Origin: Elusimicrobia bacterium RIFOXYA2_FULL_39_19
Lineage (GTDB): Bacteria > Elusimicrobiota > Endomicrobiia > CG1-02-37-114 > XYA2-FULL-39-19
DNA: 55,559 bases
Direction: 5' to 3'
NCBI GenBank assembly: GCA_001800285.1
Contig: MGVC01000044.1
Location: forward strand, 1 to 55,559
The notes under the pieces were generated by a model, which did not search any database, was not told the origin of the DNA, and worked only from the letters and a program-made list of their open reading frames with translations. The position numbers were made by a program, and so were the translations under genes. Of this stretch, positions 1 to 55,559 are shown piece by piece. Every line of letters begins with the position of its first letter. The first letter of the stretch is position 1.

Positions 1-2
1 TG

Positions 3-53
3 AGTCAGTTTGCGGTAATGTTTGAGGACAGGGTTCCAGCGGAGTATTTATGA
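3..53 (+). CDS. C-terminal tail of an unidentified protein (partial)
   Basis: An open frame enters from the left edge and ends at the TGA at 51-53, giving about 16 residues (…FEDRVPAEYL). Its composition is less AT-rich than the spacer that follows, and the genes after it run in the same direction, so it is probably the end of an upstream gene. It is too short to assign to a family. Confidence 0.4.
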   Translation, partial: SQFAVMFEDRVPAEYL

Positions 54-129
54 ATAGATTAACCGTTTACACAAATTACTTGACAGACTCGCGAAATCTG
101 ATAAAAACACATCTCAAGATTAGATTTTA

Positions 130-375
130 ATGACAATCCTGAATCTATCTCTGTTAATATTTCTCTCCTTTATAGCTTTATACTTAATCTACCGTTTTAA
201 AGATAAAATTGCACTTTACTGGCTTCTGTTTAATCTTCTGCTATCCGTATTCTTGCTTCATTATTTTCTAAATTTCATCTCTCTTGTAATTATAATTTCC
301 TTGTTTTTCTCTTTAATTGTTTATATTGTCTATACATGTTATGCCTGGGAAAGAAAGAGCAGACTAATAAAATGA
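130..375 (+). CDS. Small hydrophobic membrane protein, unknown function
   Basis: This 81-residue protein consists mostly of hydrophobic segments (about residues 4-20, 28-48 and 50-70) separated by short charged stretches (YRFKDK) and ends with a basic tail (WERKSRLIK). It is therefore predicted to be an integral inner-membrane protein with two or three helices. Its TGA overlaps the ATG of the ketopantoate reductase gene (ATGA at 372-375), which suggests translational coupling and makes a real gene more likely. A TTGACA-like hexamer at 80-85 lies upstream, but no convincing -10 box or Shine-Dalgarno sequence follows. I do not recognise the family. Confidence 0.5.
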   Translation: MTILNLSLLIFLSFIALYLIYRFKDKIALYWLLFNLLLSVFLLHYFLNFISLVIIISLFFSLIVYIVYTCYAWERKSRLIK

Positions 376-1310
376 AAATCCTTATTGCCGGCCCCGGAGC
401 CATGGGGTGCCTGTTCGCGGGCCTTCTTTTGAAAAGTAACGAAGTCTCTCTTTTTGATTACAACGCTAAAAGAGCTGCCAGGTTAAATAGAAATGGCATA
501 AAAATATCCGGCTTTTCAAACATTCGCTTTAAAATCAGAGTTATTACAAAAACCTCCCCTATTGAACATTTCGACCTGGTATTACTACTGGTTAAATCAC
601 AATCCACTTCTCAAGCCTTGCAGGATATAAATAAATTCTTAGATAGAAACACTTACCTGCTTACTCTGCAAAACGGTTTAGGAAATGTAGAAATCATATC
701 CAAATATGTATGCGACCACATAAAAGGACTTAATAAAAAACACTTACTTGCCGGTACAACTGCTTTAGGTGCAACCTTAAAAGATCCAGAAAATATTATC
801 CATTCAGGTGCAGGACTAACAACCATTGGATTCATTGAAAAAAATACTAGTAACTCGTCCTTTTTAGTTAGTTTAAAAACTGTTTTCGAAAAATGCGGTA
901 TTAAAACATCAATCACCAGGAATATTTATACTACCCTTTGGTCAAAACTTATCATTAACTCAGCCATTAACCCCATAGGCGCAATTTTTAGAGTATCAAA
1001 CGGCGAACTACTAAAAAACAAATCTATTAAACAACTTCTTTTTTCCACCGTACGTGAATCTTACTCAGTAGCATTAAAGCTTGAAATCAAACCTCTTTAC
1101 TCAAATCCGGAATTAAAAGTAGCTCAAACCTGCAAAAAAACATCTAAAAACCAGAATTCCATGCTTCAGGACATTTTAAAGGGAAAACAAACCGAAATTG
1201 ATAATATAAATGGCGCCATTATTACGCTTGCACTAAAAAATAAAATTGAAACGCCTGTAAACAAAGTCTTGTATTCACTAATCAAACGGCTGGAGACAGA
1301 TACAAAATGA
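372..1310 (+). CDS. panE: 2-dehydropantoate 2-reductase (ketopantoate reductase)
   Basis: The product reduces ketopantoate to pantoate with NADPH in the pantothenate and coenzyme A pathway. The N terminus MKILIAGPGAMGCLFAGLL is the family's dinucleotide-binding motif (GxGAxG). The segment LLLVKSQST and the NGLGN motif near residue 100 are typical, and the C-terminal helical domain carries the substrate-binding TLWSKLIINSAINP motif. At 312 residues the length is normal. I chose the ATG at 372 over one at 336 because it starts directly on the nucleotide-binding strand and overlaps the preceding stop. The gene ends in an ATGA overlap with nth. The CoA link is sensible beside acetyl-CoA genes, although related reductases acting on other 2-oxo acids cannot be excluded. 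Confidence 0.85.
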   Translation: MKILIAGPGAMGCLFAGLLLKSNEVSLFDYNAKRAARLNRNGIKISGFSNIRFKIRVITKTSPIEHFDLVLLLVKSQSTSQALQDINKFLDRNTYLLTLQNGLGNVEIISKYVCDHIKGLNKKHLLAGTTALGATLKDPENIIHSGAGLTTIGFIEKNTSNSSFLVSLKTVFEKCGIKTSITRNIYTTLWSKLIINSAINPIGAIFRVSNGELLKNKSIKQLLFSTVRESYSVALKLEIKPLYSNPELKVAQTCKKTSKNQNSMLQDILKGKQTEIDNINGAIITLALKNKIETPVNKVLYSLIKRLETDTK

Positions 1311-1936
1311 ATTCCAATTCTACAGAGATTTTAAAAAGGTTAAAGAAGCATTATCCGGAAGCAAAAATTGCCCTCAATTATTCCAGCCCGATTGAAATTC
1401 TGGTAGCCACTATTCTTTCAGCCCAATGTACTGACAAACAGGTAAATAAAGTTACTGAAGCCATATTTAAAAAATATAAATCTGCAAAAGATTATGCTTC
1501 TGCAGACATCAAAGAATTTGAACAGGAGATAAAATCAACAGGATTTTATCACAATAAAGCAAAAAATATTGTAGAATCCGCAAAAATCATTGTTACAAAG
1601 CACGGCAGGAAAGTACCTGATACAATGAACAATCTCCTTACTCTTCCAGGAGTGGCCAGAAAAACCGCAAACATTGTTCTTGGTAATGCATATAATATTG
1701 TTGAGGGTATTCCTGTAGACACTCATGTTAAACGGCTATCCCAAAGACTGGGATTGTCAAATGAAAGCAACCCGGAAAAAATTGAACAGGATTTAATGCA
1801 TTTGTTTAAAAAAAAACAATGGTATAAGCTATCCTATTTGCTTATTGAACACGGGAGGAATACTTGCAACGCTAAAAAACCTCTTTGCGACAAGTGCTTC
1901 TTAAAAGATATCTGCCCAAAAAAAGATTATAAATGA
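1307..1936 (+). CDS. nth: Endonuclease III, base-excision repair DNA glycosylase/AP lyase
   Basis: The enzyme removes oxidised pyrimidines from DNA and cleaves at abasic sites. The 209-residue protein has the helix-hairpin-helix segment LPGVARKTANIVLGNA with the catalytic lysine, followed by VDTHVKRLSQRLGL, which contains the catalytic aspartate. The C-terminal [4Fe-4S] loop is complete, with four cysteines spaced C-x6-C-x2-C-x5-C in CNAKKPLCDKCFLKDIC. Length and order match the family. The start overlaps the panE stop and the stop overlaps the next start, placing two DNA-repair glycosylases in one coupled unit. Confidence 0.95.
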   Translation: MNSNSTEILKRLKKHYPEAKIALNYSSPIEILVATILSAQCTDKQVNKVTEAIFKKYKSAKDYASADIKEFEQEIKSTGFYHNKAKNIVESAKIIVTKHGRKVPDTMNNLLTLPGVARKTANIVLGNAYNIVEGIPVDTHVKRLSQRLGLSNESNPEKIEQDLMHLFKKKQWYKLSYLLIEHGRNTCNAKKPLCDKCFLKDICPKKDYK

Positions 1937-2511
1937 AACAACTTAAACCTTCCTTTTTTACCCGTGACACAATTACCGTATCTAAAGCCCTGCTGGGCAC
2001 ATATCTGGTTTCTAAAATCGGAAAACACAAAACAGTCTGCCAAATTACTGAAACTGAAGCCTACTGTGGTACTACTGACCCTGCCTGCCACGTTTATAAA
2101 AGTAAAATCACTGAAAGAAATAAAGTCCTTTTTTCAGCTCCTGGGACTATCTATGTCTATTCAATCTACGGCATGTACTGCTGTCTCAATTTTGTGGCTC
2201 ATAAAAAGAGCTTTGCCGGCGGTGTTTTTATACGTGCGGCAAAACCGGTTTCAGGTATTCCTCTAATGAAAAAAAGAAGAACCACCGATTCGGAAAGCGC
2301 CCTGACTGACGGCCCGTCAAAGCTTTGTATTTCATTAGGCATAAACAAAAAACAAAACACATTGAATTCCTGTCTCAAATCAAGCCCCATTAAACTCTTT
2401 AAAGGCCCTAACCTATCGGCTAAACAGATAAAATCCGGGCTCCGCATAAACATAGATTATGCCGGTAAAGCAAAGCATTGGCCCTGGCGATTCTACATAA
2501 AAAGCAATTAA
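1933..2511 (+). CDS. DNA-3-methyladenine glycosylase (AAG/MPG family)
   Basis: The product excises alkylated purines such as 3-methyladenine. The 192-residue protein shows the AAG signature ETEAYCGTTDPACHVY, then APGTIYVYSIYGMYCCLNFV and the GGVFIRAAKP strand. The catalytic glutamate lies in the ETEAY motif. This family is unrelated to AlkA, so I leave the symbol empty. Translation starts at an ATG overlapping the nth stop (ATGA), giving a coupled nth-AAG repair pair. The next gene has its own promoter, so this is probably the end of the transcription unit, although no strong terminator hairpin is visible. Confidence 0.9.
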   Translation: MKQLKPSFFTRDTITVSKALLGTYLVSKIGKHKTVCQITETEAYCGTTDPACHVYKSKITERNKVLFSAPGTIYVYSIYGMYCCLNFVAHKKSFAGGVFIRAAKPVSGIPLMKKRRTTDSESALTDGPSKLCISLGINKKQNTLNSCLKSSPIKLFKGPNLSAKQIKSGLRINIDYAGKAKHWPWRFYIKSN

Positions 2512-2520
2512 TAATTATTT

Positions 2521-2550
2521 TTGACTTTGTATACCGAAATCTTATATAAT
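2521..2550 (+). promoter_or_regulatory. Sigma-70-type promoter upstream of fhs
   Basis: TTGACT at 2521-2526 and TATAAT at 2545-2550 are separated by 18 bp. A strong Shine-Dalgarno sequence (GGAGG at 2583-2587) precedes the fhs ATG at 2596. This is one of the clearest promoters in the window and probably drives the methyl-branch operon. Confidence 0.7.
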
Positions 2551-2595
2551 TTAGACATTATAAATTCTGCATAAACTCATCCGGAGGAATTCAAA

Positions 2596-4299
2596 ATGTG
2601 TCCAGCAGTCCCGTCAGATCTTGAGATAGCACAATCCATAAAGTTAAAACCCATAACCGAAATTGCCAAATCAGCCGGTATTAAAGATGATGAAATAGAG
2701 CTTTACGGCAATAATAAAGCAAAAATAAAACTTGATATATTAAACAGAGTAAAAAACAACAAACAGGCGAAATATGTTGATGTTACCGCTATCACGCCTA
2801 CTCCGTTAGGGGAAGGAAAAACAGTAACAACTATAGGTGCTTCCTTAGGCCTGGCAAAAATAAACAAAAACGTAATTACCTGCATCAGACAGCCGTCGCT
2901 TGGCCCTGTTTTCGGTATTAAAGGCGGAGCTGCCGGCGGAGGTTACTCACAGGTTCTTCCCATGGAAGAATTTAACCTGCATCTCACAGGTGACGTACAC
3001 GCCATAAGCCTGGCCCATAACCTGGGTATGGCGTTTTTAAATAATGCATATTTCAGGAAACAGTTTGATTTTGACCAGAAAAGAATGCTCTGGAGATATG
3101 TAGTAGACATCAGCGACCGCTTTTTAAGAAATATAGTTATAGGGCTTGGTACTGCTGATGATGGCGTGCCGTTACAAACAGGTTTTGATATCTCCGTTGC
3201 CAGTGAATTGATGGCAATCCTCGCACTTACTACTGACCTTAAAGACTTAAGAAAGCGCATAGGCAAAATGGTTATGGCTTTTACAAGAGATGACAAGCCG
3301 GTTACCGCAGAAAATATTAAAGTTGCCGGCGCCATGACGGCCTTAATGATGGAAACTATAAAACCCACACTTCTTCAGACAACCGAATACACGCCCTGTT
3401 TTGTGCACGCCGGCCCGTTTGCAAACATAGCTCACGGTAATTCTTCAATAATAGCTGACCAGATTGCTGTAAAACTGGGAGATTATGTTGTTACAGAATC
3501 CGGCTTCGGCGCGGATTGCGGTATGGAAAAATTTATGAACATCAAATGCAGGTACTCCGGCATCACACCGAACTGCGTTGTAATGGTTTGTTCAATAAGA
3601 GCTTTAAAAATGCATAGCGGTAAGTTTAAAGTAGTAGCTGGCAAACCGCTTGATGCTGGTTTAACCAAAGAAAATATACCTGCCATTGAAGAAGGTATAT
3701 CAAATCTGCAGAAGCAGATTGAAAATGTATTACTTCACGGAGTACCTGTAGTAGTAGCCATAAATAAATTCTCCAGCGATACTGATAACGAAATTAAATA
3801 CGTTCAAAAAAGGGCTCTTGAATTCGGAGCAGAGGCAGCAGTTTTAAGCGAAGTGTGGGAAAAAGGCGGCAACGGCGGGAAAGACCTTGCCCAGGCTATT
3901 GTAAAAGCCTGTGATAAACCGGCAAAATTCCAGCACCTGTACCCGCTGGATATATCAATCAAAGATAAAATACATACAATTGCAACCAAAATATACGGAG
4001 CAAAAGACGTTCAATATACACCTTTAGCAGAAGAAAAAATTAAACTATTCACTGCTTCCGGCTGGGACAAACTGCCTATTTGTATGGCGAAAACGCATCT
4101 ATCTTTATCCCATGACCCGACATTAAAAGGCAGACCGTCAGGCTTTACACTTCCTATCAGAGATATCAGAGCCTCAGTAGGAGCAGGTTTTCTTTACCCG
4201 CTTTGCGGTGAAATGAGAACCATGCCGGGATTACCTTCAGTACCGGCCGGCACAAAAATAGACATTGATGAAAACGGCAGAATAGTCGGACTTTTCTAA
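2596..4299 (+). CDS. fhs: Formate-tetrahydrofolate ligase
   Basis: The cytoplasmic enzyme joins formate to tetrahydrofolate using ATP, giving 10-formyl-THF, the first folate step of the methyl branch. The 567-residue protein contains the P-loop TPLGEGKTVTT near residue 71, then RQPSLGPVFGIKGGAAGGG and NLHLTGDVHAI, all hallmarks of Fhs. The C terminus (LPSVPAGTKIDIDENGRIVGLF) is intact and the length matches the family. It opens the one-carbon gene run behind its own promoter and a GGAGG ribosome site, and 16 bp separate it from the MetV-RnfC fusion. Confidence 0.97.
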   Translation: MCPAVPSDLEIAQSIKLKPITEIAKSAGIKDDEIELYGNNKAKIKLDILNRVKNNKQAKYVDVTAITPTPLGEGKTVTTIGASLGLAKINKNVITCIRQPSLGPVFGIKGGAAGGGYSQVLPMEEFNLHLTGDVHAISLAHNLGMAFLNNAYFRKQFDFDQKRMLWRYVVDISDRFLRNIVIGLGTADDGVPLQTGFDISVASELMAILALTTDLKDLRKRIGKMVMAFTRDDKPVTAENIKVAGAMTALMMETIKPTLLQTTEYTPCFVHAGPFANIAHGNSSIIADQIAVKLGDYVVTESGFGADCGMEKFMNIKCRYSGITPNCVVMVCSIRALKMHSGKFKVVAGKPLDAGLTKENIPAIEEGISNLQKQIENVLLHGVPVVVAINKFSSDTDNEIKYVQKRALEFGAEAAVLSEVWEKGGNGGKDLAQAIVKACDKPAKFQHLYPLDISIKDKIHTIATKIYGAKDVQYTPLAEEKIKLFTASGWDKLPICMAKTHLSLSHDPTLKGRPSGFTLPIRDIRASVGAGFLYPLCGEMRTMPGLPSVPAGTKIDIDENGRIVGLF

Positions 4300-4315
4300 C
4301 ATTCTAAAACCAATT

Positions 4316-6328
4316 ATGCTTGATTACACCAAATACAGACTAAAACCGGACCAGGAAATACTGGATATTTTAAAAGATAAAACCAGCATTTTCCTCGTTT
4401 CCTGTAAAAAATGCTTCCGCGAATTCACCCATGAAGACGGTGAAACCGAAGAGTGTTATATCCTGCCTAAATTCCTCAAAGACAATAATAAAAAGTTTAC
4501 CGGTTGTGTTGACCTTGATTTCCTTTGCAATTCTCATCATAACGCAAAGATACTGAAAGATATCGATTTCAAAGGAGCTGAAGCAGTAGGTGTGCTTTCC
4601 TGCGGTTTAGGGATAGCCCTGGCGGCGCAAACCATAGAAAAGCTGCCAGTATATGCTATCGCAGATACTATTCCTCAGGCGAATAATAATACCTGTGAAA
4701 CCGCTTATCATGGCATCGCTTTAACTGCACAAAAATGCGCGGCCTGCGCCCAATGCTATTTAAATGTTACCGGAGGTATTTGTCCGATAGTTGATTGTTC
4801 AAAAAGCCTGTTAAACGGCCAGTGCGGGGGAGCAAAAAACGGCAAATGTGAAGTGAAGGGGAAAGACAATTCAACAAAAGACTGTGCCTGGGAAAAAATA
4901 TATAACCGCCTTTCTGTTCAAAAATCACCGGATAATAACACAGCAATAAATATTAGAAATTATGCCAAACCTGCCGTAGAATTCATAAACAAACTCTCAA
5001 ATGCTAACCTTGAAAAAAGAAACCAGGGTTTCTACGGCGGATTACATCCTTTTGAAAACAAAGATACTACAAACGAAAAACCAATTTCATCTTTTCCGGA
5101 ACCGGAGACAGTATCCATACTGCTTTCACAGCACACGGGAGCAATCTGCGAACCTCTGGTAAAATCCGGCGATACTGTACAATTTGGTCAGAAAATCGGC
5201 GACTCAAATTCATTCATATCAGCACCCGTTCACTCAAGCGTCAGCGGCAAAGTCATTTCAATTGAAGAAGCCCTGCATCCGGCAATTCAGAAAAAAGTAA
5301 AAGCTGTCATTATTAAAAATGATTTTAAAAACACACAACACGAAAGCGTAAAACCTGCCGTAAATATTGAAGCTTTATCAAAAGAAGAATTAGTAAACAT
5401 AATCCGCGAAAAAGGTATTGTGGGGTTAGGCGGCGCCATGTTTCCTACACACGTCAAACTTAAACCTCCGAAACCCGTAGATACTCTGCTTATAAACGGC
5501 TGTGAATGTGAACCTTATTTGACAGCTGACAATAGAGTTATGATAGAACATGCCCGGGAAGTAATTTCTGGAATTCAAATACTTGAAAAAATCCTTGGAA
5601 CAAAACAAACCCTAATAGCTATTGAAGATAATAAACCTCAGGCCGTAGAGGCAATGAAGACGCAGACAGGTTCAAGCATAACTGTTTCAACCCTGCCCTC
5701 AAAATACCCGCAGGGCGCTGAAAAAGTGCTTATTAAAAAGACGTTGGGCAGAGATGTACCTGCCGGAAAAATACCGCTGGATGTAGGCGTAGTTGTTACA
5801 AATGTCAGCACAGCCTTATCTGTTTATGATGCTGTTTACAAAGGAACGCCTTTAATTGAAAGAATTATCACTATAAGCGGGAAAAACTGCTCAAAACCCG
5901 GGAATTATAAAGTTAAACTCGGGACCCCGTTACAAAACATATTAAAACACTGTTTTGATAAACCTGCAGATACAAACACAGAAATTAAAATGGGTGGCCC
6001 CATGATGGGTATTTTGCAGCCTTCAATAGAAACTTCAATTATTAAAGGTACTACGGGTATCATCACCGTTGATAAAAAAGTTGTTGAACCTGATACACAA
6101 AGGTCTTGCATAAAATGCGGCAGATGTGTAGACGCCTGCCCTATGGAATTATATCCGTTATTCTATGCCTATTGTTCATCAAAGAATAAACTGGAAGATA
6201 ATGAAAAATATGACGTGGCAGCCTGCATTGAATGCGGTTCCTGTGAAAATATCTGTTCATCAAAAATTGCACTAACATCCATAATCAAACAATCGAAACG
6301 TATTATTGCATCAAAAAAGGTATCTTAA
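4316..6328 (+). CDS. MetV-RnfC fusion: methylene-THF reductase accessory/electron-input protein
   Basis: Two domains are visible in 670 residues. Residues 1 to about 215 form a MetV-type cysteine-rich domain with CAACAQCYLNVTGGICPI and LLNGQCGGAKNGKCEV. From about residue 255 a complete RnfC-like part follows: a barrel-sandwich segment (LLSQHTGAICEPLVKSGD), GLGGAMFPTHVKL near 370, NGCECEPYLTAD, and two C-terminal [4Fe-4S] motifs (CIKCGRCVDACP near 597 and CIECGSCENIC near 637). In Acetobacterium woodii the methylene-THF reductase consists of separate MetF, MetV and RnfC2 proteins, with RnfC2 taking electrons from NADH. Here MetV and RnfC are one chain, followed by another metV and metF. I infer an NADH-dependent reductase module. 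No other rnf genes are nearby. The start has no clear ribosome site. Confidence 0.88.
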   Translation: MLDYTKYRLKPDQEILDILKDKTSIFLVSCKKCFREFTHEDGETEECYILPKFLKDNNKKFTGCVDLDFLCNSHHNAKILKDIDFKGAEAVGVLSCGLGIALAAQTIEKLPVYAIADTIPQANNNTCETAYHGIALTAQKCAACAQCYLNVTGGICPIVDCSKSLLNGQCGGAKNGKCEVKGKDNSTKDCAWEKIYNRLSVQKSPDNNTAINIRNYAKPAVEFINKLSNANLEKRNQGFYGGLHPFENKDTTNEKPISSFPEPETVSILLSQHTGAICEPLVKSGDTVQFGQKIGDSNSFISAPVHSSVSGKVISIEEALHPAIQKKVKAVIIKNDFKNTQHESVKPAVNIEALSKEELVNIIREKGIVGLGGAMFPTHVKLKPPKPVDTLLINGCECEPYLTADNRVMIEHAREVISGIQILEKILGTKQTLIAIEDNKPQAVEAMKTQTGSSITVSTLPSKYPQGAEKVLIKKTLGRDVPAGKIPLDVGVVVTNVSTALSVYDAVYKGTPLIERIITISGKNCSKPGNYKVKLGTPLQNILKHCFDKPADTNTEIKMGGPMMGILQPSIETSIIKGTTGIITVDKKVVEPDTQRSCIKCGRCVDACPMELYPLFYAYCSSKNKLEDNEKYDVAACIECGSCENICSSKIALTSIIKQSKRIIASKKVS

Positions 6329-6329
6329 T

Positions 6330-6932
6330 ATGCTTGTAACCCAGCTCAAATCCAAAGAAGAACTTCTTACGATTATTAAAAAACCGGCCTTTGTAATAAA
6401 ATGCACCGGCTGTAAAGAAGTTCTTTTCCCGGTAACTGAAATTGATGAATTCCTGAAAACTGCAGAAATAACCGTATCTGACATTATTTCAACCGATTAT
6501 ATATGTAATACAGATTTTGCATTGAAGTTGTCAGAAAAATATAAATCTGAAATTTCTAATTCCTTAAATATTATTGTTTTTTCCTGCGGTATTGGAGTAC
6601 AGTCAATCAGCGCTTTATTGGAAAACAAAAAAGTCATTTCCGGCTGTGATACACTTTACATAAACGGATTCCAGGGTTTAAACACCAGAGAAAACAACTG
6701 CCGGCAGTGCGGACAGTGTTATCTCAGCGAAACCGGCGGAATTTGCCCCATAACAGCCTGCAGCAAAAGCCTGCTTAACGGCCAGTGCGGGGGTGCAAAA
6801 AACGGTAAATGTGAAGTAAGCAAAGAAATGGAATGCGGATGGGAAAGAATATACAAACGCCTTGAATTGATAAAAGAAACCCAAAAATTAACCGGTGACA
6901 TAAAGGTCCGGGACTATTTAAAATTACTGTAA
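6330..6932 (+). CDS. metV: MetV, zinc/Fe-S-type subunit of methylene-THF reductase
   Basis: This 200-residue protein is a stand-alone copy of the domain found at the N terminus of the preceding gene. It has a CTGCKEV pair near residue 26, a Rossmann-like core (IIVFSCGIGVQSISALL), and the cysteine cluster CRQCGQCYLSETGGICPITACSKSLLNGQCGGAKNGKCEV. In acetogens MetV partners MetF in methylene-tetrahydrofolate reductase. The ATG at 6330 is preferred over one at 6306: it lies one base after the upstream stop and is preceded by AAGG. The cysteine-rich segment is nearly identical in the two copies, while the N-terminal halves differ, which suggests duplication followed by divergence. Confidence 0.85.
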   Translation: MLVTQLKSKEELLTIIKKPAFVIKCTGCKEVLFPVTEIDEFLKTAEITVSDIISTDYICNTDFALKLSEKYKSEISNSLNIIVFSCGIGVQSISALLENKKVISGCDTLYINGFQGLNTRENNCRQCGQCYLSETGGICPITACSKSLLNGQCGGAKNGKCEVSKEMECGWERIYKRLELIKETQKLTGDIKVRDYLKLL

Positions 6933-6944
6933 AAAGGTGAAAAC

Positions 6945-7826
6945 ATGAAACTAAAAGAACTTTTCAACTCCGGGAAATTTGTTCTAACATCCGAAGTCGG
7001 CCCGCCAAAGGGCTGGAACATTGACAAAACTATCCATGAAGCAGAATCACTCAAAGGCATTGTAGACGCAATTAACGTAACAGACAACCAGTCTTCGGTT
7101 ATGAGGTTTGGTTCTCTTGCTGCCTGCCACTTAATAAAAGATAAAGGCATTGAACCGGTTTTTCAGGTTACCTGCAGAGACAGAAACCGACTGGCCCTAC
7201 AGTCCGATATTTTAAGCGCTGCAGGCCTTGGCATTGAAAACATGTTGTTGTTAACGGGTGACCATACAACCCTAGGTGACCATAAAGATGCAAAACCCGT
7301 CTTTGATCTGGATTCAGTATCCTTAATTCATACAATCAAGAAACTCGAAAGCGGCGTTGACCTGGCAAATAACAAATTAGACGGTGAACCGCCAAAATTC
7401 TGCATAGGGGCAGTAGTTTCTCCATGTGCAGAACCTTTGGAACCGCAGTTAATGAAAATGGACCGCAAAATAAAAGCCGGTGTAGAGTTTTTCCAGACCC
7501 AGGCGGTTTACGAAACGGACAAATTTGCTAAATTCATGGAAAAAGCCAAAAACTCCGGCATACCAGTTATGGCAGGAATTGTTATACTTAAATCAGTAGG
7601 AATGGCAAAGTTCATGAATGAAAATGTTGCCGGCATACATGTTCCTGATAATCTAATAGAAGAGTTAAAAAAAGATAAAGAAAAAACAAAATCCGGTCAG
7701 ACAGGCATAGAAATTGCCGCGCGTTTAATAAAAGACCTTAAACCTTATTGCCAGGGCATACATCTTATGCCGCTGGGCTGGGATGATAAAGTCCCGCAAA
7801 TCCTAAAATTATCGGGGTTAATCTAA
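6945..7826 (+). CDS. metF: Methylenetetrahydrofolate reductase catalytic subunit
   Basis: The enzyme reduces 5,10-methylene-THF to 5-methyl-THF, the last step of the methyl branch, on a flavin held in a TIM barrel. The 293-residue protein begins with FVLTSEVGPPKG, which carries the catalytic glutamate, and continues with INVTDNQSSVMR, PVFQVTCRDRNRLALQSD and LLLTGDHTTLGDH, the standard MetF order. FFQTQAVYETDKF matches the later substrate-binding strand. A GGTG ribosome site lies 12 bp after metV. The stop codon shares one base with the start of the PilZ gene (TAATG), so the two are probably translationally coupled. Confidence 0.95.
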   Translation: MKLKELFNSGKFVLTSEVGPPKGWNIDKTIHEAESLKGIVDAINVTDNQSSVMRFGSLAACHLIKDKGIEPVFQVTCRDRNRLALQSDILSAAGLGIENMLLLTGDHTTLGDHKDAKPVFDLDSVSLIHTIKKLESGVDLANNKLDGEPPKFCIGAVVSPCAEPLEPQLMKMDRKIKAGVEFFQTQAVYETDKFAKFMEKAKNSGIPVMAGIVILKSVGMAKFMNENVAGIHVPDNLIEELKKDKEKTKSGQTGIEIAARLIKDLKPYCQGIHLMPLGWDDKVPQILKLSGLI

Positions 7827-8179
7827 TGGCAGAAAACAGCAATAATGAAAGGCGCAGGTTTGATAGAGTAGATGTTTCCGGTACAGTAAAAATTACTGCA
7901 CCCATAAGTATTTCAAGCAATCAGGGTGATTTTTACGGAATACTTGTAAATATCAGCATTGGCGGTATGGGGGTTGAACTAAATGAGAAACTGCAACTTC
8001 AAAGCATACACGTGTTTTCTTTTACACTAAACCATAAATATGAAATAAAGTTAAAAGGCCAGGTAAAGTGGTTTTTGCAGAAAGACAAAGCGTATCTTCA
8101 TGGCATAGAATTCACGAAAATCGGGTTTTTTACAAAACTTAAACTGAAAAAATATCTAAATGAATCGTTATCCAGCTAA
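7826..8179 (+). CDS. PilZ-domain protein, likely c-di-GMP receptor
   Basis: The 117-residue protein is a single PilZ domain. The cyclic-di-GMP binding signature is complete: RRRFDR near residue 10 gives RxxxR, and NISIGGMG near residue 49 gives the (D/N)xSxxG motif. PilZ proteins bind c-di-GMP and pass the signal to a partner. Both ends are overlapped by one base (TAATG), with metF upstream and fchA downstream, so expression is tied to the one-carbon operon. A c-di-GMP phosphodiesterase-type gene lies two genes on. The partner is unknown. Confidence 0.88.
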   Translation: MAENSNNERRRFDRVDVSGTVKITAPISISSNQGDFYGILVNISIGGMGVELNEKLQLQSIHVFSFTLNHKYEIKLKGQVKWFLQKDKAYLHGIEFTKIGFFTKLKLKKYLNESLSS

Positions 8180-8814
8180 TGCATAAATATCTTGATCAAA
8201 GTTTAGACAAATATCTCAATGACTTGGCTTCAAACCAGCCTGCTCCCGGCGGCGGCAGCGCCTCTGCCCTTGCGGCTTCTACGGGAATATCCCTTTTTTT
8301 AATGGTTGCAAACTTCACTTTAAACAAAAAAGGATATGAGGTGTGCCAGGAAGAAGTTAAAAAAATAGTAACCACGCTCTCTGAATTGAAAACAAAAATG
8401 AATATACTTATTGACGAGGACGTAATTGTTTACCAGCAGGTTTCTCTTGCTTATAAACTGCCAAAAAACACAGAAGAAGAAAAAAACACAAGGGCTTCCG
8501 CCATAGAATCAGTTTCAAAAACTGCTATGTCAGTACCCTGGAAAATAATGGAAGGCTGTCTCGATGCTGCACCTTATGCCAGTAGATTATCGGAAATTGG
8601 CAATAATAATTTAATCAGTGATATTTACTGCGGTGCAGAATTCATTCAATCAGCGTTCAACTCAGCTGTTTGTAACATTGAAATAAACTTGAAAAACATA
8701 AAAGACAGTTCTTTTGTTTCCCAGCATAGAACCATTTATTCAAACAAAAGCAAACTTATAAATTCTCAAATATCTGTTATTTTGAAGAAAACCGGCGGTT
8801 TTATCGCTTTCTAG
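8179..8814 (+). CDS. fchA: Methenyltetrahydrofolate cyclohydrolase (cyclodeaminase family)
   Basis: The product converts 10-formyl-THF to 5,10-methenyl-THF. The family also includes formiminotransferase-cyclodeaminase. The 211-residue protein has the defining glycine-rich loop PAPGGGSASALAAS at residues 22-35 and the all-helical pattern that follows (VMVP-like MSVPWKIMEGC, then LSEIGNNNLISDIYCG). The operon also carries folD, which often has cyclohydrolase activity itself, so the two may divide the cyclohydrolase and dehydrogenase steps. It starts on the TAATG overlap with the PilZ gene. Confidence 0.88.
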   Translation: MHKYLDQSLDKYLNDLASNQPAPGGGSASALAASTGISLFLMVANFTLNKKGYEVCQEEVKKIVTTLSELKTKMNILIDEDVIVYQQVSLAYKLPKNTEEEKNTRASAIESVSKTAMSVPWKIMEGCLDAAPYASRLSEIGNNNLISDIYCGAEFIQSAFNSAVCNIEINLKNIKDSSFVSQHRTIYSNKSKLINSQISVILKKTGGFIAF

Positions 8815-8828
8815 GGGAGATAAGACAA

Positions 8829-10811
8829 ATGGGCTACAATTTTCTGTCAACATTTTTATCAATTGTCACGCTGCTGCTTTTGACCTTTGTTCTTGTCAGG
8901 CAGAAAAAAACTGTCTTACACTACGAATTTGGATTAATTCTTCTGGTTCTTGCCTTTGCTTTTTTTGCAAAACATATGAGCTTTACTGAAACAACTTTAG
9001 AAAATATAACCAAATGGGAAAGGATCATTCATAGCGCCAACGTTTTATTCGCTGCTACGCTGGTTCTTTTCTGCTATAACCTCACCCGCGACAAATTTAA
9101 CATCACCTTCGGAATAATATCGTACATTACAGCAGCGATATTGATCTTAATAATAAATTCAAAATACGGAATAGCAGGAATAGAAAATGTTAATCCAATA
9201 AAATATCACACTGGATCCTTATATCCCGTCACAAGAATACCTTTATTATTTGTTTTGTTTTACAGTTTATATGAAGTCATAAGAGCATCCATTATTTCAA
9301 AAGGACTGAAAAAGCTTCAGCTGCAATACATAATTCTAAGCCTTATACTTTTTCTTATAGTCGGTATGGTTTACGGCTTACTCATGCCCTTAATGGGAAA
9401 CTGGCAATCCACTCTTTATGCAATGATTCTGAACTTCTTTCCTTTAATAATTATAACCTATGCGCTTTCACCCAGATTGCTCAGCACTAAAATTGTTTTT
9501 TACAATTCCTTTAAATATATATTAATTGCTATTGTAATGATTGTTTGTGATACACTTATTTCCAGTAGTTTTAAAATACATCACACTTTTTCTCTTATCA
9601 TAACCATGGTACTAACTTCGATTGTTTACTTTCCACTCTTCACAAAAAACTCCTTCTCTCATATAATTGAAAACATTGTTTTGAGAAAACGCCTGGAATA
9701 CCAGAGCCTGCTGGTTGAAACCTCGGCTGCTGTGGTAAAAATACTGGATGTTTTTCAGTTGCTTGATTTTACGGTAAGCTCCCTTTACAGGGCTTTAAAA
9801 ACAGAAAAAATAGGCATATTCCTTACTGAAACCATACAAAATAAAACAATGCTTAAACTCCACGCCAATAGAGGCCTTAATAACCTTAAAACCGGATATA
9901 TCTTCAACCAAAAACTCATAACCCTTTTCACTTCAAAAAAATCCACTTTAATTATTGATTCCTCTTTTAACAGGCTTTCAAATAACGAATCAGAAGAATA
10001 CAAGGAAATAATTACTGAACTAACCCAATTTGGTACCATGCTGGTGCTTCCGATTATAAATAAAAGTGAACTAATAGGCATTATAACTTTTGACCAGAAA
10101 AAATCTACGGGCGACTTTTTTGATATCCAGGACATTGAAATTCTTGAAAGCCTTGCAGTAAATCTGGGTATTGCCATATCTAATGCCAGGCTATATAAAG
10201 AACTGGATGACACCTACTTAAGAATTACCCGTGCTTTATCGCTTGTGTTAGAAACCAAAGACTCCTACACGGTCGGCCATTCCGACAATGTAACAAAATA
10301 TTCGCTTATCATCGCAAAAAAACTCAATCTTCCTGAAACCGAGATTGTAAAAGTTGCCCAGGCATCCATGCTTCATGACCTCGGCAAGATTGGTGTTCAC
10401 GATTACATTCTTGAAAAACGCACAAAGCTTACTCCCGAGGAGTGGGAAGAGATTAAACTACACACAATAAAAGGCGCAAAAATTCTTGATTCACTGCCAT
10501 TTTTAAAAGAAGTTTCCTCCATAGTCAAACATCACCACGAACACTTTAACGGCAATGGGTACCCGTCACATCAAAAGGGAAATGAAATCCCACTGGGATC
10601 GCAGATACTTGGCATTGCAGATGCTTTTGACGCTATGACTACCGAACGCCCCTATAAATCAAATAAACTCGGCATAGAAGATGCCATAAACGAACTTATC
10701 AAAAACAGCGGCACGCAGTTTAATCCAGAAATAGTAAAACTTTTTATTGAATCTATAAGAGACAACCCTAATATACTCACAAGTAAAAAAATAATGCAAG
10801 GAGAAATGTAA
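8829..10811 (+). CDS. Membrane-bound GAF/HD-GYP protein, predicted c-di-GMP phosphodiesterase
   Basis: The 660-residue protein has about nine hydrophobic helices in residues 1-285, resembling 7TM-type sensor regions, then a GAF domain (about 295-455) and an HD-GYP domain (about 465-650). The metal-binding dyad HDLGKIG is at residue 516 and the HHHEHFNGNGYP motif ends near 579. HD-GYP enzymes hydrolyse c-di-GMP. The GAF and membrane parts presumably sense a ligand. A GGGGAG ribosome site lies after fchA. The gene lies between fchA and folD, and the folD ribosome site overlaps its 3' end, so it appears to be a true operon member. With the PilZ protein it forms a possible c-di-GMP circuit within folate metabolism. 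Confidence 0.9.
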   Translation: MGYNFLSTFLSIVTLLLLTFVLVRQKKTVLHYEFGLILLVLAFAFFAKHMSFTETTLENITKWERIIHSANVLFAATLVLFCYNLTRDKFNITFGIISYITAAILILIINSKYGIAGIENVNPIKYHTGSLYPVTRIPLLFVLFYSLYEVIRASIISKGLKKLQLQYIILSLILFLIVGMVYGLLMPLMGNWQSTLYAMILNFFPLIIITYALSPRLLSTKIVFYNSFKYILIAIVMIVCDTLISSSFKIHHTFSLIITMVLTSIVYFPLFTKNSFSHIIENIVLRKRLEYQSLLVETSAAVVKILDVFQLLDFTVSSLYRALKTEKIGIFLTETIQNKTMLKLHANRGLNNLKTGYIFNQKLITLFTSKKSTLIIDSSFNRLSNNESEEYKEIITELTQFGTMLVLPIINKSELIGIITFDQKKSTGDFFDIQDIEILESLAVNLGIAISNARLYKELDDTYLRITRALSLVLETKDSYTVGHSDNVTKYSLIIAKKLNLPETEIVKVAQASMLHDLGKIGVHDYILEKRTKLTPEEWEEIKLHTIKGAKILDSLPFLKEVSSIVKHHHEHFNGNGYPSHQKGNEIPLGSQILGIADAFDAMTTERPYKSNKLGIEDAINELIKNSGTQFNPEIVKLFIESIRDNPNILTSKKIMQGEM

Positions 10812-10814
10812 GCA

Positions 10815-11762
10815 ATGACAGCACAATTAATTGACGGAGTAAAAATTTCTGAGATTATCAAACAGCAAACAAAAACAGAACTGGAAACTTTGGTAACCAA
10901 AACCGGCAGAAAACCTCTTTTATGCGCCGTACAAATAGGTGAAAATGCATCCAGTAAAGTCTATGTAAAGAACCAGAAAACTGCCTGCGAAGAGATAGGC
11001 ATAGAGTACCGCCTCATTGAACTGCCGGAAGATACAACGGAAGAAAAAGCAATTTCAACATTAAATGAACTTAATAATGACAAATCCGTTACTGGTATAA
11101 TATTGCAGATGCCTGTTCCCGCTCAAATAAATGTAAAAAAAGCACAAATTACCATAGCTCCGGAAAAAGATGTTGAGGGAATTACTCCTCCGAACTTAGG
11201 CAAACTGCTTTTTGCAGGAATGAATCCGATTGTTGCTCCCTGCACTGCTTTGTCTGTAATTGAGTGTATAAAATCTACCGGCATCGGGCTCAAAGGCAAA
11301 GAAACTGTAATTGTCGGCCACAGCGAAATAGTAGGAAAACCCGTTACCTTAATGCTTATTTCATCTTTAAATGAATCTGCCACACCGACTGTCTGCCACA
11401 TTGCCACAAAAAACCTTAAAGAGCATACCCTCCGTGCGGATATTGTAATAGTAGCCGTAGGAAAACCGGGCCTTGTCAATGCTGATATGATTAAAGAAGG
11501 AGCCATTGTTATTGATGTCGGTATAAACAGGATACAGCAGAAGGATAGTTCAGGAAATCCTATAATTGATGAAAAAACCGGCAAACCTAAAATGAAAACT
11601 ATAGGAGATGCGGACTTTGAAAGCATTTCAAAAAAAGCATCATTCATTACACCGGTACCTGGCGGTGTAGGAGCTGTAACTACCGTGCTTTTAACGAAAA
11701 ACCTGCTCCACCTTTTTAAAATCCAATCCGGTGAACCTGTGTCCGCCTACAAGCTTATATAA
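10815..11762 (+). CDS. folD: Bifunctional methylene-THF dehydrogenase/methenyl-THF cyclohydrolase
   Basis: The enzyme interconverts 5,10-methenyl- and 5,10-methylene-THF with NAD(P)(H). Recognisable parts are YVKNQKTACEEIGI (which includes the catalytic lysine region), ILQMPVPAQI, the Rossmann segment VIVGHSEIVGKPV, and the C-terminal ITPVPGGVGAVTTVLLTKN. At 315 residues it is about 30 longer than common FolD proteins, from an insertion near residues 240-255 (SSGNPIIDEKTGKPKMKT) and a short tail. The start is 3 bp after the HD-GYP stop, with AAGGAG inside the previous gene. Confidence 0.95.
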   Translation: MTAQLIDGVKISEIIKQQTKTELETLVTKTGRKPLLCAVQIGENASSKVYVKNQKTACEEIGIEYRLIELPEDTTEEKAISTLNELNNDKSVTGIILQMPVPAQINVKKAQITIAPEKDVEGITPPNLGKLLFAGMNPIVAPCTALSVIECIKSTGIGLKGKETVIVGHSEIVGKPVTLMLISSLNESATPTVCHIATKNLKEHTLRADIVIVAVGKPGLVNADMIKEGAIVIDVGINRIQQKDSSGNPIIDEKTGKPKMKTIGDADFESISKKASFITPVPGGVGAVTTVLLTKNLLHLFKIQSGEPVSAYKLI

Positions 11763-11767
11763 CCCTT

Positions 11768-11796
11768 TTGTAAAAGCAGTTATATTTCGCTATAAT
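11768..11796 (+). promoter_or_regulatory. Promoter upstream of yjbQ, possibly giving a leaderless mRNA
   Basis: TTGTAA at 11768-11773 and TATAAT at 11791-11796 are 17 bp apart. Transcription would be expected to start near 11803, only about two bases before the yjbQ ATG at 11805, and no Shine-Dalgarno sequence is present. Confidence 0.55.
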
Positions 11797-11804
11797 AAAT
11801 TATT

Positions 11805-12224
11805 ATGAAAATGTTAAATTTCGTCATAAAATTCTCTACTAATGGCAACTGCCAGACAGTGGAAATTACGGATAAAGTAAGTGCAGAACTTCAAAAATCC
11901 GGGCTTTCCAGCGGAATCCTGACAGTCTTTGTGCCGGGTTCAACCGGCGCTATTGCCACCATGGAGTATGAACCGGGCCTTGTAGAAGACACAGAAAAGT
12001 ATTTTAAAGACCTTGTTAAAGAAAAAAACGCTTATAAACATGACATCAACTGCAAAACAGCTAATGCCAGCTCCCATTTAAGAGCTACTTTGATGGGCCC
12101 TTCATTAACAATTCCATTTGAAAACAGCAAAATGCAGCTGGGTACCTGGCAGCAGATAACATTTATTGAATTTGATAACCGATCCAGAGACAGAGAGATT
12201 ATTATAAAAATCATAGGTCAATAA
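11805..12224 (+). CDS. yjbQ: YjbQ/UPF0047 family protein
   Basis: The 139-residue protein matches the widespread YjbQ family, which has been reported to have weak thiamine-phosphate-synthase activity; its real role is unsettled. Family motifs are VFVPGSTGAIATMEYEPGL, then HDINCKTANASSHLRATLMGPS with conserved histidines, and LGTWQQITFIEFDNRSRDREI at the C terminus. The promoter is so close that the first ATG may be at or near the transcript start; a second ATG lies two codons on (11811). It ends 9 bp before the next small gene. Confidence 0.88.
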   Translation: MKMLNFVIKFSTNGNCQTVEITDKVSAELQKSGLSSGILTVFVPGSTGAIATMEYEPGLVEDTEKYFKDLVKEKNAYKHDINCKTANASSHLRATLMGPSLTIPFENSKMQLGTWQQITFIEFDNRSRDREIIIKIIGQ

Positions 12225-12233
12225 GAGGGCAAT

Positions 12234-12473
12234 ATGGTAAACCTTACAGAAACAACTGTTGCAATTGCCGCTACAACATTTATTGTAATACTCATCATTC
12301 TTGCAAAACTAAGCAAACAAATGGACGAATTAACAACAATAATGAAACAAATAATCAGAAAACTTGTTCAGCAGGATGAAACAAATAAATGGACTGAAAC
12401 CTTACTAAAAGAAAAATTTGAAAAAGTGATAAATAAAATTGAAGAACAAACGAAATTAAATGGAAATAAATAA
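12234..12473 (+). CDS. Small single-span membrane protein with coiled-coil tail
   Basis: This 79-residue protein has one N-terminal membrane helix (about residues 7-25) followed by a charged, heptad-like helical region rich in K, E and Q, suggesting a membrane-anchored coiled coil. A GAGGG ribosome site precedes the ATG. Its 3' end overlaps the start of the next gene by 14 bp, which supports coupling. The family is not recognised and no function can be given. Confidence 0.6.
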   Translation: MVNLTETTVAIAATTFIVILIILAKLSKQMDELTTIMKQIIRKLVQQDETNKWTETLLKEKFEKVINKIEEQTKLNGNK

Positions 12474-13770
12474 ACCAATTCTTCAGGTAGCTCTGGACTT
12501 TGTAGATTTAAAACGCGCCATAACACTTGCCGGAGAGGCCCTTTCAGGAGGCTGTGACTGGATTGAAGCTGGAACGCCTCTTATTAAGTCTGAGGGTTTA
12601 AACTCGATACGCGAACTGCGCAGAAACTTCCCGCAGGCTGTTATAGTAGCAGATATGAAAATCATGGATGTGGGTAGAACAGAAGTAGAGATAGCCGCAA
12701 AAGCAGGAGCAAATATAGTATGCGTTTTGGGTTGTGCCCATATAGAGACTATAAAAGAATGCGTAGAAGCAGGTAAAAATTACGGCGCAAAAATTATGAT
12801 AGACCTGCTTGAAGTAAAAAATCCTACAGAACTTATAAAAACTGCAGAGAAAATTGGCGTAGATTATATAGGTGTTCATATTCCTATTGATGAACAGATG
12901 ACAGGAAAGATATCTTTTGAAATGGTTTCCAGAATAGCAAAAATAACGAAACTCCCTATTGCCATAGCCGGCGGAATCAATTCCTCCAACGCTGCAGATG
13001 CGGTAAAAGCCGGAGCTTCCATAATAATCGCCGGCGGCTCTATAACAAAATCTACAAATGCAAAAAAAGCGGCTTCGGAAATTAAGAGGGCCATTACAAA
13101 CAGAATTAAAATAAAATCACAGGAATTTAACCGCGTAAAAACTCATGATGTACTTGATGCACTTAACAAAGTATCGGTAGCAAATATATCCGACGCTATG
13201 CACAGAGGACTTCCTGTAAATGGTTTAAAACCTTTGTTTACACCTGTTAAATTTTCAGGAAAAGCGATAACTGTCCGTACCTGCCCGGGTGACTGGGCAA
13301 AACCGGTACAGGCAATTGATTTGGCAAATCCCGGAGACGTTATTGTTATTGATGCCGCGGGTGCAGGCCCTGCCGTATGGGGTGAGCTTGCCACAACATC
13401 CGCTATGCAGAAAAAAATAGCCGGTGTTATTGTATATGGCGCCATAAGAGATGTTGCGGATATAAGGAAACTAAAGTTCCCTGCCTTTGCATCAGTTATT
13501 ACGCCTCAGGCCGGGGAACCAAAAGGGTTGGGTGAAATAAATGTCCCCATTACCATCTCAGGAATAAAAATCATGCCCGGTGACTGGATTATGGCAGATG
13601 ATGATGGTGTGATGGTTATACCCAGGGACACTGTTGTTGAAACAGCAAACCGCGCCATGGATATTTTAGAAAGAGAAAACCGTTTAAGAGTAGAAATAAA
13701 ACGCGGTTCTACTCTTTCAAAAGTCACAAACCTGCTTAAATGGGAAAAGAAAAGCGGCTGTGAAGCCTGA
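12460..13770 (+). CDS. Fusion of 3-hexulose-6-phosphate synthase and RraA-like domain
   Basis: Residues 1-215 form an orotidine-decarboxylase-fold barrel like hexulose-6-phosphate synthase (LQVALDFVDL, GTPLIKSEG, the catalytic ADMKIMD motif, and AIAGGINSSNAADAVKAGA). That enzyme condenses formaldehyde with ribulose 5-phosphate, or runs in reverse to make pentose phosphate. Residues 225-430 form an RraA/HMG-aldolase-like domain (SDAMHRGLPVNGLKP, GAIRDVADIRKL, ADDDGVMVIPRD) that keeps the Arg-Asp pair of the aldolase members. This fusion is known, mainly from archaea, and is often annotated as bifunctional. No hexulose-phosphate isomerase is in the window. Among one-carbon genes, formaldehyde handling or ribose-phosphate synthesis is plausible. 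Confidence 0.88.
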   Translation: MEINKPILQVALDFVDLKRAITLAGEALSGGCDWIEAGTPLIKSEGLNSIRELRRNFPQAVIVADMKIMDVGRTEVEIAAKAGANIVCVLGCAHIETIKECVEAGKNYGAKIMIDLLEVKNPTELIKTAEKIGVDYIGVHIPIDEQMTGKISFEMVSRIAKITKLPIAIAGGINSSNAADAVKAGASIIIAGGSITKSTNAKKAASEIKRAITNRIKIKSQEFNRVKTHDVLDALNKVSVANISDAMHRGLPVNGLKPLFTPVKFSGKAITVRTCPGDWAKPVQAIDLANPGDVIVIDAAGAGPAVWGELATTSAMQKKIAGVIVYGAIRDVADIRKLKFPAFASVITPQAGEPKGLGEINVPITISGIKIMPGDWIMADDDGVMVIPRDTVVETANRAMDILERENRLRVEIKRGSTLSKVTNLLKWEKKSGCEA

Positions 13771-13786
13771 TTTACCGGAGAATATA

Positions 13787-14839
13787 TTGAAATTCAATTC
13801 TGTACCAACCTCAGTAGGAAGCCTGCCCCATACATCGGTAGAAAAAGCTATGGAGCTTACTTTAAAATATAATCCGGAACTTCCGGCATGGCCGCAGTTG
13901 CCTAAAATTACTTTTAAAGAAAATATGTATGCGCAGTATGCAGAGGCATTCCCCGGAATTATTATTGATGAAAAAGAACAAAAAATCTTTGTAAACACTT
14001 CGGATGCTTTCAATAACCTTGAAAAGTTCTATGAACATTTTCTGGCTTCTGACTGGGATTACTTTGCTATTTCAAAACAATATTCATCAGGCTTTAACGC
14101 TTTTTTATCTCAACTGCCCGTTATTAACGCTTCTGCCGTAAAAATCCAGGTAACCGGCCCTTTAACCTACGGTCTTACTGTAAAAGATGAAAATGGTCAG
14201 GCCATTTTTTATAACGAACAGTTAAAAGATGTAGTAATAAAACACATCACTTCAAAATCTATCTGGCAGATAAAGAAAATACTGACCGCAAAACGGGAAA
14301 TCCAGGCAATTATTGTTTCTCTGGACGAACCCTACCTGGCCGCCTACGGCAGTGCTTTCACCGCAATATCCCGCGAAGATGTAATTAATTCCCTTGGAGA
14401 AGTAATTCAAAACGTAAAAAACATCATTCCTTCGCTAAATACTAAAGCGGAAATACTTTTTGCCACACACTGCTGTGCCAATACGGACTGGTCAGTACTT
14501 ATTGATGCTGGAGTAAATATTTTATCATTTGATGCATACGGCTATTTTGACAGCCTGCTTTTATATCGGGACAAGCTTAACAGCTTCATAAAAAACAACG
14601 GCATCCTTGCCTGGGGCATAGTACCAACCAGCGAAGAACAGCTGGCAAAAGAAAACGCAGATTCTCTGGCAAAAATAGCTGAAAATCATATTAAAACCCT
14701 TGAGACAAAGGGTTTTGACACAAATATAATCAGGAATCAAATGATACTTACGCCTGCCTGCGGTTTAGGCAGCTTGAGTGAAAAAACTGCAGAGTATGCG
14801 TTAAGTACTCTGTTTGATTTATCAAAAATACTTAAATAA
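13787..14839 (+). CDS. Core (folate-independent) methionine synthase, MesB-like
   Basis: The protein (350 residues from this start) resembles only the C-terminal catalytic half of MetE. Zinc-ligand motifs are visible as THCCANTDW (HxC) near residue 227 and TPACGLGSL near 325. It lacks the MetE folate-binding half. Core methionine synthases of the MesB family occur in anaerobes with the Wood-Ljungdahl pathway and are thought to take methyl groups from its corrinoid protein, which suits this locus. I chose the TTG at 13787 because CCGGAG stands seven bases upstream and the N terminus then reads MKFNSVPTSVGSLP. A GTG at 13760, overlapping the previous gene, would add nine residues. Confidence 0.72.
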   Translation: MKFNSVPTSVGSLPHTSVEKAMELTLKYNPELPAWPQLPKITFKENMYAQYAEAFPGIIIDEKEQKIFVNTSDAFNNLEKFYEHFLASDWDYFAISKQYSSGFNAFLSQLPVINASAVKIQVTGPLTYGLTVKDENGQAIFYNEQLKDVVIKHITSKSIWQIKKILTAKREIQAIIVSLDEPYLAAYGSAFTAISREDVINSLGEVIQNVKNIIPSLNTKAEILFATHCCANTDWSVLIDAGVNILSFDAYGYFDSLLLYRDKLNSFIKNNGILAWGIVPTSEEQLAKENADSLAKIAENHIKTLETKGFDTNIIRNQMILTPACGLGSLSEKTAEYALSTLFDLSKILK

Positions 14840-14854
14840 TATAAAGAGGTCAAA

Positions 14855-15814
14855 ATGCATATCGGTATTATAACTCCAGGCGGAGATGCACCCGGAATGA
14901 ACGCAGCCATCAGAGCAGTAGTCCGTTTAGGCGTAGCCCAGGGATACCAGATGACCGGTATCAATCTTGGATATTCAGGACTGTTGCTAAACAACTTAAT
15001 ACCTTTATCAAAAAGATCGGTAAGTGGAATAATTAACATCGGCGGGACCATTCTTAAAAGCTCGCGTTGTTTGGAGATACGTACGGATAAAGGCATAAAA
15101 AAAGCATCTTCAGTTTTAAAGAGCAACAAAATTGACTACCTTGTAGTAATCGGCGGTGACGGTACTCTTACAGCGGCCAATAAAATATCCAGAGAATCCG
15201 GGATACCCGTTATCGGCATCCCGGCATCCATAGATAATGATGTATATGGAACCGAAGAAACTATCGGTTTTGACACTGCCATCGATACGGCTAATGACGC
15301 CATAGACAAAATCCGCGATACGGCAATAAGCTTTGACCGGATATTTATAGTAGAAGTAATGGGCAGAGAGCATGGTTTTCTTGCTTTAAACATTGCCATG
15401 GCTTCCGGAGCAGAATTTGCATTCATACCAGAACAAAAACAAGACATAAATACCGTTTGCAAGAATCTCAAAAAAATGCAGGAATCCGGTAAAAAATCTA
15501 TTATCATAATTTTTGCTGAAGGCGCCGGTGATGTTAATAAAACGGCAAAACAGATTGAACATAAAACAGGTTCATCCGTAAGGGTAAGTTCTTTAGGTTA
15601 TATCCAAAGGGGAGGCAGTCCTTCCGCCAGATCCAGAGTTCTTGGCACCCAGTTCGGCAATCATGCCATTGGGCTCATAGCAAAAGGAAAGAAAAACAGA
15701 GTAGTGGTTACCACTGGATGCGAAATTACTGATATAGATATCAATGAAGTCATCAATAACGAAAAGAAAATAGATTTATCCCAGCTGGTTATAATAAAAA
15801 ATGTAGCAATATAA
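14855..15814 (+). CDS. pfkA: 6-phosphofructokinase
   Basis: The enzyme phosphorylates fructose 6-phosphate in glycolysis. The 319-residue protein contains ITPGGDAPGMNAAIRA at the N terminus, VVIGGDGTLTAA near residue 100, IPASIDNDVYGTEETIGFDTA, VEVMGREHGFLAL and GYIQRGGSPSARSR, all standard PfkA motifs. The GGDGT and PASIDND sequences resemble ATP-dependent enzymes (pyrophosphate-dependent members usually have GGDDT and PKTIDND), so ATP is the likelier donor. A GAGG ribosome site precedes it. It links sugar metabolism to the one-carbon block. Confidence 0.95.
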   Translation: MHIGIITPGGDAPGMNAAIRAVVRLGVAQGYQMTGINLGYSGLLLNNLIPLSKRSVSGIINIGGTILKSSRCLEIRTDKGIKKASSVLKSNKIDYLVVIGGDGTLTAANKISRESGIPVIGIPASIDNDVYGTEETIGFDTAIDTANDAIDKIRDTAISFDRIFIVEVMGREHGFLALNIAMASGAEFAFIPEQKQDINTVCKNLKKMQESGKKSIIIIFAEGAGDVNKTAKQIEHKTGSSVRVSSLGYIQRGGSPSARSRVLGTQFGNHAIGLIAKGKKNRVVVTTGCEITDIDINEVINNEKKIDLSQLVIIKNVAI

Positions 15815-15832
15815 ATTTTACGGAGGTAGGAA

Positions 15833-16438
15833 ATGAAAAGTTTTAAGATTGTTTCAGCAGTATTAGTTTTAGCATTAGGGCTTGGTGCCTGCGCCAGTAC
15901 ACCTAAAATCACCCGCACGGAAGCAGATAGCCAGATTGATTTAAGCGGCAACTGGAATGACACGGATTCACAGCTTGTATCCCAGGAAATGATAACTGAC
16001 GCTTTTGCAAATTCATGGATTACCGATTTTACTACAAGCAAAAATGCTAAACCAAAACTGATTGTAGGTACAGTCCTGAATAAAAGTATTGAACACATCA
16101 ATACTGAAACTTTCGTAAAAGATCTTGAGAGAACACTTACAAACTCCGGAAAAGTCAGATTTGTAGCTTCAAAAGAACAAAGAGACGAAGTGAGAGATGA
16201 ACGCATTGACCAATCAAAAAATGCCAGCATGAACTCAGCAAAAAGCGCGGGTCAGGAATCAGGCGCAGACTATATGATTAAAGGACAGATAAATACCATT
16301 TATGATGAAGCCGGTAACACAGCATTAAAATACTATCAGGTGGAGCTTGAACTTATTGATTTGGCTAACAATGAAAAAGTATGGATAGGCCAGAAGAAGA
16401 TAAAAAAAGTTGTAAAACGTTCAGGAACAAAGTTCTAA
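15833..16438 (+). CDS. LpoB-like outer-membrane lipoprotein
   Basis: The 201-residue precursor has a lipoprotein signal (residues 1-20, lipobox LGAC), so it is predicted to be lipid-anchored. The mature part resembles the LpoB/PBP-activator family: VSQEMITDAFANSWI, LIVGTVLNKSIEHINTETFVKDLERTL and the ADYMIKGQI strand. LpoB in Escherichia coli activates PBP1B, but many relatives are simply uncharacterised envelope lipoproteins. A strong GGAGG site precedes it. It leads a run of four exported proteins. Confidence 0.78.
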   Translation: MKSFKIVSAVLVLALGLGACASTPKITRTEADSQIDLSGNWNDTDSQLVSQEMITDAFANSWITDFTTSKNAKPKLIVGTVLNKSIEHINTETFVKDLERTLTNSGKVRFVASKEQRDEVRDERIDQSKNASMNSAKSAGQESGADYMIKGQINTIYDEAGNTALKYYQVELELIDLANNEKVWIGQKKIKKVVKRSGTKF

Positions 16439-16507
16439 ATCAAACCAGTCAACACTGTGATTACACAAAAACCATTCTAGGACATGGCTTTTCTAATTAG
16501 ATAAAGG

Positions 16508-17947
16508 ATGGCTTTTATAAACATGAAAAAAACAAGCAATTTAGCACGCATTTTACTTATACTTGCAGCAGGAATGTTACTTCTTGCTTCCTGTGCCACC
16601 AATACAGGATATTATGATACTCTAAATATGCTGGTCTCCAATGAAAGATATCCGGAAGCGGCTTCTTTAGCGGAAACTTCAACGAAAGAATACGACCCGA
16701 AAACTGACTCTCTGCTTTACTATCTTGACTGCGGGATACTCAAGCATTACAGCGGAAACTACCAGGACAGCAACCAATACTTTGAAAAAGCAAAAACACT
16801 GGCCACAGATTACTTTACTAAAAGCATTACGGCAGAAGCGTCAACTTTGCTTGTAAATGACACTATGCGTCCGTATTACGGTGAAAATTTTGAACGTTCG
16901 CTTATAAATGTGTTTTGTGCGCTGAATTACATTTCCATGGGCAATGAAAATGAAGCTCTTGTAGAAGCCCGCCAGGTGGACCATTTCCTTACAACTTTAA
17001 AAACCAATTATGGCTACAAAGATGTTTATACGGAAGATGCTTTTGCCCGTTACCTGATGGGCATGCTTTATGAAAATCAGGGAGAAATAAATGATGCTTA
17101 TATTTCCTATAAACAGGCTCTTGTTGCTTACAGAAAATATGAAAGCCAATACCAGACATTAACTCCCGCTGACTTGCTTACTGATGTGGTAAGAACCGGC
17201 AAAAAACTCGGTTTTAACAGTGATCTTTCAGAACTGCAGAAAAGTCATTCCTTAAACTTAGATGCTAAGCCATATGGCAACGAAGGAGAAGTTGTTTTTA
17301 TATGTTATAACGGTTTTGCACCGGAAAAAATAGATAATTTTTTTGAAATAGCTTTTACTGACGGTTGGTTGTGTGTTGAAGCTGCCCAGGTTCAAGGCAA
17401 AGACGAATCTGAGGTAGCTCAGGCAAGGACTATTGCACGCTCCATAGTATCTGATGAGCAAATACGCCTTTCTTTTCCTAAATACGTTGATTTAGATTAC
17501 AGGATAAAAAATATAGCAGTTTCTTTTGAAGGAAATCCTGCAGTTTCCGGATACTTAAGCGAAGATGTAGGTGCTATTGCCAAAAAAGGTCTTCAGAACA
17601 GAATAGGCCGTATCCGTACAAGAACTTACGCCAGGGCAACTTTAAAATATGTATTAAGAAGAAATATTTCCCAAAAAGTACAGGAAAGCAATTCTGAACT
17701 TGTAGGCTGGCTGGCAAAAACCACCATGAAAGCCGTTGCCAATGCCACAGAAGTCGCAGACAAACGCTGCTGGAGATCCTTGCCGGATAAAATAATAGTC
17801 ACCCGTACAGTTTTACCGGTTGGAAAACAAACAGTCAACCTTGCCTTCAAAGACGAACAGGGGAACACAGTTACAACAAAAGAATATAAAGACATAGAAA
17901 TACGAAAAGGCAAAAAAACATTTATAACCGTAAGAACTGCACTGTAA
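16508..17947 (+). CDS. COG3014-like lipoprotein with TPR-type helices
   Basis: The precursor carries a lipoprotein signal ending in LLLASCA. TPR-like helices follow (about residues 40-230), as in YEKGNYQDSNQYFEKA-type repeats, then a mixed C-terminal domain. It resembles the uncharacterised COG3014 group found next to LpoB-like and LPP20-like genes. The 479-residue call starts at 16508, but the ATG at 16523 gives a more typical signal peptide (MKKTSNLARILLI). Neither start has ideal ribosome-site spacing: AAGGATGG at 16503 touches the first. The role is probably in the envelope; the function is unknown. Confidence 0.7.
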   Translation: MAFINMKKTSNLARILLILAAGMLLLASCATNTGYYDTLNMLVSNERYPEAASLAETSTKEYDPKTDSLLYYLDCGILKHYSGNYQDSNQYFEKAKTLATDYFTKSITAEASTLLVNDTMRPYYGENFERSLINVFCALNYISMGNENEALVEARQVDHFLTTLKTNYGYKDVYTEDAFARYLMGMLYENQGEINDAYISYKQALVAYRKYESQYQTLTPADLLTDVVRTGKKLGFNSDLSELQKSHSLNLDAKPYGNEGEVVFICYNGFAPEKIDNFFEIAFTDGWLCVEAAQVQGKDESEVAQARTIARSIVSDEQIRLSFPKYVDLDYRIKNIAVSFEGNPAVSGYLSEDVGAIAKKGLQNRIGRIRTRTYARATLKYVLRRNISQKVQESNSELVGWLAKTTMKAVANATEVADKRCWRSLPDKIIVTRTVLPVGKQTVNLAFKDEQGNTVTTKEYKDIEIRKGKKTFITVRTAL

Positions 17948-17959
17948 CACAAGGAAACG

Positions 17960-18997
17960 ATGAAAAATATTAAACTGGCACTCTCACTTTTTATTTTATT
18001 AGCTTTTACGACTGCTACTATTTCTGCAGCAGCCGCACCTAAATGGCTTTCAGGTAAAAGCACCAAATACCCGGATAAAGACTACATTACCGGCATAGGA
18101 CAGGCGGATACACTGTCTGATGCCCAGGCAAATGCAAGAGCTGAAATTGCTAAAGTATTTAAGGTTCAGATTACACAAAATTCTAAAGATATCCAAAGTG
18201 AAAAAATCAGTCTCTCAGGCACAGAAAAAAAAACTTCCGGTGAAATAACTTCTGAAATTGAAACAAAAACCTTAACAGATGAAACCTTAACCGGCACTGA
18301 AATTGCCTTTACCTTTCTGGATAAAAAGAAAAACAAGTATTATGCCTTTGCTTACCTAAATAAACAGAAAATGAGAACCGCTTTAGCGCAACAGATTGAA
18401 ACATTGGAGGAAACTATAAACAATTCTGTTTCTGAAGCTCTAAAAAATAAAGATTTAATAGATAAAATCAAAGGTTTCACCAAAGCTCTTGATACCTATA
18501 CACAAAAGGATGCCCTCCAGGCAAAAAAGCGAATTGTTGATCCCGTTGCAGTTCCGGACATACCTACGGGTTTGAGTTACTGCGAAATACAGAAAAAAAG
18601 AGATGAAGCAATTTCAAACATCAGATTTGTGGTTTTACCGCAAGAAAGCGATGAAACTAAAATTAAAGAAACAATTATAGAAAGACTCAACAAGATTGGT
18701 TTCAAAGTAGAAAAATATCTGCCCAAAAAGGAAACTGACTATTATCTGCTCATCCTCACTTACGGCCTGGACCTTAACGCGCTTGACAGAGGCAACCCTC
18801 AATGGAAATTCTTTACCTGGAAAGGCACTGTCAGTATTACTGATAAGGAAGGCAAAACGCTAAGCTCAGAAACCGGACAGGGACAGGATGCCGGCATTAC
18901 AGTAGAACAAGCCAAAGAAAAAACAGTCATCACTGCCAGAAAAGAACTGGTTCAGCTGGCTGAGCAGGCATTAAACCGCCTTATTTTTAACAAATAA
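17960..18997 (+). CDS. LPP20-like exported protein
   Basis: The 345-residue protein has a classical signal peptide (residues 1-26, ending ISAAAA) without a lipobox cysteine. The N-terminal mature domain fits the LPP20 pattern: PKWLSGKSTKYPDKDYITGIGQADTLSDAQANARAEIAKVF. It continues with a lysine-rich helical middle and a β-rich C-terminal domain (about 210-340) of unknown type. LPP20 proteins are envelope-associated and poorly understood. It lies 12 bp after the COG3014-like gene and is probably cotranscribed. Confidence 0.7.
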   Translation: MKNIKLALSLFILLAFTTATISAAAAPKWLSGKSTKYPDKDYITGIGQADTLSDAQANARAEIAKVFKVQITQNSKDIQSEKISLSGTEKKTSGEITSEIETKTLTDETLTGTEIAFTFLDKKKNKYYAFAYLNKQKMRTALAQQIETLEETINNSVSEALKNKDLIDKIKGFTKALDTYTQKDALQAKKRIVDPVAVPDIPTGLSYCEIQKKRDEAISNIRFVVLPQESDETKIKETIIERLNKIGFKVEKYLPKKETDYYLLILTYGLDLNALDRGNPQWKFFTWKGTVSITDKEGKTLSSETGQGQDAGITVEQAKEKTVITARKELVQLAEQALNRLIFNK

Positions 18998-19039
18998 GCA
19001 TTATTCAAATATCAAATATTTTAAACAGGAGGAAGTAAG

Positions 19040-19588
19040 ATGAAAAAAGTTATTGGTTTAACAGTTGTAGCAGCATTTGTATTAATGTCAGGTTGTGCCT
19101 CAGTATCAAAATCCGGCAAGCCGGACTGGGTGATGAAAGGCACAGGAGCATTCAACAATCAGGGGAATAAAGTTCTATTCGGCGTTGGCCTTGCAGAACA
19201 GATTAACTCTGAAGCTTTAAGGCGTACCACAGCAGACAACCGCGCCATTGCTGAAATTTCCAAACAGTTATCTACTATGTCTACATCACTTATGCGTGAC
19301 TATATGGCATCAACGGCCGCCACCGAAGCCGATAAAGCCAGCGGTGAACAGTATGTAGAAAATACCGTAAAAACTTTTGCATCAAACACCATTTCAGGCG
19401 TAAAAATAATTGACAGATATGACGATGGCAAAGTAACCTACTCACTTGCATCCCTTAACCTGGATGACCTAAAAACCATGACAGACCAGATAAACCAGTT
19501 AAGTTCACAAGTAAGGGATTATATTAAAGCAAATGCAGAAAAAGCATTTGATAAACTTGACACAGAACAAAACAAACAAAACAAATAA
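19040..19588 (+). CDS. LPP20-like lipoprotein
   Basis: This 182-residue precursor has a lipobox (LMSGC at about residue 19). The mature region again has the LPP20-type pattern KPDWVMKGTGAF…KVLFGVGLAEQINSEALRRTTADNRAIAEISKQL. The C terminus is a long polar helix rich in Q, K and N. A GGAGG ribosome site is present. It closes the four-gene envelope block and is followed by a strong hairpin. Confidence 0.72.
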   Translation: MKKVIGLTVVAAFVLMSGCASVSKSGKPDWVMKGTGAFNNQGNKVLFGVGLAEQINSEALRRTTADNRAIAEISKQLSTMSTSLMRDYMASTAATEADKASGEQYVENTVKTFASNTISGVKIIDRYDDGKVTYSLASLNLDDLKTMTDQINQLSSQVRDYIKANAEKAFDKLDTEQNKQNK

Positions 19589-19601
19589 GAATTCTTAACA
19601 A

Positions 19602-19638
19602 AGCGGAAATCCATTCCATTATAGAATGGATTTCCGCT
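19602..19638 (+). terminator. Perfect 15-bp hairpin after the lipoprotein block
   Basis: The arms at 19602-19616 and 19624-19638 are exact reverse complements around a 7-base loop. No T-tract follows, so this is not a standard intrinsic terminator. It may be an mRNA 3'-end stabiliser or processing site, or a Rho-assisted terminator. Confidence 0.5.
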
Positions 19639-19669
19639 GAACCTTATAATAAATCGAGAGGAATACTAA

Positions 19670-20692
19670 ATGCAGAAGGACATATTAATCGCAGCAATAA
19701 TACTAATTATATCATTTGGGGCAGGTTATGTTTTAAGACACCTGGTTTTTAAGCTTCTTACAAAATGGGCAAAAAAAACCACAAACCGCATAGACGATAT
19801 AATTATAAGTGCAATAAAAACACCGTTTCTTTTCTGGTCAGTATTATTAGGCATTTCTTTTACGCTTAGATTAACTTCCGTCCCGGGAAACGTAACTGCT
19901 TTTCTTGATAAGCTTACAATTATTATCTGGGTAGTATCTATTACTCTTGTGATTTCGAAAATAATTGTTGAACTGATAAAAGCTTATTCAGACAAACTTC
20001 AGCAGACTAATGCATTTCCTGTGACAACACTTACCCAGAATGTTACAAGTATAGCCATATTCATTGTAGCAATACTTATAATTCTTAACCTTCTTGGAAT
20101 TTCAATAGCACCTATTATTACGGCTTTAGGAATTGGCGGTTTAGCGGTGGCTCTGGCCTTACAGGAAACTCTATCAAACCTTTTCGCTGGAATTTATACC
20201 ATCCTTGCCAAACAGATACGAGTAGGCGACTATATTCAGCTTGAGTCTGGCCAGGAAGGCTATGTATTGGATATCGGCTGGCGCTCAACAAGAATACGCG
20301 CGCTTCCAAACAATATTGTCGTAATACCAAATTCTAAACTTTCTCAGACCATTGTAACCAATTACTACCAGCCTGAAAAAGAGCTGGCTATATTAGTCAA
20401 TCTGGGGGTTGATTATAGCAGCGATCTTGAAAAAGTAGAAAGAGTTACTATAGAAGTTGGCCAGGAAATCATGAAAACCATTACCGGCGGCATACCGGAT
20501 TTTCAACCTTTTATCCGTTACAATAAGTTTGATAATTCAAGCGTTAATTTTACAGTAATTCTTAGAGGAAAAGAATTCGTAGATAAATATTTAATTATTC
20601 ATGAATTTATGAAAAGCCTTCATAAACGCTATGCCAAAGAAAATATCACCATTCCTTTTCCTATAAGAACGTTGCATTTAAAGAAAGACTAA
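19670..20692 (+). CDS. MscS-family mechanosensitive channel
   Basis: The 340-residue protein has four or five membrane helices in residues 1-155, then the pore-lining helix LGIGGLAVALALQETLSNLFAGI and the β-domain start RVGDYIQL…GYVLDIGWRSTRIRALPNNIVVIPNSKL, both classic MscS features. These channels release solutes on hypo-osmotic shock. An AGAGGA ribosome site precedes the ATG. It follows a strong hairpin, so it may be a separate unit; a TATAAT at 19645-19650 has no good -35 partner. Confidence 0.93.
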   Translation: MQKDILIAAIILIISFGAGYVLRHLVFKLLTKWAKKTTNRIDDIIISAIKTPFLFWSVLLGISFTLRLTSVPGNVTAFLDKLTIIIWVVSITLVISKIIVELIKAYSDKLQQTNAFPVTTLTQNVTSIAIFIVAILIILNLLGISIAPIITALGIGGLAVALALQETLSNLFAGIYTILAKQIRVGDYIQLESGQEGYVLDIGWRSTRIRALPNNIVVIPNSKLSQTIVTNYYQPEKELAILVNLGVDYSSDLEKVERVTIEVGQEIMKTITGGIPDFQPFIRYNKFDNSSVNFTVILRGKEFVDKYLIIHEFMKSLHKRYAKENITIPFPIRTLHLKKD

Positions 20693-20788
20693 TAGCTTAA
20701 TGGCTTTTTTCTGAATTAATCAGTCGAGAAGATCATCTGAATAAGAATTAGTTTAAACCTTAAGGTAGCTTATAAACCTTATAGCTAA

Positions 20789-21736
20789 ATGTTCAAAATT
20801 AAATTTTCTTATTTCACAAATTGGCAAACTTCATTTTTTATTGTTTTTGCATTAATATATTATTTATTTTCTTTACTTACTATTACAAATCCTGCAATTC
20901 CTTACAAAAGCATAATAATCAGTCTTTTTTTTCTAATAACCGGAATAATTGTATTTGCAGTCGGTACAAACAACCTTAAGAAAAAAAAGCTCATTGAAGA
21001 CATCCCAACCTCAAAAATACGGTCCCTTGCTATGGGCCTTGTAGAACTAATAGGCAAAACTTCCGAAATCTGTAAAATCATAAGCCCCATAAGCAAAACT
21101 GAATGCGTTTATTACATGTACACCGCCGAAAGAAAGGTGGCTACAAAAGACGGCTATAGGTGGGAAGAGTTCCGGACGATAAAAAGCGATCTGCCTTTTT
21201 ATTTAGAAGATGATACCGGCAAAATACTCGTTGACCCTCGAAACGTCTGTTTTGATTACTGCTACAGATTTATTGATTATACCAATGGTGGAAACACAAG
21301 ATACAAGGAATGGTATATATTAAACAAAGAAGAAGCTTTCCTTATAGGAACAGCTGAAAAATCAAACGATTTTCTACAACAGTCAAAAAACGATTTTGTT
21401 GAAACAATTAAAAAGCTTAAAAACAATAAACAGGAACTAATGAAATATGATACAAACAAGGACGGGCAGATAGATATCCAGGAATGGGACTGCGCTGTTG
21501 ACAATATTTCAAATGAACTTGAACAAAAACAAATGGAAGCTCTTTCTTTGGACCCACTGGCTGACGTAGTTATAAAAAAAGGAAGTTTTAATGATACTTT
21601 TATAATCTCGGAAAAAAGCCAGAAAGATATAATAAGCCACTATACATATACCGGTTTCGGGTACATTGCACTGGGTATCCTTGCTTCTTTATTAGCTGTT
21701 GTCATCTTATCATTTTCCACTAATTTGAATTTTTAG
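20789..21736 (+). CDS. GIDE-type membrane protein with an embedded EF-hand
   Basis: The 315-residue protein has two N-terminal helices (about 13-35 and 42-60), a GIDE-like cytoplasmic domain (SKIRSLAMGLVELIGKT near residue 72, then a β-rich region around YYMYTAERK) and a C-terminal membrane helix (about 285-310). The GIDE domain is shared with eukaryotic MUL1-type ubiquitin ligases, but no RING domain is present. Residues 221-232 (DTNKDGQIDIQE) form a canonical EF-hand loop with acidic or polar ligands at positions 1, 3, 5, 9 and 12, suggesting calcium binding. The gene precedes lemA, an arrangement seen in other bacteria. Function unknown. Confidence 0.72.
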   Translation: MFKIKFSYFTNWQTSFFIVFALIYYLFSLLTITNPAIPYKSIIISLFFLITGIIVFAVGTNNLKKKKLIEDIPTSKIRSLAMGLVELIGKTSEICKIISPISKTECVYYMYTAERKVATKDGYRWEEFRTIKSDLPFYLEDDTGKILVDPRNVCFDYCYRFIDYTNGGNTRYKEWYILNKEEAFLIGTAEKSNDFLQQSKNDFVETIKKLKNNKQELMKYDTNKDGQIDIQEWDCAVDNISNELEQKQMEALSLDPLADVVIKKGSFNDTFIISEKSQKDIISHYTYTGFGYIALGILASLLAVVILSFSTNLNF

Positions 21737-21762
21737 AAATAAGTATAAAGGAGGAAAAATAA

Positions 21763-22320
21763 ATGCTATTTTCTTTTATTTTATTGTTTTTACTGCTCTT
21801 AGCTGCAGGGTATCTGGCAGGACTTTACAACAGGCTGGTATTTTTAAAAAATAATTACTTGAGGGCCTGGGCCAATATTGATGTTTTACTAAAACAACGG
21901 CATGATGAAATACCTAAGCTTGTCAGTACCTGTGAAGGCTATATGAAATTTGAAAAAAACATTCTGGAAAATATATCTGCACTCAGGGCTCAGGCTATGG
22001 GCGCAAAAAGCGTAGGAGACAAAGTGCGCGTAGAGCAGCAGCTTACCGGTGCGCTGGCAGGGCTTTATGCAGTAGTAGAAAATTATCCGGATTTAAAAAC
22101 CAGCGAACAGTTTATGAACCTGCAGAAACGGATAACTTACCTGGAAAACCAGATAGCAGACAGAAGAGAATTTTATAATGACAGCGCGGCTATTTACAAT
22201 ACTATCATTGACCAAATACCTTATACTTTTTTTGCCGCTTCCTTTAATTTTACCAGGCAGGAACTTTTTAAAGTAACAGCCGAAGACAAGAAAGATGTTT
22301 CTATCAAGTTTAATGCATAA
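21763..22320 (+). CDS. lemA: LemA family protein
   Basis: The 185-residue protein has one N-terminal membrane helix followed by the LemA helical bundle: YNRLVFLKNNYLRAWANIDVLLKQRHDEIPKLVSTCEGYMKFEK and later the FNARREFYNDSVAIYN-type segment (REFYNDSAAIYNTII). LemA proteins are widespread and of unclear function. A strong AAGGAGG ribosome site precedes it and the GIDE gene lies 26 bp upstream, so the two form a pair. Confidence 0.92.
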   Translation: MLFSFILLFLLLLAAGYLAGLYNRLVFLKNNYLRAWANIDVLLKQRHDEIPKLVSTCEGYMKFEKNILENISALRAQAMGAKSVGDKVRVEQQLTGALAGLYAVVENYPDLKTSEQFMNLQKRITYLENQIADRREFYNDSAAIYNTIIDQIPYTFFAASFNFTRQELFKVTAEDKKDVSIKFNA

Positions 22321-22353
22321 CAACCGTACCACTAACCTTAAGAGAGGTATACA

Positions 22354-24543
22354 ATGTCCCAGATAATTTTTGATCTTGCTTTAAGCGGAGCCAAGAAAAT
22401 AGTAACAATGGCAGATGATATGCTAAAAAAAGCTGTCAGTGAAAAAGGGGAATCACAGAAAATAGAGTTTCCTGAAACGGCCTTTTACTTTCCTGTTGCC
22501 CATGCCCTGCTGGGCCACGAAGTAAAAACATTAAAAGACATCCAAATACCTCTAAACGAAGCGAAAGCCCTCATAAAAACAGAAGGATTTACTAATTCAA
22601 AACTTGCGCAGTTAGGTGTGTTAGACAGCGGTCTTGCTGCCTTATTAGGCACAGAAATAATAACCGGTATAAGATACCTGAATAATCAGGAACCCCAGAA
22701 AGACTGCAACGGATTTTTCAGCGATACTATTTTAAGAACTCTCGGCATTCAGCTGGTTGACGGCCGTTTACCCGGTTTTGCAGCCATACTTGGTGCCTCT
22801 AAAGACAGCAAAACAGCAGTAGAAATAGTCCGTGAATTCCAGAAAAGAAACATTCTTGTTTTTGCCGGCTCTGCAACTGACGGCAAATCCATAATTGACC
22901 AGTTAATAGAAGAAAAAGTAGAAATGGGCTGGGATAACTACATAGTTCCTTACGGCAGAGATACAGTATCAGCCGTATATCCGCTGAGCTGGGCTCTGCG
23001 CGGAGCTATGACATTCGGCGGTATCAAACCCGGTAACGCCGCAGCCTGCCTGAAATATACCAAAGAAAGAGTATTTGCTTTTGCTCTCACCCTGGGAAAC
23101 GTTGATGAGTTTAAAGTAGCGGCAGGCGCCGCAGCTATAAACCTGGGTTTTCCTGTAATTGCAGATACGGATGTCCCTGAAATTATGCATACCGGCTTAT
23201 GTACTTATGAAACGCTGGTAAAAGAACTGGACTACAAAAAAATTCCGCAGAAATGTATAGACGTTAGAGGCGTAAAAGTAAAAATATCCAAAATCCCCGT
23301 CCCTGTTCCTTTTGCCGCCGCTTTTGAAGGGGAAAGAGTAAGAAAAGAGCAAACCCACGTGGAATTCGGCAGTAAATATTCTACCGCTTTTGAATATCTG
23401 AAAATGAATGAGATGAAAGATGTGCAGGACGGCCTGATTAAAGTAATCGGCCCGGATGCAGACACAGTAAAACCAACCGAAACCGGCCCTGCCGCACTGC
23501 CCTTAGGCATAGTAGTAGAAGTAGCCGGCAGAAAAATGCAGAAAGATTTTGAGCCCGTACTGGAACGCCAGATACACCACTTTATAAACTTTGCTATGGG
23601 CATCTTTCACATGGGCCAGCGTGACCAGATCTGGGTGCGCATAAGCAAAGACTCTTTTGCATCAGGTTTCCGCGTAAAACATTTCGGTGAAATATTGCGC
23701 GCCAAATTCCTTGAAGATTATCCCGCGCTGGTAGATAAAGTGCAGGTAACCATTTATACCGATAAAAAAGAAATTGACAAACTGCTTCCCGAAATTCAAC
23801 AAGCATTCAACGAACGTGATGAACGTCTGGCAGGCCTTACAGATGATTCCGTAGATACCTTTTACTCCTGTACCCTGTGCCAAAGCTATGCGCCAAACCA
23901 CGTCTGTGTAATTTCACCTGAAAAGTTGGGCCTTTGCGGGGCCTATAACTGGCTTGACGGCAAAGCGGCCTATGAAATAAACCCCAAAGGCATGAACCAG
24001 CCCATTTCCAAAGGGGATTTACTGGACCCCGTTAACGGCGAATGGCAGGGCGTAAATAAATTTGTTTATGACAACTCCAATAAATCCATAGAGCGGTTTT
24101 TTAATTATGCCATCATGGAATTTCCTACTACTTCCTGCGGCTGTTTTGAATGTATTGTGGCAGTCCTGCCGGAATGTAACGGCGTAATGGTAGTAAACCG
24201 CGGTTATACCGGCATGACACCTATCGGTATGACCTTCACTTCCCTTGCCAGCTCCGTAGGAGGTGGCAGCCAGACACCAGGCTTTCTTGGCGTAGGCAGA
24301 ATATACCTTGCCAGCAAAAAGTTTTTAGTGCCCGAAGGCGGATTTCACCGCGTTGTCTGGATGACCAAAGAACTTAAAGAAGTACTTTCAGACAGGTTAA
24401 AGAAACGTTCACAGGAACTGGACACCCCTGACTTTTTTGACAAAATTGCAGATGAAACCGTTACAACTGATTCTGCACAATTAATTGAATACCTGCAGAA
24501 GGTTGATCACCCGGCCTTAAAAATGCCCCCAATAATAAAATAA
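22354..24543 (+). CDS. acsB: Acetyl-CoA synthase (CODH/ACS alpha subunit)
   Basis: The enzyme assembles acetyl-CoA from CO, a methyl group and CoA on a nickel-iron-sulfur A-cluster. The 729-residue length equals that of Moorella ACS. The cluster ligands fall at the same positions as there: cysteines 506, 509, 518 and 528 (C-x2-C-x8-C-x9-C) hold the [4Fe-4S] part, and C595-G-C597 holds the distal nickel. The N-terminal CODH-binding region is present, so this is the bacterial full-length form, not the shorter archaeal one. The CODH subunit gene acsA is absent from the window. A GAGAGG ribosome site precedes the ATG. Confidence 0.97.
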   Translation: MSQIIFDLALSGAKKIVTMADDMLKKAVSEKGESQKIEFPETAFYFPVAHALLGHEVKTLKDIQIPLNEAKALIKTEGFTNSKLAQLGVLDSGLAALLGTEIITGIRYLNNQEPQKDCNGFFSDTILRTLGIQLVDGRLPGFAAILGASKDSKTAVEIVREFQKRNILVFAGSATDGKSIIDQLIEEKVEMGWDNYIVPYGRDTVSAVYPLSWALRGAMTFGGIKPGNAAACLKYTKERVFAFALTLGNVDEFKVAAGAAAINLGFPVIADTDVPEIMHTGLCTYETLVKELDYKKIPQKCIDVRGVKVKISKIPVPVPFAAAFEGERVRKEQTHVEFGSKYSTAFEYLKMNEMKDVQDGLIKVIGPDADTVKPTETGPAALPLGIVVEVAGRKMQKDFEPVLERQIHHFINFAMGIFHMGQRDQIWVRISKDSFASGFRVKHFGEILRAKFLEDYPALVDKVQVTIYTDKKEIDKLLPEIQQAFNERDERLAGLTDDSVDTFYSCTLCQSYAPNHVCVISPEKLGLCGAYNWLDGKAAYEINPKGMNQPISKGDLLDPVNGEWQGVNKFVYDNSNKSIERFFNYAIMEFPTTSCGCFECIVAVLPECNGVMVVNRGYTGMTPIGMTFTSLASSVGGGSQTPGFLGVGRIYLASKKFLVPEGGFHRVVWMTKELKEVLSDRLKKRSQELDTPDFFDKIADETVTTDSAQLIEYLQKVDHPALKMPPIIK

Positions 24544-24555
24544 AAGGAAAGAAAC

Positions 24556-25272
24556 ATGAAAAAACACAACATTATTTTTCTGCATCACAGCACAGGAAAC
24601 GTTATATGGAAAGGCGGCGTGCCCGAATGGTTTGCCTCATATAATGCTTCAAACAAAACAGATATTAAAATCACAGAACAGGCCTTTCCCAAGAAAGTAC
24701 CTTACGGCTGGAAAAACTATCCCTATGATTACTGGAAAATTTGGGTTAAAAATGCCGGCAATATGCCGTATCTGGAAGAACCCACCCTTGAAATGTTAAC
24801 CAAGGAATATGATGTAATCATCTTTAAGCACTGCTTTCCAGTTACAGATGTTGAAGCAGACACCGGAACTCCTGATATAACATCAAATGAAATGACTCTG
24901 GAAAACTTTAAACTTCAATACAATGCCCTGAAACAAAAACTTCACCAGTTTCCCGGCACAACTTTCATTCTCTGGACCGGCCCTGCCCAGGTAAAAAACG
25001 AAACAAACGAAGAAAACGCCAAACGCGCAAAGATATTTTTTGACTGGGTAAAAAATACCTGGAATGAAAATAATGATAACATATATCTTTGGGATTTCTA
25101 TGAGCTGGAAACCGAAAGGGGGCTCTATTTGAAAGAAGAATACGCCGCCGCTTCGGATGATTCGCATCCAAATGAGCTTTTTGCCAAAAAAGCCTGTCCG
25201 TTATTTTGCCAGAGAATAATTGATGTTATTTCCGGAAAAGGCGCCCAAACAAACCTTACCGGCAGGCCATAA
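24556..25272 (+). CDS. SGNH-hydrolase-like protein of unknown function
   Basis: The 238-residue protein begins with IIFLHHSTGNVIW and ends with DDSHPNELFAKKACPLFCQRI. The second part resembles the DxxH block of SGNH/GDSL hydrolases, and HHSTG sits where the GDS block would be, so an SGNH-like fold is likely but catalysis is uncertain. It has no signal peptide, so it should be cytoplasmic. It lies 12 bp after acsB and ends before the acsC promoter, so it is cotranscribed with acsB. I know of no role for such a protein in acetyl-CoA synthesis. Confidence 0.6.
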   Translation: MKKHNIIFLHHSTGNVIWKGGVPEWFASYNASNKTDIKITEQAFPKKVPYGWKNYPYDYWKIWVKNAGNMPYLEEPTLEMLTKEYDVIIFKHCFPVTDVEADTGTPDITSNEMTLENFKLQYNALKQKLHQFPGTTFILWTGPAQVKNETNEENAKRAKIFFDWVKNTWNENNDNIYLWDFYELETERGLYLKEEYAAASDDSHPNELFAKKACPLFCQRIIDVISGKGAQTNLTGRP

Positions 25273-25290
25273 ACCCTCAGACTATTTTAT

Positions 25291-25319
25291 TTGACAAAAT
25301 TGTAAATATTTCACATAAT
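25291..25319 (+). promoter_or_regulatory. Promoter upstream of acsC
   Basis: TTGACA at 25291-25296 and CATAAT at 25314-25319 are 17 bp apart, a near-consensus sigma-70-type promoter. An AAGGAAGG ribosome site follows before the acsC ATG at 25358. The corrinoid-protein genes can therefore be transcribed separately from acsB. Confidence 0.7.
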
Positions 25320-25357
25320 ATTGACTGTAAAAAACAATAAAAAGGAAGGGCAAAATA

Positions 25358-26698
25358 ATGGCTTTAACCGGACTGGATATTTATAAATTACTACCAAAAA
25401 CTAACTGTAAAAAATGCGGATTTCCTACATGCCTGGCGTTTGCCATGGCTATTGCCGCCAAAAAAACAGCCCTTGATAAATGCCCTGATATTTCCGATGA
25501 AGCAAAAGCCACTCTTTCTGCCGCCAGCGAACCGCCTATCAGAACTATTACTATCGGCGCCGGAGAAAAAAAACTTGAAATCGGCGGGGAAACCGTACTT
25601 TTCAGGCACGAAAAAACATTTTTTCATCCTTGCGGACTGGGCATAACCATAAGCGACACAACTTCTCCCGCGGATTTACAGGATAAAATAAAAAAGTTTA
25701 ATGCGCTTTCCTTTGAACGGGTAGGCCAGAAAGTAAAAGCAGAAATCATTGCAGTAAAAAATGATTCCAATGATAAATCAAAATTTATAAATACCGTAAA
25801 AGAAGTTAAATCAAAAACAACCGCACTTTTAGTGCTTTTAAGCAATGATACTTCAGCCCTTGAAGAAGCCGTAAAAATAGCCGGAGATGCAAAACCAGTT
25901 ATCGGCCCGGCAAATATTTCAAACGCTGACCAAATTACAGCTATTGCCAAGTCAAATAATGCAAATATACTGGCAACCGGCAAGGATTTAGATGAAATAA
26001 GCACTGTAACAGGTAAAATATCGGCTTCCGGCTACAAAGAAATACTTATTGACCTTTCAAACGTAAAAGATATCACATCCCTTGAAAATCTTACCCAGAC
26101 CCGCAGAATGGCGTTAAAAAAGAATATCCGTTCCATAGGCTTTCCGGCACTTGTGTTCACATCCGGTGCCAATACTTATGACCATTTATCCTATGCCGCC
26201 ATGGCTATAGCCAAATATGCCGGCATCGTTATTCTGCCGGAACCAGACCCTTCAATATTTCTTCCGCTTGTAACTTTAAGGCAGAATATTTACACAGACC
26301 CGCAGAAACCCGTAACCGTAGACTCTAAACTTTATGCAATAGGCGGCCAGCCGGGCGCAAATTCACCCGTAATTGTTACTACCAATTTTTCGCTTACCTT
26401 TTTCTCCGTTGAGCCGGAAATACTTAACGCAAAAGTGCCTACCTGGCTTCTTATAGTTGATACAGACGGCCTGTCCGTGCTTACGGCCTGGGCCGCAGAA
26501 AAGTTCCATGCCGAAAAAGTGCTTGATGCCATGAAAAAAGCAAACCTGGAAAGCGTAGTTTCGCATAAAAAAATTATTATTCCGGGCTACGTAGCCGTGA
26601 TGGCGCCGAAATTAAACGAAATTTCCGGCTGGGAAATACTTATCGGGCCCCGTGAAGCAAGCGCAATACCGAAATATCTCAGGTCAAGCTGGCAATAA
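25358..26698 (+). CDS. acsC: Corrinoid iron-sulfur protein large (gamma) subunit
   Basis: With AcsD it forms the corrinoid carrier that takes the methyl group from methyl-THF and delivers it to acetyl-CoA synthase. The 446-residue protein starts with the [4Fe-4S] domain (NCKKCGFPTCLAFAMAIAAKKTALDKC, a C-x2-C-x4-C…C pattern near residues 17-42), continues with a TIM barrel, and ends with a corrinoid-binding domain (LSVLTAWAAEKFHAEKV…, GYVAVMAPKLNEISGWEILIGPREA). Length is normal. Confidence 0.96.
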   Translation: MALTGLDIYKLLPKTNCKKCGFPTCLAFAMAIAAKKTALDKCPDISDEAKATLSAASEPPIRTITIGAGEKKLEIGGETVLFRHEKTFFHPCGLGITISDTTSPADLQDKIKKFNALSFERVGQKVKAEIIAVKNDSNDKSKFINTVKEVKSKTTALLVLLSNDTSALEEAVKIAGDAKPVIGPANISNADQITAIAKSNNANILATGKDLDEISTVTGKISASGYKEILIDLSNVKDITSLENLTQTRRMALKKNIRSIGFPALVFTSGANTYDHLSYAAMAIAKYAGIVILPEPDPSIFLPLVTLRQNIYTDPQKPVTVDSKLYAIGGQPGANSPVIVTTNFSLTFFSVEPEILNAKVPTWLLIVDTDGLSVLTAWAAEKFHAEKVLDAMKKANLESVVSHKKIIIPGYVAVMAPKLNEISGWEILIGPREASAIPKYLRSSWQ

Positions 26699-26741
26699 AC
26701 CGTTTGCCTGAACTTAACCAGTCTCTCCACAAAAAACCATA

Positions 26742-28646
26742 ATGACCCACAAAGTAAAAATACCTTTATTAGCAAAAGAAACTGCAGTTTCAGATAACAC
26801 TGACCTGCTGACAGCGCTAAGCAAAGCAGGCGTTGCCATAAAAGCAGTCTGCGCCGGCCAGGGCACCTGCGGGTCCTGCAAAGTAAAAATAATTTCCGGC
26901 GAACACTTTTCATCGCCTTCACCCTGGATAACCAAAGAAGAAAAAGAAAATGGCATCTGTCTTGCCTGCCAGACAGCCGTGCTGGGGAATATGGACATTG
27001 AAGTCCCTAAAGATTCCCGGCTGGAAAACATACAGACCGCCGGTGATGAAATCCCTGCAGATACAATTTCTGAATTTCCTCAAACCGGCGCTAATGACTT
27101 TAGTAAACTTTCACCCCTGGCAGTAAAAATACACATTAAACTGCCGGAACCATCACTAAAAGATAATATCCCAGACTTTGAAAGATTAACCAAAGAACTT
27201 ACCCGTATAACCGGCATTGAACAATTCTCTATAAACCTCAATCTGCTTAAAAATATCAGTAAATTTATCAGAAAATCAGAGTGGGACATTACCGCCACCA
27301 TTGCCCGGCATAACTGTGCGCAGGAAATAATCCAGATTGAAGCCGGAAACACTGTCTCTGAAAGCTACGGCATAGCTCTGGATATCGGCACAACCACACT
27401 GGTGGCATATCTGGTAAATCTAAACACAGGCAAAGTAACGGCATCTAAAGGCACTATAAACCAGCAAATGTCTTACGGCGAAGATGTAATTACCAGAATA
27501 ATGTATGCCCAGCAGAAAGACGGCCTGCAAAAACTTCAAAACACCATTATTGAAAATGTTAACGGCCTTATTAACGCACTTTTAATTGAAAATAGTATCA
27601 GTCCGCACAACATTATGGCTCTACAAGCATCAGGCAATACTACCATGACACATCTTTTTCTTGGCATAAACCCGGACTATATCCGCAAGGAACCCTATAT
27701 TCCTGCAATAAATTTTCCGCCATCAGTTTATGCCTGTGAACAGGGCATAAAAATAAATCCGCGCGGTATTATTTCCTTTATGCCTTCGGTGGCATCGTAT
27801 GTAGGCGGGGATATTACGGCAGGCGTGCTAGCCTGCGGTATGGATAATTCTTCAGAGATTTCCCTGCTGATAGATTTAGGCACTAACGGGGAAATAGCTC
27901 TGGGCAATAATGACTGGCTGGTTTCTGCCGCCTGCTCCGCCGGCCCGGCTTTTGAAGGAGTGGGTATTAAATGCGGTATCCGCGCTATTGACGGCGCCAT
28001 ACAGGAAATTGAAATATCAAAAGATAAGTTGAGTGTTAAGTACAAAACGATAAATGATAAAAAACCCAGGGGCATCTGCGGTACAGGGCTTATTGATATA
28101 CCTGCGGAACTTTTAAGAAAAGGCATTATTAACCGTGACGGCCGCTTTGTTACGGCCGATGTTTCACCGCGCCTGCGCAAAAACTCTGATGATGAAATGG
28201 AGTTTTTAATAGCAGCTGCTACGGAAACAGAAAACAAAAGGGATATTGTTATAACGGAGTCTGATATCTCAAATATAATCCGTTCAAAAGGCGCTATTTT
28301 TCTGGGTATTGTTGTTTTACTGCAGGAAGTAGGGTTGGGTTTTGACAGTATCTCAAAAATATACATTTCCGGAGGATTCGGCACCTATCTGGATGTGGAA
28401 AAAGCTGTTACTATAGGATTACTGCCTGATTTACCAAGAAACAAATACAGTTTTATAGGCAACTCATCTATCACCGGCGCCAAACTATGCCTGATTTCAC
28501 AGGAAGCCAGAAACAAAGCGGCACAGCTTGCCGGCAAAATGACTTACATAGAACTTTCTGTAAACCCGAAATTTATGAATGAATACACTTCTACGCTTTT
28601 TCTACCGCATACTGACTTAAACCTTTTTCCAACCATAAAACTATGA
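26742..28646 (+). CDS. acsV: Reductive activator of the corrinoid protein (ASKHA-type ferredoxin)
   Basis: The 634-residue protein has an N-terminal [2Fe-2S] domain (CAGQGTCGSCKVKI…CLACQTAV, residues about 38-78), a linker, and a large ASKHA-fold part (YGIALDIGTTTLVAYLVNL near 207; DLGTNGEIALG and CSAGPAFEGVGIKCG further on). This is the architecture of RACo/AcsV, which uses ATP to return Co(II) to Co(I) in the corrinoid iron-sulfur protein. It lies between acsC and cooC, as expected. No clear ribosome site precedes the ATG. The stop overlaps cooC (ATGA). Confidence 0.93.
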   Translation: MTHKVKIPLLAKETAVSDNTDLLTALSKAGVAIKAVCAGQGTCGSCKVKIISGEHFSSPSPWITKEEKENGICLACQTAVLGNMDIEVPKDSRLENIQTAGDEIPADTISEFPQTGANDFSKLSPLAVKIHIKLPEPSLKDNIPDFERLTKELTRITGIEQFSINLNLLKNISKFIRKSEWDITATIARHNCAQEIIQIEAGNTVSESYGIALDIGTTTLVAYLVNLNTGKVTASKGTINQQMSYGEDVITRIMYAQQKDGLQKLQNTIIENVNGLINALLIENSISPHNIMALQASGNTTMTHLFLGINPDYIRKEPYIPAINFPPSVYACEQGIKINPRGIISFMPSVASYVGGDITAGVLACGMDNSSEISLLIDLGTNGEIALGNNDWLVSAACSAGPAFEGVGIKCGIRAIDGAIQEIEISKDKLSVKYKTINDKKPRGICGTGLIDIPAELLRKGIINRDGRFVTADVSPRLRKNSDDEMEFLIAAATETENKRDIVITESDISNIIRSKGAIFLGIVVLLQEVGLGFDSISKIYISGGFGTYLDVEKAVTIGLLPDLPRNKYSFIGNSSITGAKLCLISQEARNKAAQLAGKMTYIELSVNPKFMNEYTSTLFLPHTDLNLFPTIKL

Positions 28647-29392
28647 ATATAAAAATTGCAGTAGCTGGAAAAGGTGGAGTGGGAAAAACCACCTTCTGCG
28701 CTTTCCTTATTAAAGAACTCATAAACCAGAACAAAACGCCTCTTTTGGCAATTGATGCAGACCCCAACTCAAACCTGGCACAGCTGCTGGGCATAAAATA
28801 TGAAACCACTATTGCCGATATCCGCGAAGAAATAAGAGAAAATAAAAACATTCCCGCCAGTATGGCTAAAAGCGATTACATAGATATGAAACTCAACGAA
28901 ATAATAGTTGAAGGAAAAGGCGCGGATTTTATTGCCATGGGCAGGCCCGAAGGCAAAGAATGTTACTGCTATATCAATGAGCTTTTAAGAGGTTTTCTTG
29001 CAAAAATATCCAAACAGTATTCTACCATAGTCATTGATAACGAGGCAGGGATGGAGCATCTTTCCCGAAGGACTACAGAAAACATAGATTATCTCTTTAT
29101 TGTAGCCGACACCAGTGTAACCGGCCTGCGTTCAGCTATGAATGTTTACAACCTTTCTGAAAAACTGAAACTTAAAATAGGAAACATATTTCTTGTATTA
29201 AATAAAGTTAAAGATACATTTGTTTTACCGGCCGGCATACTGAATAATTCCCTGAAAATAATCGGCAATCTGCCTTACCGCGACGCCATACTTTCCAACA
29301 GCGAAAAAGGCCTGCCTGCCGAAAATTCAGCAGAAAACGCACCCTACACCGACGAACTCCAGGAAATACTGAAAAAATCAGGCATTATTTGA
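28643..29392 (+). CDS. cooC: CooC/AcsF-type nickel-insertion ATPase
   Basis: The product is a MinD-like ATPase that helps insert nickel into CODH/ACS. The 249-residue protein has a deviant Walker A (AGKGGVGKTT), LLAIDADPNSNLAQLLG, the family's GRPEGKECYCYINELLR segment with a CxC metal site, and DNEAGMEHLSRR. AcsF and CooC cannot be told apart from sequence alone. It overlaps acsV by four bases. Confidence 0.93.
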   Translation: MNIKIAVAGKGGVGKTTFCAFLIKELINQNKTPLLAIDADPNSNLAQLLGIKYETTIADIREEIRENKNIPASMAKSDYIDMKLNEIIVEGKGADFIAMGRPEGKECYCYINELLRGFLAKISKQYSTIVIDNEAGMEHLSRRTTENIDYLFIVADTSVTGLRSAMNVYNLSEKLKLKIGNIFLVLNKVKDTFVLPAGILNNSLKIIGNLPYRDAILSNSEKGLPAENSAENAPYTDELQEILKKSGII

Positions 29393-29417
29393 ATTTGAAG
29401 CATTAAATTTATATAAT
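29389..29417 (+). promoter_or_regulatory. Promoter upstream of acsD
   Basis: TTGAAT at 29389-29394 and TATAAT at 29412-29417 are 17 bp apart. The -35 box overlaps the end of cooC. A GGGAG ribosome site stands before the acsD ATG at 29448. Confidence 0.55.
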
Positions 29418-29447
29418 CAGTCAACTTAAATACGGGAGCGTTTTATC

Positions 29448-30395
29448 ATGGAAAAAGTAATTGAAAAAGCGGTATCAAAAATATCGGAATTAGCTATCGG
29501 CGCCACCTCAGCAAACGGCGGAACCAGAGAAAAAGAACTGAAAATTGGCGGCCAGAGCGCTATGCCATTTTTACATTTTGAAGGCTCTATGCCTAATGCC
29601 CCCGTAGTTGCCCTGGAAGTATGGGACACGGTACCTGAGGAATGGCCGTTAATTGCCGACGAATTTAAGGACATCGTAAACGATCCTATAAAATGGGCCC
29701 AGAAAGGCAAGGAATGGGGGGCAGATTTAATAAGCCTGCGCCTTGAGTCCTGCCATCCTGATAATAAAAATAATTCAGCTGCTTATGCCGCGGATTTAGT
29801 AAAAAAAGTTTTAGCCGCTACCAAACTTCCGCTTATTGTTATCGGCTGCGGCCACCCGGAAAAAGACCAGGAAATACTGCCGGCTGTAGCAGAAGCTGCT
29901 AAAGGCGAAAAAATACTTTTAGGTATGGCAACAAAAGATAACTATAAAACCATTGTTGCTGCCGCCTTAGCCAGCGGGCACAGCATAATTGCAGAATCTC
30001 CGCTTGATATCAATCTTGCAAAACAGCTAAACATTCTTGTTTCAGATATGAGCATGCCTCTGGAAAGAATAGCCATGCACCACACCACCGGCGGGCTGGG
30101 GTACGGTTTTGAATATTGTTACTCTATAATGGAAAGATGCCGCTTAGCCGGACTTGCCGGAGATAAAATTATGGCGACACCCATCATAAACATGATTGCG
30201 GATGAAACCTGGAAAACCAAAGAAGCAAAAACCCCGCAGGATGAACAGCCAAACTGGGGAGACCTTCACAAAAGAGCCATAAACTGGGAAATTGCCTGTG
30301 CTGCAGGATATTTACAATCCGGAGCTGACATTCTGGTTTTAGCTCATCCGGAATCCATTAAACAAGTTAAACAGACTATAGGTAAATTAAAATAA
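29448..30395 (+). CDS. acsD: Corrinoid iron-sulfur protein small (beta) subunit
   Basis: It forms a TIM barrel that pairs with AcsC to cradle the corrinoid. The 315-residue protein shows family motifs KIGGQSAMPFLHFEGSMP, ALEVWDTVPEEWP, LISLRLESCHPD and HHTTGGLGYGFEYCYS. Length matches the family. It has its own promoter and precedes the zinc-ribbon gene. Confidence 0.96.
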   Translation: MEKVIEKAVSKISELAIGATSANGGTREKELKIGGQSAMPFLHFEGSMPNAPVVALEVWDTVPEEWPLIADEFKDIVNDPIKWAQKGKEWGADLISLRLESCHPDNKNNSAAYAADLVKKVLAATKLPLIVIGCGHPEKDQEILPAVAEAAKGEKILLGMATKDNYKTIVAAALASGHSIIAESPLDINLAKQLNILVSDMSMPLERIAMHHTTGGLGYGFEYCYSIMERCRLAGLAGDKIMATPIINMIADETWKTKEAKTPQDEQPNWGDLHKRAINWEIACAAGYLQSGADILVLAHPESIKQVKQTIGKLK

Positions 30396-30422
30396 CAATA
30401 TATTTTCGGGAGGAATCAGAGG

Positions 30423-31547
30423 ATGAAATGTCCAAAATGCGGATATGAAAACCCTGAAAGCGCTAAAAATCTATCATATTGTACAATGTGCTATGAGCCT
30501 TTTAAGAATTTACAACCCCAGAATGCACAGCCTGAACCGTTAGCTCCCGGCCAGCCGGAAAGCCGTTTTATAGGAAACAAGTACAACCAGCAGAACCCTC
30601 AGACAGGCCCATACGCCAATCAGACAAACACAGTATATCAGCCGCCAAATAGAAATGATCCGGAAACATATCAGCCTGATACAACAACCCCTCCGGTTAA
30701 AAAAAGCAATGTCACAAACTACGTATCAACTGCATTAGCTATGCTTATTGCTTCATTTATGTTTTCTGCCGGGCCCAAGGTAGTCTTCAGGTCTGTTTTT
30801 GTTTTGTTTGACAAAGCCACACACTCTCAAACTGAGTTTAAGGACGATTTTACTGGTATAAAATCCGAATTACCTGACCAGTGGGGCTGGGTGCTGTTAA
30901 TAAGTGAAAGTGAAATGATAAGCGCTTATGACCTTCAGTCCGTTGCCTCTATGGGTGCAAAACCGATATTTGCAGTAAGAAATAAACTTTATGATGCTCA
31001 CGTTGTTTTCATAAATTTTCCAAAACATATATTCGGCGCAAACTTACCCCGGATGGGCGAAGTGTTTGCTCTGTTCACTGATGGCATGTCACGCACGGAA
31101 GACATGAAAAAATTTCAATATATAAAAGATGAAACCACAACCATAGACAGCCAGATATTCCTGAAAAAATCTTTCTCAGCAAATTTTAAAAACGTAGACC
31201 TGGAAGGATTTACCGGTATTTTTGAAAGAAAAGATTCTTATATCATCCTTCTTTCCATGTGCGAACAAAAAGAAGTTGAACATTTAACTGAAATGTTTGC
31301 GGAATTAAAATCTCAAATAAGGCTTGCTCCGGAAAAAAATGTTTATTCAATGAATCAAAGAACATTCTTTTATTCTAAAAATACGAAAACAAGACAGTCA
31401 AATAAAATATTGCCGGCAGGAATGTTTTCTTTTAGCTGCTTAAATGTTGATCATCACGGGCGAAGCCCGTGGCACAAACACCTACCCCGTGCAGTTTTCA
31501 ATCCTGATTTATCCTTTTATAATAGGATATCTGGATATTGCTCATAA
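30423..31547 (+). CDS. Zinc-ribbon membrane protein of unknown function
   Basis: The 374-residue protein starts with a zinc ribbon (CPKCGYENPESAKNLSYCTMC), has a P/Q/N-rich linker to about residue 95, one membrane helix (about 100-118) and a globular domain to about 315. The last 50-60 residues are different in kind: they are encoded by sequence containing a CACGGGC/GCCCGTG hairpin (31455-31471) and look like read-through of non-coding DNA. The true end may have been lost through a frameshift near 31350-31440. A GGGAGG ribosome site precedes the ATG. No family recognised. Confidence 0.6.
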   Translation: MKCPKCGYENPESAKNLSYCTMCYEPFKNLQPQNAQPEPLAPGQPESRFIGNKYNQQNPQTGPYANQTNTVYQPPNRNDPETYQPDTTTPPVKKSNVTNYVSTALAMLIASFMFSAGPKVVFRSVFVLFDKATHSQTEFKDDFTGIKSELPDQWGWVLLISESEMISAYDLQSVASMGAKPIFAVRNKLYDAHVVFINFPKHIFGANLPRMGEVFALFTDGMSRTEDMKKFQYIKDETTTIDSQIFLKKSFSANFKNVDLEGFTGIFERKDSYIILLSMCEQKEVEHLTEMFAELKSQIRLAPEKNVYSMNQRTFFYSKNTKTRQSNKILPAGMFSFSCLNVDHHGRSPWHKHLPRAVFNPDLSFYNRISGYCS

Positions 31548-31559
31548 AAAACAATTTGA

Positions 31560-31736
31560 AAACTATCGCAGGGGTAAAGTAAAAACGATATCCTGTGAAC
31601 AAAAATGTTTGAGACACAGGGTAAACGGCAGTTACCTAATTCGTGTCTGCTGGTATCTGCTAAGAAAGATTGCAGACCACACATGCATCCATCCCGCTAT
31701 GCGAGATAGAATTCTGCTGCCGTTTAAGGAGTACCA
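31560..31736 (+). promoter_or_regulatory. Structured leader of the acetate kinase gene
   Basis: The spacer before ackA can fold. AAACGGCAG (31623-31631) pairs exactly with CTGCCGTTT (31717-31725), which touches the AAGGAG ribosome site. Inside it GTCTGC (31645-31650) pairs with GCAGAC (31672-31677). The fold could control access to the ribosome site. It matches no riboswitch class I know. Confidence 0.4.
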
Positions 31737-32936
31737 ATGAAAATACTTGTACTTAATACCCGCGTAAACACAATTGATTTTGAACTCTATGAAATGCCTC
31801 AGGAAAAACAACTCTGCAAGGGCATTGTTGAGCGCGTGGGCATGGATACAGCCATGATAACCTACTGCACCCCGCAATTAAAAGATGAACATATAGCGGT
31901 ACTGTCCGTGCTTGACCATCAGCAGGCCGTTGATACTATACTGAAAATAATCACCACCAGCCCTTACGGCGTATTAAAAAACACAAATGAGATTGATGCC
32001 ATAGGCCACAGAGTTGTTCACGGCGGAGAAAAATATTTTGAATCTGTATTAATAACCCACGAAGTTAAACAGGGCATTCACGGCAACATAGAGCTTGCAC
32101 CTCTGCACAATCCTTTCAATTTAAAAGGCATAGAAGAAATTGAAAAAGAACTACCCGGCAAACCGCAGGTAGCCGTGTTTGATACCGCTTTTCACCAGAC
32201 TTTGCCTGAAAGTGCCTATCGCTACCCTATTTCTGACAGAATTTATCAACAGACAAAAGTCCGCAAATATGGTTTTCACGGCATATCACACAGATATGTT
32301 ACTGAAAGAACATCACTACTTCTAAAAAAACCTGTAAAGAAATTAAACATTATTTCCATACATTTGGGCCAGGGCTCAAGTTTGTGTGCCATTAAAAACG
32401 GTGTTTCAGTAGATACATCTATGGGTCTCACACCTATTGACGGGCTTATGATGATGACCCGTTCTGGGTCAATCAGCCCCAGTATAATACTGCATCTTTC
32501 CAAATCAGGCATGAGTTTAAACGATATTGATTCCATGCTCAACCGTGAAAGCGGGGTATTCGGTATTTCCGGTGTTTCTGATGCCATGATTGACAATATC
32601 CGGGAAATGAACGCAGGCAATAAAAAAGCAAAACTTGCTATTAATATGTTCGTTTACAGAGTTAAATCCTACATAGGATCTTACTCAGTACTTTTTGATA
32701 AACTTGATGCTATCTGTTTTACAGGTGGTATAGGGGAAAACGCTGATATCATCCGTAAAATGGTTTGCGAGGGTCTTAAAAACCTTGGTATCGGCATTGA
32801 TCTATCAAAGAACAAAAAAGCAAACGGCAGGGAAACAGCGGTAAACAAACCGAATTCAAAAGTAAAAATTCTTGTTATACCAAGAGATGAAACCATTCTC
32901 ATAGCCAGAGATACCTACAAACTGGTAAAGAAGTAA
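31737..32936 (+). CDS. ackA: Acetate kinase with an altered N-terminal phosphate loop
   Basis: The enzyme interconverts acetyl phosphate and acetate with ATP formation, the classic energy step of acetogenesis. The 399-residue protein has IGHRVVHGG near residue 92, VAVFDTAFHQTLP, KYGFHGISHRYV, HLGQGSSLCAIKNG, MMMTRSGSISP, FTGGIGENADIIR and PRDETILIARDT, so most active-site residues remain. The first strand is unusual: it reads LVLNTRVNTIDF where acetate kinases have LVLNxGSSSxK, so the glycine, serines and lysine of the phosphate-1 loop are gone. HLGNGSS is also HLGQGSS and GDIDP is GSISP. It may be active with changed properties. No pta gene lies nearby. AAGGAG precedes the ATG. Confidence 0.88.
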   Translation: MKILVLNTRVNTIDFELYEMPQEKQLCKGIVERVGMDTAMITYCTPQLKDEHIAVLSVLDHQQAVDTILKIITTSPYGVLKNTNEIDAIGHRVVHGGEKYFESVLITHEVKQGIHGNIELAPLHNPFNLKGIEEIEKELPGKPQVAVFDTAFHQTLPESAYRYPISDRIYQQTKVRKYGFHGISHRYVTERTSLLLKKPVKKLNIISIHLGQGSSLCAIKNGVSVDTSMGLTPIDGLMMMTRSGSISPSIILHLSKSGMSLNDIDSMLNRESGVFGISGVSDAMIDNIREMNAGNKKAKLAINMFVYRVKSYIGSYSVLFDKLDAICFTGGIGENADIIRKMVCEGLKNLGIGIDLSKNKKANGRETAVNKPNSKVKILVIPRDETILIARDTYKLVKK

Positions 32937-32963
32937 TGTTTAGAGCTGTGGTATTGTCTTTCA

Positions 32964-33041
32964 TATCAACCTATAAACTTATCAGCTTGTTTTATTAAAT
33001 TGTTTTTCTTATCAACTTATCAACCTATAATCCTATAAACT
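32964..33041 (+). repeat. TATCAACY-type octamer array before acsE
   Basis: Three in-register octamers (TATCAACC, TATAAACT, TATCAGCT at 32964-32987) and four more (TATCAACT, TATCAACC, TATAATCC, TATAAACT at 33010-33041) fill the spacer between ackA and acsE. A similar short run occurs near 20755-20785. Confidence 0.5.
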
Positions 33042-33057
33042 GTCTTTAGGAGGCCAG

Positions 33058-33846
33058 ATGTTAGTAATCGGTGAAAAAATTAACGGCATGTTTAAAAGTG
33101 TCCGCGAAGGAATCCAGACAAAAAACAAAAAAATCATCCAGGATATTGCCCGCAAACAGCTTGAAGCGGGGGCAGATGTGCTTGACGTAAACGTGGGTCC
33201 TGCTTCTGCAGAACCGCTGAAAGATATGGCATGGCTAATTGAAACCATAAGAGAAGTTACCAAGGCACCTTTAGCCATTGATACCACAAAACCCGATGTT
33301 ATGGACCGCGGACTTACTATTGCCGGGGAAAATTCTTTTCTAAATTCTACAACCGGCGAAGAAGAAAAGCTAAATGCTCTCCTGCCGATAGCAAAAAAAC
33401 ATAATGCAAAAATAATAGCACTAACCATTGATAAGGCCGGCATCCCAAATCATGCTGAAGGCCGTTTGGAAATTGCAGCAAATATCATAGCCAAAGCTAT
33501 GGAACATGAAATTGACACTTCAAATCTTTATATAGATGCAGTTATTCTTCCGGTAAATGTGGCCCAGCAGCATTCTGCTGCGGTACTGGAAACTATAAAG
33601 CAGACCAAGCTGCTCTGTGACCCTGCCCCAAAAACAATTTTAGGGCTGTCAAACGTATCTCAGGGTACAAATGTAAGAACTCTTGTTGACAGGACTTTTC
33701 TGGTAATGGCACTAGCTTCAGGGCTTGACAGTGCAATCATCAATCCTCTGGATAAAGATTTAATGGATGCCATGATAACAGCAGAACTCCTGCTGGGTAA
33801 AAATATTTACTGTGACTCCTTCCTGAATGCTTACCGGAAGAAATAA
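33058..33846 (+). CDS. acsE: Methyl-THF:corrinoid iron-sulfur protein methyltransferase
   Basis: The enzyme transfers the methyl group from methyl-tetrahydrofolate to Co(I) of the corrinoid protein, joining the two branches of the pathway. The 262-residue protein is a pterin-binding TIM barrel: MLVIGEKINGMFKSV, LEAGADVLDVNVGPA, PLAIDTTKPDVM, NSTTGEEEK and LGLSNVSQG. Length equals that of the Moorella enzyme. A consensus AGGAGG ribosome site precedes it. Confidence 0.96.
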   Translation: MLVIGEKINGMFKSVREGIQTKNKKIIQDIARKQLEAGADVLDVNVGPASAEPLKDMAWLIETIREVTKAPLAIDTTKPDVMDRGLTIAGENSFLNSTTGEEEKLNALLPIAKKHNAKIIALTIDKAGIPNHAEGRLEIAANIIAKAMEHEIDTSNLYIDAVILPVNVAQQHSAAVLETIKQTKLLCDPAPKTILGLSNVSQGTNVRTLVDRTFLVMALASGLDSAIINPLDKDLMDAMITAELLLGKNIYCDSFLNAYRKK

Positions 33847-33848
33847 CA

Positions 33849-34835
33849 ATGTCCAAAATACTAATTACCGGAGCAAACGGTTTCGTAGGCACCAACCTTG
33901 TAAAAAAGCTTTTAACCGAAGGCCATATAGTCCGCTGTTTAGTCCACAGAAACTCTGACTCACTTAAAAACCTGCCCATAGAAATATTTAACGGCAGTAT
34001 TACCAGCCCTGACACACTCCCCGAAGCTGTAAAAAATATTGACTTTGTTATTCATAGCGCCGGCATACTGCGCGCTATGGAGGTAAAAACTTTTTTTGAC
34101 GTTAACCAGGCAGGCACAGCAAACTTAATAGAAACAGTCTATAAACATAATCCCGGCATAAAAAGGTTTATCTATATCTCCAGCCAGGCCGCTATGGGGC
34201 CGTCAAAAGATTTAAACCTAAAAGACCCTGCCTCTGCATGTGAACCGGTATCCAACTATGGAAAAAGCAAATACATGGGAGAGCTTGAAGTACTAAAATT
34301 CAAAAACAAGTTTCCTGTCACCATACTCAGGCCTGCCGCAATTTACGGCCCGCATGATAAAGATATGTTTGCTTTCTTTCAGATGATAAAAACCGGCATA
34401 TTTCCTATCCTTAGCGGAGATAGGGACAGCCGTATTCAGCTTTGTTTTATTAATGACCTTATTGAGATATGCAGAATAATCCTGAAAAAAGACCAGTTAA
34501 AAAGCAGTATTTACTTTTTAAGTGAAACCAGAGATTATACCTGGCAGGAAGTTGCTGAAAAAATAGGCATTATAATGGGCAAAAAACCTTTTTGCTTTAT
34601 TTTGCCATCCTGGCTGGTACATTTTATTGCCCTTACTGCTGAAAATTTGTCTTACTTTTTCAAAAGAGAAGCATCGCCTTTTAATACGGATAAAGCCAAT
34701 GAATTCTGCCAGAAATACTGGCTGGGGGACCCGTCTTCCGCCGAAGAAGAACTGCAGTACACGTTTACTTCCCTTGAAAGCGGGGCAAAAATTACATATA
34801 ATTGGTATCTCAATAATAAGTGGCTACGTGAGTAG
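33849..34835 (+). CDS. NAD-dependent epimerase/reductase (extended SDR)
   Basis: The 328-residue protein is an extended short-chain dehydrogenase with the cofactor motif ITGANGFVGTNLVKKL, IDFVIHSAGI, and the catalytic SNYGKSKYMGE (YxxxK). The C terminus (FILPSWLVHFIALTAENLSYFF) is hydrophobic and may touch the membrane, as in 3β-hydroxysteroid-dehydrogenase-like relatives. It lies 2 bp after acsE and before an α-oxoamine synthase of SPT type, so reduction of a keto-lipid (as by CerR in bacterial sphingolipid synthesis) is an attractive but unproven role. Confidence 0.82.
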   Translation: MSKILITGANGFVGTNLVKKLLTEGHIVRCLVHRNSDSLKNLPIEIFNGSITSPDTLPEAVKNIDFVIHSAGILRAMEVKTFFDVNQAGTANLIETVYKHNPGIKRFIYISSQAAMGPSKDLNLKDPASACEPVSNYGKSKYMGELEVLKFKNKFPVTILRPAAIYGPHDKDMFAFFQMIKTGIFPILSGDRDSRIQLCFINDLIEICRIILKKDQLKSSIYFLSETRDYTWQEVAEKIGIIMGKKPFCFILPSWLVHFIALTAENLSYFFKREASPFNTDKANEFCQKYWLGDPSSAEEELQYTFTSLESGAKITYNWYLNNKWLRE

Positions 34836-34888
34836 TGATTAAGTGATTAGTTTTTAACAAATCACTATCCACTTAACCACATAATCAC
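34835..34888 (+). repeat. GTGATTAR octamer palindrome, site A
   Basis: Two left units (GTGATTAA, GTGATTAG at 34835-34850) face complementary units in the right arm (ACTATCCAC-TTAACCAC-ATAATCAC to 34888) across a short T/A loop. It lies between the SDR stop and the ribosome site of the next gene. Confidence 0.7.
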
Positions 34889-34904
34889 ATTTCAAGGAGT
34901 AATC

Positions 34905-36224
34905 ATGTCTGACCTATTCAACAAATGCCTGAAATTTACCACTGCCCGTGAAGTAATGGCCGCCGGCTATTACCCGTACTTTCACAAAATTGAAACAGCT
35001 CAGGGCCCGGAAGTGCTGATTGACGGCCAGAAAAAAGTGGTCTGCTGTTCAAACAATTATTTAGGCCTGACCCAGCACCCCAAAGTAGTAGAAGCATCCA
35101 TAAACGCAGTAAGAAAATACGGCACCAGCTGTACCGGCTCGCGTTTTTTAAGCGGCACAATTGATTTGCATGAAAAAGTTGAAAAGAAATTTGCAAAATT
35201 CATCGGCAAAGAAGCAGCGCTGCTTTTTACCACCGGCCACCATTCAAATATGGGCGCCATATCAACACTGGTCTCCAAAGACGAATATGTTATTACCGAT
35301 AAACTGGACCACGCTTCCATCATTGACGGCTGCAGATTGTCTTTTGGTCAAATGCTGCGCTTCCGCCATAATAACATGCATGACCTGGAAAGAATACTTT
35401 CAAAATTCCGCGACACGCCTAAACTTATAGTAGTTGACGGCATATTCAGCATGGAAGGCGATATCTGCAACCTGCCGGAAATAACAAAACTGGCAAAAAT
35501 TTATAATGCCCGCGTAATGGTAGATGATGCGCATTCCCTGGGCGTGCTGGGCAAAAACGGCAAAGGCACGGCGGAACACTTTGGCGTTGAGTCTGAAACA
35601 GACATTATAATGGTTACCGCATCAAAATCGCTGGCTTCTATCGGCGGTTTTATAGCCGCCCGTGAAGAAGTAATACACTATATAAAACACTTCGCAAGAG
35701 CTCTTATATTTACTGCCAGCCTGCCTCCGGCACAGGTAGCCGCCATTGACGCATCATTAGATGTCATGCAGGAAGAGCCGGAAAGAAGAGAAAAACTCTG
35801 GGAAAACACCCATAAAATGCTTGACGGGTTCAAGTCTCTGGGCTTTAATACAAAAGACAGCGAGACACCTATCATACCGATACACGTTGGCGATGATATG
35901 AAAGCGTTTCAGATGTGGCGCATGCTTTACGATGAAGGTGTTTTCTGCTCACCAGTAGTCAGCCCGGCTGTACCTGAGGGCGAAGCCTTAATAAGGACCA
36001 GCTACATGACGCTTCACGAAGACAGGCATCTGGACCACGTATTAAATTCTTTTGAAAAAATAGGAAAACAGCTGGGCATAATCAGCGGTACTTATAAACC
36101 CAGAAAAACAACAGACAAAATAGCAAAGAAAAAAATATTCAGCAGTATAAAAATCGGCCCGAAAGAAATCAGTGCCGGCTCAAAAAAATGGGTCCGTGAC
36201 TTATTCTGGAGATTTGGCAAATAA
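34905..36224 (+). CDS. Serine palmitoyltransferase-type α-oxoamine synthase
   Basis: This PLP enzyme family joins an amino acid to an acyl-CoA with loss of CO2. The 439-residue protein has CSNNYLGLTQHPKV, GTSCTGSRFLSGT, TTGHHSNMGA, VDDAHSLGVLG near residue 207 and the PLP-lysine segment TASKSLASIGGF at about 241. The SxxKSLASxGGF form is closer to serine palmitoyltransferase than to KBL or BioF. A C-terminal extension of some 40 basic residues ends in WRFGK. With the SDR upstream and the acyltransferase downstream it may make a sphingoid base. KBL activity is the main alternative. AAGGAG precedes the ATG. Confidence 0.82.
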   Translation: MSDLFNKCLKFTTAREVMAAGYYPYFHKIETAQGPEVLIDGQKKVVCCSNNYLGLTQHPKVVEASINAVRKYGTSCTGSRFLSGTIDLHEKVEKKFAKFIGKEAALLFTTGHHSNMGAISTLVSKDEYVITDKLDHASIIDGCRLSFGQMLRFRHNNMHDLERILSKFRDTPKLIVVDGIFSMEGDICNLPEITKLAKIYNARVMVDDAHSLGVLGKNGKGTAEHFGVESETDIIMVTASKSLASIGGFIAAREEVIHYIKHFARALIFTASLPPAQVAAIDASLDVMQEEPERREKLWENTHKMLDGFKSLGFNTKDSETPIIPIHVGDDMKAFQMWRMLYDEGVFCSPVVSPAVPEGEALIRTSYMTLHEDRHLDHVLNSFEKIGKQLGIISGTYKPRKTTDKIAKKKIFSSIKIGPKEISAGSKKWVRDLFWRFGK

Positions 36225-36225
36225 A

Positions 36226-37344
36226 ATGTCGATAAAAACAGTTGAAACCAAAAAAGATTTGATGGAATTTATCAAGTTTCCCTGGAAAATATACAAGGAA
36301 GATAAAAACTGGGTGCCCCAGCTTATTTCTGACATGCAGGCACTTTTAGACCCTGATAAAAACCCTTTCTGGAAACACGCCACGGGTAAATATTTTCTGG
36401 CATTAAATGATAAAGGCGAGACGGTAGGACGAATTGCCGCCATAATTGACAGAAATTTTGTAGAATTTCAGGAAGAACAAACAGGTTTTTTCGCTTTTTA
36501 TGAATCTATAAATGACGTGTCTGTAGCAAAAGAAATGATTGCTACCACAGCGACCTGGCTTAAAGAAAACGGCATGACAAAAATGATAGGGCCTACCGCT
36601 CCTTCAACTAATGATGAAATGGGTTTTCTTTACAGCGGGTTTGATTCACCTCCGTTTTTAATGATGCCGTACAACCCGCAGTATTACATAGAACTTATGG
36701 AAAAATGCGGCTTAACCAAAGCCAAAGATCTATATGCTTATCTTATGGAAGAGAAAGATGCTCCTAAAAAACGCCTTGAACGTATAGCCCAATCCGTGAA
36801 AAAAGCCATACCGGAACTTACTGTAAGAAACCTCAACATGAAAGATTATGCCAACGAAGTTAAAAGGCTTCGCGAAATATATAACCATGCCTGGGAAAAA
36901 AACTGGGGTTTTGTACCCTGGACAGAAGAAGAGTTTTACGGCCAGTGTGAGAAACTTAAACCCCTGGTAGAGCCGGGCCTGCTTTACCTGGCACTAATGG
37001 GTGACAAACCCGTGGGCATGCTGGTAGGCGTACCCAACTACAATTTTGTGCTTCAAAAACTTAACGGTAAACTGGGCCCAATTGAAATACTTAAATTCCT
37101 TTACTATAAATCCAAAATTAAAAATATTCGTGTAATGATAATGGGCGTAATCAAAGAATACAGAAATAAAGGCATAGAAGGCGTAATGTATAACGAAATA
37201 GTAGTAAACGGCGTGAAGCTGGGTTACCCGCAAGGGGAATTTTCCTGGATACTGGAAGACAACACCATGATGTGCCGCGCCGCAGAAATGCTTGGCGGCA
37301 AGGTTTATAAAGTTTACCGCGTTTACGAGAATAATTTAAACTAA
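36226..37344 (+). CDS. GNAT-type N-acyltransferase
   Basis: The protein (372 residues from the ATG one base after the upstream stop) belongs to a widespread uncharacterised family recognised by WKIYKEDKNWVPQL, FWKHATGKYFLA, VGRIAAIIDRNF, GPTAPSTNDEMG and MMPYNPQYY. A GNAT fold is visible in the second half (MGVIKEYRNKGIEGVMYNEIV). It is tightly linked to the SPT-type gene, so its acceptor may be that enzyme's amino product; a ceramide-synthase-like role is inference only. Confidence 0.72.
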   Translation: MSIKTVETKKDLMEFIKFPWKIYKEDKNWVPQLISDMQALLDPDKNPFWKHATGKYFLALNDKGETVGRIAAIIDRNFVEFQEEQTGFFAFYESINDVSVAKEMIATTATWLKENGMTKMIGPTAPSTNDEMGFLYSGFDSPPFLMMPYNPQYYIELMEKCGLTKAKDLYAYLMEEKDAPKKRLERIAQSVKKAIPELTVRNLNMKDYANEVKRLREIYNHAWEKNWGFVPWTEEEFYGQCEKLKPLVEPGLLYLALMGDKPVGMLVGVPNYNFVLQKLNGKLGPIEILKFLYYKSKIKNIRVMIMGVIKEYRNKGIEGVMYNEIVVNGVKLGYPQGEFSWILEDNTMMCRAAEMLGGKVYKVYRVYENNLN

Positions 37345-37471
37345 TTCTGAACTTCTGTTTAATTGTTTTCACAGCGGTTGCATTCATACGGCAAAACAAC
37401 GTAGGAATAAGGATAATTAAATGTTTTTCAATTGCAATAAAACAAATTTAGTAAAATCGAAAGGAGCGGAT

Positions 37472-37720
37472 ATGTCAAAACTGACAGCGCAGGAACGTAA
37501 AATTATTTATGAAGAAGAAAAAGCAAAGCTGGAAAAAAATGAAAGCAGCTTTATGGGCAATTTAATTCTTTTTGCAATCACGGTTTTATCTGTCGGGTTA
37601 CTGGCATTTGTTTTTAAATCAGGCAGAAGACAATTTGTGCCTACTCTTAAATCACTCAGGCAGGCACATGAAGGCCTTGATTCGTATTACGACGAAGAAA
37701 ATGAAGAAGAAACCCGCTGA
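37472..37720 (+). CDS. Small single-span membrane protein
   Basis: This 82-residue protein has a charged N-terminal helix (AQERKIIYEEEKAKLE), one membrane helix (about 28-48) and an acidic tail. The start at 37472 is chosen because AAGGAGCGG stands just upstream; an earlier ATG at 37421 lacks a ribosome site. Family not recognised. It sits between the acyltransferase and the cyclophilin. Confidence 0.62.
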   Translation: MSKLTAQERKIIYEEEKAKLEKNESSFMGNLILFAITVLSVGLLAFVFKSGRRQFVPTLKSLRQAHEGLDSYYDEENEEETR

Positions 37721-37754
37721 TTCAGTTTTTATTGCTAACAGGAGGAGTAATATT

Positions 37755-38369
37755 ATGAAAAAAACAATTTTAATTCTGATAGGAGCGCTTATCATGTCAA
37801 ACGAAACCACATTTTCCGCAGAAACAAAAATCCCTAATCTGCCAAAAGAAAAAGGCCTTTACGCTATCTTTGATACTTCCATGGGCCAGATAATCTGCAA
37901 ACTTTATGAAAAAGACACCCCAAAAACCATTGCCAATTTCACAGATCTAGCCACAGGTAAAAAGAAATGGTTTGACCAGCAGACACAAAAACAGGTAGAA
38001 AAAAAACCCTTTTATGACGGTTTGATATTTCACCGAGTAATTCCAAACTTCATGATACAAACCGGTTGTCCATTTGGTACCGGCTATGGCGGGCCCGGCT
38101 ATAAATTCGAAGATGAAATAGTTTCCAAATTCATTTTTGATAAACCCGGTAAACTTGCCATGGCAAACGCCGGTCCTAATACCAATGGCAGCCAGTTTTT
38201 CATCACCGTTGCCGCCACACCCTGGCTAAACGGCAAGCATACAATTTTTGGGGAAGTAATTTCCGGGTACGATGTGGTAGAAAAAATATCCAAGGTAGAG
38301 CGTGATTCCCGGGATAAACCAATCACCAACATTGCCATAAACAAACTCACCATTAAAAAAGTGAAATAA
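37755..38369 (+). CDS. Exported cyclophilin-type peptidyl-prolyl isomerase
   Basis: The 204-residue protein has an N-terminal signal (MKKTILILIGALIMSNETTFSA) and a cyclophilin domain with FYDGLIFHRVIPNFMIQTG, GYKFEDEI, MANAGPNTNGSQFFIT and WLNGKHTIFGEV. It should help fold proteins in the periplasm. The ATG at 37755 follows a strong GGAGGAG site; longer readings overlap the preceding gene and lack a ribosome site. Confidence 0.92.
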   Translation: MKKTILILIGALIMSNETTFSAETKIPNLPKEKGLYAIFDTSMGQIICKLYEKDTPKTIANFTDLATGKKKWFDQQTQKQVEKKPFYDGLIFHRVIPNFMIQTGCPFGTGYGGPGYKFEDEIVSKFIFDKPGKLAMANAGPNTNGSQFFITVAATPWLNGKHTIFGEVISGYDVVEKISKVERDSRDKPITNIAINKLTIKKVK

Positions 38370-38374
38370 TACTG

Positions 38375-39028
38375 TTGAAAGAAAAAAGAATCCGAAAAAA
38401 GCCAAAGCTTTTGTTTATCGCTGTTTTTGCGGTGGCTTTTGCGTATATAGAAGCGGCAGTTGTGGTTTATTTAAGAGCGCTCTTATATCCAAACGGATTT
38501 TCTTTTCCTCTAAATCCAATACCGCCAAATATACTCACATTTGAAATATGCAGAGAAATAGCCACTATTGTAGTCCTTCTTTCCCTGTCATTGCTAAGCA
38601 AATACAGAACCCATAAACGGGTAGCTTATTTTCTTTTCGCATTTGGTGTGTGGGATATTTTTTATTATGTGTGGTTGAAGGTTCTGCTAAACTGGCCAGT
38701 CAGCATATTTGACTGGGACGTGTTATTTCTAATACCTTTAGTCTGGACCAGCCCGGTTTTAGCGCCAGTACTGGTTTCAATTACTATGATTATCTGGTCG
38801 TTAATGCTTCTTAGGGTTGGTAAAATAAACAAAGAATTTAAAATATCCGGTACAGAATCCATATTGCTTTGTTTATCTCCAATATTAGTTCTACTATCCT
38901 TTTTCTGGAATGTACCTGTAATACTTAGAATGCAAGCCCCGGTTTACTACCCCTGGTTTTTACTTATCATAGCTGAAACTACTGCTTTCTACGCTTTATT
39001 TACCTTATTTAAACGTGAAGAACGCTAA
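38375..39028 (+). CDS. Conserved multi-span membrane protein, unknown
   Basis: The 217-residue protein has about six membrane helices with conserved-looking stretches EAAVVVYLRALLYPNGF, EICREIATIVVLL and FGVWDIFYYVWLKVLLNWP. I have the impression that this is a recurring uncharacterised family, but I cannot name it. The start is a TTG at 38375, 5 bp after the cyclophilin stop. Confidence 0.65.
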   Translation: MKEKRIRKKPKLLFIAVFAVAFAYIEAAVVVYLRALLYPNGFSFPLNPIPPNILTFEICREIATIVVLLSLSLLSKYRTHKRVAYFLFAFGVWDIFYYVWLKVLLNWPVSIFDWDVLFLIPLVWTSPVLAPVLVSITMIIWSLMLLRVGKINKEFKISGTESILLCLSPILVLLSFFWNVPVILRMQAPVYYPWFLLIIAETTAFYALFTLFKREER

Positions 39029-39104
39029 AAATTAATCTTCATACCGCATTAAAAACAGATTGTTTCTTTCCATGAGTATTTAGGTTACGCAATGACTTTT
39101 CCAT

Positions 39105-39133
39105 TTGAAAATACCTCAATAAATTGATAGAAT
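39105..39133 (+). promoter_or_regulatory. Promoter of the MacB-type efflux operon
   Basis: TTGAAA at 39105-39110 and TAGAAT at 39128-39133 are 17 bp apart, 28 bp before the ATPase start at 39161. Confidence 0.55.
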
Positions 39134-39160
39134 AGCGTCTAAGAATAAATCTAAAAACCC

Positions 39161-39841
39161 ATGAAAAACACAGTTATAGAATTAAAAAACATTACAAAGA
39201 CATATATAACCGGTGCAGTAGAATTTAAAGCGCTGGATAATATTGATTTAACCGTAAAAGAGGGTGACTTTTTGGCTATTATGGGCCCGTCAGGGTCAGG
39301 AAAATCAACTTGTATGAATATTATCGGATGTTTAGACAGGCCTACAAGTGGTTCCTATACTCTTGAAAATAAAGAAGTTGCTAATTTAAATGATAATGAA
39401 CTTGCCTACATTAGAAATAAACGTATTGGCTTTGTTTTTCAGACATTTAACCTGCTTGCCAGAACTGATGCTGTAAAAAACATTGAGCTGCCGCTTATTT
39501 ACAGCGGAGCAAAAAACAGAAAAGAACGCGCTATCGAATGTTTGAATATGGTAGGGTTGGCAGATAAAGGCAAAAATAGGCCTAATGAACTTTCAGGCGG
39601 CCAGCAGCAGCGCGTAGCTATAGCAAGAGCAATTGTAAACAATCCGTCAATCATTCTTGCAGACGAACCTACGGGTAATCTTGACTCTAAATCGGGTGAT
39701 GAAATAATGAAAATATTTGTAGATTTGAATAAACAGGGAAAAACCATAATTCTGATTACCCACGAACCTGATATTGCTGGATATGCACAAAGAAAAATAC
39801 AATTTAAAGACGGAATTATCCTGCCAGAAATAATAAAATAG
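39161..39841 (+). CDS. MacB/LolD-type ABC transporter ATPase
   Basis: The 226-residue protein has Walker A (GPSGSGKST near residue 42), Q-loop VFQTFNLL, signature LSGGQQQRVAIARA, Walker B IILADEPTGNLD and H-loop ITHEP. It powers the permeases encoded downstream. In E. coli MacB the ATPase and permease are one chain; here they are separate genes, as in many other bacteria. Export of a peptide, antibiotic or lipid is likely; the substrate is unknown. Confidence 0.94.
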   Translation: MKNTVIELKNITKTYITGAVEFKALDNIDLTVKEGDFLAIMGPSGSGKSTCMNIIGCLDRPTSGSYTLENKEVANLNDNELAYIRNKRIGFVFQTFNLLARTDAVKNIELPLIYSGAKNRKERAIECLNMVGLADKGKNRPNELSGGQQQRVAIARAIVNNPSIILADEPTGNLDSKSGDEIMKIFVDLNKQGKTIILITHEPDIAGYAQRKIQFKDGIILPEIIK

Positions 39842-39854
39842 TCCGGAGAATACA

Positions 39855-41162
39855 ATGTTTAAAATACTGTTTTCAATTCTGTTTCTCTTATCAATATTTA
39901 ATACTATGCTTTTTTCTAATAACTTAAAACTCCAGGAATACATTGAAGTTGCACTAAAAAACAACCCGGAGTTAATTACTTCGGAAAATGCATACATTTC
40001 TGCAAAGTATAAAGCATGGGAAGCAAAATCCATGTTTTCTCCGCAAGTATCAGCAACTATGTCTGTATCAAGGCGCGTTAGTCCCTTATCAGTAACTTTC
40101 GGTGACACCAGCCTGTTCCCGGGCCTTCCAGAAAAAACTGATGTTACTACTTATTCTCAAGGGTTGTCAGCCCAGCAAAACATATGGGATTTTGGCAGAA
40201 CCTTATCTGTAGTAACAAGAGCTGATTTAAATAAGGAACTGGCATTCCTTGCCTATGAAAAGAAAAAACAGGAAATTGTATTTAATGTGAAAAAAGGTTA
40301 TTACAACCTTATGCAAGCGCTTTCAGTTTCAAATTTGGCTAACATTAATCTTAAGGAAATAGACAATCTACATAAATCTGTTTCAGAACGGCAAAAACAA
40401 GGATTAGCTACACCTATAGATGTATTAAACATTGAATCTGAATATATGAATTTTAAAGCGGAAGCTCAAAAAGCACAGAATAATGCTGAAATAGCTATGC
40501 TGTCTTTTTCTAACATACTGGGTAAAGAACTTGAAAAACCTATCATTATCAGTGAACAAAACTTTATGGAGCCGCAGGAATATCCTCTTGATTTTAAATC
40601 TTTTGAAGATTGCCGCCAGGAAGCCTTAATGCAGCGTATAGATTTTAAAGAGTTTGAGATTCAGGAGAAATTATCAGAGACATCCCTTAAAGGGGCTTAC
40701 AGTGAATGGATGCCTGCATTAACAGCAAGCGGTTCATATGACTTCCAGGGCAACACCTATCCTCCCGATAAAGACAGCTGGTCAGCCGGAGTTAACTTGT
40801 CATTGCCTCTTTTTAAAGGCGGTGCAGATTATGCAAAAACAAAATCTGCTAAAGCTGATTTAAGCAGCATTAAATCTTTTTTAAATCAGATGCGCCGGAA
40901 TGTTTTATTACAGCTAAAATCCAGTTATTATAAAGCAATTGAAGCAAAAAGTTCCTATGAATCTGCTATTAAAAGGAAAGAATACCTTGAAAAAAACAAT
41001 GAAGCAATAAATGCAAAGTTCACGGAAGGACTTGCTACTATAACAGAACTTATCGAAGCACAAACAAAGAAATTAAGCGGTGAAATACAAGCTCAAAATG
41101 CGCTCTATACATATCATTTAGCATTAAATGAACTTAAATATGCAACAGGAGGAATAAAATAA
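39855..41162 (+). CDS. TolC-family outer-membrane efflux protein
   Basis: The 435-residue precursor has a signal peptide (about 1-22), then LKLQEYIEVALKNNPELITSEN, the usual opening of TolC proteins, and two long α-helical repeats with β-segments. ASGSYDFQGNTYPPDKDSWSAGVNLSLPLFKGG near residue 290 is the second repeat's β-strand region. It forms the outer-membrane duct for the transporter. It lies 13 bp after the ATPase, and its stop overlaps the adaptor start (TAATG). Confidence 0.92.
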   Translation: MFKILFSILFLLSIFNTMLFSNNLKLQEYIEVALKNNPELITSENAYISAKYKAWEAKSMFSPQVSATMSVSRRVSPLSVTFGDTSLFPGLPEKTDVTTYSQGLSAQQNIWDFGRTLSVVTRADLNKELAFLAYEKKKQEIVFNVKKGYYNLMQALSVSNLANINLKEIDNLHKSVSERQKQGLATPIDVLNIESEYMNFKAEAQKAQNNAEIAMLSFSNILGKELEKPIIISEQNFMEPQEYPLDFKSFEDCRQEALMQRIDFKEFEIQEKLSETSLKGAYSEWMPALTASGSYDFQGNTYPPDKDSWSAGVNLSLPLFKGGADYAKTKSAKADLSSIKSFLNQMRRNVLLQLKSSYYKAIEAKSSYESAIKRKEYLEKNNEAINAKFTEGLATITELIEAQTKKLSGEIQAQNALYTYHLALNELKYATGGIK

Positions 41163-42124
41163 TGTGGATTTTCATAAAAAAATATAAGGTTATAGCTATT
41201 ATAATCTCTGTTTTGATTCTTATTACGTTTATAGGCCTTTGCGCCAGAAAAGGCGGTAATGAAATTGCAGTAAAAAAAGCTTTTAAAGACACGCTTATAG
41301 TAACAGTGACATCAAACGGCACGGTCCGGTCAAATAATGAAGCAAAACTGTCAACCGTTGCCTCCGGCAAAATTGTAAAAATAAACGTGCAAGAAAATGA
41401 AATTGTTGAAAAAGGCACTGTTTTGCTTGAATTAAATTCTGAAGAACAAGCGCAAAAAGACTATAAAAGAATGGCTTCTCTGGGAGAAAAAGGATTTATT
41501 GCGCCCCAACAGGTAGAACTTGCAAAAGAACAGTGGGGAAACACGCTAATAAAAGCGCCCTTTAACGGCACTATAGCCAAAAGATTTTTAGAAGTAGGTG
41601 AAATGCTGATAGGCGGCACACCGGCATTTTTGCTGGCTGATTTAACAGACATGATAGTTGAGACAAATATTGATGAAACAGATATCGGGTTTATAAAAGT
41701 AGGCCAACCGGTTGAAATTACTCTTGATGCTTATAAATCATCAAAACTTACCGGCAGAATTCAGTTTATTGCCCGGTCAAGCCTTGAAGTAAAGGAAAAG
41801 GGAATTACTTATCTGGTAAAAATTAAACTGTATCCAACAAAAGATATCACTTTACGTTTAGGTATGACCTGCGATGTAAATATAAGAGTGGCAGAAAAGA
41901 AAGATGTTTTAATGATTCCCTATACAGCACTGGGTGAAGACGAAGGTAAAAAATTTGTATTCATTGCAGAAAAAAATGTTCTTAAACGTAAATTTGTAAC
42001 CACCGGCCTTGAAAATTATGACAATACGGAAATTTTGTCCGGTTTAGCTGAAAATGAAATTGTCATAGAAAACAACACTTCGAAATTAAAAGAAGGCCAG
42101 AAAGTAAAAGTGAAGCTTAAATAA
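41162..42124 (+). CDS. MacA/HlyD-type periplasmic adaptor with a short hairpin
   Basis: The 320-residue protein has one N-terminal membrane anchor (about 8-24), lipoyl half-motifs (GKIVKINVQENEIVEKGTVLLEL and LIKAPFNGTIAKRFLEVGEML), a β-barrel and a membrane-proximal domain. The α-helical hairpin between the lipoyl halves is only about 35 residues, much shorter than in MacA or HlyD. It should link the permeases to TolC. A GGAGG site precedes the ATG. Confidence 0.9.
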   Translation: MWIFIKKYKVIAIIISVLILITFIGLCARKGGNEIAVKKAFKDTLIVTVTSNGTVRSNNEAKLSTVASGKIVKINVQENEIVEKGTVLLELNSEEQAQKDYKRMASLGEKGFIAPQQVELAKEQWGNTLIKAPFNGTIAKRFLEVGEMLIGGTPAFLLADLTDMIVETNIDETDIGFIKVGQPVEITLDAYKSSKLTGRIQFIARSSLEVKEKGITYLVKIKLYPTKDITLRLGMTCDVNIRVAEKKDVLMIPYTALGEDEGKKFVFIAEKNVLKRKFVTTGLENYDNTEILSGLAENEIVIENNTSKLKEGQKVKVKLK

Positions 42125-42128
42125 AAAA

Positions 42129-42188
42129 GTGGTTTGTGATTATGTGTTTACGTGATTAGCAAACCTAATCACTTAGTCACTTAATCAC
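42129..42188 (+). repeat. GTGATTAR octamer palindrome, site B
   Basis: Left arm GTGGTTT, GTGATTAT, GTGTTTAC, GTGATTAG (42129-42159), loop CAAAC, right arm CTAATCAC, TTAGTCAC, TTAATCAC (42165-42188), all in register. The inner 8 bp pair perfectly. Confidence 0.8.
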
Positions 42189-42198
42189 TATTTTTAAA

Positions 42199-43398
42199 AT
42201 GAATCTTGAAAACTTCTCAATCTCTCTCACCAGTTTAAAAGCCAACAAAATGCGATCCCTGCTTACGGTGCTTGGAGTTATTATAGGCGTCATGGCAATA
42301 ATCCTGCTTGTATCTATCGTAGCCGGGACAAAATCATACATTGAAGATGAAATTAAAGCTATGGGCTCAAACCTTTTTATAGTTACCCCGGGCAATTCTG
42401 AAGAAATGCACGGCCCTCCAGGAACTTTCAGCATAAATAAACTGAAAATGAGCCATGTAGCCCTTGTTGAGGCGCACTCAAGCGTAGGAGTAAAAGGAAT
42501 GCCTGTTTGTATAACAATGGGTAATACCGTAAAATATAAAAGAGAAAGCAGAAACACTACTCTTGTAATAGGTACTAATGAAAAAGCGCCCGATATTAGA
42601 AACTGGCATCCCCAAACAGGCAGATTTTTCCGTACTGAAGATGTAGATTCTGCCAGAAAAGTCTGCGCTATAGGGCCTACTGTAGAAAAAGATTTATACA
42701 GAGGTACCAACCCTTTGGGAAAAGAAATTTATATTAACGGTGATAAATTTAAAATACTCGGCGTACTTGAAAAAAAAGGTGCAAGCATGGGACAGGATAA
42801 TGATGACATTGTGCTTATACCTATAACCACCATGCACAATTTAAATGGAAACAACACAGTAAATCAGATATTATTTAAAGTACCAGACCCTATAAATCTT
42901 TCCAAATCAGTTTTAGAAACAAAAAGAATACTGCTTAGAGAAATGGAAAAGGAAGACTTTTCCGTAAACACTACAGGTGAAATGCTTCAGATGTTCAATA
43001 CTTTTGCAAATATTTTAGGCGTAGTAATGGGCTGTGTTGCAGGGATATCGCTTTTTGTAGGCGGCATCGGCATAATGAACATTATGCTGGTTACTGTTAA
43101 AGAACGTACCAGAGAAATAGGCATACGCAAAGCTGTGGGAGCATCTTTTAAAGATATACTTGAACAGTTTATTGTAGAAGCTGTAGTTATTTCAGTATCT
43201 GGAGGCCTGCTAGGTATAATAATCTCATCAGCATTGATTATAGGAGTGGGCCCTTTTCTGCCGTTTCACCTGAAAGTTTCACCTACTGCGGTTATAATAT
43301 CTTTTATTTTTTCCAGTTTAACGGGAATATTTTTCGGCACTTATCCGGCCGTAAAAGCGGCAAAAATTGACCCAATAATTGCCCTTAGATATGAATAA
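42199..43398 (+). CDS. MacB-type ABC permease (first copy)
   Basis: The 399-residue protein has an N-terminal helix (SLKANKMRSLLTVLGVIIGVMAIILLVSIVAG), a MacB periplasmic domain, and three C-terminal helices including the FtsX-domain motif GGIGIMNIMLVTVKERTREIGIRKAVGA. It is closely related to the next gene. It could pair with itself or with that paralogue. Confidence 0.93.
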   Translation: MNLENFSISLTSLKANKMRSLLTVLGVIIGVMAIILLVSIVAGTKSYIEDEIKAMGSNLFIVTPGNSEEMHGPPGTFSINKLKMSHVALVEAHSSVGVKGMPVCITMGNTVKYKRESRNTTLVIGTNEKAPDIRNWHPQTGRFFRTEDVDSARKVCAIGPTVEKDLYRGTNPLGKEIYINGDKFKILGVLEKKGASMGQDNDDIVLIPITTMHNLNGNNTVNQILFKVPDPINLSKSVLETKRILLREMEKEDFSVNTTGEMLQMFNTFANILGVVMGCVAGISLFVGGIGIMNIMLVTVKERTREIGIRKAVGASFKDILEQFIVEAVVISVSGGLLGIIISSALIIGVGPFLPFHLKVSPTAVIISFIFSSLTGIFFGTYPAVKAAKIDPIIALRYE

Positions 43399-43403
43399 GA
43401 ACA

Positions 43404-43515
43404 GTGATTACGTGATTAGGTGGTTAGTGGTTAGTTAATGATTTTGTTAAACATTTTTTTAAATTGACATAAGGACTTTACGCGTAATCACTTAATCACC
43501 TATTCACATAACCAC
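43404..43515 (+). repeat. GTGATTAR octamer palindrome, site C
   Basis: Left units GTGATTAC, GTGATTAG, GTGGTTAG (43404-43427) plus a degenerate fourth; right units GTAATCAC, TTAATCAC, CTATTCAC, ATAACCAC (43484-43515). A 50-base AT-rich loop separates them, between the two permease genes. Confidence 0.75.
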
Positions 43516-43530
43516 TTTTTTTAAACAACT

Positions 43531-44733
43531 ATGAAATTCTTAGATACACTAATCATTGCAATTGCAAGTCTAAAATCGAACATAATGCGCTCATTTTTAA
43601 CCATGCTGGGCGTTATTATTGGCGTTATGGCGATAGTCCTGCTTGTATCCGTTATCACAGGCACAAAAGCGCAAATTGAAGGTGAAATTGAATCCATGGG
43701 CGCAAATATGTTCTATATTTACCCCGGAAATTATGAGTTTCAAAGCGGCCCTCCTGGAGTTTATACTGTAAACAAACTCAGAAGAAGGCACATAGAAATG
43801 CTTGAAACCCGTTCAAGTTTCGGAGCTATGGTATGCGCAGAGTATGACATTATGGGGCTAATCGCAAAATATAAAAGAGAAAGCAGAGTAATTGGATTTT
43901 TAGCCGGTGTAGATGCTAATATGCCGGAAGTTTATAACTGGCCTGTTGATTATGGCCGGTTTTTCAGGCAGGAAGAAGTAGATTCTGCCCGCAGAGTAAC
44001 GGTAATAGGTGAAACTGTAATAAAAAATATTTTCAAAGGTTCAAACCCAATAGGCAAATATCTCACTCTGAAAGGTGAAAAATTTAAGGTAGTAGGCGTT
44101 TTAAAATCTAAAGGCAAAATGATGGAAATGGATATGGACAACAGCGTTATTATTCCGATAACCAGCGCCCATAACCTTGCCGGTATTTCGGAAATAATGC
44201 AGATAACAGTAAAAATCCCGGACCCAAAAAATATGGACAAAGCCATTTTAGAATCAAAACGCATCCTGGGCAATGAGCTTGATAAAAAAGAATTTTCAAT
44301 AATCACCCAGGACCAAATGTTATCCGCCTTCAATAAATTCACCAGTGTTTTAAGTTTGGTTACCGGCGCTATTGCAGGAATTTCTTTATTTGTAGGGGGC
44401 ATAGGCATAATGAATATTATGCTGGTAACCGTAACAGAAAGGACAAAAGAAATAGGCATCAGAAAATCCGTAGGAGCTTCTTTTTCAAACATACTATCTC
44501 AATTCATCACTGAATCAATATTTATCGCTGTTGCCGGAGGAGTGTTAGGAATACTATTTTCAATCCTGATAATTTTTATGATAGCTCCTTTTGTGCCGTT
44601 TCCTTTGAAAGCATCCAATGCTTCAATAATTATTGCATTCGTCTTTTCAACAGTAGTAGGTGTATCCTCTGGCACCTATCCTGCCTACAAAGCCGCCAAA
44701 ACCGACCCAATCTATGCCCTGAGATATGAATAA
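43531..44733 (+). CDS. MacB-type ABC permease (second copy)
   Basis: The 400-residue protein has the same layout as the preceding permease and shares long stretches with it (IMRSFLTMLGVIIGVMAIVLLVSVITG, GGIGIMNIMLVTVTERTKEIGIRKSVGA). The periplasmic domains differ more. The tandem pair with a single ATPase suggests a heterodimeric transporter or two alternative ones. Confidence 0.93.
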   Translation: MKFLDTLIIAIASLKSNIMRSFLTMLGVIIGVMAIVLLVSVITGTKAQIEGEIESMGANMFYIYPGNYEFQSGPPGVYTVNKLRRRHIEMLETRSSFGAMVCAEYDIMGLIAKYKRESRVIGFLAGVDANMPEVYNWPVDYGRFFRQEEVDSARRVTVIGETVIKNIFKGSNPIGKYLTLKGEKFKVVGVLKSKGKMMEMDMDNSVIIPITSAHNLAGISEIMQITVKIPDPKNMDKAILESKRILGNELDKKEFSIITQDQMLSAFNKFTSVLSLVTGAIAGISLFVGGIGIMNIMLVTVTERTKEIGIRKSVGASFSNILSQFITESIFIAVAGGVLGILFSILIIFMIAPFVPFPLKASNASIIIAFVFSTVVGVSSGTYPAYKAAKTDPIYALRYE

Positions 44734-44773
44734 TTCATCAAATTATGAACCATAAATCGTTAGTTGTTACCAT

Positions 44774-44967
44774 TTACCCGCTTTCGCAGAATGCCCCGAG
44801 TGTAAACTTAGGCGTGAATGCGTTGTAGGGTATCCCCTAAAGCTGCTTATGCAATGCGGCAAATAGCCGCGAATATTGCAGAAGCAGTTAGCGACAGGGG
44901 ATGTTCTTCGGCGGTTTTTGCCGAAGATGAAGCAGATGCTATGGGCGTAAGCCCATAGTGCTTCACT
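44774..44967 (+). repeat. 194-bp multi-hairpin element, copy 1
   Basis: This copy matches the reverse complement of 51917-52110 over all 194 bases, with about five differences and no gaps. Four of the five lie in one hairpin, which is intact in copy 2 and broken here. The element contains CTATGGGC and CTTCGGC hairpins and others, has no coding potential, and lacks terminal inverted repeats. The 462-bp gap before smc (44734-45195) holds this copy, the DnaA-box-like sites and the smc promoter. Confidence 0.88.
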
Positions 44968-45030
44968 ACTTATGGTTTTGTTGTATATCTATATACTAAT
45001 TAAGCATATTTGTCTTGGCTTAAAAACCTC

Positions 45031-45048
45031 TTATCCACAATATCCACA
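45031..45048 (+). promoter_or_regulatory. Adjacent DnaA-box-like sites
   Basis: TTATCCACA (45031-45039) is a perfect DnaA-box consensus. The next nine bases, ATATCCACA (45040-45048), differ from it at one position. They lie about 40 bp upstream of the smc promoter. Confidence 0.4.
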
Positions 45049-45088
45049 AGGCACTTGTGTATAGCTTGGATAAAACCTTGCCTCTGTA

Positions 45089-45118
45089 TTGACAAATATT
45101 TACTAAATATGTTATATT
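45089..45118 (+). promoter_or_regulatory. Promoter of smc
   Basis: TTGACA at 45089-45094 is followed by TATATT at 45113-45118 (18-bp spacer). A GGAGG site before the ATG at 45196 completes the start region. Confidence 0.6.
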
Positions 45119-45195
45119 AGATAACAATAAATAACAAAACATGGAAAGCAGCTCTGTTATTGTATATTTCATAGTTTCTGGAGGTTGTTAATAAC

Positions 45196-48100
45196 ATGTA
45201 TTTAAAATCAGTGGAATTATGCGGCTTCAAATCCTTTGCAGATAAGACCCAACTTACCTTTGACAGACAAATATCAGCGGTTGTAGGCCCTAACGGATGC
45301 GGGAAATCAAACGTAGTAGATGCCATAAGATGGTGTCTTGGCGAACAAAGTGCGAACTCCCTGCGCTCACCGCATATGATGGGAGTTGTTTTTAATGGAT
45401 CCCAATCAAGAGCTCCTATGAACATTGCCGAAGCATCGCTTACTTTTGATAATTCAAGCAACATTTTACCCATAGATTATACCGAAGTTACTGTTACCAG
45501 GCGTTTGTTCCGTTCCGGGGAAAGTGAATACTATATTAATAAGGTCCAGTGCCGTTTAAAAGATATCCGTGACCTTTTTCTTGATACCGGCATAGGTAAA
45601 GAAGGCTACTCGATTTTTGAACAGGGAAAAGTAGAGCTTTTAACCAACGCCAAACCGGAAGACAGGCGTGCTTTTTTTGAAGAAGCGGCAGGAGTATCCA
45701 AATACAAAGTCCGCCGGGAAGAAACATTGCGCAAACTGGACAGAATTCACCAGGACATGAACCGCGTAAATGATATTATTAGCGTTATAAAAGAGCAGAT
45801 TAGCGCCCTGGAAAGCGCCGTACGTAAAGCAAAGCTTTACCAGAAACACCAGGATGAACTGCGCACATTGGAAATTGCTGACAGTACAAAGAAAATATTC
45901 CAGTTAGATACAGACCTTACCCCGCTTACCACTCAGATAGATGAATTAAATAAAACAAACCTGGAAAAAAACACCCAGCGTGACCAGCTGGAAGCAGAGC
46001 TGGCAAACATACAGGTAGAAAAATCCGTTCTTGACAAAGAACTGCAGGACGCCTACACAAAACTCAACCAGATTGACACAGAAATAGCCAAAACTGAAGA
46101 AAGAATCAGCGTTTCCCAGGTAAGAATTAAAGAATTTAAAGACCGTCAGGAAACCCTGAGAAACAACATTGCCAATTTTGAATCAACAAAAAAATCCATT
46201 GAAGACCAGATTAACATCATAAATGCAGAACTGCACAAGGCAGAAGAAACCGTAGCTGAACATATTAGAATCCACGACGAAAAAAAAGCAAACCATGAAG
46301 GCATAAAAAACAACATTTCTTCAAACCAGCTGGAACAGAGCAAAATAAACAGCCGCATATTCGAGCTCATTGAAAAAAGGAAAGTTATCAATAATGAGCT
46401 GGCTTCTATAAGTGATACCGTTTCCGCCACAAAAACCTCTATTCACGTGCAAAACCATGAATTAAAGAAAATACAATCTGAACAAGAAGAACTGGAAAAA
46501 ACTCTTACTGCCATGCAGGCACACAAAGATGAAATTACCCTTAGAGTTACTTCAGTAAAAACTGAATATGAAACCATAACAACACAAATACAGCAGTGCA
46601 AACAGGAAATAGAAATCCTGGCAACAGAAAAAGATGCCATGAGGGAACAGTTTTATTCTCTTAATTCCAGGATGGAAGCCTTGCGCGAAATCCAGCAGAA
46701 AGACCCTAAAATAAACACTGCACACCACATAGTTTCAAATAACTTTCACGGCATTCACTGCACAGTAAACAGCCTGTTGAATGTTTCAGAAATACACGCA
46801 GGACTGGTATCAAACCTGCTTTCTGACAAACTTAACTATCTGGTAGCCGATACGGTAACCGATGCAAAAAACGCCATTACATACCTTGAACAAAACAAAA
46901 AAGGCTGCGCCAGTTTCATAATCCTTGAAACTCTCCCTGACCTGCCGGAAACAAAAATGCTGGGCATATTTGGTTCAGAACGGCCCATAGCTTCCGTAGT
47001 ATCCTACGAACCGCAGTGGGATAAACTGTTTAGATTTTTATTCCACAACACTTACTTCTCAGGCACAACTATCCATCAGGATGCTATAATGCATGGCGGC
47101 GTTTCAGAAACCAGGCAGCTTAGCCCTGAACTTGAATGCAAAGCTATACAGGAACAGATTAACACTTTTAAAGTCAGAGAAACAACCTGTGAAGAACAAC
47201 TTAAACTCAAAGAAGCAGAGCTTGCAAACCTGCTTGAAAACCATAATATAAAAAATAATGAAGTACAACAGGCCACTTATGAAACCGCTTCCGCAGAAAA
47301 AGAGTTCACGGCCACTACAGAAAGGCTGAAACTCACGGATATGGAAGTTGAAACCATAAACTCAGATATCAAACGCCTTACAGAAGAAGAAATCAGGCTC
47401 GAAGGCAATGCCCCGGCGCTTAAAACAGAACTGGAAGAAGTGGAAAAAGGCATTAACTCGCTTCAGGCTGAGCTTTCCTTGATAGATAATGTTATACAGG
47501 AACTGCGCGAAAAAGAACACTCTGCCGGCACGGAATACACCGAAGCCGCCAAAAATTTATCCACCTATGAAGAACGCCTTAAGTCTTATAAACGTGAATA
47601 TGAAACCCTAACCTCCAACCTGAAGATCCAGGAAGACCAGCATACCCAGTCCGTAAACGAAATCCAGATGCTTGATGGCAAGGTTACTGAACAGGAAAAC
47701 ATTTTCACTAATGAATCAAAAAACATAGATACTATGTATGAAACCAGAAGAGATGCAGACAAAAAAATTGAAGACCTGCAGGCAAAGTACAATCAGATAT
47801 ACCTGAAAGTAGAGCACAAGCAGGGTCAGCTTTCCACTCTGCGCACTGAACTTAACGCCCTTAGCCAGCAAATCCATGAACTGCAGATAATACAGAAAAC
47901 CAAAGAAATAGAAAGACAGAACCTGGAAAAATCACTTATGGATTCCGGCATAGACTATAACTCTATTAAAGATAATTACCTTAACATTGAAGTAGACCCG
48001 GAAGAAATTACCCGGTTACGGCGCAGAATTGATTCCATGGGACCGGTAAATCTGACCGCCCAGGAACAGTATACTGACCTGGAAAAAAGATATACGTTCC

Positions 48101-48687
48101 TTACACAACAACAGCAGGACCTGTCAAAAGCAGAGGAAGATATCAGATCTGCTATCACCAAAATCAACACTTCAATTCAGCAGAGTTTCCACGAAACTTT
48201 TGATAAAGTGCGTGAAAACTTTAAACAGATATTTAACCAGCTTTTTGAAGGCGGGGAAGCTGACCTTTCGCTTACCGATGAAAACAATCTGCTGGAAAGC
48301 GGTATAGAAATTTTTGCCCAGCCTCAGGGCAAGAAACTTCAGAGCATTACATTGTTGTCCGGTGGAGAAAAAGCGCTTACGGCAATTGCATTGTTGTTCT
48401 CATTTTTCATGGTCAAACCTTCGCCAATCTGTATTCTTGATGAGGTGGATGCTCCTCTTGATGAATCCAATGTTACCAGGTTTATAAACATAATCAAAAC
48501 TTTTTCAAGCAAATCTCAGTTTTTAATGATAACGCACAACAAAAAATCCATGGAAGCAGCTGATATACTTTATGGTGTTACCATGGAAGAATACGGCATA
48601 TCAAACATCATTTCTATCCGCCTGAGTAAACAGGAAGTGCCTGGCCTGATTTCCGAGAAACTATCAGAAGAAACCGTAAAAGCCTGA
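45196..48687 (+). CDS. smc: Chromosome segregation ATPase SMC
   Basis: The 1163-residue protein folds into a long antiparallel coiled coil that compacts and segregates DNA. Walker A (GPNGCGKSNVVDAIRW) is near residue 32. Coiled coils follow (about 170-480 and 660-980). The hinge is at about 500-640 (FHGIHCTVNSLLNV…). The C-terminal ATPase half carries the signature LLSGGEKALTAIALLF at about 1054 and Walker B ICILDEVDAPLDE. Length and order are normal for SMC. It has its own promoter and DnaA-box-like sites upstream. Confidence 0.96.
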   Translation: MYLKSVELCGFKSFADKTQLTFDRQISAVVGPNGCGKSNVVDAIRWCLGEQSANSLRSPHMMGVVFNGSQSRAPMNIAEASLTFDNSSNILPIDYTEVTVTRRLFRSGESEYYINKVQCRLKDIRDLFLDTGIGKEGYSIFEQGKVELLTNAKPEDRRAFFEEAAGVSKYKVRREETLRKLDRIHQDMNRVNDIISVIKEQISALESAVRKAKLYQKHQDELRTLEIADSTKKIFQLDTDLTPLTTQIDELNKTNLEKNTQRDQLEAELANIQVEKSVLDKELQDAYTKLNQIDTEIAKTEERISVSQVRIKEFKDRQETLRNNIANFESTKKSIEDQINIINAELHKAEETVAEHIRIHDEKKANHEGIKNNISSNQLEQSKINSRIFELIEKRKVINNELASISDTVSATKTSIHVQNHELKKIQSEQEELEKTLTAMQAHKDEITLRVTSVKTEYETITTQIQQCKQEIEILATEKDAMREQFYSLNSRMEALREIQQKDPKINTAHHIVSNNFHGIHCTVNSLLNVSEIHAGLVSNLLSDKLNYLVADTVTDAKNAITYLEQNKKGCASFIILETLPDLPETKMLGIFGSERPIASVVSYEPQWDKLFRFLFHNTYFSGTTIHQDAIMHGGVSETRQLSPELECKAIQEQINTFKVRETTCEEQLKLKEAELANLLENHNIKNNEVQQATYETASAEKEFTATTERLKLTDMEVETINSDIKRLTEEEIRLEGNAPALKTELEEVEKGINSLQAELSLIDNVIQELREKEHSAGTEYTEAAKNLSTYEERLKSYKREYETLTSNLKIQEDQHTQSVNEIQMLDGKVTEQENIFTNESKNIDTMYETRRDADKKIEDLQAKYNQIYLKVEHKQGQLSTLRTELNALSQQIHELQIIQKTKEIERQNLEKSLMDSGIDYNSIKDNYLNIEVDPEEITRLRRRIDSMGPVNLTAQEQYTDLEKRYTFLTQQQQDLSKAEEDIRSAITKINTSIQQSFHETFDKVRENFKQIFNQLFEGGEADLSLTDENNLLESGIEIFAQPQGKKLQSITLLSGGEKALTAIALLFSFFMVKPSPICILDEVDAPLDESNVTRFINIIKTFSSKSQFLMITHNKKSMEAADILYGVTMEEYGISNIISIRLSKQEVPGLISEKLSEETVKA

Positions 48688-48692
48688 CATTG

Positions 48693-49430
48693 ATGAACAG
48701 AGCCTACATAGGAAAAATACCCGTAGATTTACTCTCCTGGGAAGAAATTCTTTCCCGGCTTCACGGGTTCGTAACAGAAAAAAACACTCCCCACCAAATT
48801 GTTACGCTGAATTCACTGATGTATAACTTTGCAGTTTCTGACACTGAGCTTGAAAAAGCAATAGCAAGCTCAAGCTTGGTGCTGCCGGATTCCGTAGGCA
48901 TTTCTTTTGCAAGTCGTCTCCTTTCAAAATCAAAAAACACATCCCGCAAACCCGGTATAGACCTGCTGCTGAAACTCTGTGCGCTGTCTCATGAGCACAA
49001 ATACCGGATATTTATACTCGGCAGCAGGCAGGAAGTAATAAGACAGACTGCAGAAAACCTTAAAAAACTATACCCAAACATGTTGTTAACGGGTTATCTT
49101 AACGGCTACTTTACCAATAATTTAGAAGTTATAGAAGCTATAAAACAGACAAGCCCGGATATTTTGTTTGTCGGGCTTGACGTGCCGCGGCAGGAAAAAT
49201 GGATATATGAAAACCTTCACACTCTAAAAGTTCCGGTAGTAATGGGCATTGGCGGCAGTTTTGATGTTATATCTGGAAAACTAAAAAGAGCTCCAAGACT
49301 CATGCAGGCTGTTGGCCTTGAATGGCTGTACCGGCTTATTCAGGAGCCCTGGCGTATTAACCGCATAAAAGACCTGCCTGTTTTCGCCATTAAGGCATTA
49401 AAAATAGTTCTGTCAGGAAACCACGGATAA
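48693..49430 (+). CDS. WecG/TagA/CpsF-family glycosyltransferase
   Basis: The 245-residue enzyme should transfer a sugar, often N-acetylmannosamine, to an undecaprenol-linked acceptor in cell-surface polymer synthesis. Family motifs are TLNSLMYNFAVSD, LVLPDSVGISFASRLL (usually PDGxG), GLDVPRQEKWI and GIGGSFDVISGKLKRAPRLMQAVGLEWLYRLIQEPWR. It starts within 6 bases of the smc stop; a TTG at 48690 is a possible alternative start. Confidence 0.92.
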   Translation: MNRAYIGKIPVDLLSWEEILSRLHGFVTEKNTPHQIVTLNSLMYNFAVSDTELEKAIASSSLVLPDSVGISFASRLLSKSKNTSRKPGIDLLLKLCALSHEHKYRIFILGSRQEVIRQTAENLKKLYPNMLLTGYLNGYFTNNLEVIEAIKQTSPDILFVGLDVPRQEKWIYENLHTLKVPVVMGIGGSFDVISGKLKRAPRLMQAVGLEWLYRLIQEPWRINRIKDLPVFAIKALKIVLSGNHG

Positions 49431-49442
49431 ATCAAATTCAAC

Positions 49443-50615
49443 ATGTCAAAAGTATCCATAATTAACTGTACTTCCTATGAATATGAAACACTCTCCAAGG
49501 CAATAGACAACCTTTTAGCTCCCTTGGGAGGAATGGCCGCCTGCATAAAACCCGGTGAAAAAATACTAATCAAACCCAACCTGCTGGGGACCAATGCTCC
49601 TGAAGAAGCTGTAACCACACATCCGGAAGTTTTAAGAAAAGTTATAAGACTGGTTAAACAACAGGGTGCTATACCCGTAATAGGAGATAACCCTGCGCTT
49701 TTAAACGTAGAAGAAACCTACAATAAAACCGGTATAAGCCGTATTGCTAAAGAAGAAAACACAGAGCTGATTTACTTTGCAAATTACTCAGTAAATGAAT
49801 ATCAGATAACTCATCCGGCTTTAAAAAAACTGCACCTTTCAAAATATGCCCTGGAAGTTGACGGAATTATTAACCTGCCGAAATTTAAAACTCACGGTTT
49901 GACACTGCTTACCATGGGAATAAAAAATCTTTACGGGCTGGTTCCCGGAATGACCAAGGTCGAATACCACAAAATTGCTCATACTCCCAGGTATTTCACT
50001 GATATGCTTTCTGAGCTGTACAAAATAGTAAAACCCAAGCTCCGGCTTACAATTATTGATGGTATTATTGGAATGGACGGCGAAGGCCCGCAGGAAGGCA
50101 GGGTGAGAAATTTCGATCTTTTAATGGCTGCTGCTGACACAGTGGCTCTTGATACCATAGGTTATGAACTGTTTGGCATTAATTCAGCCAATGTGCCTTT
50201 GATAATTCATTGCAAAAATAAAAATTTGGGGGAAACAAAGGTAAGCAAAATTGAAATTTATGACGGGGATATAAAACGGTTTAAAATACAAAATCCGTTA
50301 TTATCAAAAACCGGATTTACTTCTTTTATTCCTGAACCGCTGAAAGACCTGATTATCAGATTTTTCTGGGTTAAACCGAAAATTGACCGGTCAAAATGCA
50401 AGCTGTGTATGAAATGTGTTGAGATATGCCCAATGAAAACGATCTTAAAAAGCGGGAAGATTCTGGTAATTAAGTGGGATAAGTGCATCAGCTGTTTCTG
50501 CTGTACGGAAGTGTGTGTTCACAAAGCTATAGAAACAAAGGAAAGTTTAATTCAAACCAGCGCAAGAAAAACCATTCACCTGATAAAAAAAGTCTTCAGC
50601 AAATTATCAAAATAA
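49443..50615 (+). CDS. DUF362 protein with two [4Fe-4S] ferredoxin motifs
   Basis: The 390-residue protein has a DUF362 domain (about 1-290; KPGEKILIKPNLLGTNAPEEAVTTHPEVL, GIINLPKFKTHGLTLLTMGIKNLYG) and two C-terminal cluster motifs, CKLCMKCVEICPMKTI and CISCFCCTEVC. The role is probably redox; the partner is unknown. It ends 8 bp from the convergent − strand gene, with no clear terminator between them. Confidence 0.88.
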   Translation: MSKVSIINCTSYEYETLSKAIDNLLAPLGGMAACIKPGEKILIKPNLLGTNAPEEAVTTHPEVLRKVIRLVKQQGAIPVIGDNPALLNVEETYNKTGISRIAKEENTELIYFANYSVNEYQITHPALKKLHLSKYALEVDGIINLPKFKTHGLTLLTMGIKNLYGLVPGMTKVEYHKIAHTPRYFTDMLSELYKIVKPKLRLTIIDGIIGMDGEGPQEGRVRNFDLLMAAADTVALDTIGYELFGINSANVPLIIHCKNKNLGETKVSKIEIYDGDIKRFKIQNPLLSKTGFTSFIPEPLKDLIIRFFWVKPKIDRSKCKLCMKCVEICPMKTILKSGKILVIKWDKCISCFCCTEVCVHKAIETKESLIQTSARKTIHLIKKVFSKLSK

Positions 50616-50623
50616 AACCTGCA

Positions 50624-51586
50624 TTACACTTCGTTTTCAGTTAAATTATCGTAAAATTTTCTGAAATTCAGCTTATCCGGATTTTTATCATCCATATTCA
50701 TAAGCGTCATAGCCGCTTCAGGATGCCTGTTTAAAATACCACCTACCATATAGGGAATTGAATAACCCCATCTGATGTCTTTTTCCATGGGTAAAATTGT
50801 ATCGCTTATCACATCTAAAAGCGGGCGAATATCAAACTTCGGATTTTTTAGAAAACCAATTAACAGCTCCAGCGGGCAGTTGCCAGCGGCTCTGCCTAAA
50901 CCGTAAAGAGTTGCGTCAAGATAATTGGCTCCACGTATAATACCTGCTATGGTGTTTGCAAAACCCAGCTGCTGCTGATTGTGGCAGTGTACGCCTATTT
51001 CTTTGTTTTTCAGGTGTTTTTTGAACTTATCTACATAAAAATCCATATCTTCACTGTAAAGAGCACCGTAACTGTCAACTATATAACACGCCATGATTTT
51101 TGTTTCTTTTTCAATCTGATCCAAGGCCTCATCAAGCTCACGGTCAAGAGCTTTTGAAACGGACATAATGTTTATAGTTGTTTCATAACCTAATTTGTTT
51201 GCATTATTTACCAGTTTAATAGCTTTATCAATATCTTTCACATAAGTAGCTACACGTACAATATCTACCACGCTTTCTTTTTTCGGAAGTAAATCTTCAG
51301 CAAAGGCTTTGTGGGAATCCTGCATAACGGCAAGTTTGGTGCCTTTTGAGTCAATGCCTTCAGTGGCCTTGCGCAGACTTTCTTCATCGCAAAAGCGCCA
51401 TAAACCGTATTCATTTACTGAAAACATTTTTTTGCTGTTGCGGTACCCCAGCTCTACTATATCAACACCGGCATCGCAGACGGCTTTATAAACTTTTCTT
51501 ACAGCTTCCATGGAAAATTTTGAATTGTTCATCAATCCGCCGTCGCGTATGGTGCAATCTACTACTTTAATCTGTGGCCTGTACAT
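50624..51586 (-). CDS. DRE-TIM metallolyase (4-hydroxy-2-oxovalerate aldolase-like)
   Basis: This is the only − strand gene in the window. The 320-residue protein has the metal motif VVDCTIRDGG at residues 8-17, VELGYRNSK, VDSYGALYSEDMDF and GVHCHNQQQLGFAN with the HxH metal ligands, so it is a DRE-TIM (HMG-CoA lyase-like) enzyme. Relatives include 4-hydroxy-2-oxovalerate aldolase, and others act in polysaccharide or amino-acid pathways; the substrate here is unknown. An AAGGAGAC ribosome site and a promoter precede it on the − strand. Confidence 0.88.
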   Translation of the reverse strand: MYRPQIKVVDCTIRDGGLMNNSKFSMEAVRKVYKAVCDAGVDIVELGYRNSKKMFSVNEYGLWRFCDEESLRKATEGIDSKGTKLAVMQDSHKAFAEDLLPKKESVVDIVRVATYVKDIDKAIKLVNNANKLGYETTINIMSVSKALDRELDEALDQIEKETKIMACYIVDSYGALYSEDMDFYVDKFKKHLKNKEIGVHCHNQQQLGFANTIAGIIRGANYLDATLYGLGRAAGNCPLELLIGFLKNPKFDIRPLLDVISDTILPMEKDIRWGYSIPYMVGGILNRHPEAAMTLMNMDDKNPDKLNFRKFYDNLTENEV

Positions 51587-51619
51587 GTTTGTGTCTCCTT
51601 TTGTTTTTTGCGTTTTGAA

Positions 51620-51648
51620 ATTTTACTATATTAAAAGAATTATTTCAA
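51620..51648 (-). promoter_or_regulatory. Promoter of the aldolase gene (− strand)
   Basis: Read on the − strand, TTGAAA (51648-51643) and TAAAAT (51625-51620) are 17 bp apart. It is divergent from, and adjoins, the rib promoter. Confidence 0.5.
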
Positions 51649-51677
51649 TTGACTTTTTTGTTTTTTTTTCTTAATAT
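51649..51677 (+). promoter_or_regulatory. Promoter of the FMN riboswitch/rib operon
   Basis: TTGACT at 51649-51654 and TAATAT at 51672-51677 are 17 bp apart, placing the transcript start at the beginning of the riboswitch. Confidence 0.6.
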
Positions 51678-51683
51678 GTAAAC

Positions 51684-51815
51684 ACTTCGGGGCGAGGCGA
51701 AAACCCTCACCGGCGGTGACAGTCCGCTAACCCGCGAACTTCGCAAAACGAATTTCCGGGCCGAACAGGCGCAATTCCTGTACCGACGGTTATAGTCCGG
51801 ATGGAAGAAGGCAGT
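51684..51815 (+). ncRNA. FMN riboswitch (RFN element)
   Basis: Conserved RFN pieces appear in order: CTTCGGGGCGAGG, ACCGGCGGTGACAGTCCGC, CCCGCGAA, and the 3' part CCGACGGTTATAGTCCGGA followed by TGGAAGAAGG, which closes the P1 stem. It senses FMN and controls the riboflavin genes, here by transcription termination. Confidence 0.96.
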
Positions 51816-51834
51816 AAAAAGTAAAGAATGAAGA

Positions 51835-51868
51835 GTAAACAGTGAAGTGTTAATAGTATACTGTTTAC
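51835..51868 (+). promoter_or_regulatory. Hairpin between riboswitch and terminator (possible antiterminator part)
   Basis: GTAAACAGT (51835-51843) and ACTGTTTAC (51860-51868) pair exactly around a 16-base loop. It lies between the FMN aptamer and the terminator and may be part of the expression platform. Confidence 0.4.
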
Positions 51869-51876
51869 TAATATAC

Positions 51877-51904
51877 CCGAAGGATTATACCTTCGGTTTT
51901 TTTT
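51877..51904 (+). terminator. Rho-independent terminator of the FMN riboswitch
   Basis: CCGAAGG (51877-51883) pairs with CCTTCGG (51890-51896) around ATTATA, followed by eight T residues. It lies about 60 bases after the aptamer and some 470 bases before ribD. Confidence 0.88.
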
Positions 51905-51916
51905 ATATGCTGCTTA

Positions 51917-52110
51917 AGTGAAGCACTATGGGCTTACGCCCATAGCATCTGCTTCATCTTCGGCAAAAACCGCCGAAGAACATCCCCTGTCGCTAACCGC
52001 TTCTGCAATATTCGCGGCTATTTGCCGCATTGCATAAGCAGCTTTAGGGGATACCCTACAACGCATTCATCCCCGAGTTTACACTCGGGGCATTCTGCGA
52101 AAGCGGGTAA
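51917..52110 (+). repeat. 194-bp multi-hairpin element, copy 2 (inverted)
   Basis: This is the reverse complement of 44774-44967 with about five differences. Hairpins on this strand include CTATGGGC-TTAC-GCCCATAG (51926-51945), CTTCGGC/GCCGAAG, GCAAT/ATTGC enclosing GCGGC/GCCGC, TAGGG-GATA-CCCTA, and CCCCGAGT-TTAC-ACTCGGGG (52071-52090). It lies inside the rib leader, just after the terminator. The whole gene-free stretch 51587-52374 holds two divergent promoters, the riboswitch, the terminator, this element and a second possible promoter. Confidence 0.88.
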
Positions 52111-52173
52111 TTTGGCAAGACCATAAACCGACCAAAGGTTGTTTACTTAATAATTGAATTAATATTTTTCTTT

Positions 52174-52203
52174 TTGAAACGATTTTGTCACTCTTGTTAT
52201 GAT
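52174..52203 (+). promoter_or_regulatory. Possible second rib promoter downstream of the riboswitch terminator
   Basis: TTGAAA at 52174-52179 and TATGAT at 52198-52203 are 18 bp apart. Transcripts from here would escape FMN control. Two short hairpins follow (GCCGG/CCGGC at 52208-52224; GCGGT/ACCGC at 52257-52275). Confidence 0.35.
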
Positions 52204-52374
52204 TTTTGCCGGAAAATAACCGGCATCGGCTTATTAAACCTAAATTTTCAAAACTTGCGGTCAGAAATTAACCGCTTCAAACAATTGAAAATTTTTTGGT
52301 TTAACTTCGCCTAAAATCATAATTTCGTTCAAAATCATTTCATTTGCCTTATTAAACCATTAAAAACAAAATTT

Positions 52375-53514
52375 ATGAAAAACTTAAACAAACACAACCA
52401 GTATATGTCTTTGGCTTTGACCCTTGCCCTTAAGGGGGCGGGAAAAGTCAGCCCTAACCCTATGGTAGGTGCGGTAGTAGTAAAAAACGGTAAGGTAATT
52501 GCTACCGGTTACCATCCATATTTTGGCGGACCCCATGCGGAAGCTGTGGCCTTATCCAAAGCAGGCAAAAATGCCAGGGGTGCGGCTTTATACATAACCC
52601 TTGAACCCTGCTGTCATTTAGACAAAAAAACACCTCCCTGTGTTCCAACAATACTCAAATATGGCATAAAAGACCTCTATATTGCTATGAAAGACCCTAA
52701 TCCCAGAGTTAATGGCAAAGGCCTTAAAATTCTTCAACAAAACGGTATAAACTGTAAAACCGGCATACTGGAAGAACAGTCCCGGGAACTCAATAAATAC
52801 TACATAAAGTGGATCACCCAAAAAATGCCCTATGTTACCCTGAAATGGGCTATGTCATTGGATGGAAAGATAGCAACAGCCTCTGGGGATTCAAAGTGGA
52901 TAACCTCTACAAATAGCAGAGCACTGGTTCATCAGGCCAGAGCGGAAATGGATGCAATTCTTGTAGGAATCAACACCGTTATAAAAGATAACCCGTACCT
53001 AACAAGCCATGGCAAAGGTAAAAACCCTGTAAGGGTGATTATAGACCCACAGCTAAGGATACCCCTATCATCAAACGTACTGAAAAGTGACAAAAACAAC
53101 CCTATTAAGACCATCATATTTTATGTAAACACAAACCCTGAAATAATTAAAGATAAACTTGAATATATAACATCAAAACATCGCAAATGCGAGTGTTATT
53201 GCATTAACTATAAAAACAATCAATACTTAAAGCATATCATGAAGTATTTGGCAAAAATAGGCATTTCTTCTGTTTTAATAGAAGGTGGCGGAACCACCCA
53301 CTCTTTGGCCCTGGAGCAGGGTATAGCAGATGAGGTAATGGCATTTATAAGCCCCAAAATAATAGGCGGACGTAATGCCATAACCCCGGTTGAAGGTACA
53401 GGTATTGATAGGGTCTCAAAAGCACTAAATATTACTAATTGGCATACACAGCACATTGGAGAGGACCTGTTGATAACCGGCACCGTAGGTAAAAAACAGG
53501 CCAGAAATATCTAA
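52375..53514 (+). CDS. ribD: Riboflavin biosynthesis deaminase/reductase
   Basis: The enzyme deaminates and then reduces the pyrimidine intermediate of riboflavin synthesis. The N-terminal deaminase (1 to about 145) has the zinc motif GGPHAEAVAL and PCCHLDKKTPPC; the C-terminal reductase starts at about 150 (MSLDGKIATASGDSKWI) and includes VLIEGGGTTHSLAL. At 379 residues the length is normal. No ribosome site is obvious before the ATG; one at 52405 (MSLALTLAL) is possible but would trim the fold. Confidence 0.95.
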   Translation: MKNLNKHNQYMSLALTLALKGAGKVSPNPMVGAVVVKNGKVIATGYHPYFGGPHAEAVALSKAGKNARGAALYITLEPCCHLDKKTPPCVPTILKYGIKDLYIAMKDPNPRVNGKGLKILQQNGINCKTGILEEQSRELNKYYIKWITQKMPYVTLKWAMSLDGKIATASGDSKWITSTNSRALVHQARAEMDAILVGINTVIKDNPYLTSHGKGKNPVRVIIDPQLRIPLSSNVLKSDKNNPIKTIIFYVNTNPEIIKDKLEYITSKHRKCECYCINYKNNQYLKHIMKYLAKIGISSVLIEGGGTTHSLALEQGIADEVMAFISPKIIGGRNAITPVEGTGIDRVSKALNITNWHTQHIGEDLLITGTVGKKQARNI

Positions 53515-53519
53515 GAACT

Positions 53520-54155
53520 ATGTTTACAGGAATTATTGAAGATTTTGGGATTATTAAGAAAACCAGCCCCTCCGGACTGGAGATAACCACCAGGCTATCC
53601 GGACTCAATTCTGGTGATAGTGTCAGTGTAAACGGGGTATGCCTGACAATATCCGAAATCGTAAACTGTAAGTCGGAAGTAGTAACCTTCAAAACTGATG
53701 TATCAAAAGAAACCTGGGCCAAAACCAACCTTGGGCAGCTTAAATCAGGGGCCAAAATAAACTTGGAGCGCGCTATGCCGGCAAACGGAAGGTTTGGCGG
53801 CCATATTGTTACCGGCCATGTTGAAGGTATATCCAAAATACTTTCCATTAAACCTGCCGGAAACTCAGCTATATACAGGTTCTCTATACCTGAAAAACTG
53901 GGAGAATATATGGTTTCAAAGGGTTCTGTGGCAATAGACGGTATAAGCCTGACTATAGCAGGGTTGTCTGACAACTTAAGTTTTACAGTAAGCGTAATCC
54001 CTTTCACTTTAAAGAACACTACTCTTTCATTTAAAATAGTTTCCGACACAGTAAACATAGAAACAGATATACTTGCAAAATATGCGCAAAAGAATGTTCA
54101 AATAAACAACCAAGACAAGATTACTTACGACTTACTAAAAAAATCAGGGTTTTAA
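53520..54155 (+). CDS. ribE: Riboflavin synthase alpha subunit
   Basis: The enzyme makes riboflavin from two lumazine molecules. The 211-residue protein has two repeated barrels, each with the family pattern: [23 protein letters not shown] and [10 protein letters not shown] in the first; AIDGISLTI in the second. It lies 5 bp after ribD. The symbol ribC is used for the same enzyme in E. coli. Confidence 0.95.
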
Positions 54156-54168
54156 ACAACGAGGTATT

Positions 54169-55380
54169 ATGAAATCACAATTTGAATCAATCCAGGAAGC
54201 GCTGAAAGACCTTAAAAAAGGTAAACTTATTATCGTAGTTGATGACCCGGGCAGGGAAAATGAAGGGGACCTGGTCTGCTGTGCCCAAAAAGCGACCCCG
54301 GAAAACATCAATTTCATGGCAAAACACGGCCGCGGCCTTATCTGCGTTGCTGTTGACGGCAAACGACTTGACCAGCTGAAAATATCTCCTATGGTAGATG
54401 TGAATGAAGAAGTCAAGGAAGCGGCCTTTACCGTTTCAGTAGATGCCAAACACGGTACCTCTACAGGCATTTCCGCTTATGACCGTTCAAAAACTATAAA
54501 AACCATCATCAAGGCGAAAACCCGGCCCGAAGATTTGATACGTCCCGGGCACATTTTTCCACTGCGCTATCGCGAAGGCGGAGTGCTGGTGCGTTCCGGG
54601 CACACTGAAGCATCGGTAGACCTGGCAAAACTGTCATGCTTATACCCGGCAGGAGTAATCTGTGAAATTATGAACGAAGACGGCACCATGGCGCGCATGC
54701 CTCAACTGATTAAATTTGCAAAAAAACATAAACTTAAAATAATTACCATTGCGGACCTTATAGAATACCGCAGGCGCAACGAAAAACTGATAAAACTTGA
54801 ACTAACCACAAAACTGCCTACTGATTACGGTATTTTTAACCTTTATGTTTATCAGGATACCGTAAGAAAAGAACACCATATAGCGCTGGTAAAAGGAAAT
54901 ATTGAAAACAAAAAAAACGTATTAGTGCGTGTTCATTCTTCCTGTTTTACCGGAGACGTTTTGCATTCCCTTCGCTGTGACTGCGGCCACCAATTGCACA
55001 AAGCAATGGAAATGATCGAAAAAGATGGAACAGGTGTAATCCTTTATATGCATCAGGAAGGCAGAGGCATTGGGCTTGTCAATAAACTCAGGGCCTACGA
55101 ACTTCAGGATCAGGGTTATGACACAGTTGAAGCAAACATTAAGCTGGGGTTCAAGGCAGATTTAAGAGATTACGGCATAGGCGCTCAGATACTGGCAGAC
55201 TTAGGACTCACTACTATAAACCTTCTTACAAATAACCCTCGTAAAATTGCCGGGCTTGAAGGTTATGGCCTCAAAATCACCAAACGTGTTCCCATAGAAA
55301 TAGAGCCAAAATCCAAGATGGGTAAAAAATACCTTAATACAAAAAAAATGAAGCTGGGGCATCTATTGACAGTAGTGTAA
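54169..55380 (+). CDS. ribBA: Bifunctional 3,4-DHBP synthase/GTP cyclohydrolase II
   Basis: The protein supplies both early precursors of riboflavin. Residues 1-205 are the DHBP synthase ([56 protein letters not shown]). Residues 206-400 are GTP cyclohydrolase II, with zinc cysteines in [15 protein letters not shown] and the [29 protein letters not shown] segment. At 403 residues it is full length. A GAGG site precedes it. The remaining usual member, ribH, is not seen before the window ends. Confidence 0.96.
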
Positions 55381-55390
55381 GCAAATAACG

Positions 55391-55470
55391 GTGATTAAGT
55401 GATTAGGGAGATAAGTGATTAGTATTTAAAATGAATCTACTAGTCACTTAACCACCTAACAACTATCCAC
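55391..55470 (+). repeat. GTGATTAR octamer palindrome, site D
   Basis: Left units GTGATTAA, GTGATTAG, GGAGATAA, GTGATTAG (55391-55422); right units CTAGTCAC, TTAACCAC and CTATCCAC (to 55470). It follows ribBA. Confidence 0.7.
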
Positions 55471-55509
55471 TGCTTTTAAAGATAATGTCAAAACTAAAAT
55501 GAAAGAATA

Positions 55510-55559
55510 ATGAAAAAAAATAGACAAGAAGTCATTTCTGTCCCGCGCAATGGGGCAGA
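55510..55559 (+). CDS. Possible start of a further gene (partial)
   Basis: An ATG at 55510 opens a frame without a stop to the window edge (MKKNRQEVISVPRNGA). The context is short and the family unknown; it does not begin like ribH. Confidence 0.3.
   Translation, partial: MKKNRQEVISVPRNGA

Follow-up and report, generated by a model that had tools for sequence, protein, structure and literature searches.

A locus in Elusimicrobia bacterium RIFOXYA2_FULL_39_19 encodes two MetV parts, one fused to RnfC and the other free beside MetF, and raises the question of whether this is a new complex or a known type of methylene-tetrahydrofolate (methylene-THF) reductase (MTHFR), and of how electrons would reach MetF in it. 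The locus lies in the window, by which we mean the whole stretch of DNA analysed (55,559 nucleotides), and all window features given below are on the + strand. The fusion gene, metV-rnfC (4316..6328), runs from ATG to TAA with no internal stops and encodes 670 residues. PF12225 (DUF5981, 'Methylene-tetrahydrofolate reductase C terminal') matched residues 122-208 with 81 bits (cut-off 23), and the full-length RnfC family TIGR01945 matched residues 239-667 with 497 bits (cut-off 246); each of the best 80 of 428 relatives likewise carries the two domains fused. A preliminary description had read this chain as a MetV domain followed by an entire RnfC that carries a pair of 4Fe-4S motifs, and these matches, together with the motifs themselves (C598-C608 and C637-C647), bear it out.

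The N-terminal MetV domain spans approximately residues 1-216 (4316..4963), with 12 conserved cysteines at positions 30, 33, 71, 96, 141, 144, 147, 156, 161, 170, 178 and 190. A linker of approximate boundaries follows (residues ~217-238; 4964..5029), which is weakly conserved in the alignment and coincides with segments 205-219 and 227-243 of the AlphaFold2 fusion model, whose confidence is low, as for a flexible link. The RnfC domain (residues 239-667; 5030..6316) comprises a barrel-sandwich part (RnfC_N), a NuoF-like FMN/NADH part (Nuo51 FMN domain), SLBB (below its cut-off) and a dicluster ferredoxin part with two CxxCxxCxxxC motifs, C598, C601, C604 and C608 (6107..6139) and C637, C640, C643 and C647 (6224..6256), both invariant in 26 fusions. 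It aligns end to end with the solved RnfCs of A. woodii, C. tetanomorphum and A. vinelandii, and its AlphaFold2 model is confident and agrees with A. woodii RnfC (9eri_C; 42% identity, TM 0.89 by target length). The MetV model has a mean pLDDT of 78, and its cysteine-rich part, where the clusters are expected, is of low confidence.

Directly after the fusion come a stand-alone metV and metF, as had also been described. The lone metV (6330..6932; 200 residues; PF12225, 104 bits) starts at ATG 6330, one base past the fusion TAA (the TTG at 6306, given as its start by the ORF tool, is an earlier in-frame codon), and its product falls in the clade of fusion-partner MetVs; a structure search with its model returned no PDB match below E 0.001, and phmmer found no solved MetV homologue. 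The gene for the catalytic subunit, metF (6945..7826; 293 residues), matched PF02219 with 134 bits. The gene order is fhs, metV-rnfC, metV, metF, pilZ, fchA, a GAF-HD gene and folD. Around the reductase genes lie fhs for formate-tetrahydrofolate ligase (2596..4299; PF01268, 830 bits; NCBIfam NF010030 over its cut-off), an fchA-like gene for methenyl-THF cyclohydrolase/cyclodeaminase (8179..8814; PF04961, 199 bits), whose top NCBIfam match, NF045657, is nevertheless below that family's cut-off, and folD for methylene-THF dehydrogenase/cyclohydrolase (10815..11762; PF02882 and PF00763). Farther downstream, NCBIfam and Pfam matches delimit an acetyl-CoA synthase region (22354..33846) with acsB (22354-24543), acsC (25358-26698), acsV/RACo (26742-28646), a cooC-like gene (28643-29392; generic ATPase matches only), acsD (29448-30395), ackA (31737-32936) and an acsE-like gene (33058-33846), and hence much of the Wood-Ljungdahl pathway is encoded in the window.

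The methyl-branch operon also includes two signalling genes: one for a PilZ-domain protein (7826..8179; PF07238) and one for a membrane GAF-HD (HD-GYP-like) protein (8829..10811; HD_5 and GAF). Within the same family and order, the relatives L022 and L023 have the HD gene only and L027 has both. A link between c-di-GMP signalling and one-carbon metabolism is possible on the strength of these operon genes.

We assign the window fusion, metV and metF with considerable confidence to type III (3S-type) MTHFR, the RnfC2-MetV-MetF enzyme of Acetobacterium woodii and Blautia, and most likely to an NADH-dependent one. The assignment rests on the domains, the A. woodii parallel, the best 80 of 428 relatives, the clades, the 12 cysteines, and the operon with fhs, fchA and folD together with the acs region. 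In A. woodii, RnfC2 (Awo_c09290) differs from RnfC1 in being extended at the N-terminus by 220 residues that resemble MetV, and metV and metF come next (Poehlein 2012; PMC3315566); the extension has since been restated and used to classify type III or 3S-type MTHFR (PMC8760232, PMC8515935), with Blautia schinkii named as a type III organism (PMC8760232). What marks this type is present in the window: metV and metF directly adjoin the gene for an RnfC-like subunit, this subunit carries MetV at its N-terminus (one ORF matches both PF12225 and RnfC), a further MetV stands alone next to MetF (6330-6932), ancestry is common to B. schinkii (L109), and ligands for six 4Fe-4S clusters are predicted (12 Cys per MetV plus 8 in RnfC). 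The preliminary description had contrasted the fusion with A. woodii, where MetF, MetV and RnfC2 were said to be separate; they are indeed three chains, but RnfC2 is itself already the MetV fusion (PMC3315566, PMC8760232, PMC8515935).

The purified A. woodii MTHFR contains RnfC2, MetF and MetV at 1:1:1, is NADH-dependent without ferredoxin reduction, and holds ~24 Fe, that is, six 4Fe-4S clusters (PMC8760232). By analogy with it, the one enzyme of this type for which these properties are known, we infer the same composition and NADH dependence for the window enzyme, NADH rather than NADPH being assumed as donor from the family. NADH would reduce the FMN of the RnfC part of the fusion, from which electrons would pass through the two 4Fe-4S clusters of RnfC to those of the fused MetV domain, then to the clusters of the lone MetV and on to the MetF flavin, where methylene-THF would be reduced and the CODH/ACS branch thereby supplied with methyl-THF. 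The order fused MetV, lone MetV, MetF is the presumed one. That the fusion fixes an NADH-oxidising RnfC to one MetV while an unequal MetV sits beside MetF, as earlier suggested, is still the reading that we favour and is in line with the enzyme purified from A. woodii (PMC8760232), but the complex is not a new one. As to energy conservation at the methylene-THF step itself, on which the locus was thought to bear, nothing in the window sequence shows it.

The inequality of the two MetVs allows another path, in which the fused MetV domain is a docking surface only and electrons pass from RnfC directly to the lone MetV. Fused and lone MetVs of the same locus are just 32-44% identical, and the fused ones lack a 13th cysteine of their partners, both of which favour this path. 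All 12 conserved cysteines are nonetheless kept, across phyla, in 29/29 fused MetVs (as in 29/29 partner lone MetVs), and six clusters, two of them expected in the fused MetV, are consistent with the iron measured in the A. woodii enzyme (PMC8760232), so that we consider a docking role alone unlikely and favour electron transfer through both MetVs. A degenerate fused MetV, as a separate candidate, is ruled out by the retention of 12/12 conserved cysteines. The 13th cysteine, Cys106 of the window lone MetV (in GCDT; 6645-6647), occurs in 28/29 partner MetVs versus 1/29 fused MetVs and was not found in the six non-partner MetVs of the alignment; judged from these aligned sequences, it is a residue-level mark that separates partner from fused MetVs.

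In a tree of 72 MetVs (30 fused, 30 lone partners and 12 from loci without an adjoining fusion), the fused MetVs formed one clade (SH-aLRT 100) and the lone partners another (SH-aLRT 97), with the 12 others falling apart from both. The separate clades indicate that the pairing of two unequal MetVs is ancient and common to type III (3S) MTHFR. When distances between fused MetVs were compared with those between their partners, pair by pair, the correlation was 0.96 (29 loci), as expected if the pair travelled together, although shared species history alone would also give a high value. Both the fused MetV and the fused RnfC cluster with those of B. schinkii (L109), and on the simplest reading of the trees the fusion would have arisen once, long ago, and then spread both vertically and horizontally. 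Pairs of MetVs so old, strictly paired and unequal pose a question for structural studies of A. woodii MTHFR, namely the role of each MetV.

Fused RnfCs likewise formed one clade (SH-aLRT 94; setting aside L147, the truncated G012 fusion, which was mislabelled and is identical to L025_F), separate from the RnfCs of Rnf complexes. This bears on the proposal that the fusion replaces RnfC on the membrane Rnf complex, so that methylene-THF reduction would be fed by Rnf and coupled to ion transport, a hypothesis already in print (Poehlein 2012, PMC3315566; Oppinger 2021, PMC8760232). The presence of an rnfC-D-(G)-E-A-B cluster elsewhere in the same genome (G000:C42:9473-14234), and of a separate rnfC in most checked genomes with the fusion, speaks for it. 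That cluster keeps its own rnfC, however, which makes docking less likely, and the distinct clade of fused RnfCs indicates that in these genomes a separate RnfC serves the Rnf complex; the fusion, with its extra domain and its place outside an rnfABDEG cluster, is also unlike an Rnf-complex subunit. Moreover, purification from A. woodii yielded a heterotrimer able to use NADH directly (PMC8760232). We therefore give docking on Rnf very little weight and retain the type III RnfC2-MetV-MetF assignment.

Nor is the fusion peculiar to this contig. Among 341 Elusimicrobiota genomes, nine (the window's own included) had a MetV match within an open frame 539-706 residues long that adjoins a lone MetV, and reading these locus by locus gave fusion, then lone metV, then metF; in a tenth (G340), the contig end cuts a fusion, of which the RnfC part is left. 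An unbroken fusion followed by lone metV was seen in at least nine further Elusimicrobiota genomes (two interrupted by contig ends). An assembly or frameshift artefact joining two genes can be dismissed, since the same junction, open frame and gene order recur in at least 10 Elusimicrobiota genomes and the same fusion in the best 80 of 428 public loci from several phyla; the stop or frameshift at the domain junction that might have undone the preliminary reading is not there.

The search for this architecture across genomes that had been suggested was also made. Public genomes were scanned with the stretch from MetV through RnfC-N of eight fusions, and from the 428 relatives obtained the best 80 were retained; all of these 80 have the fusion, a lone metV lies directly downstream in 78/78 without contig-end loss, and metF is behind it in nearly every one of these loci with enough DNA. 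Because the query spanned both domains and only the best 80 of 428 were kept, the result speaks to breadth, not frequency: the 80 come from Bacillota (including B. schinkii), Omnitrophota, Aerophobetes, Desantisbacteria, Chloroflexota (Dehalococcoidia) and Elusimicrobiota. A novel fusion, as an alternative, is ruled out by the literature and by its presence in all of the best 80 of 428 relatives. The window fusion is not new and is ordinary apart from its host phylum, the little-studied Elusimicrobiota, for which we found nothing linking them with RnfC2 among open-licence papers. The MetV-RnfC fusion is hence a feature common to the whole enzyme type and no oddity of one genome, and the range of type III MTHFR widens to Elusimicrobiota and several other candidate phyla.

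A different gene set occupies the same operon slot in five other Elusimicrobiota genomes (G003, G333, G335, G337 and G338), which lack the fusion there and carry genes for hydrogenase small and large subunits directly before metV-metF (L027:8148-10573, L038:7822-10159, L040:3779-6180, L172:4825-7121 and L173:8280-10624), with fhs upstream wherever the contig extends to it. The nearest PDB relatives of the large subunit are [NiFeSe] hydrogenases (group 1-like), both nickel-site motifs being kept, and the N-terminus of the small subunit has no visible Tat signal; the enzyme is taken as cytosolic. The metF products of these operons are 78-82% identical to that of the window, and fusion and hydrogenase were never seen together in one slot among the Elusimicrobiota loci examined. 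Tentatively, MetV-MetF may be a constant core that receives electrons from one of two partners exchanged as cassettes in the operon, either the MetV-RnfC fusion (NADH) or the [NiFeSe]-like hydrogenase (H2); if true, the latter arrangement would be an H2-driven methylene-THF reductase, a kind that we did not find among the published types. One of these genomes has, besides its hydrogenase-type operon, a second metV without the fusion (L039:4143-4868; G333:C17). The window's own genome (G000) yielded no [FeFe] hydrogenase throughout and two weak, short matches to the Ni-hydrogenase family; one of these two, L167:631-1887, has CxxC motifs and resembles the large subunit of an energy-converting hydrogenase (group 4 type).

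Set beside known systems, the window shares MetV and MetF with type II (2S) MetVF of Clostridium ljungdahlii, which is without RnfC2 and NADH use (PMC8760232, PMC8515935). The type IV (Hdr) enzyme does not match, as hdrCBA and mvhD are not beside metVF, whose neighbours are fhs, pilZ, fchA, the GAF-HD gene and folD. RnfCs of Rnf complexes (A. woodii 9eri_C and the genome's own at G000:C42) have the same fold and cofactor motifs as the window RnfC, but they lack the MetV extension and form a separate clade. With A. woodii (Awo_c09290-09310), as known from published descriptions and complemented here by B. schinkii sequences, the window has in common the MetV-RnfC fusion, the lone metV, metF and clustering with fhs, fchA and folD (PMC3315566, PMC8515935, PMC10472528). 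A. woodii, from a different phylum, has fhs, fchA and folD all upstream of rnfC2, whereas in the window fhs precedes the fusion and fchA and folD lie downstream, with the PilZ and GAF-HD genes between. In B. schinkii DSM 10518 (L109) and other Lachnospiraceae, whose fusions form a separate Bacillota branch inside the fused clade, the fusion, lone metV and metF are ordered as in the window; metV also starts one base past the fusion stop, as in the window, and the fusion is 48% identical to that of the window. For the window MTHFR itself, the analysis shows directly which genes and domains it has, the ligands of its clusters, its operon setting and its descent.
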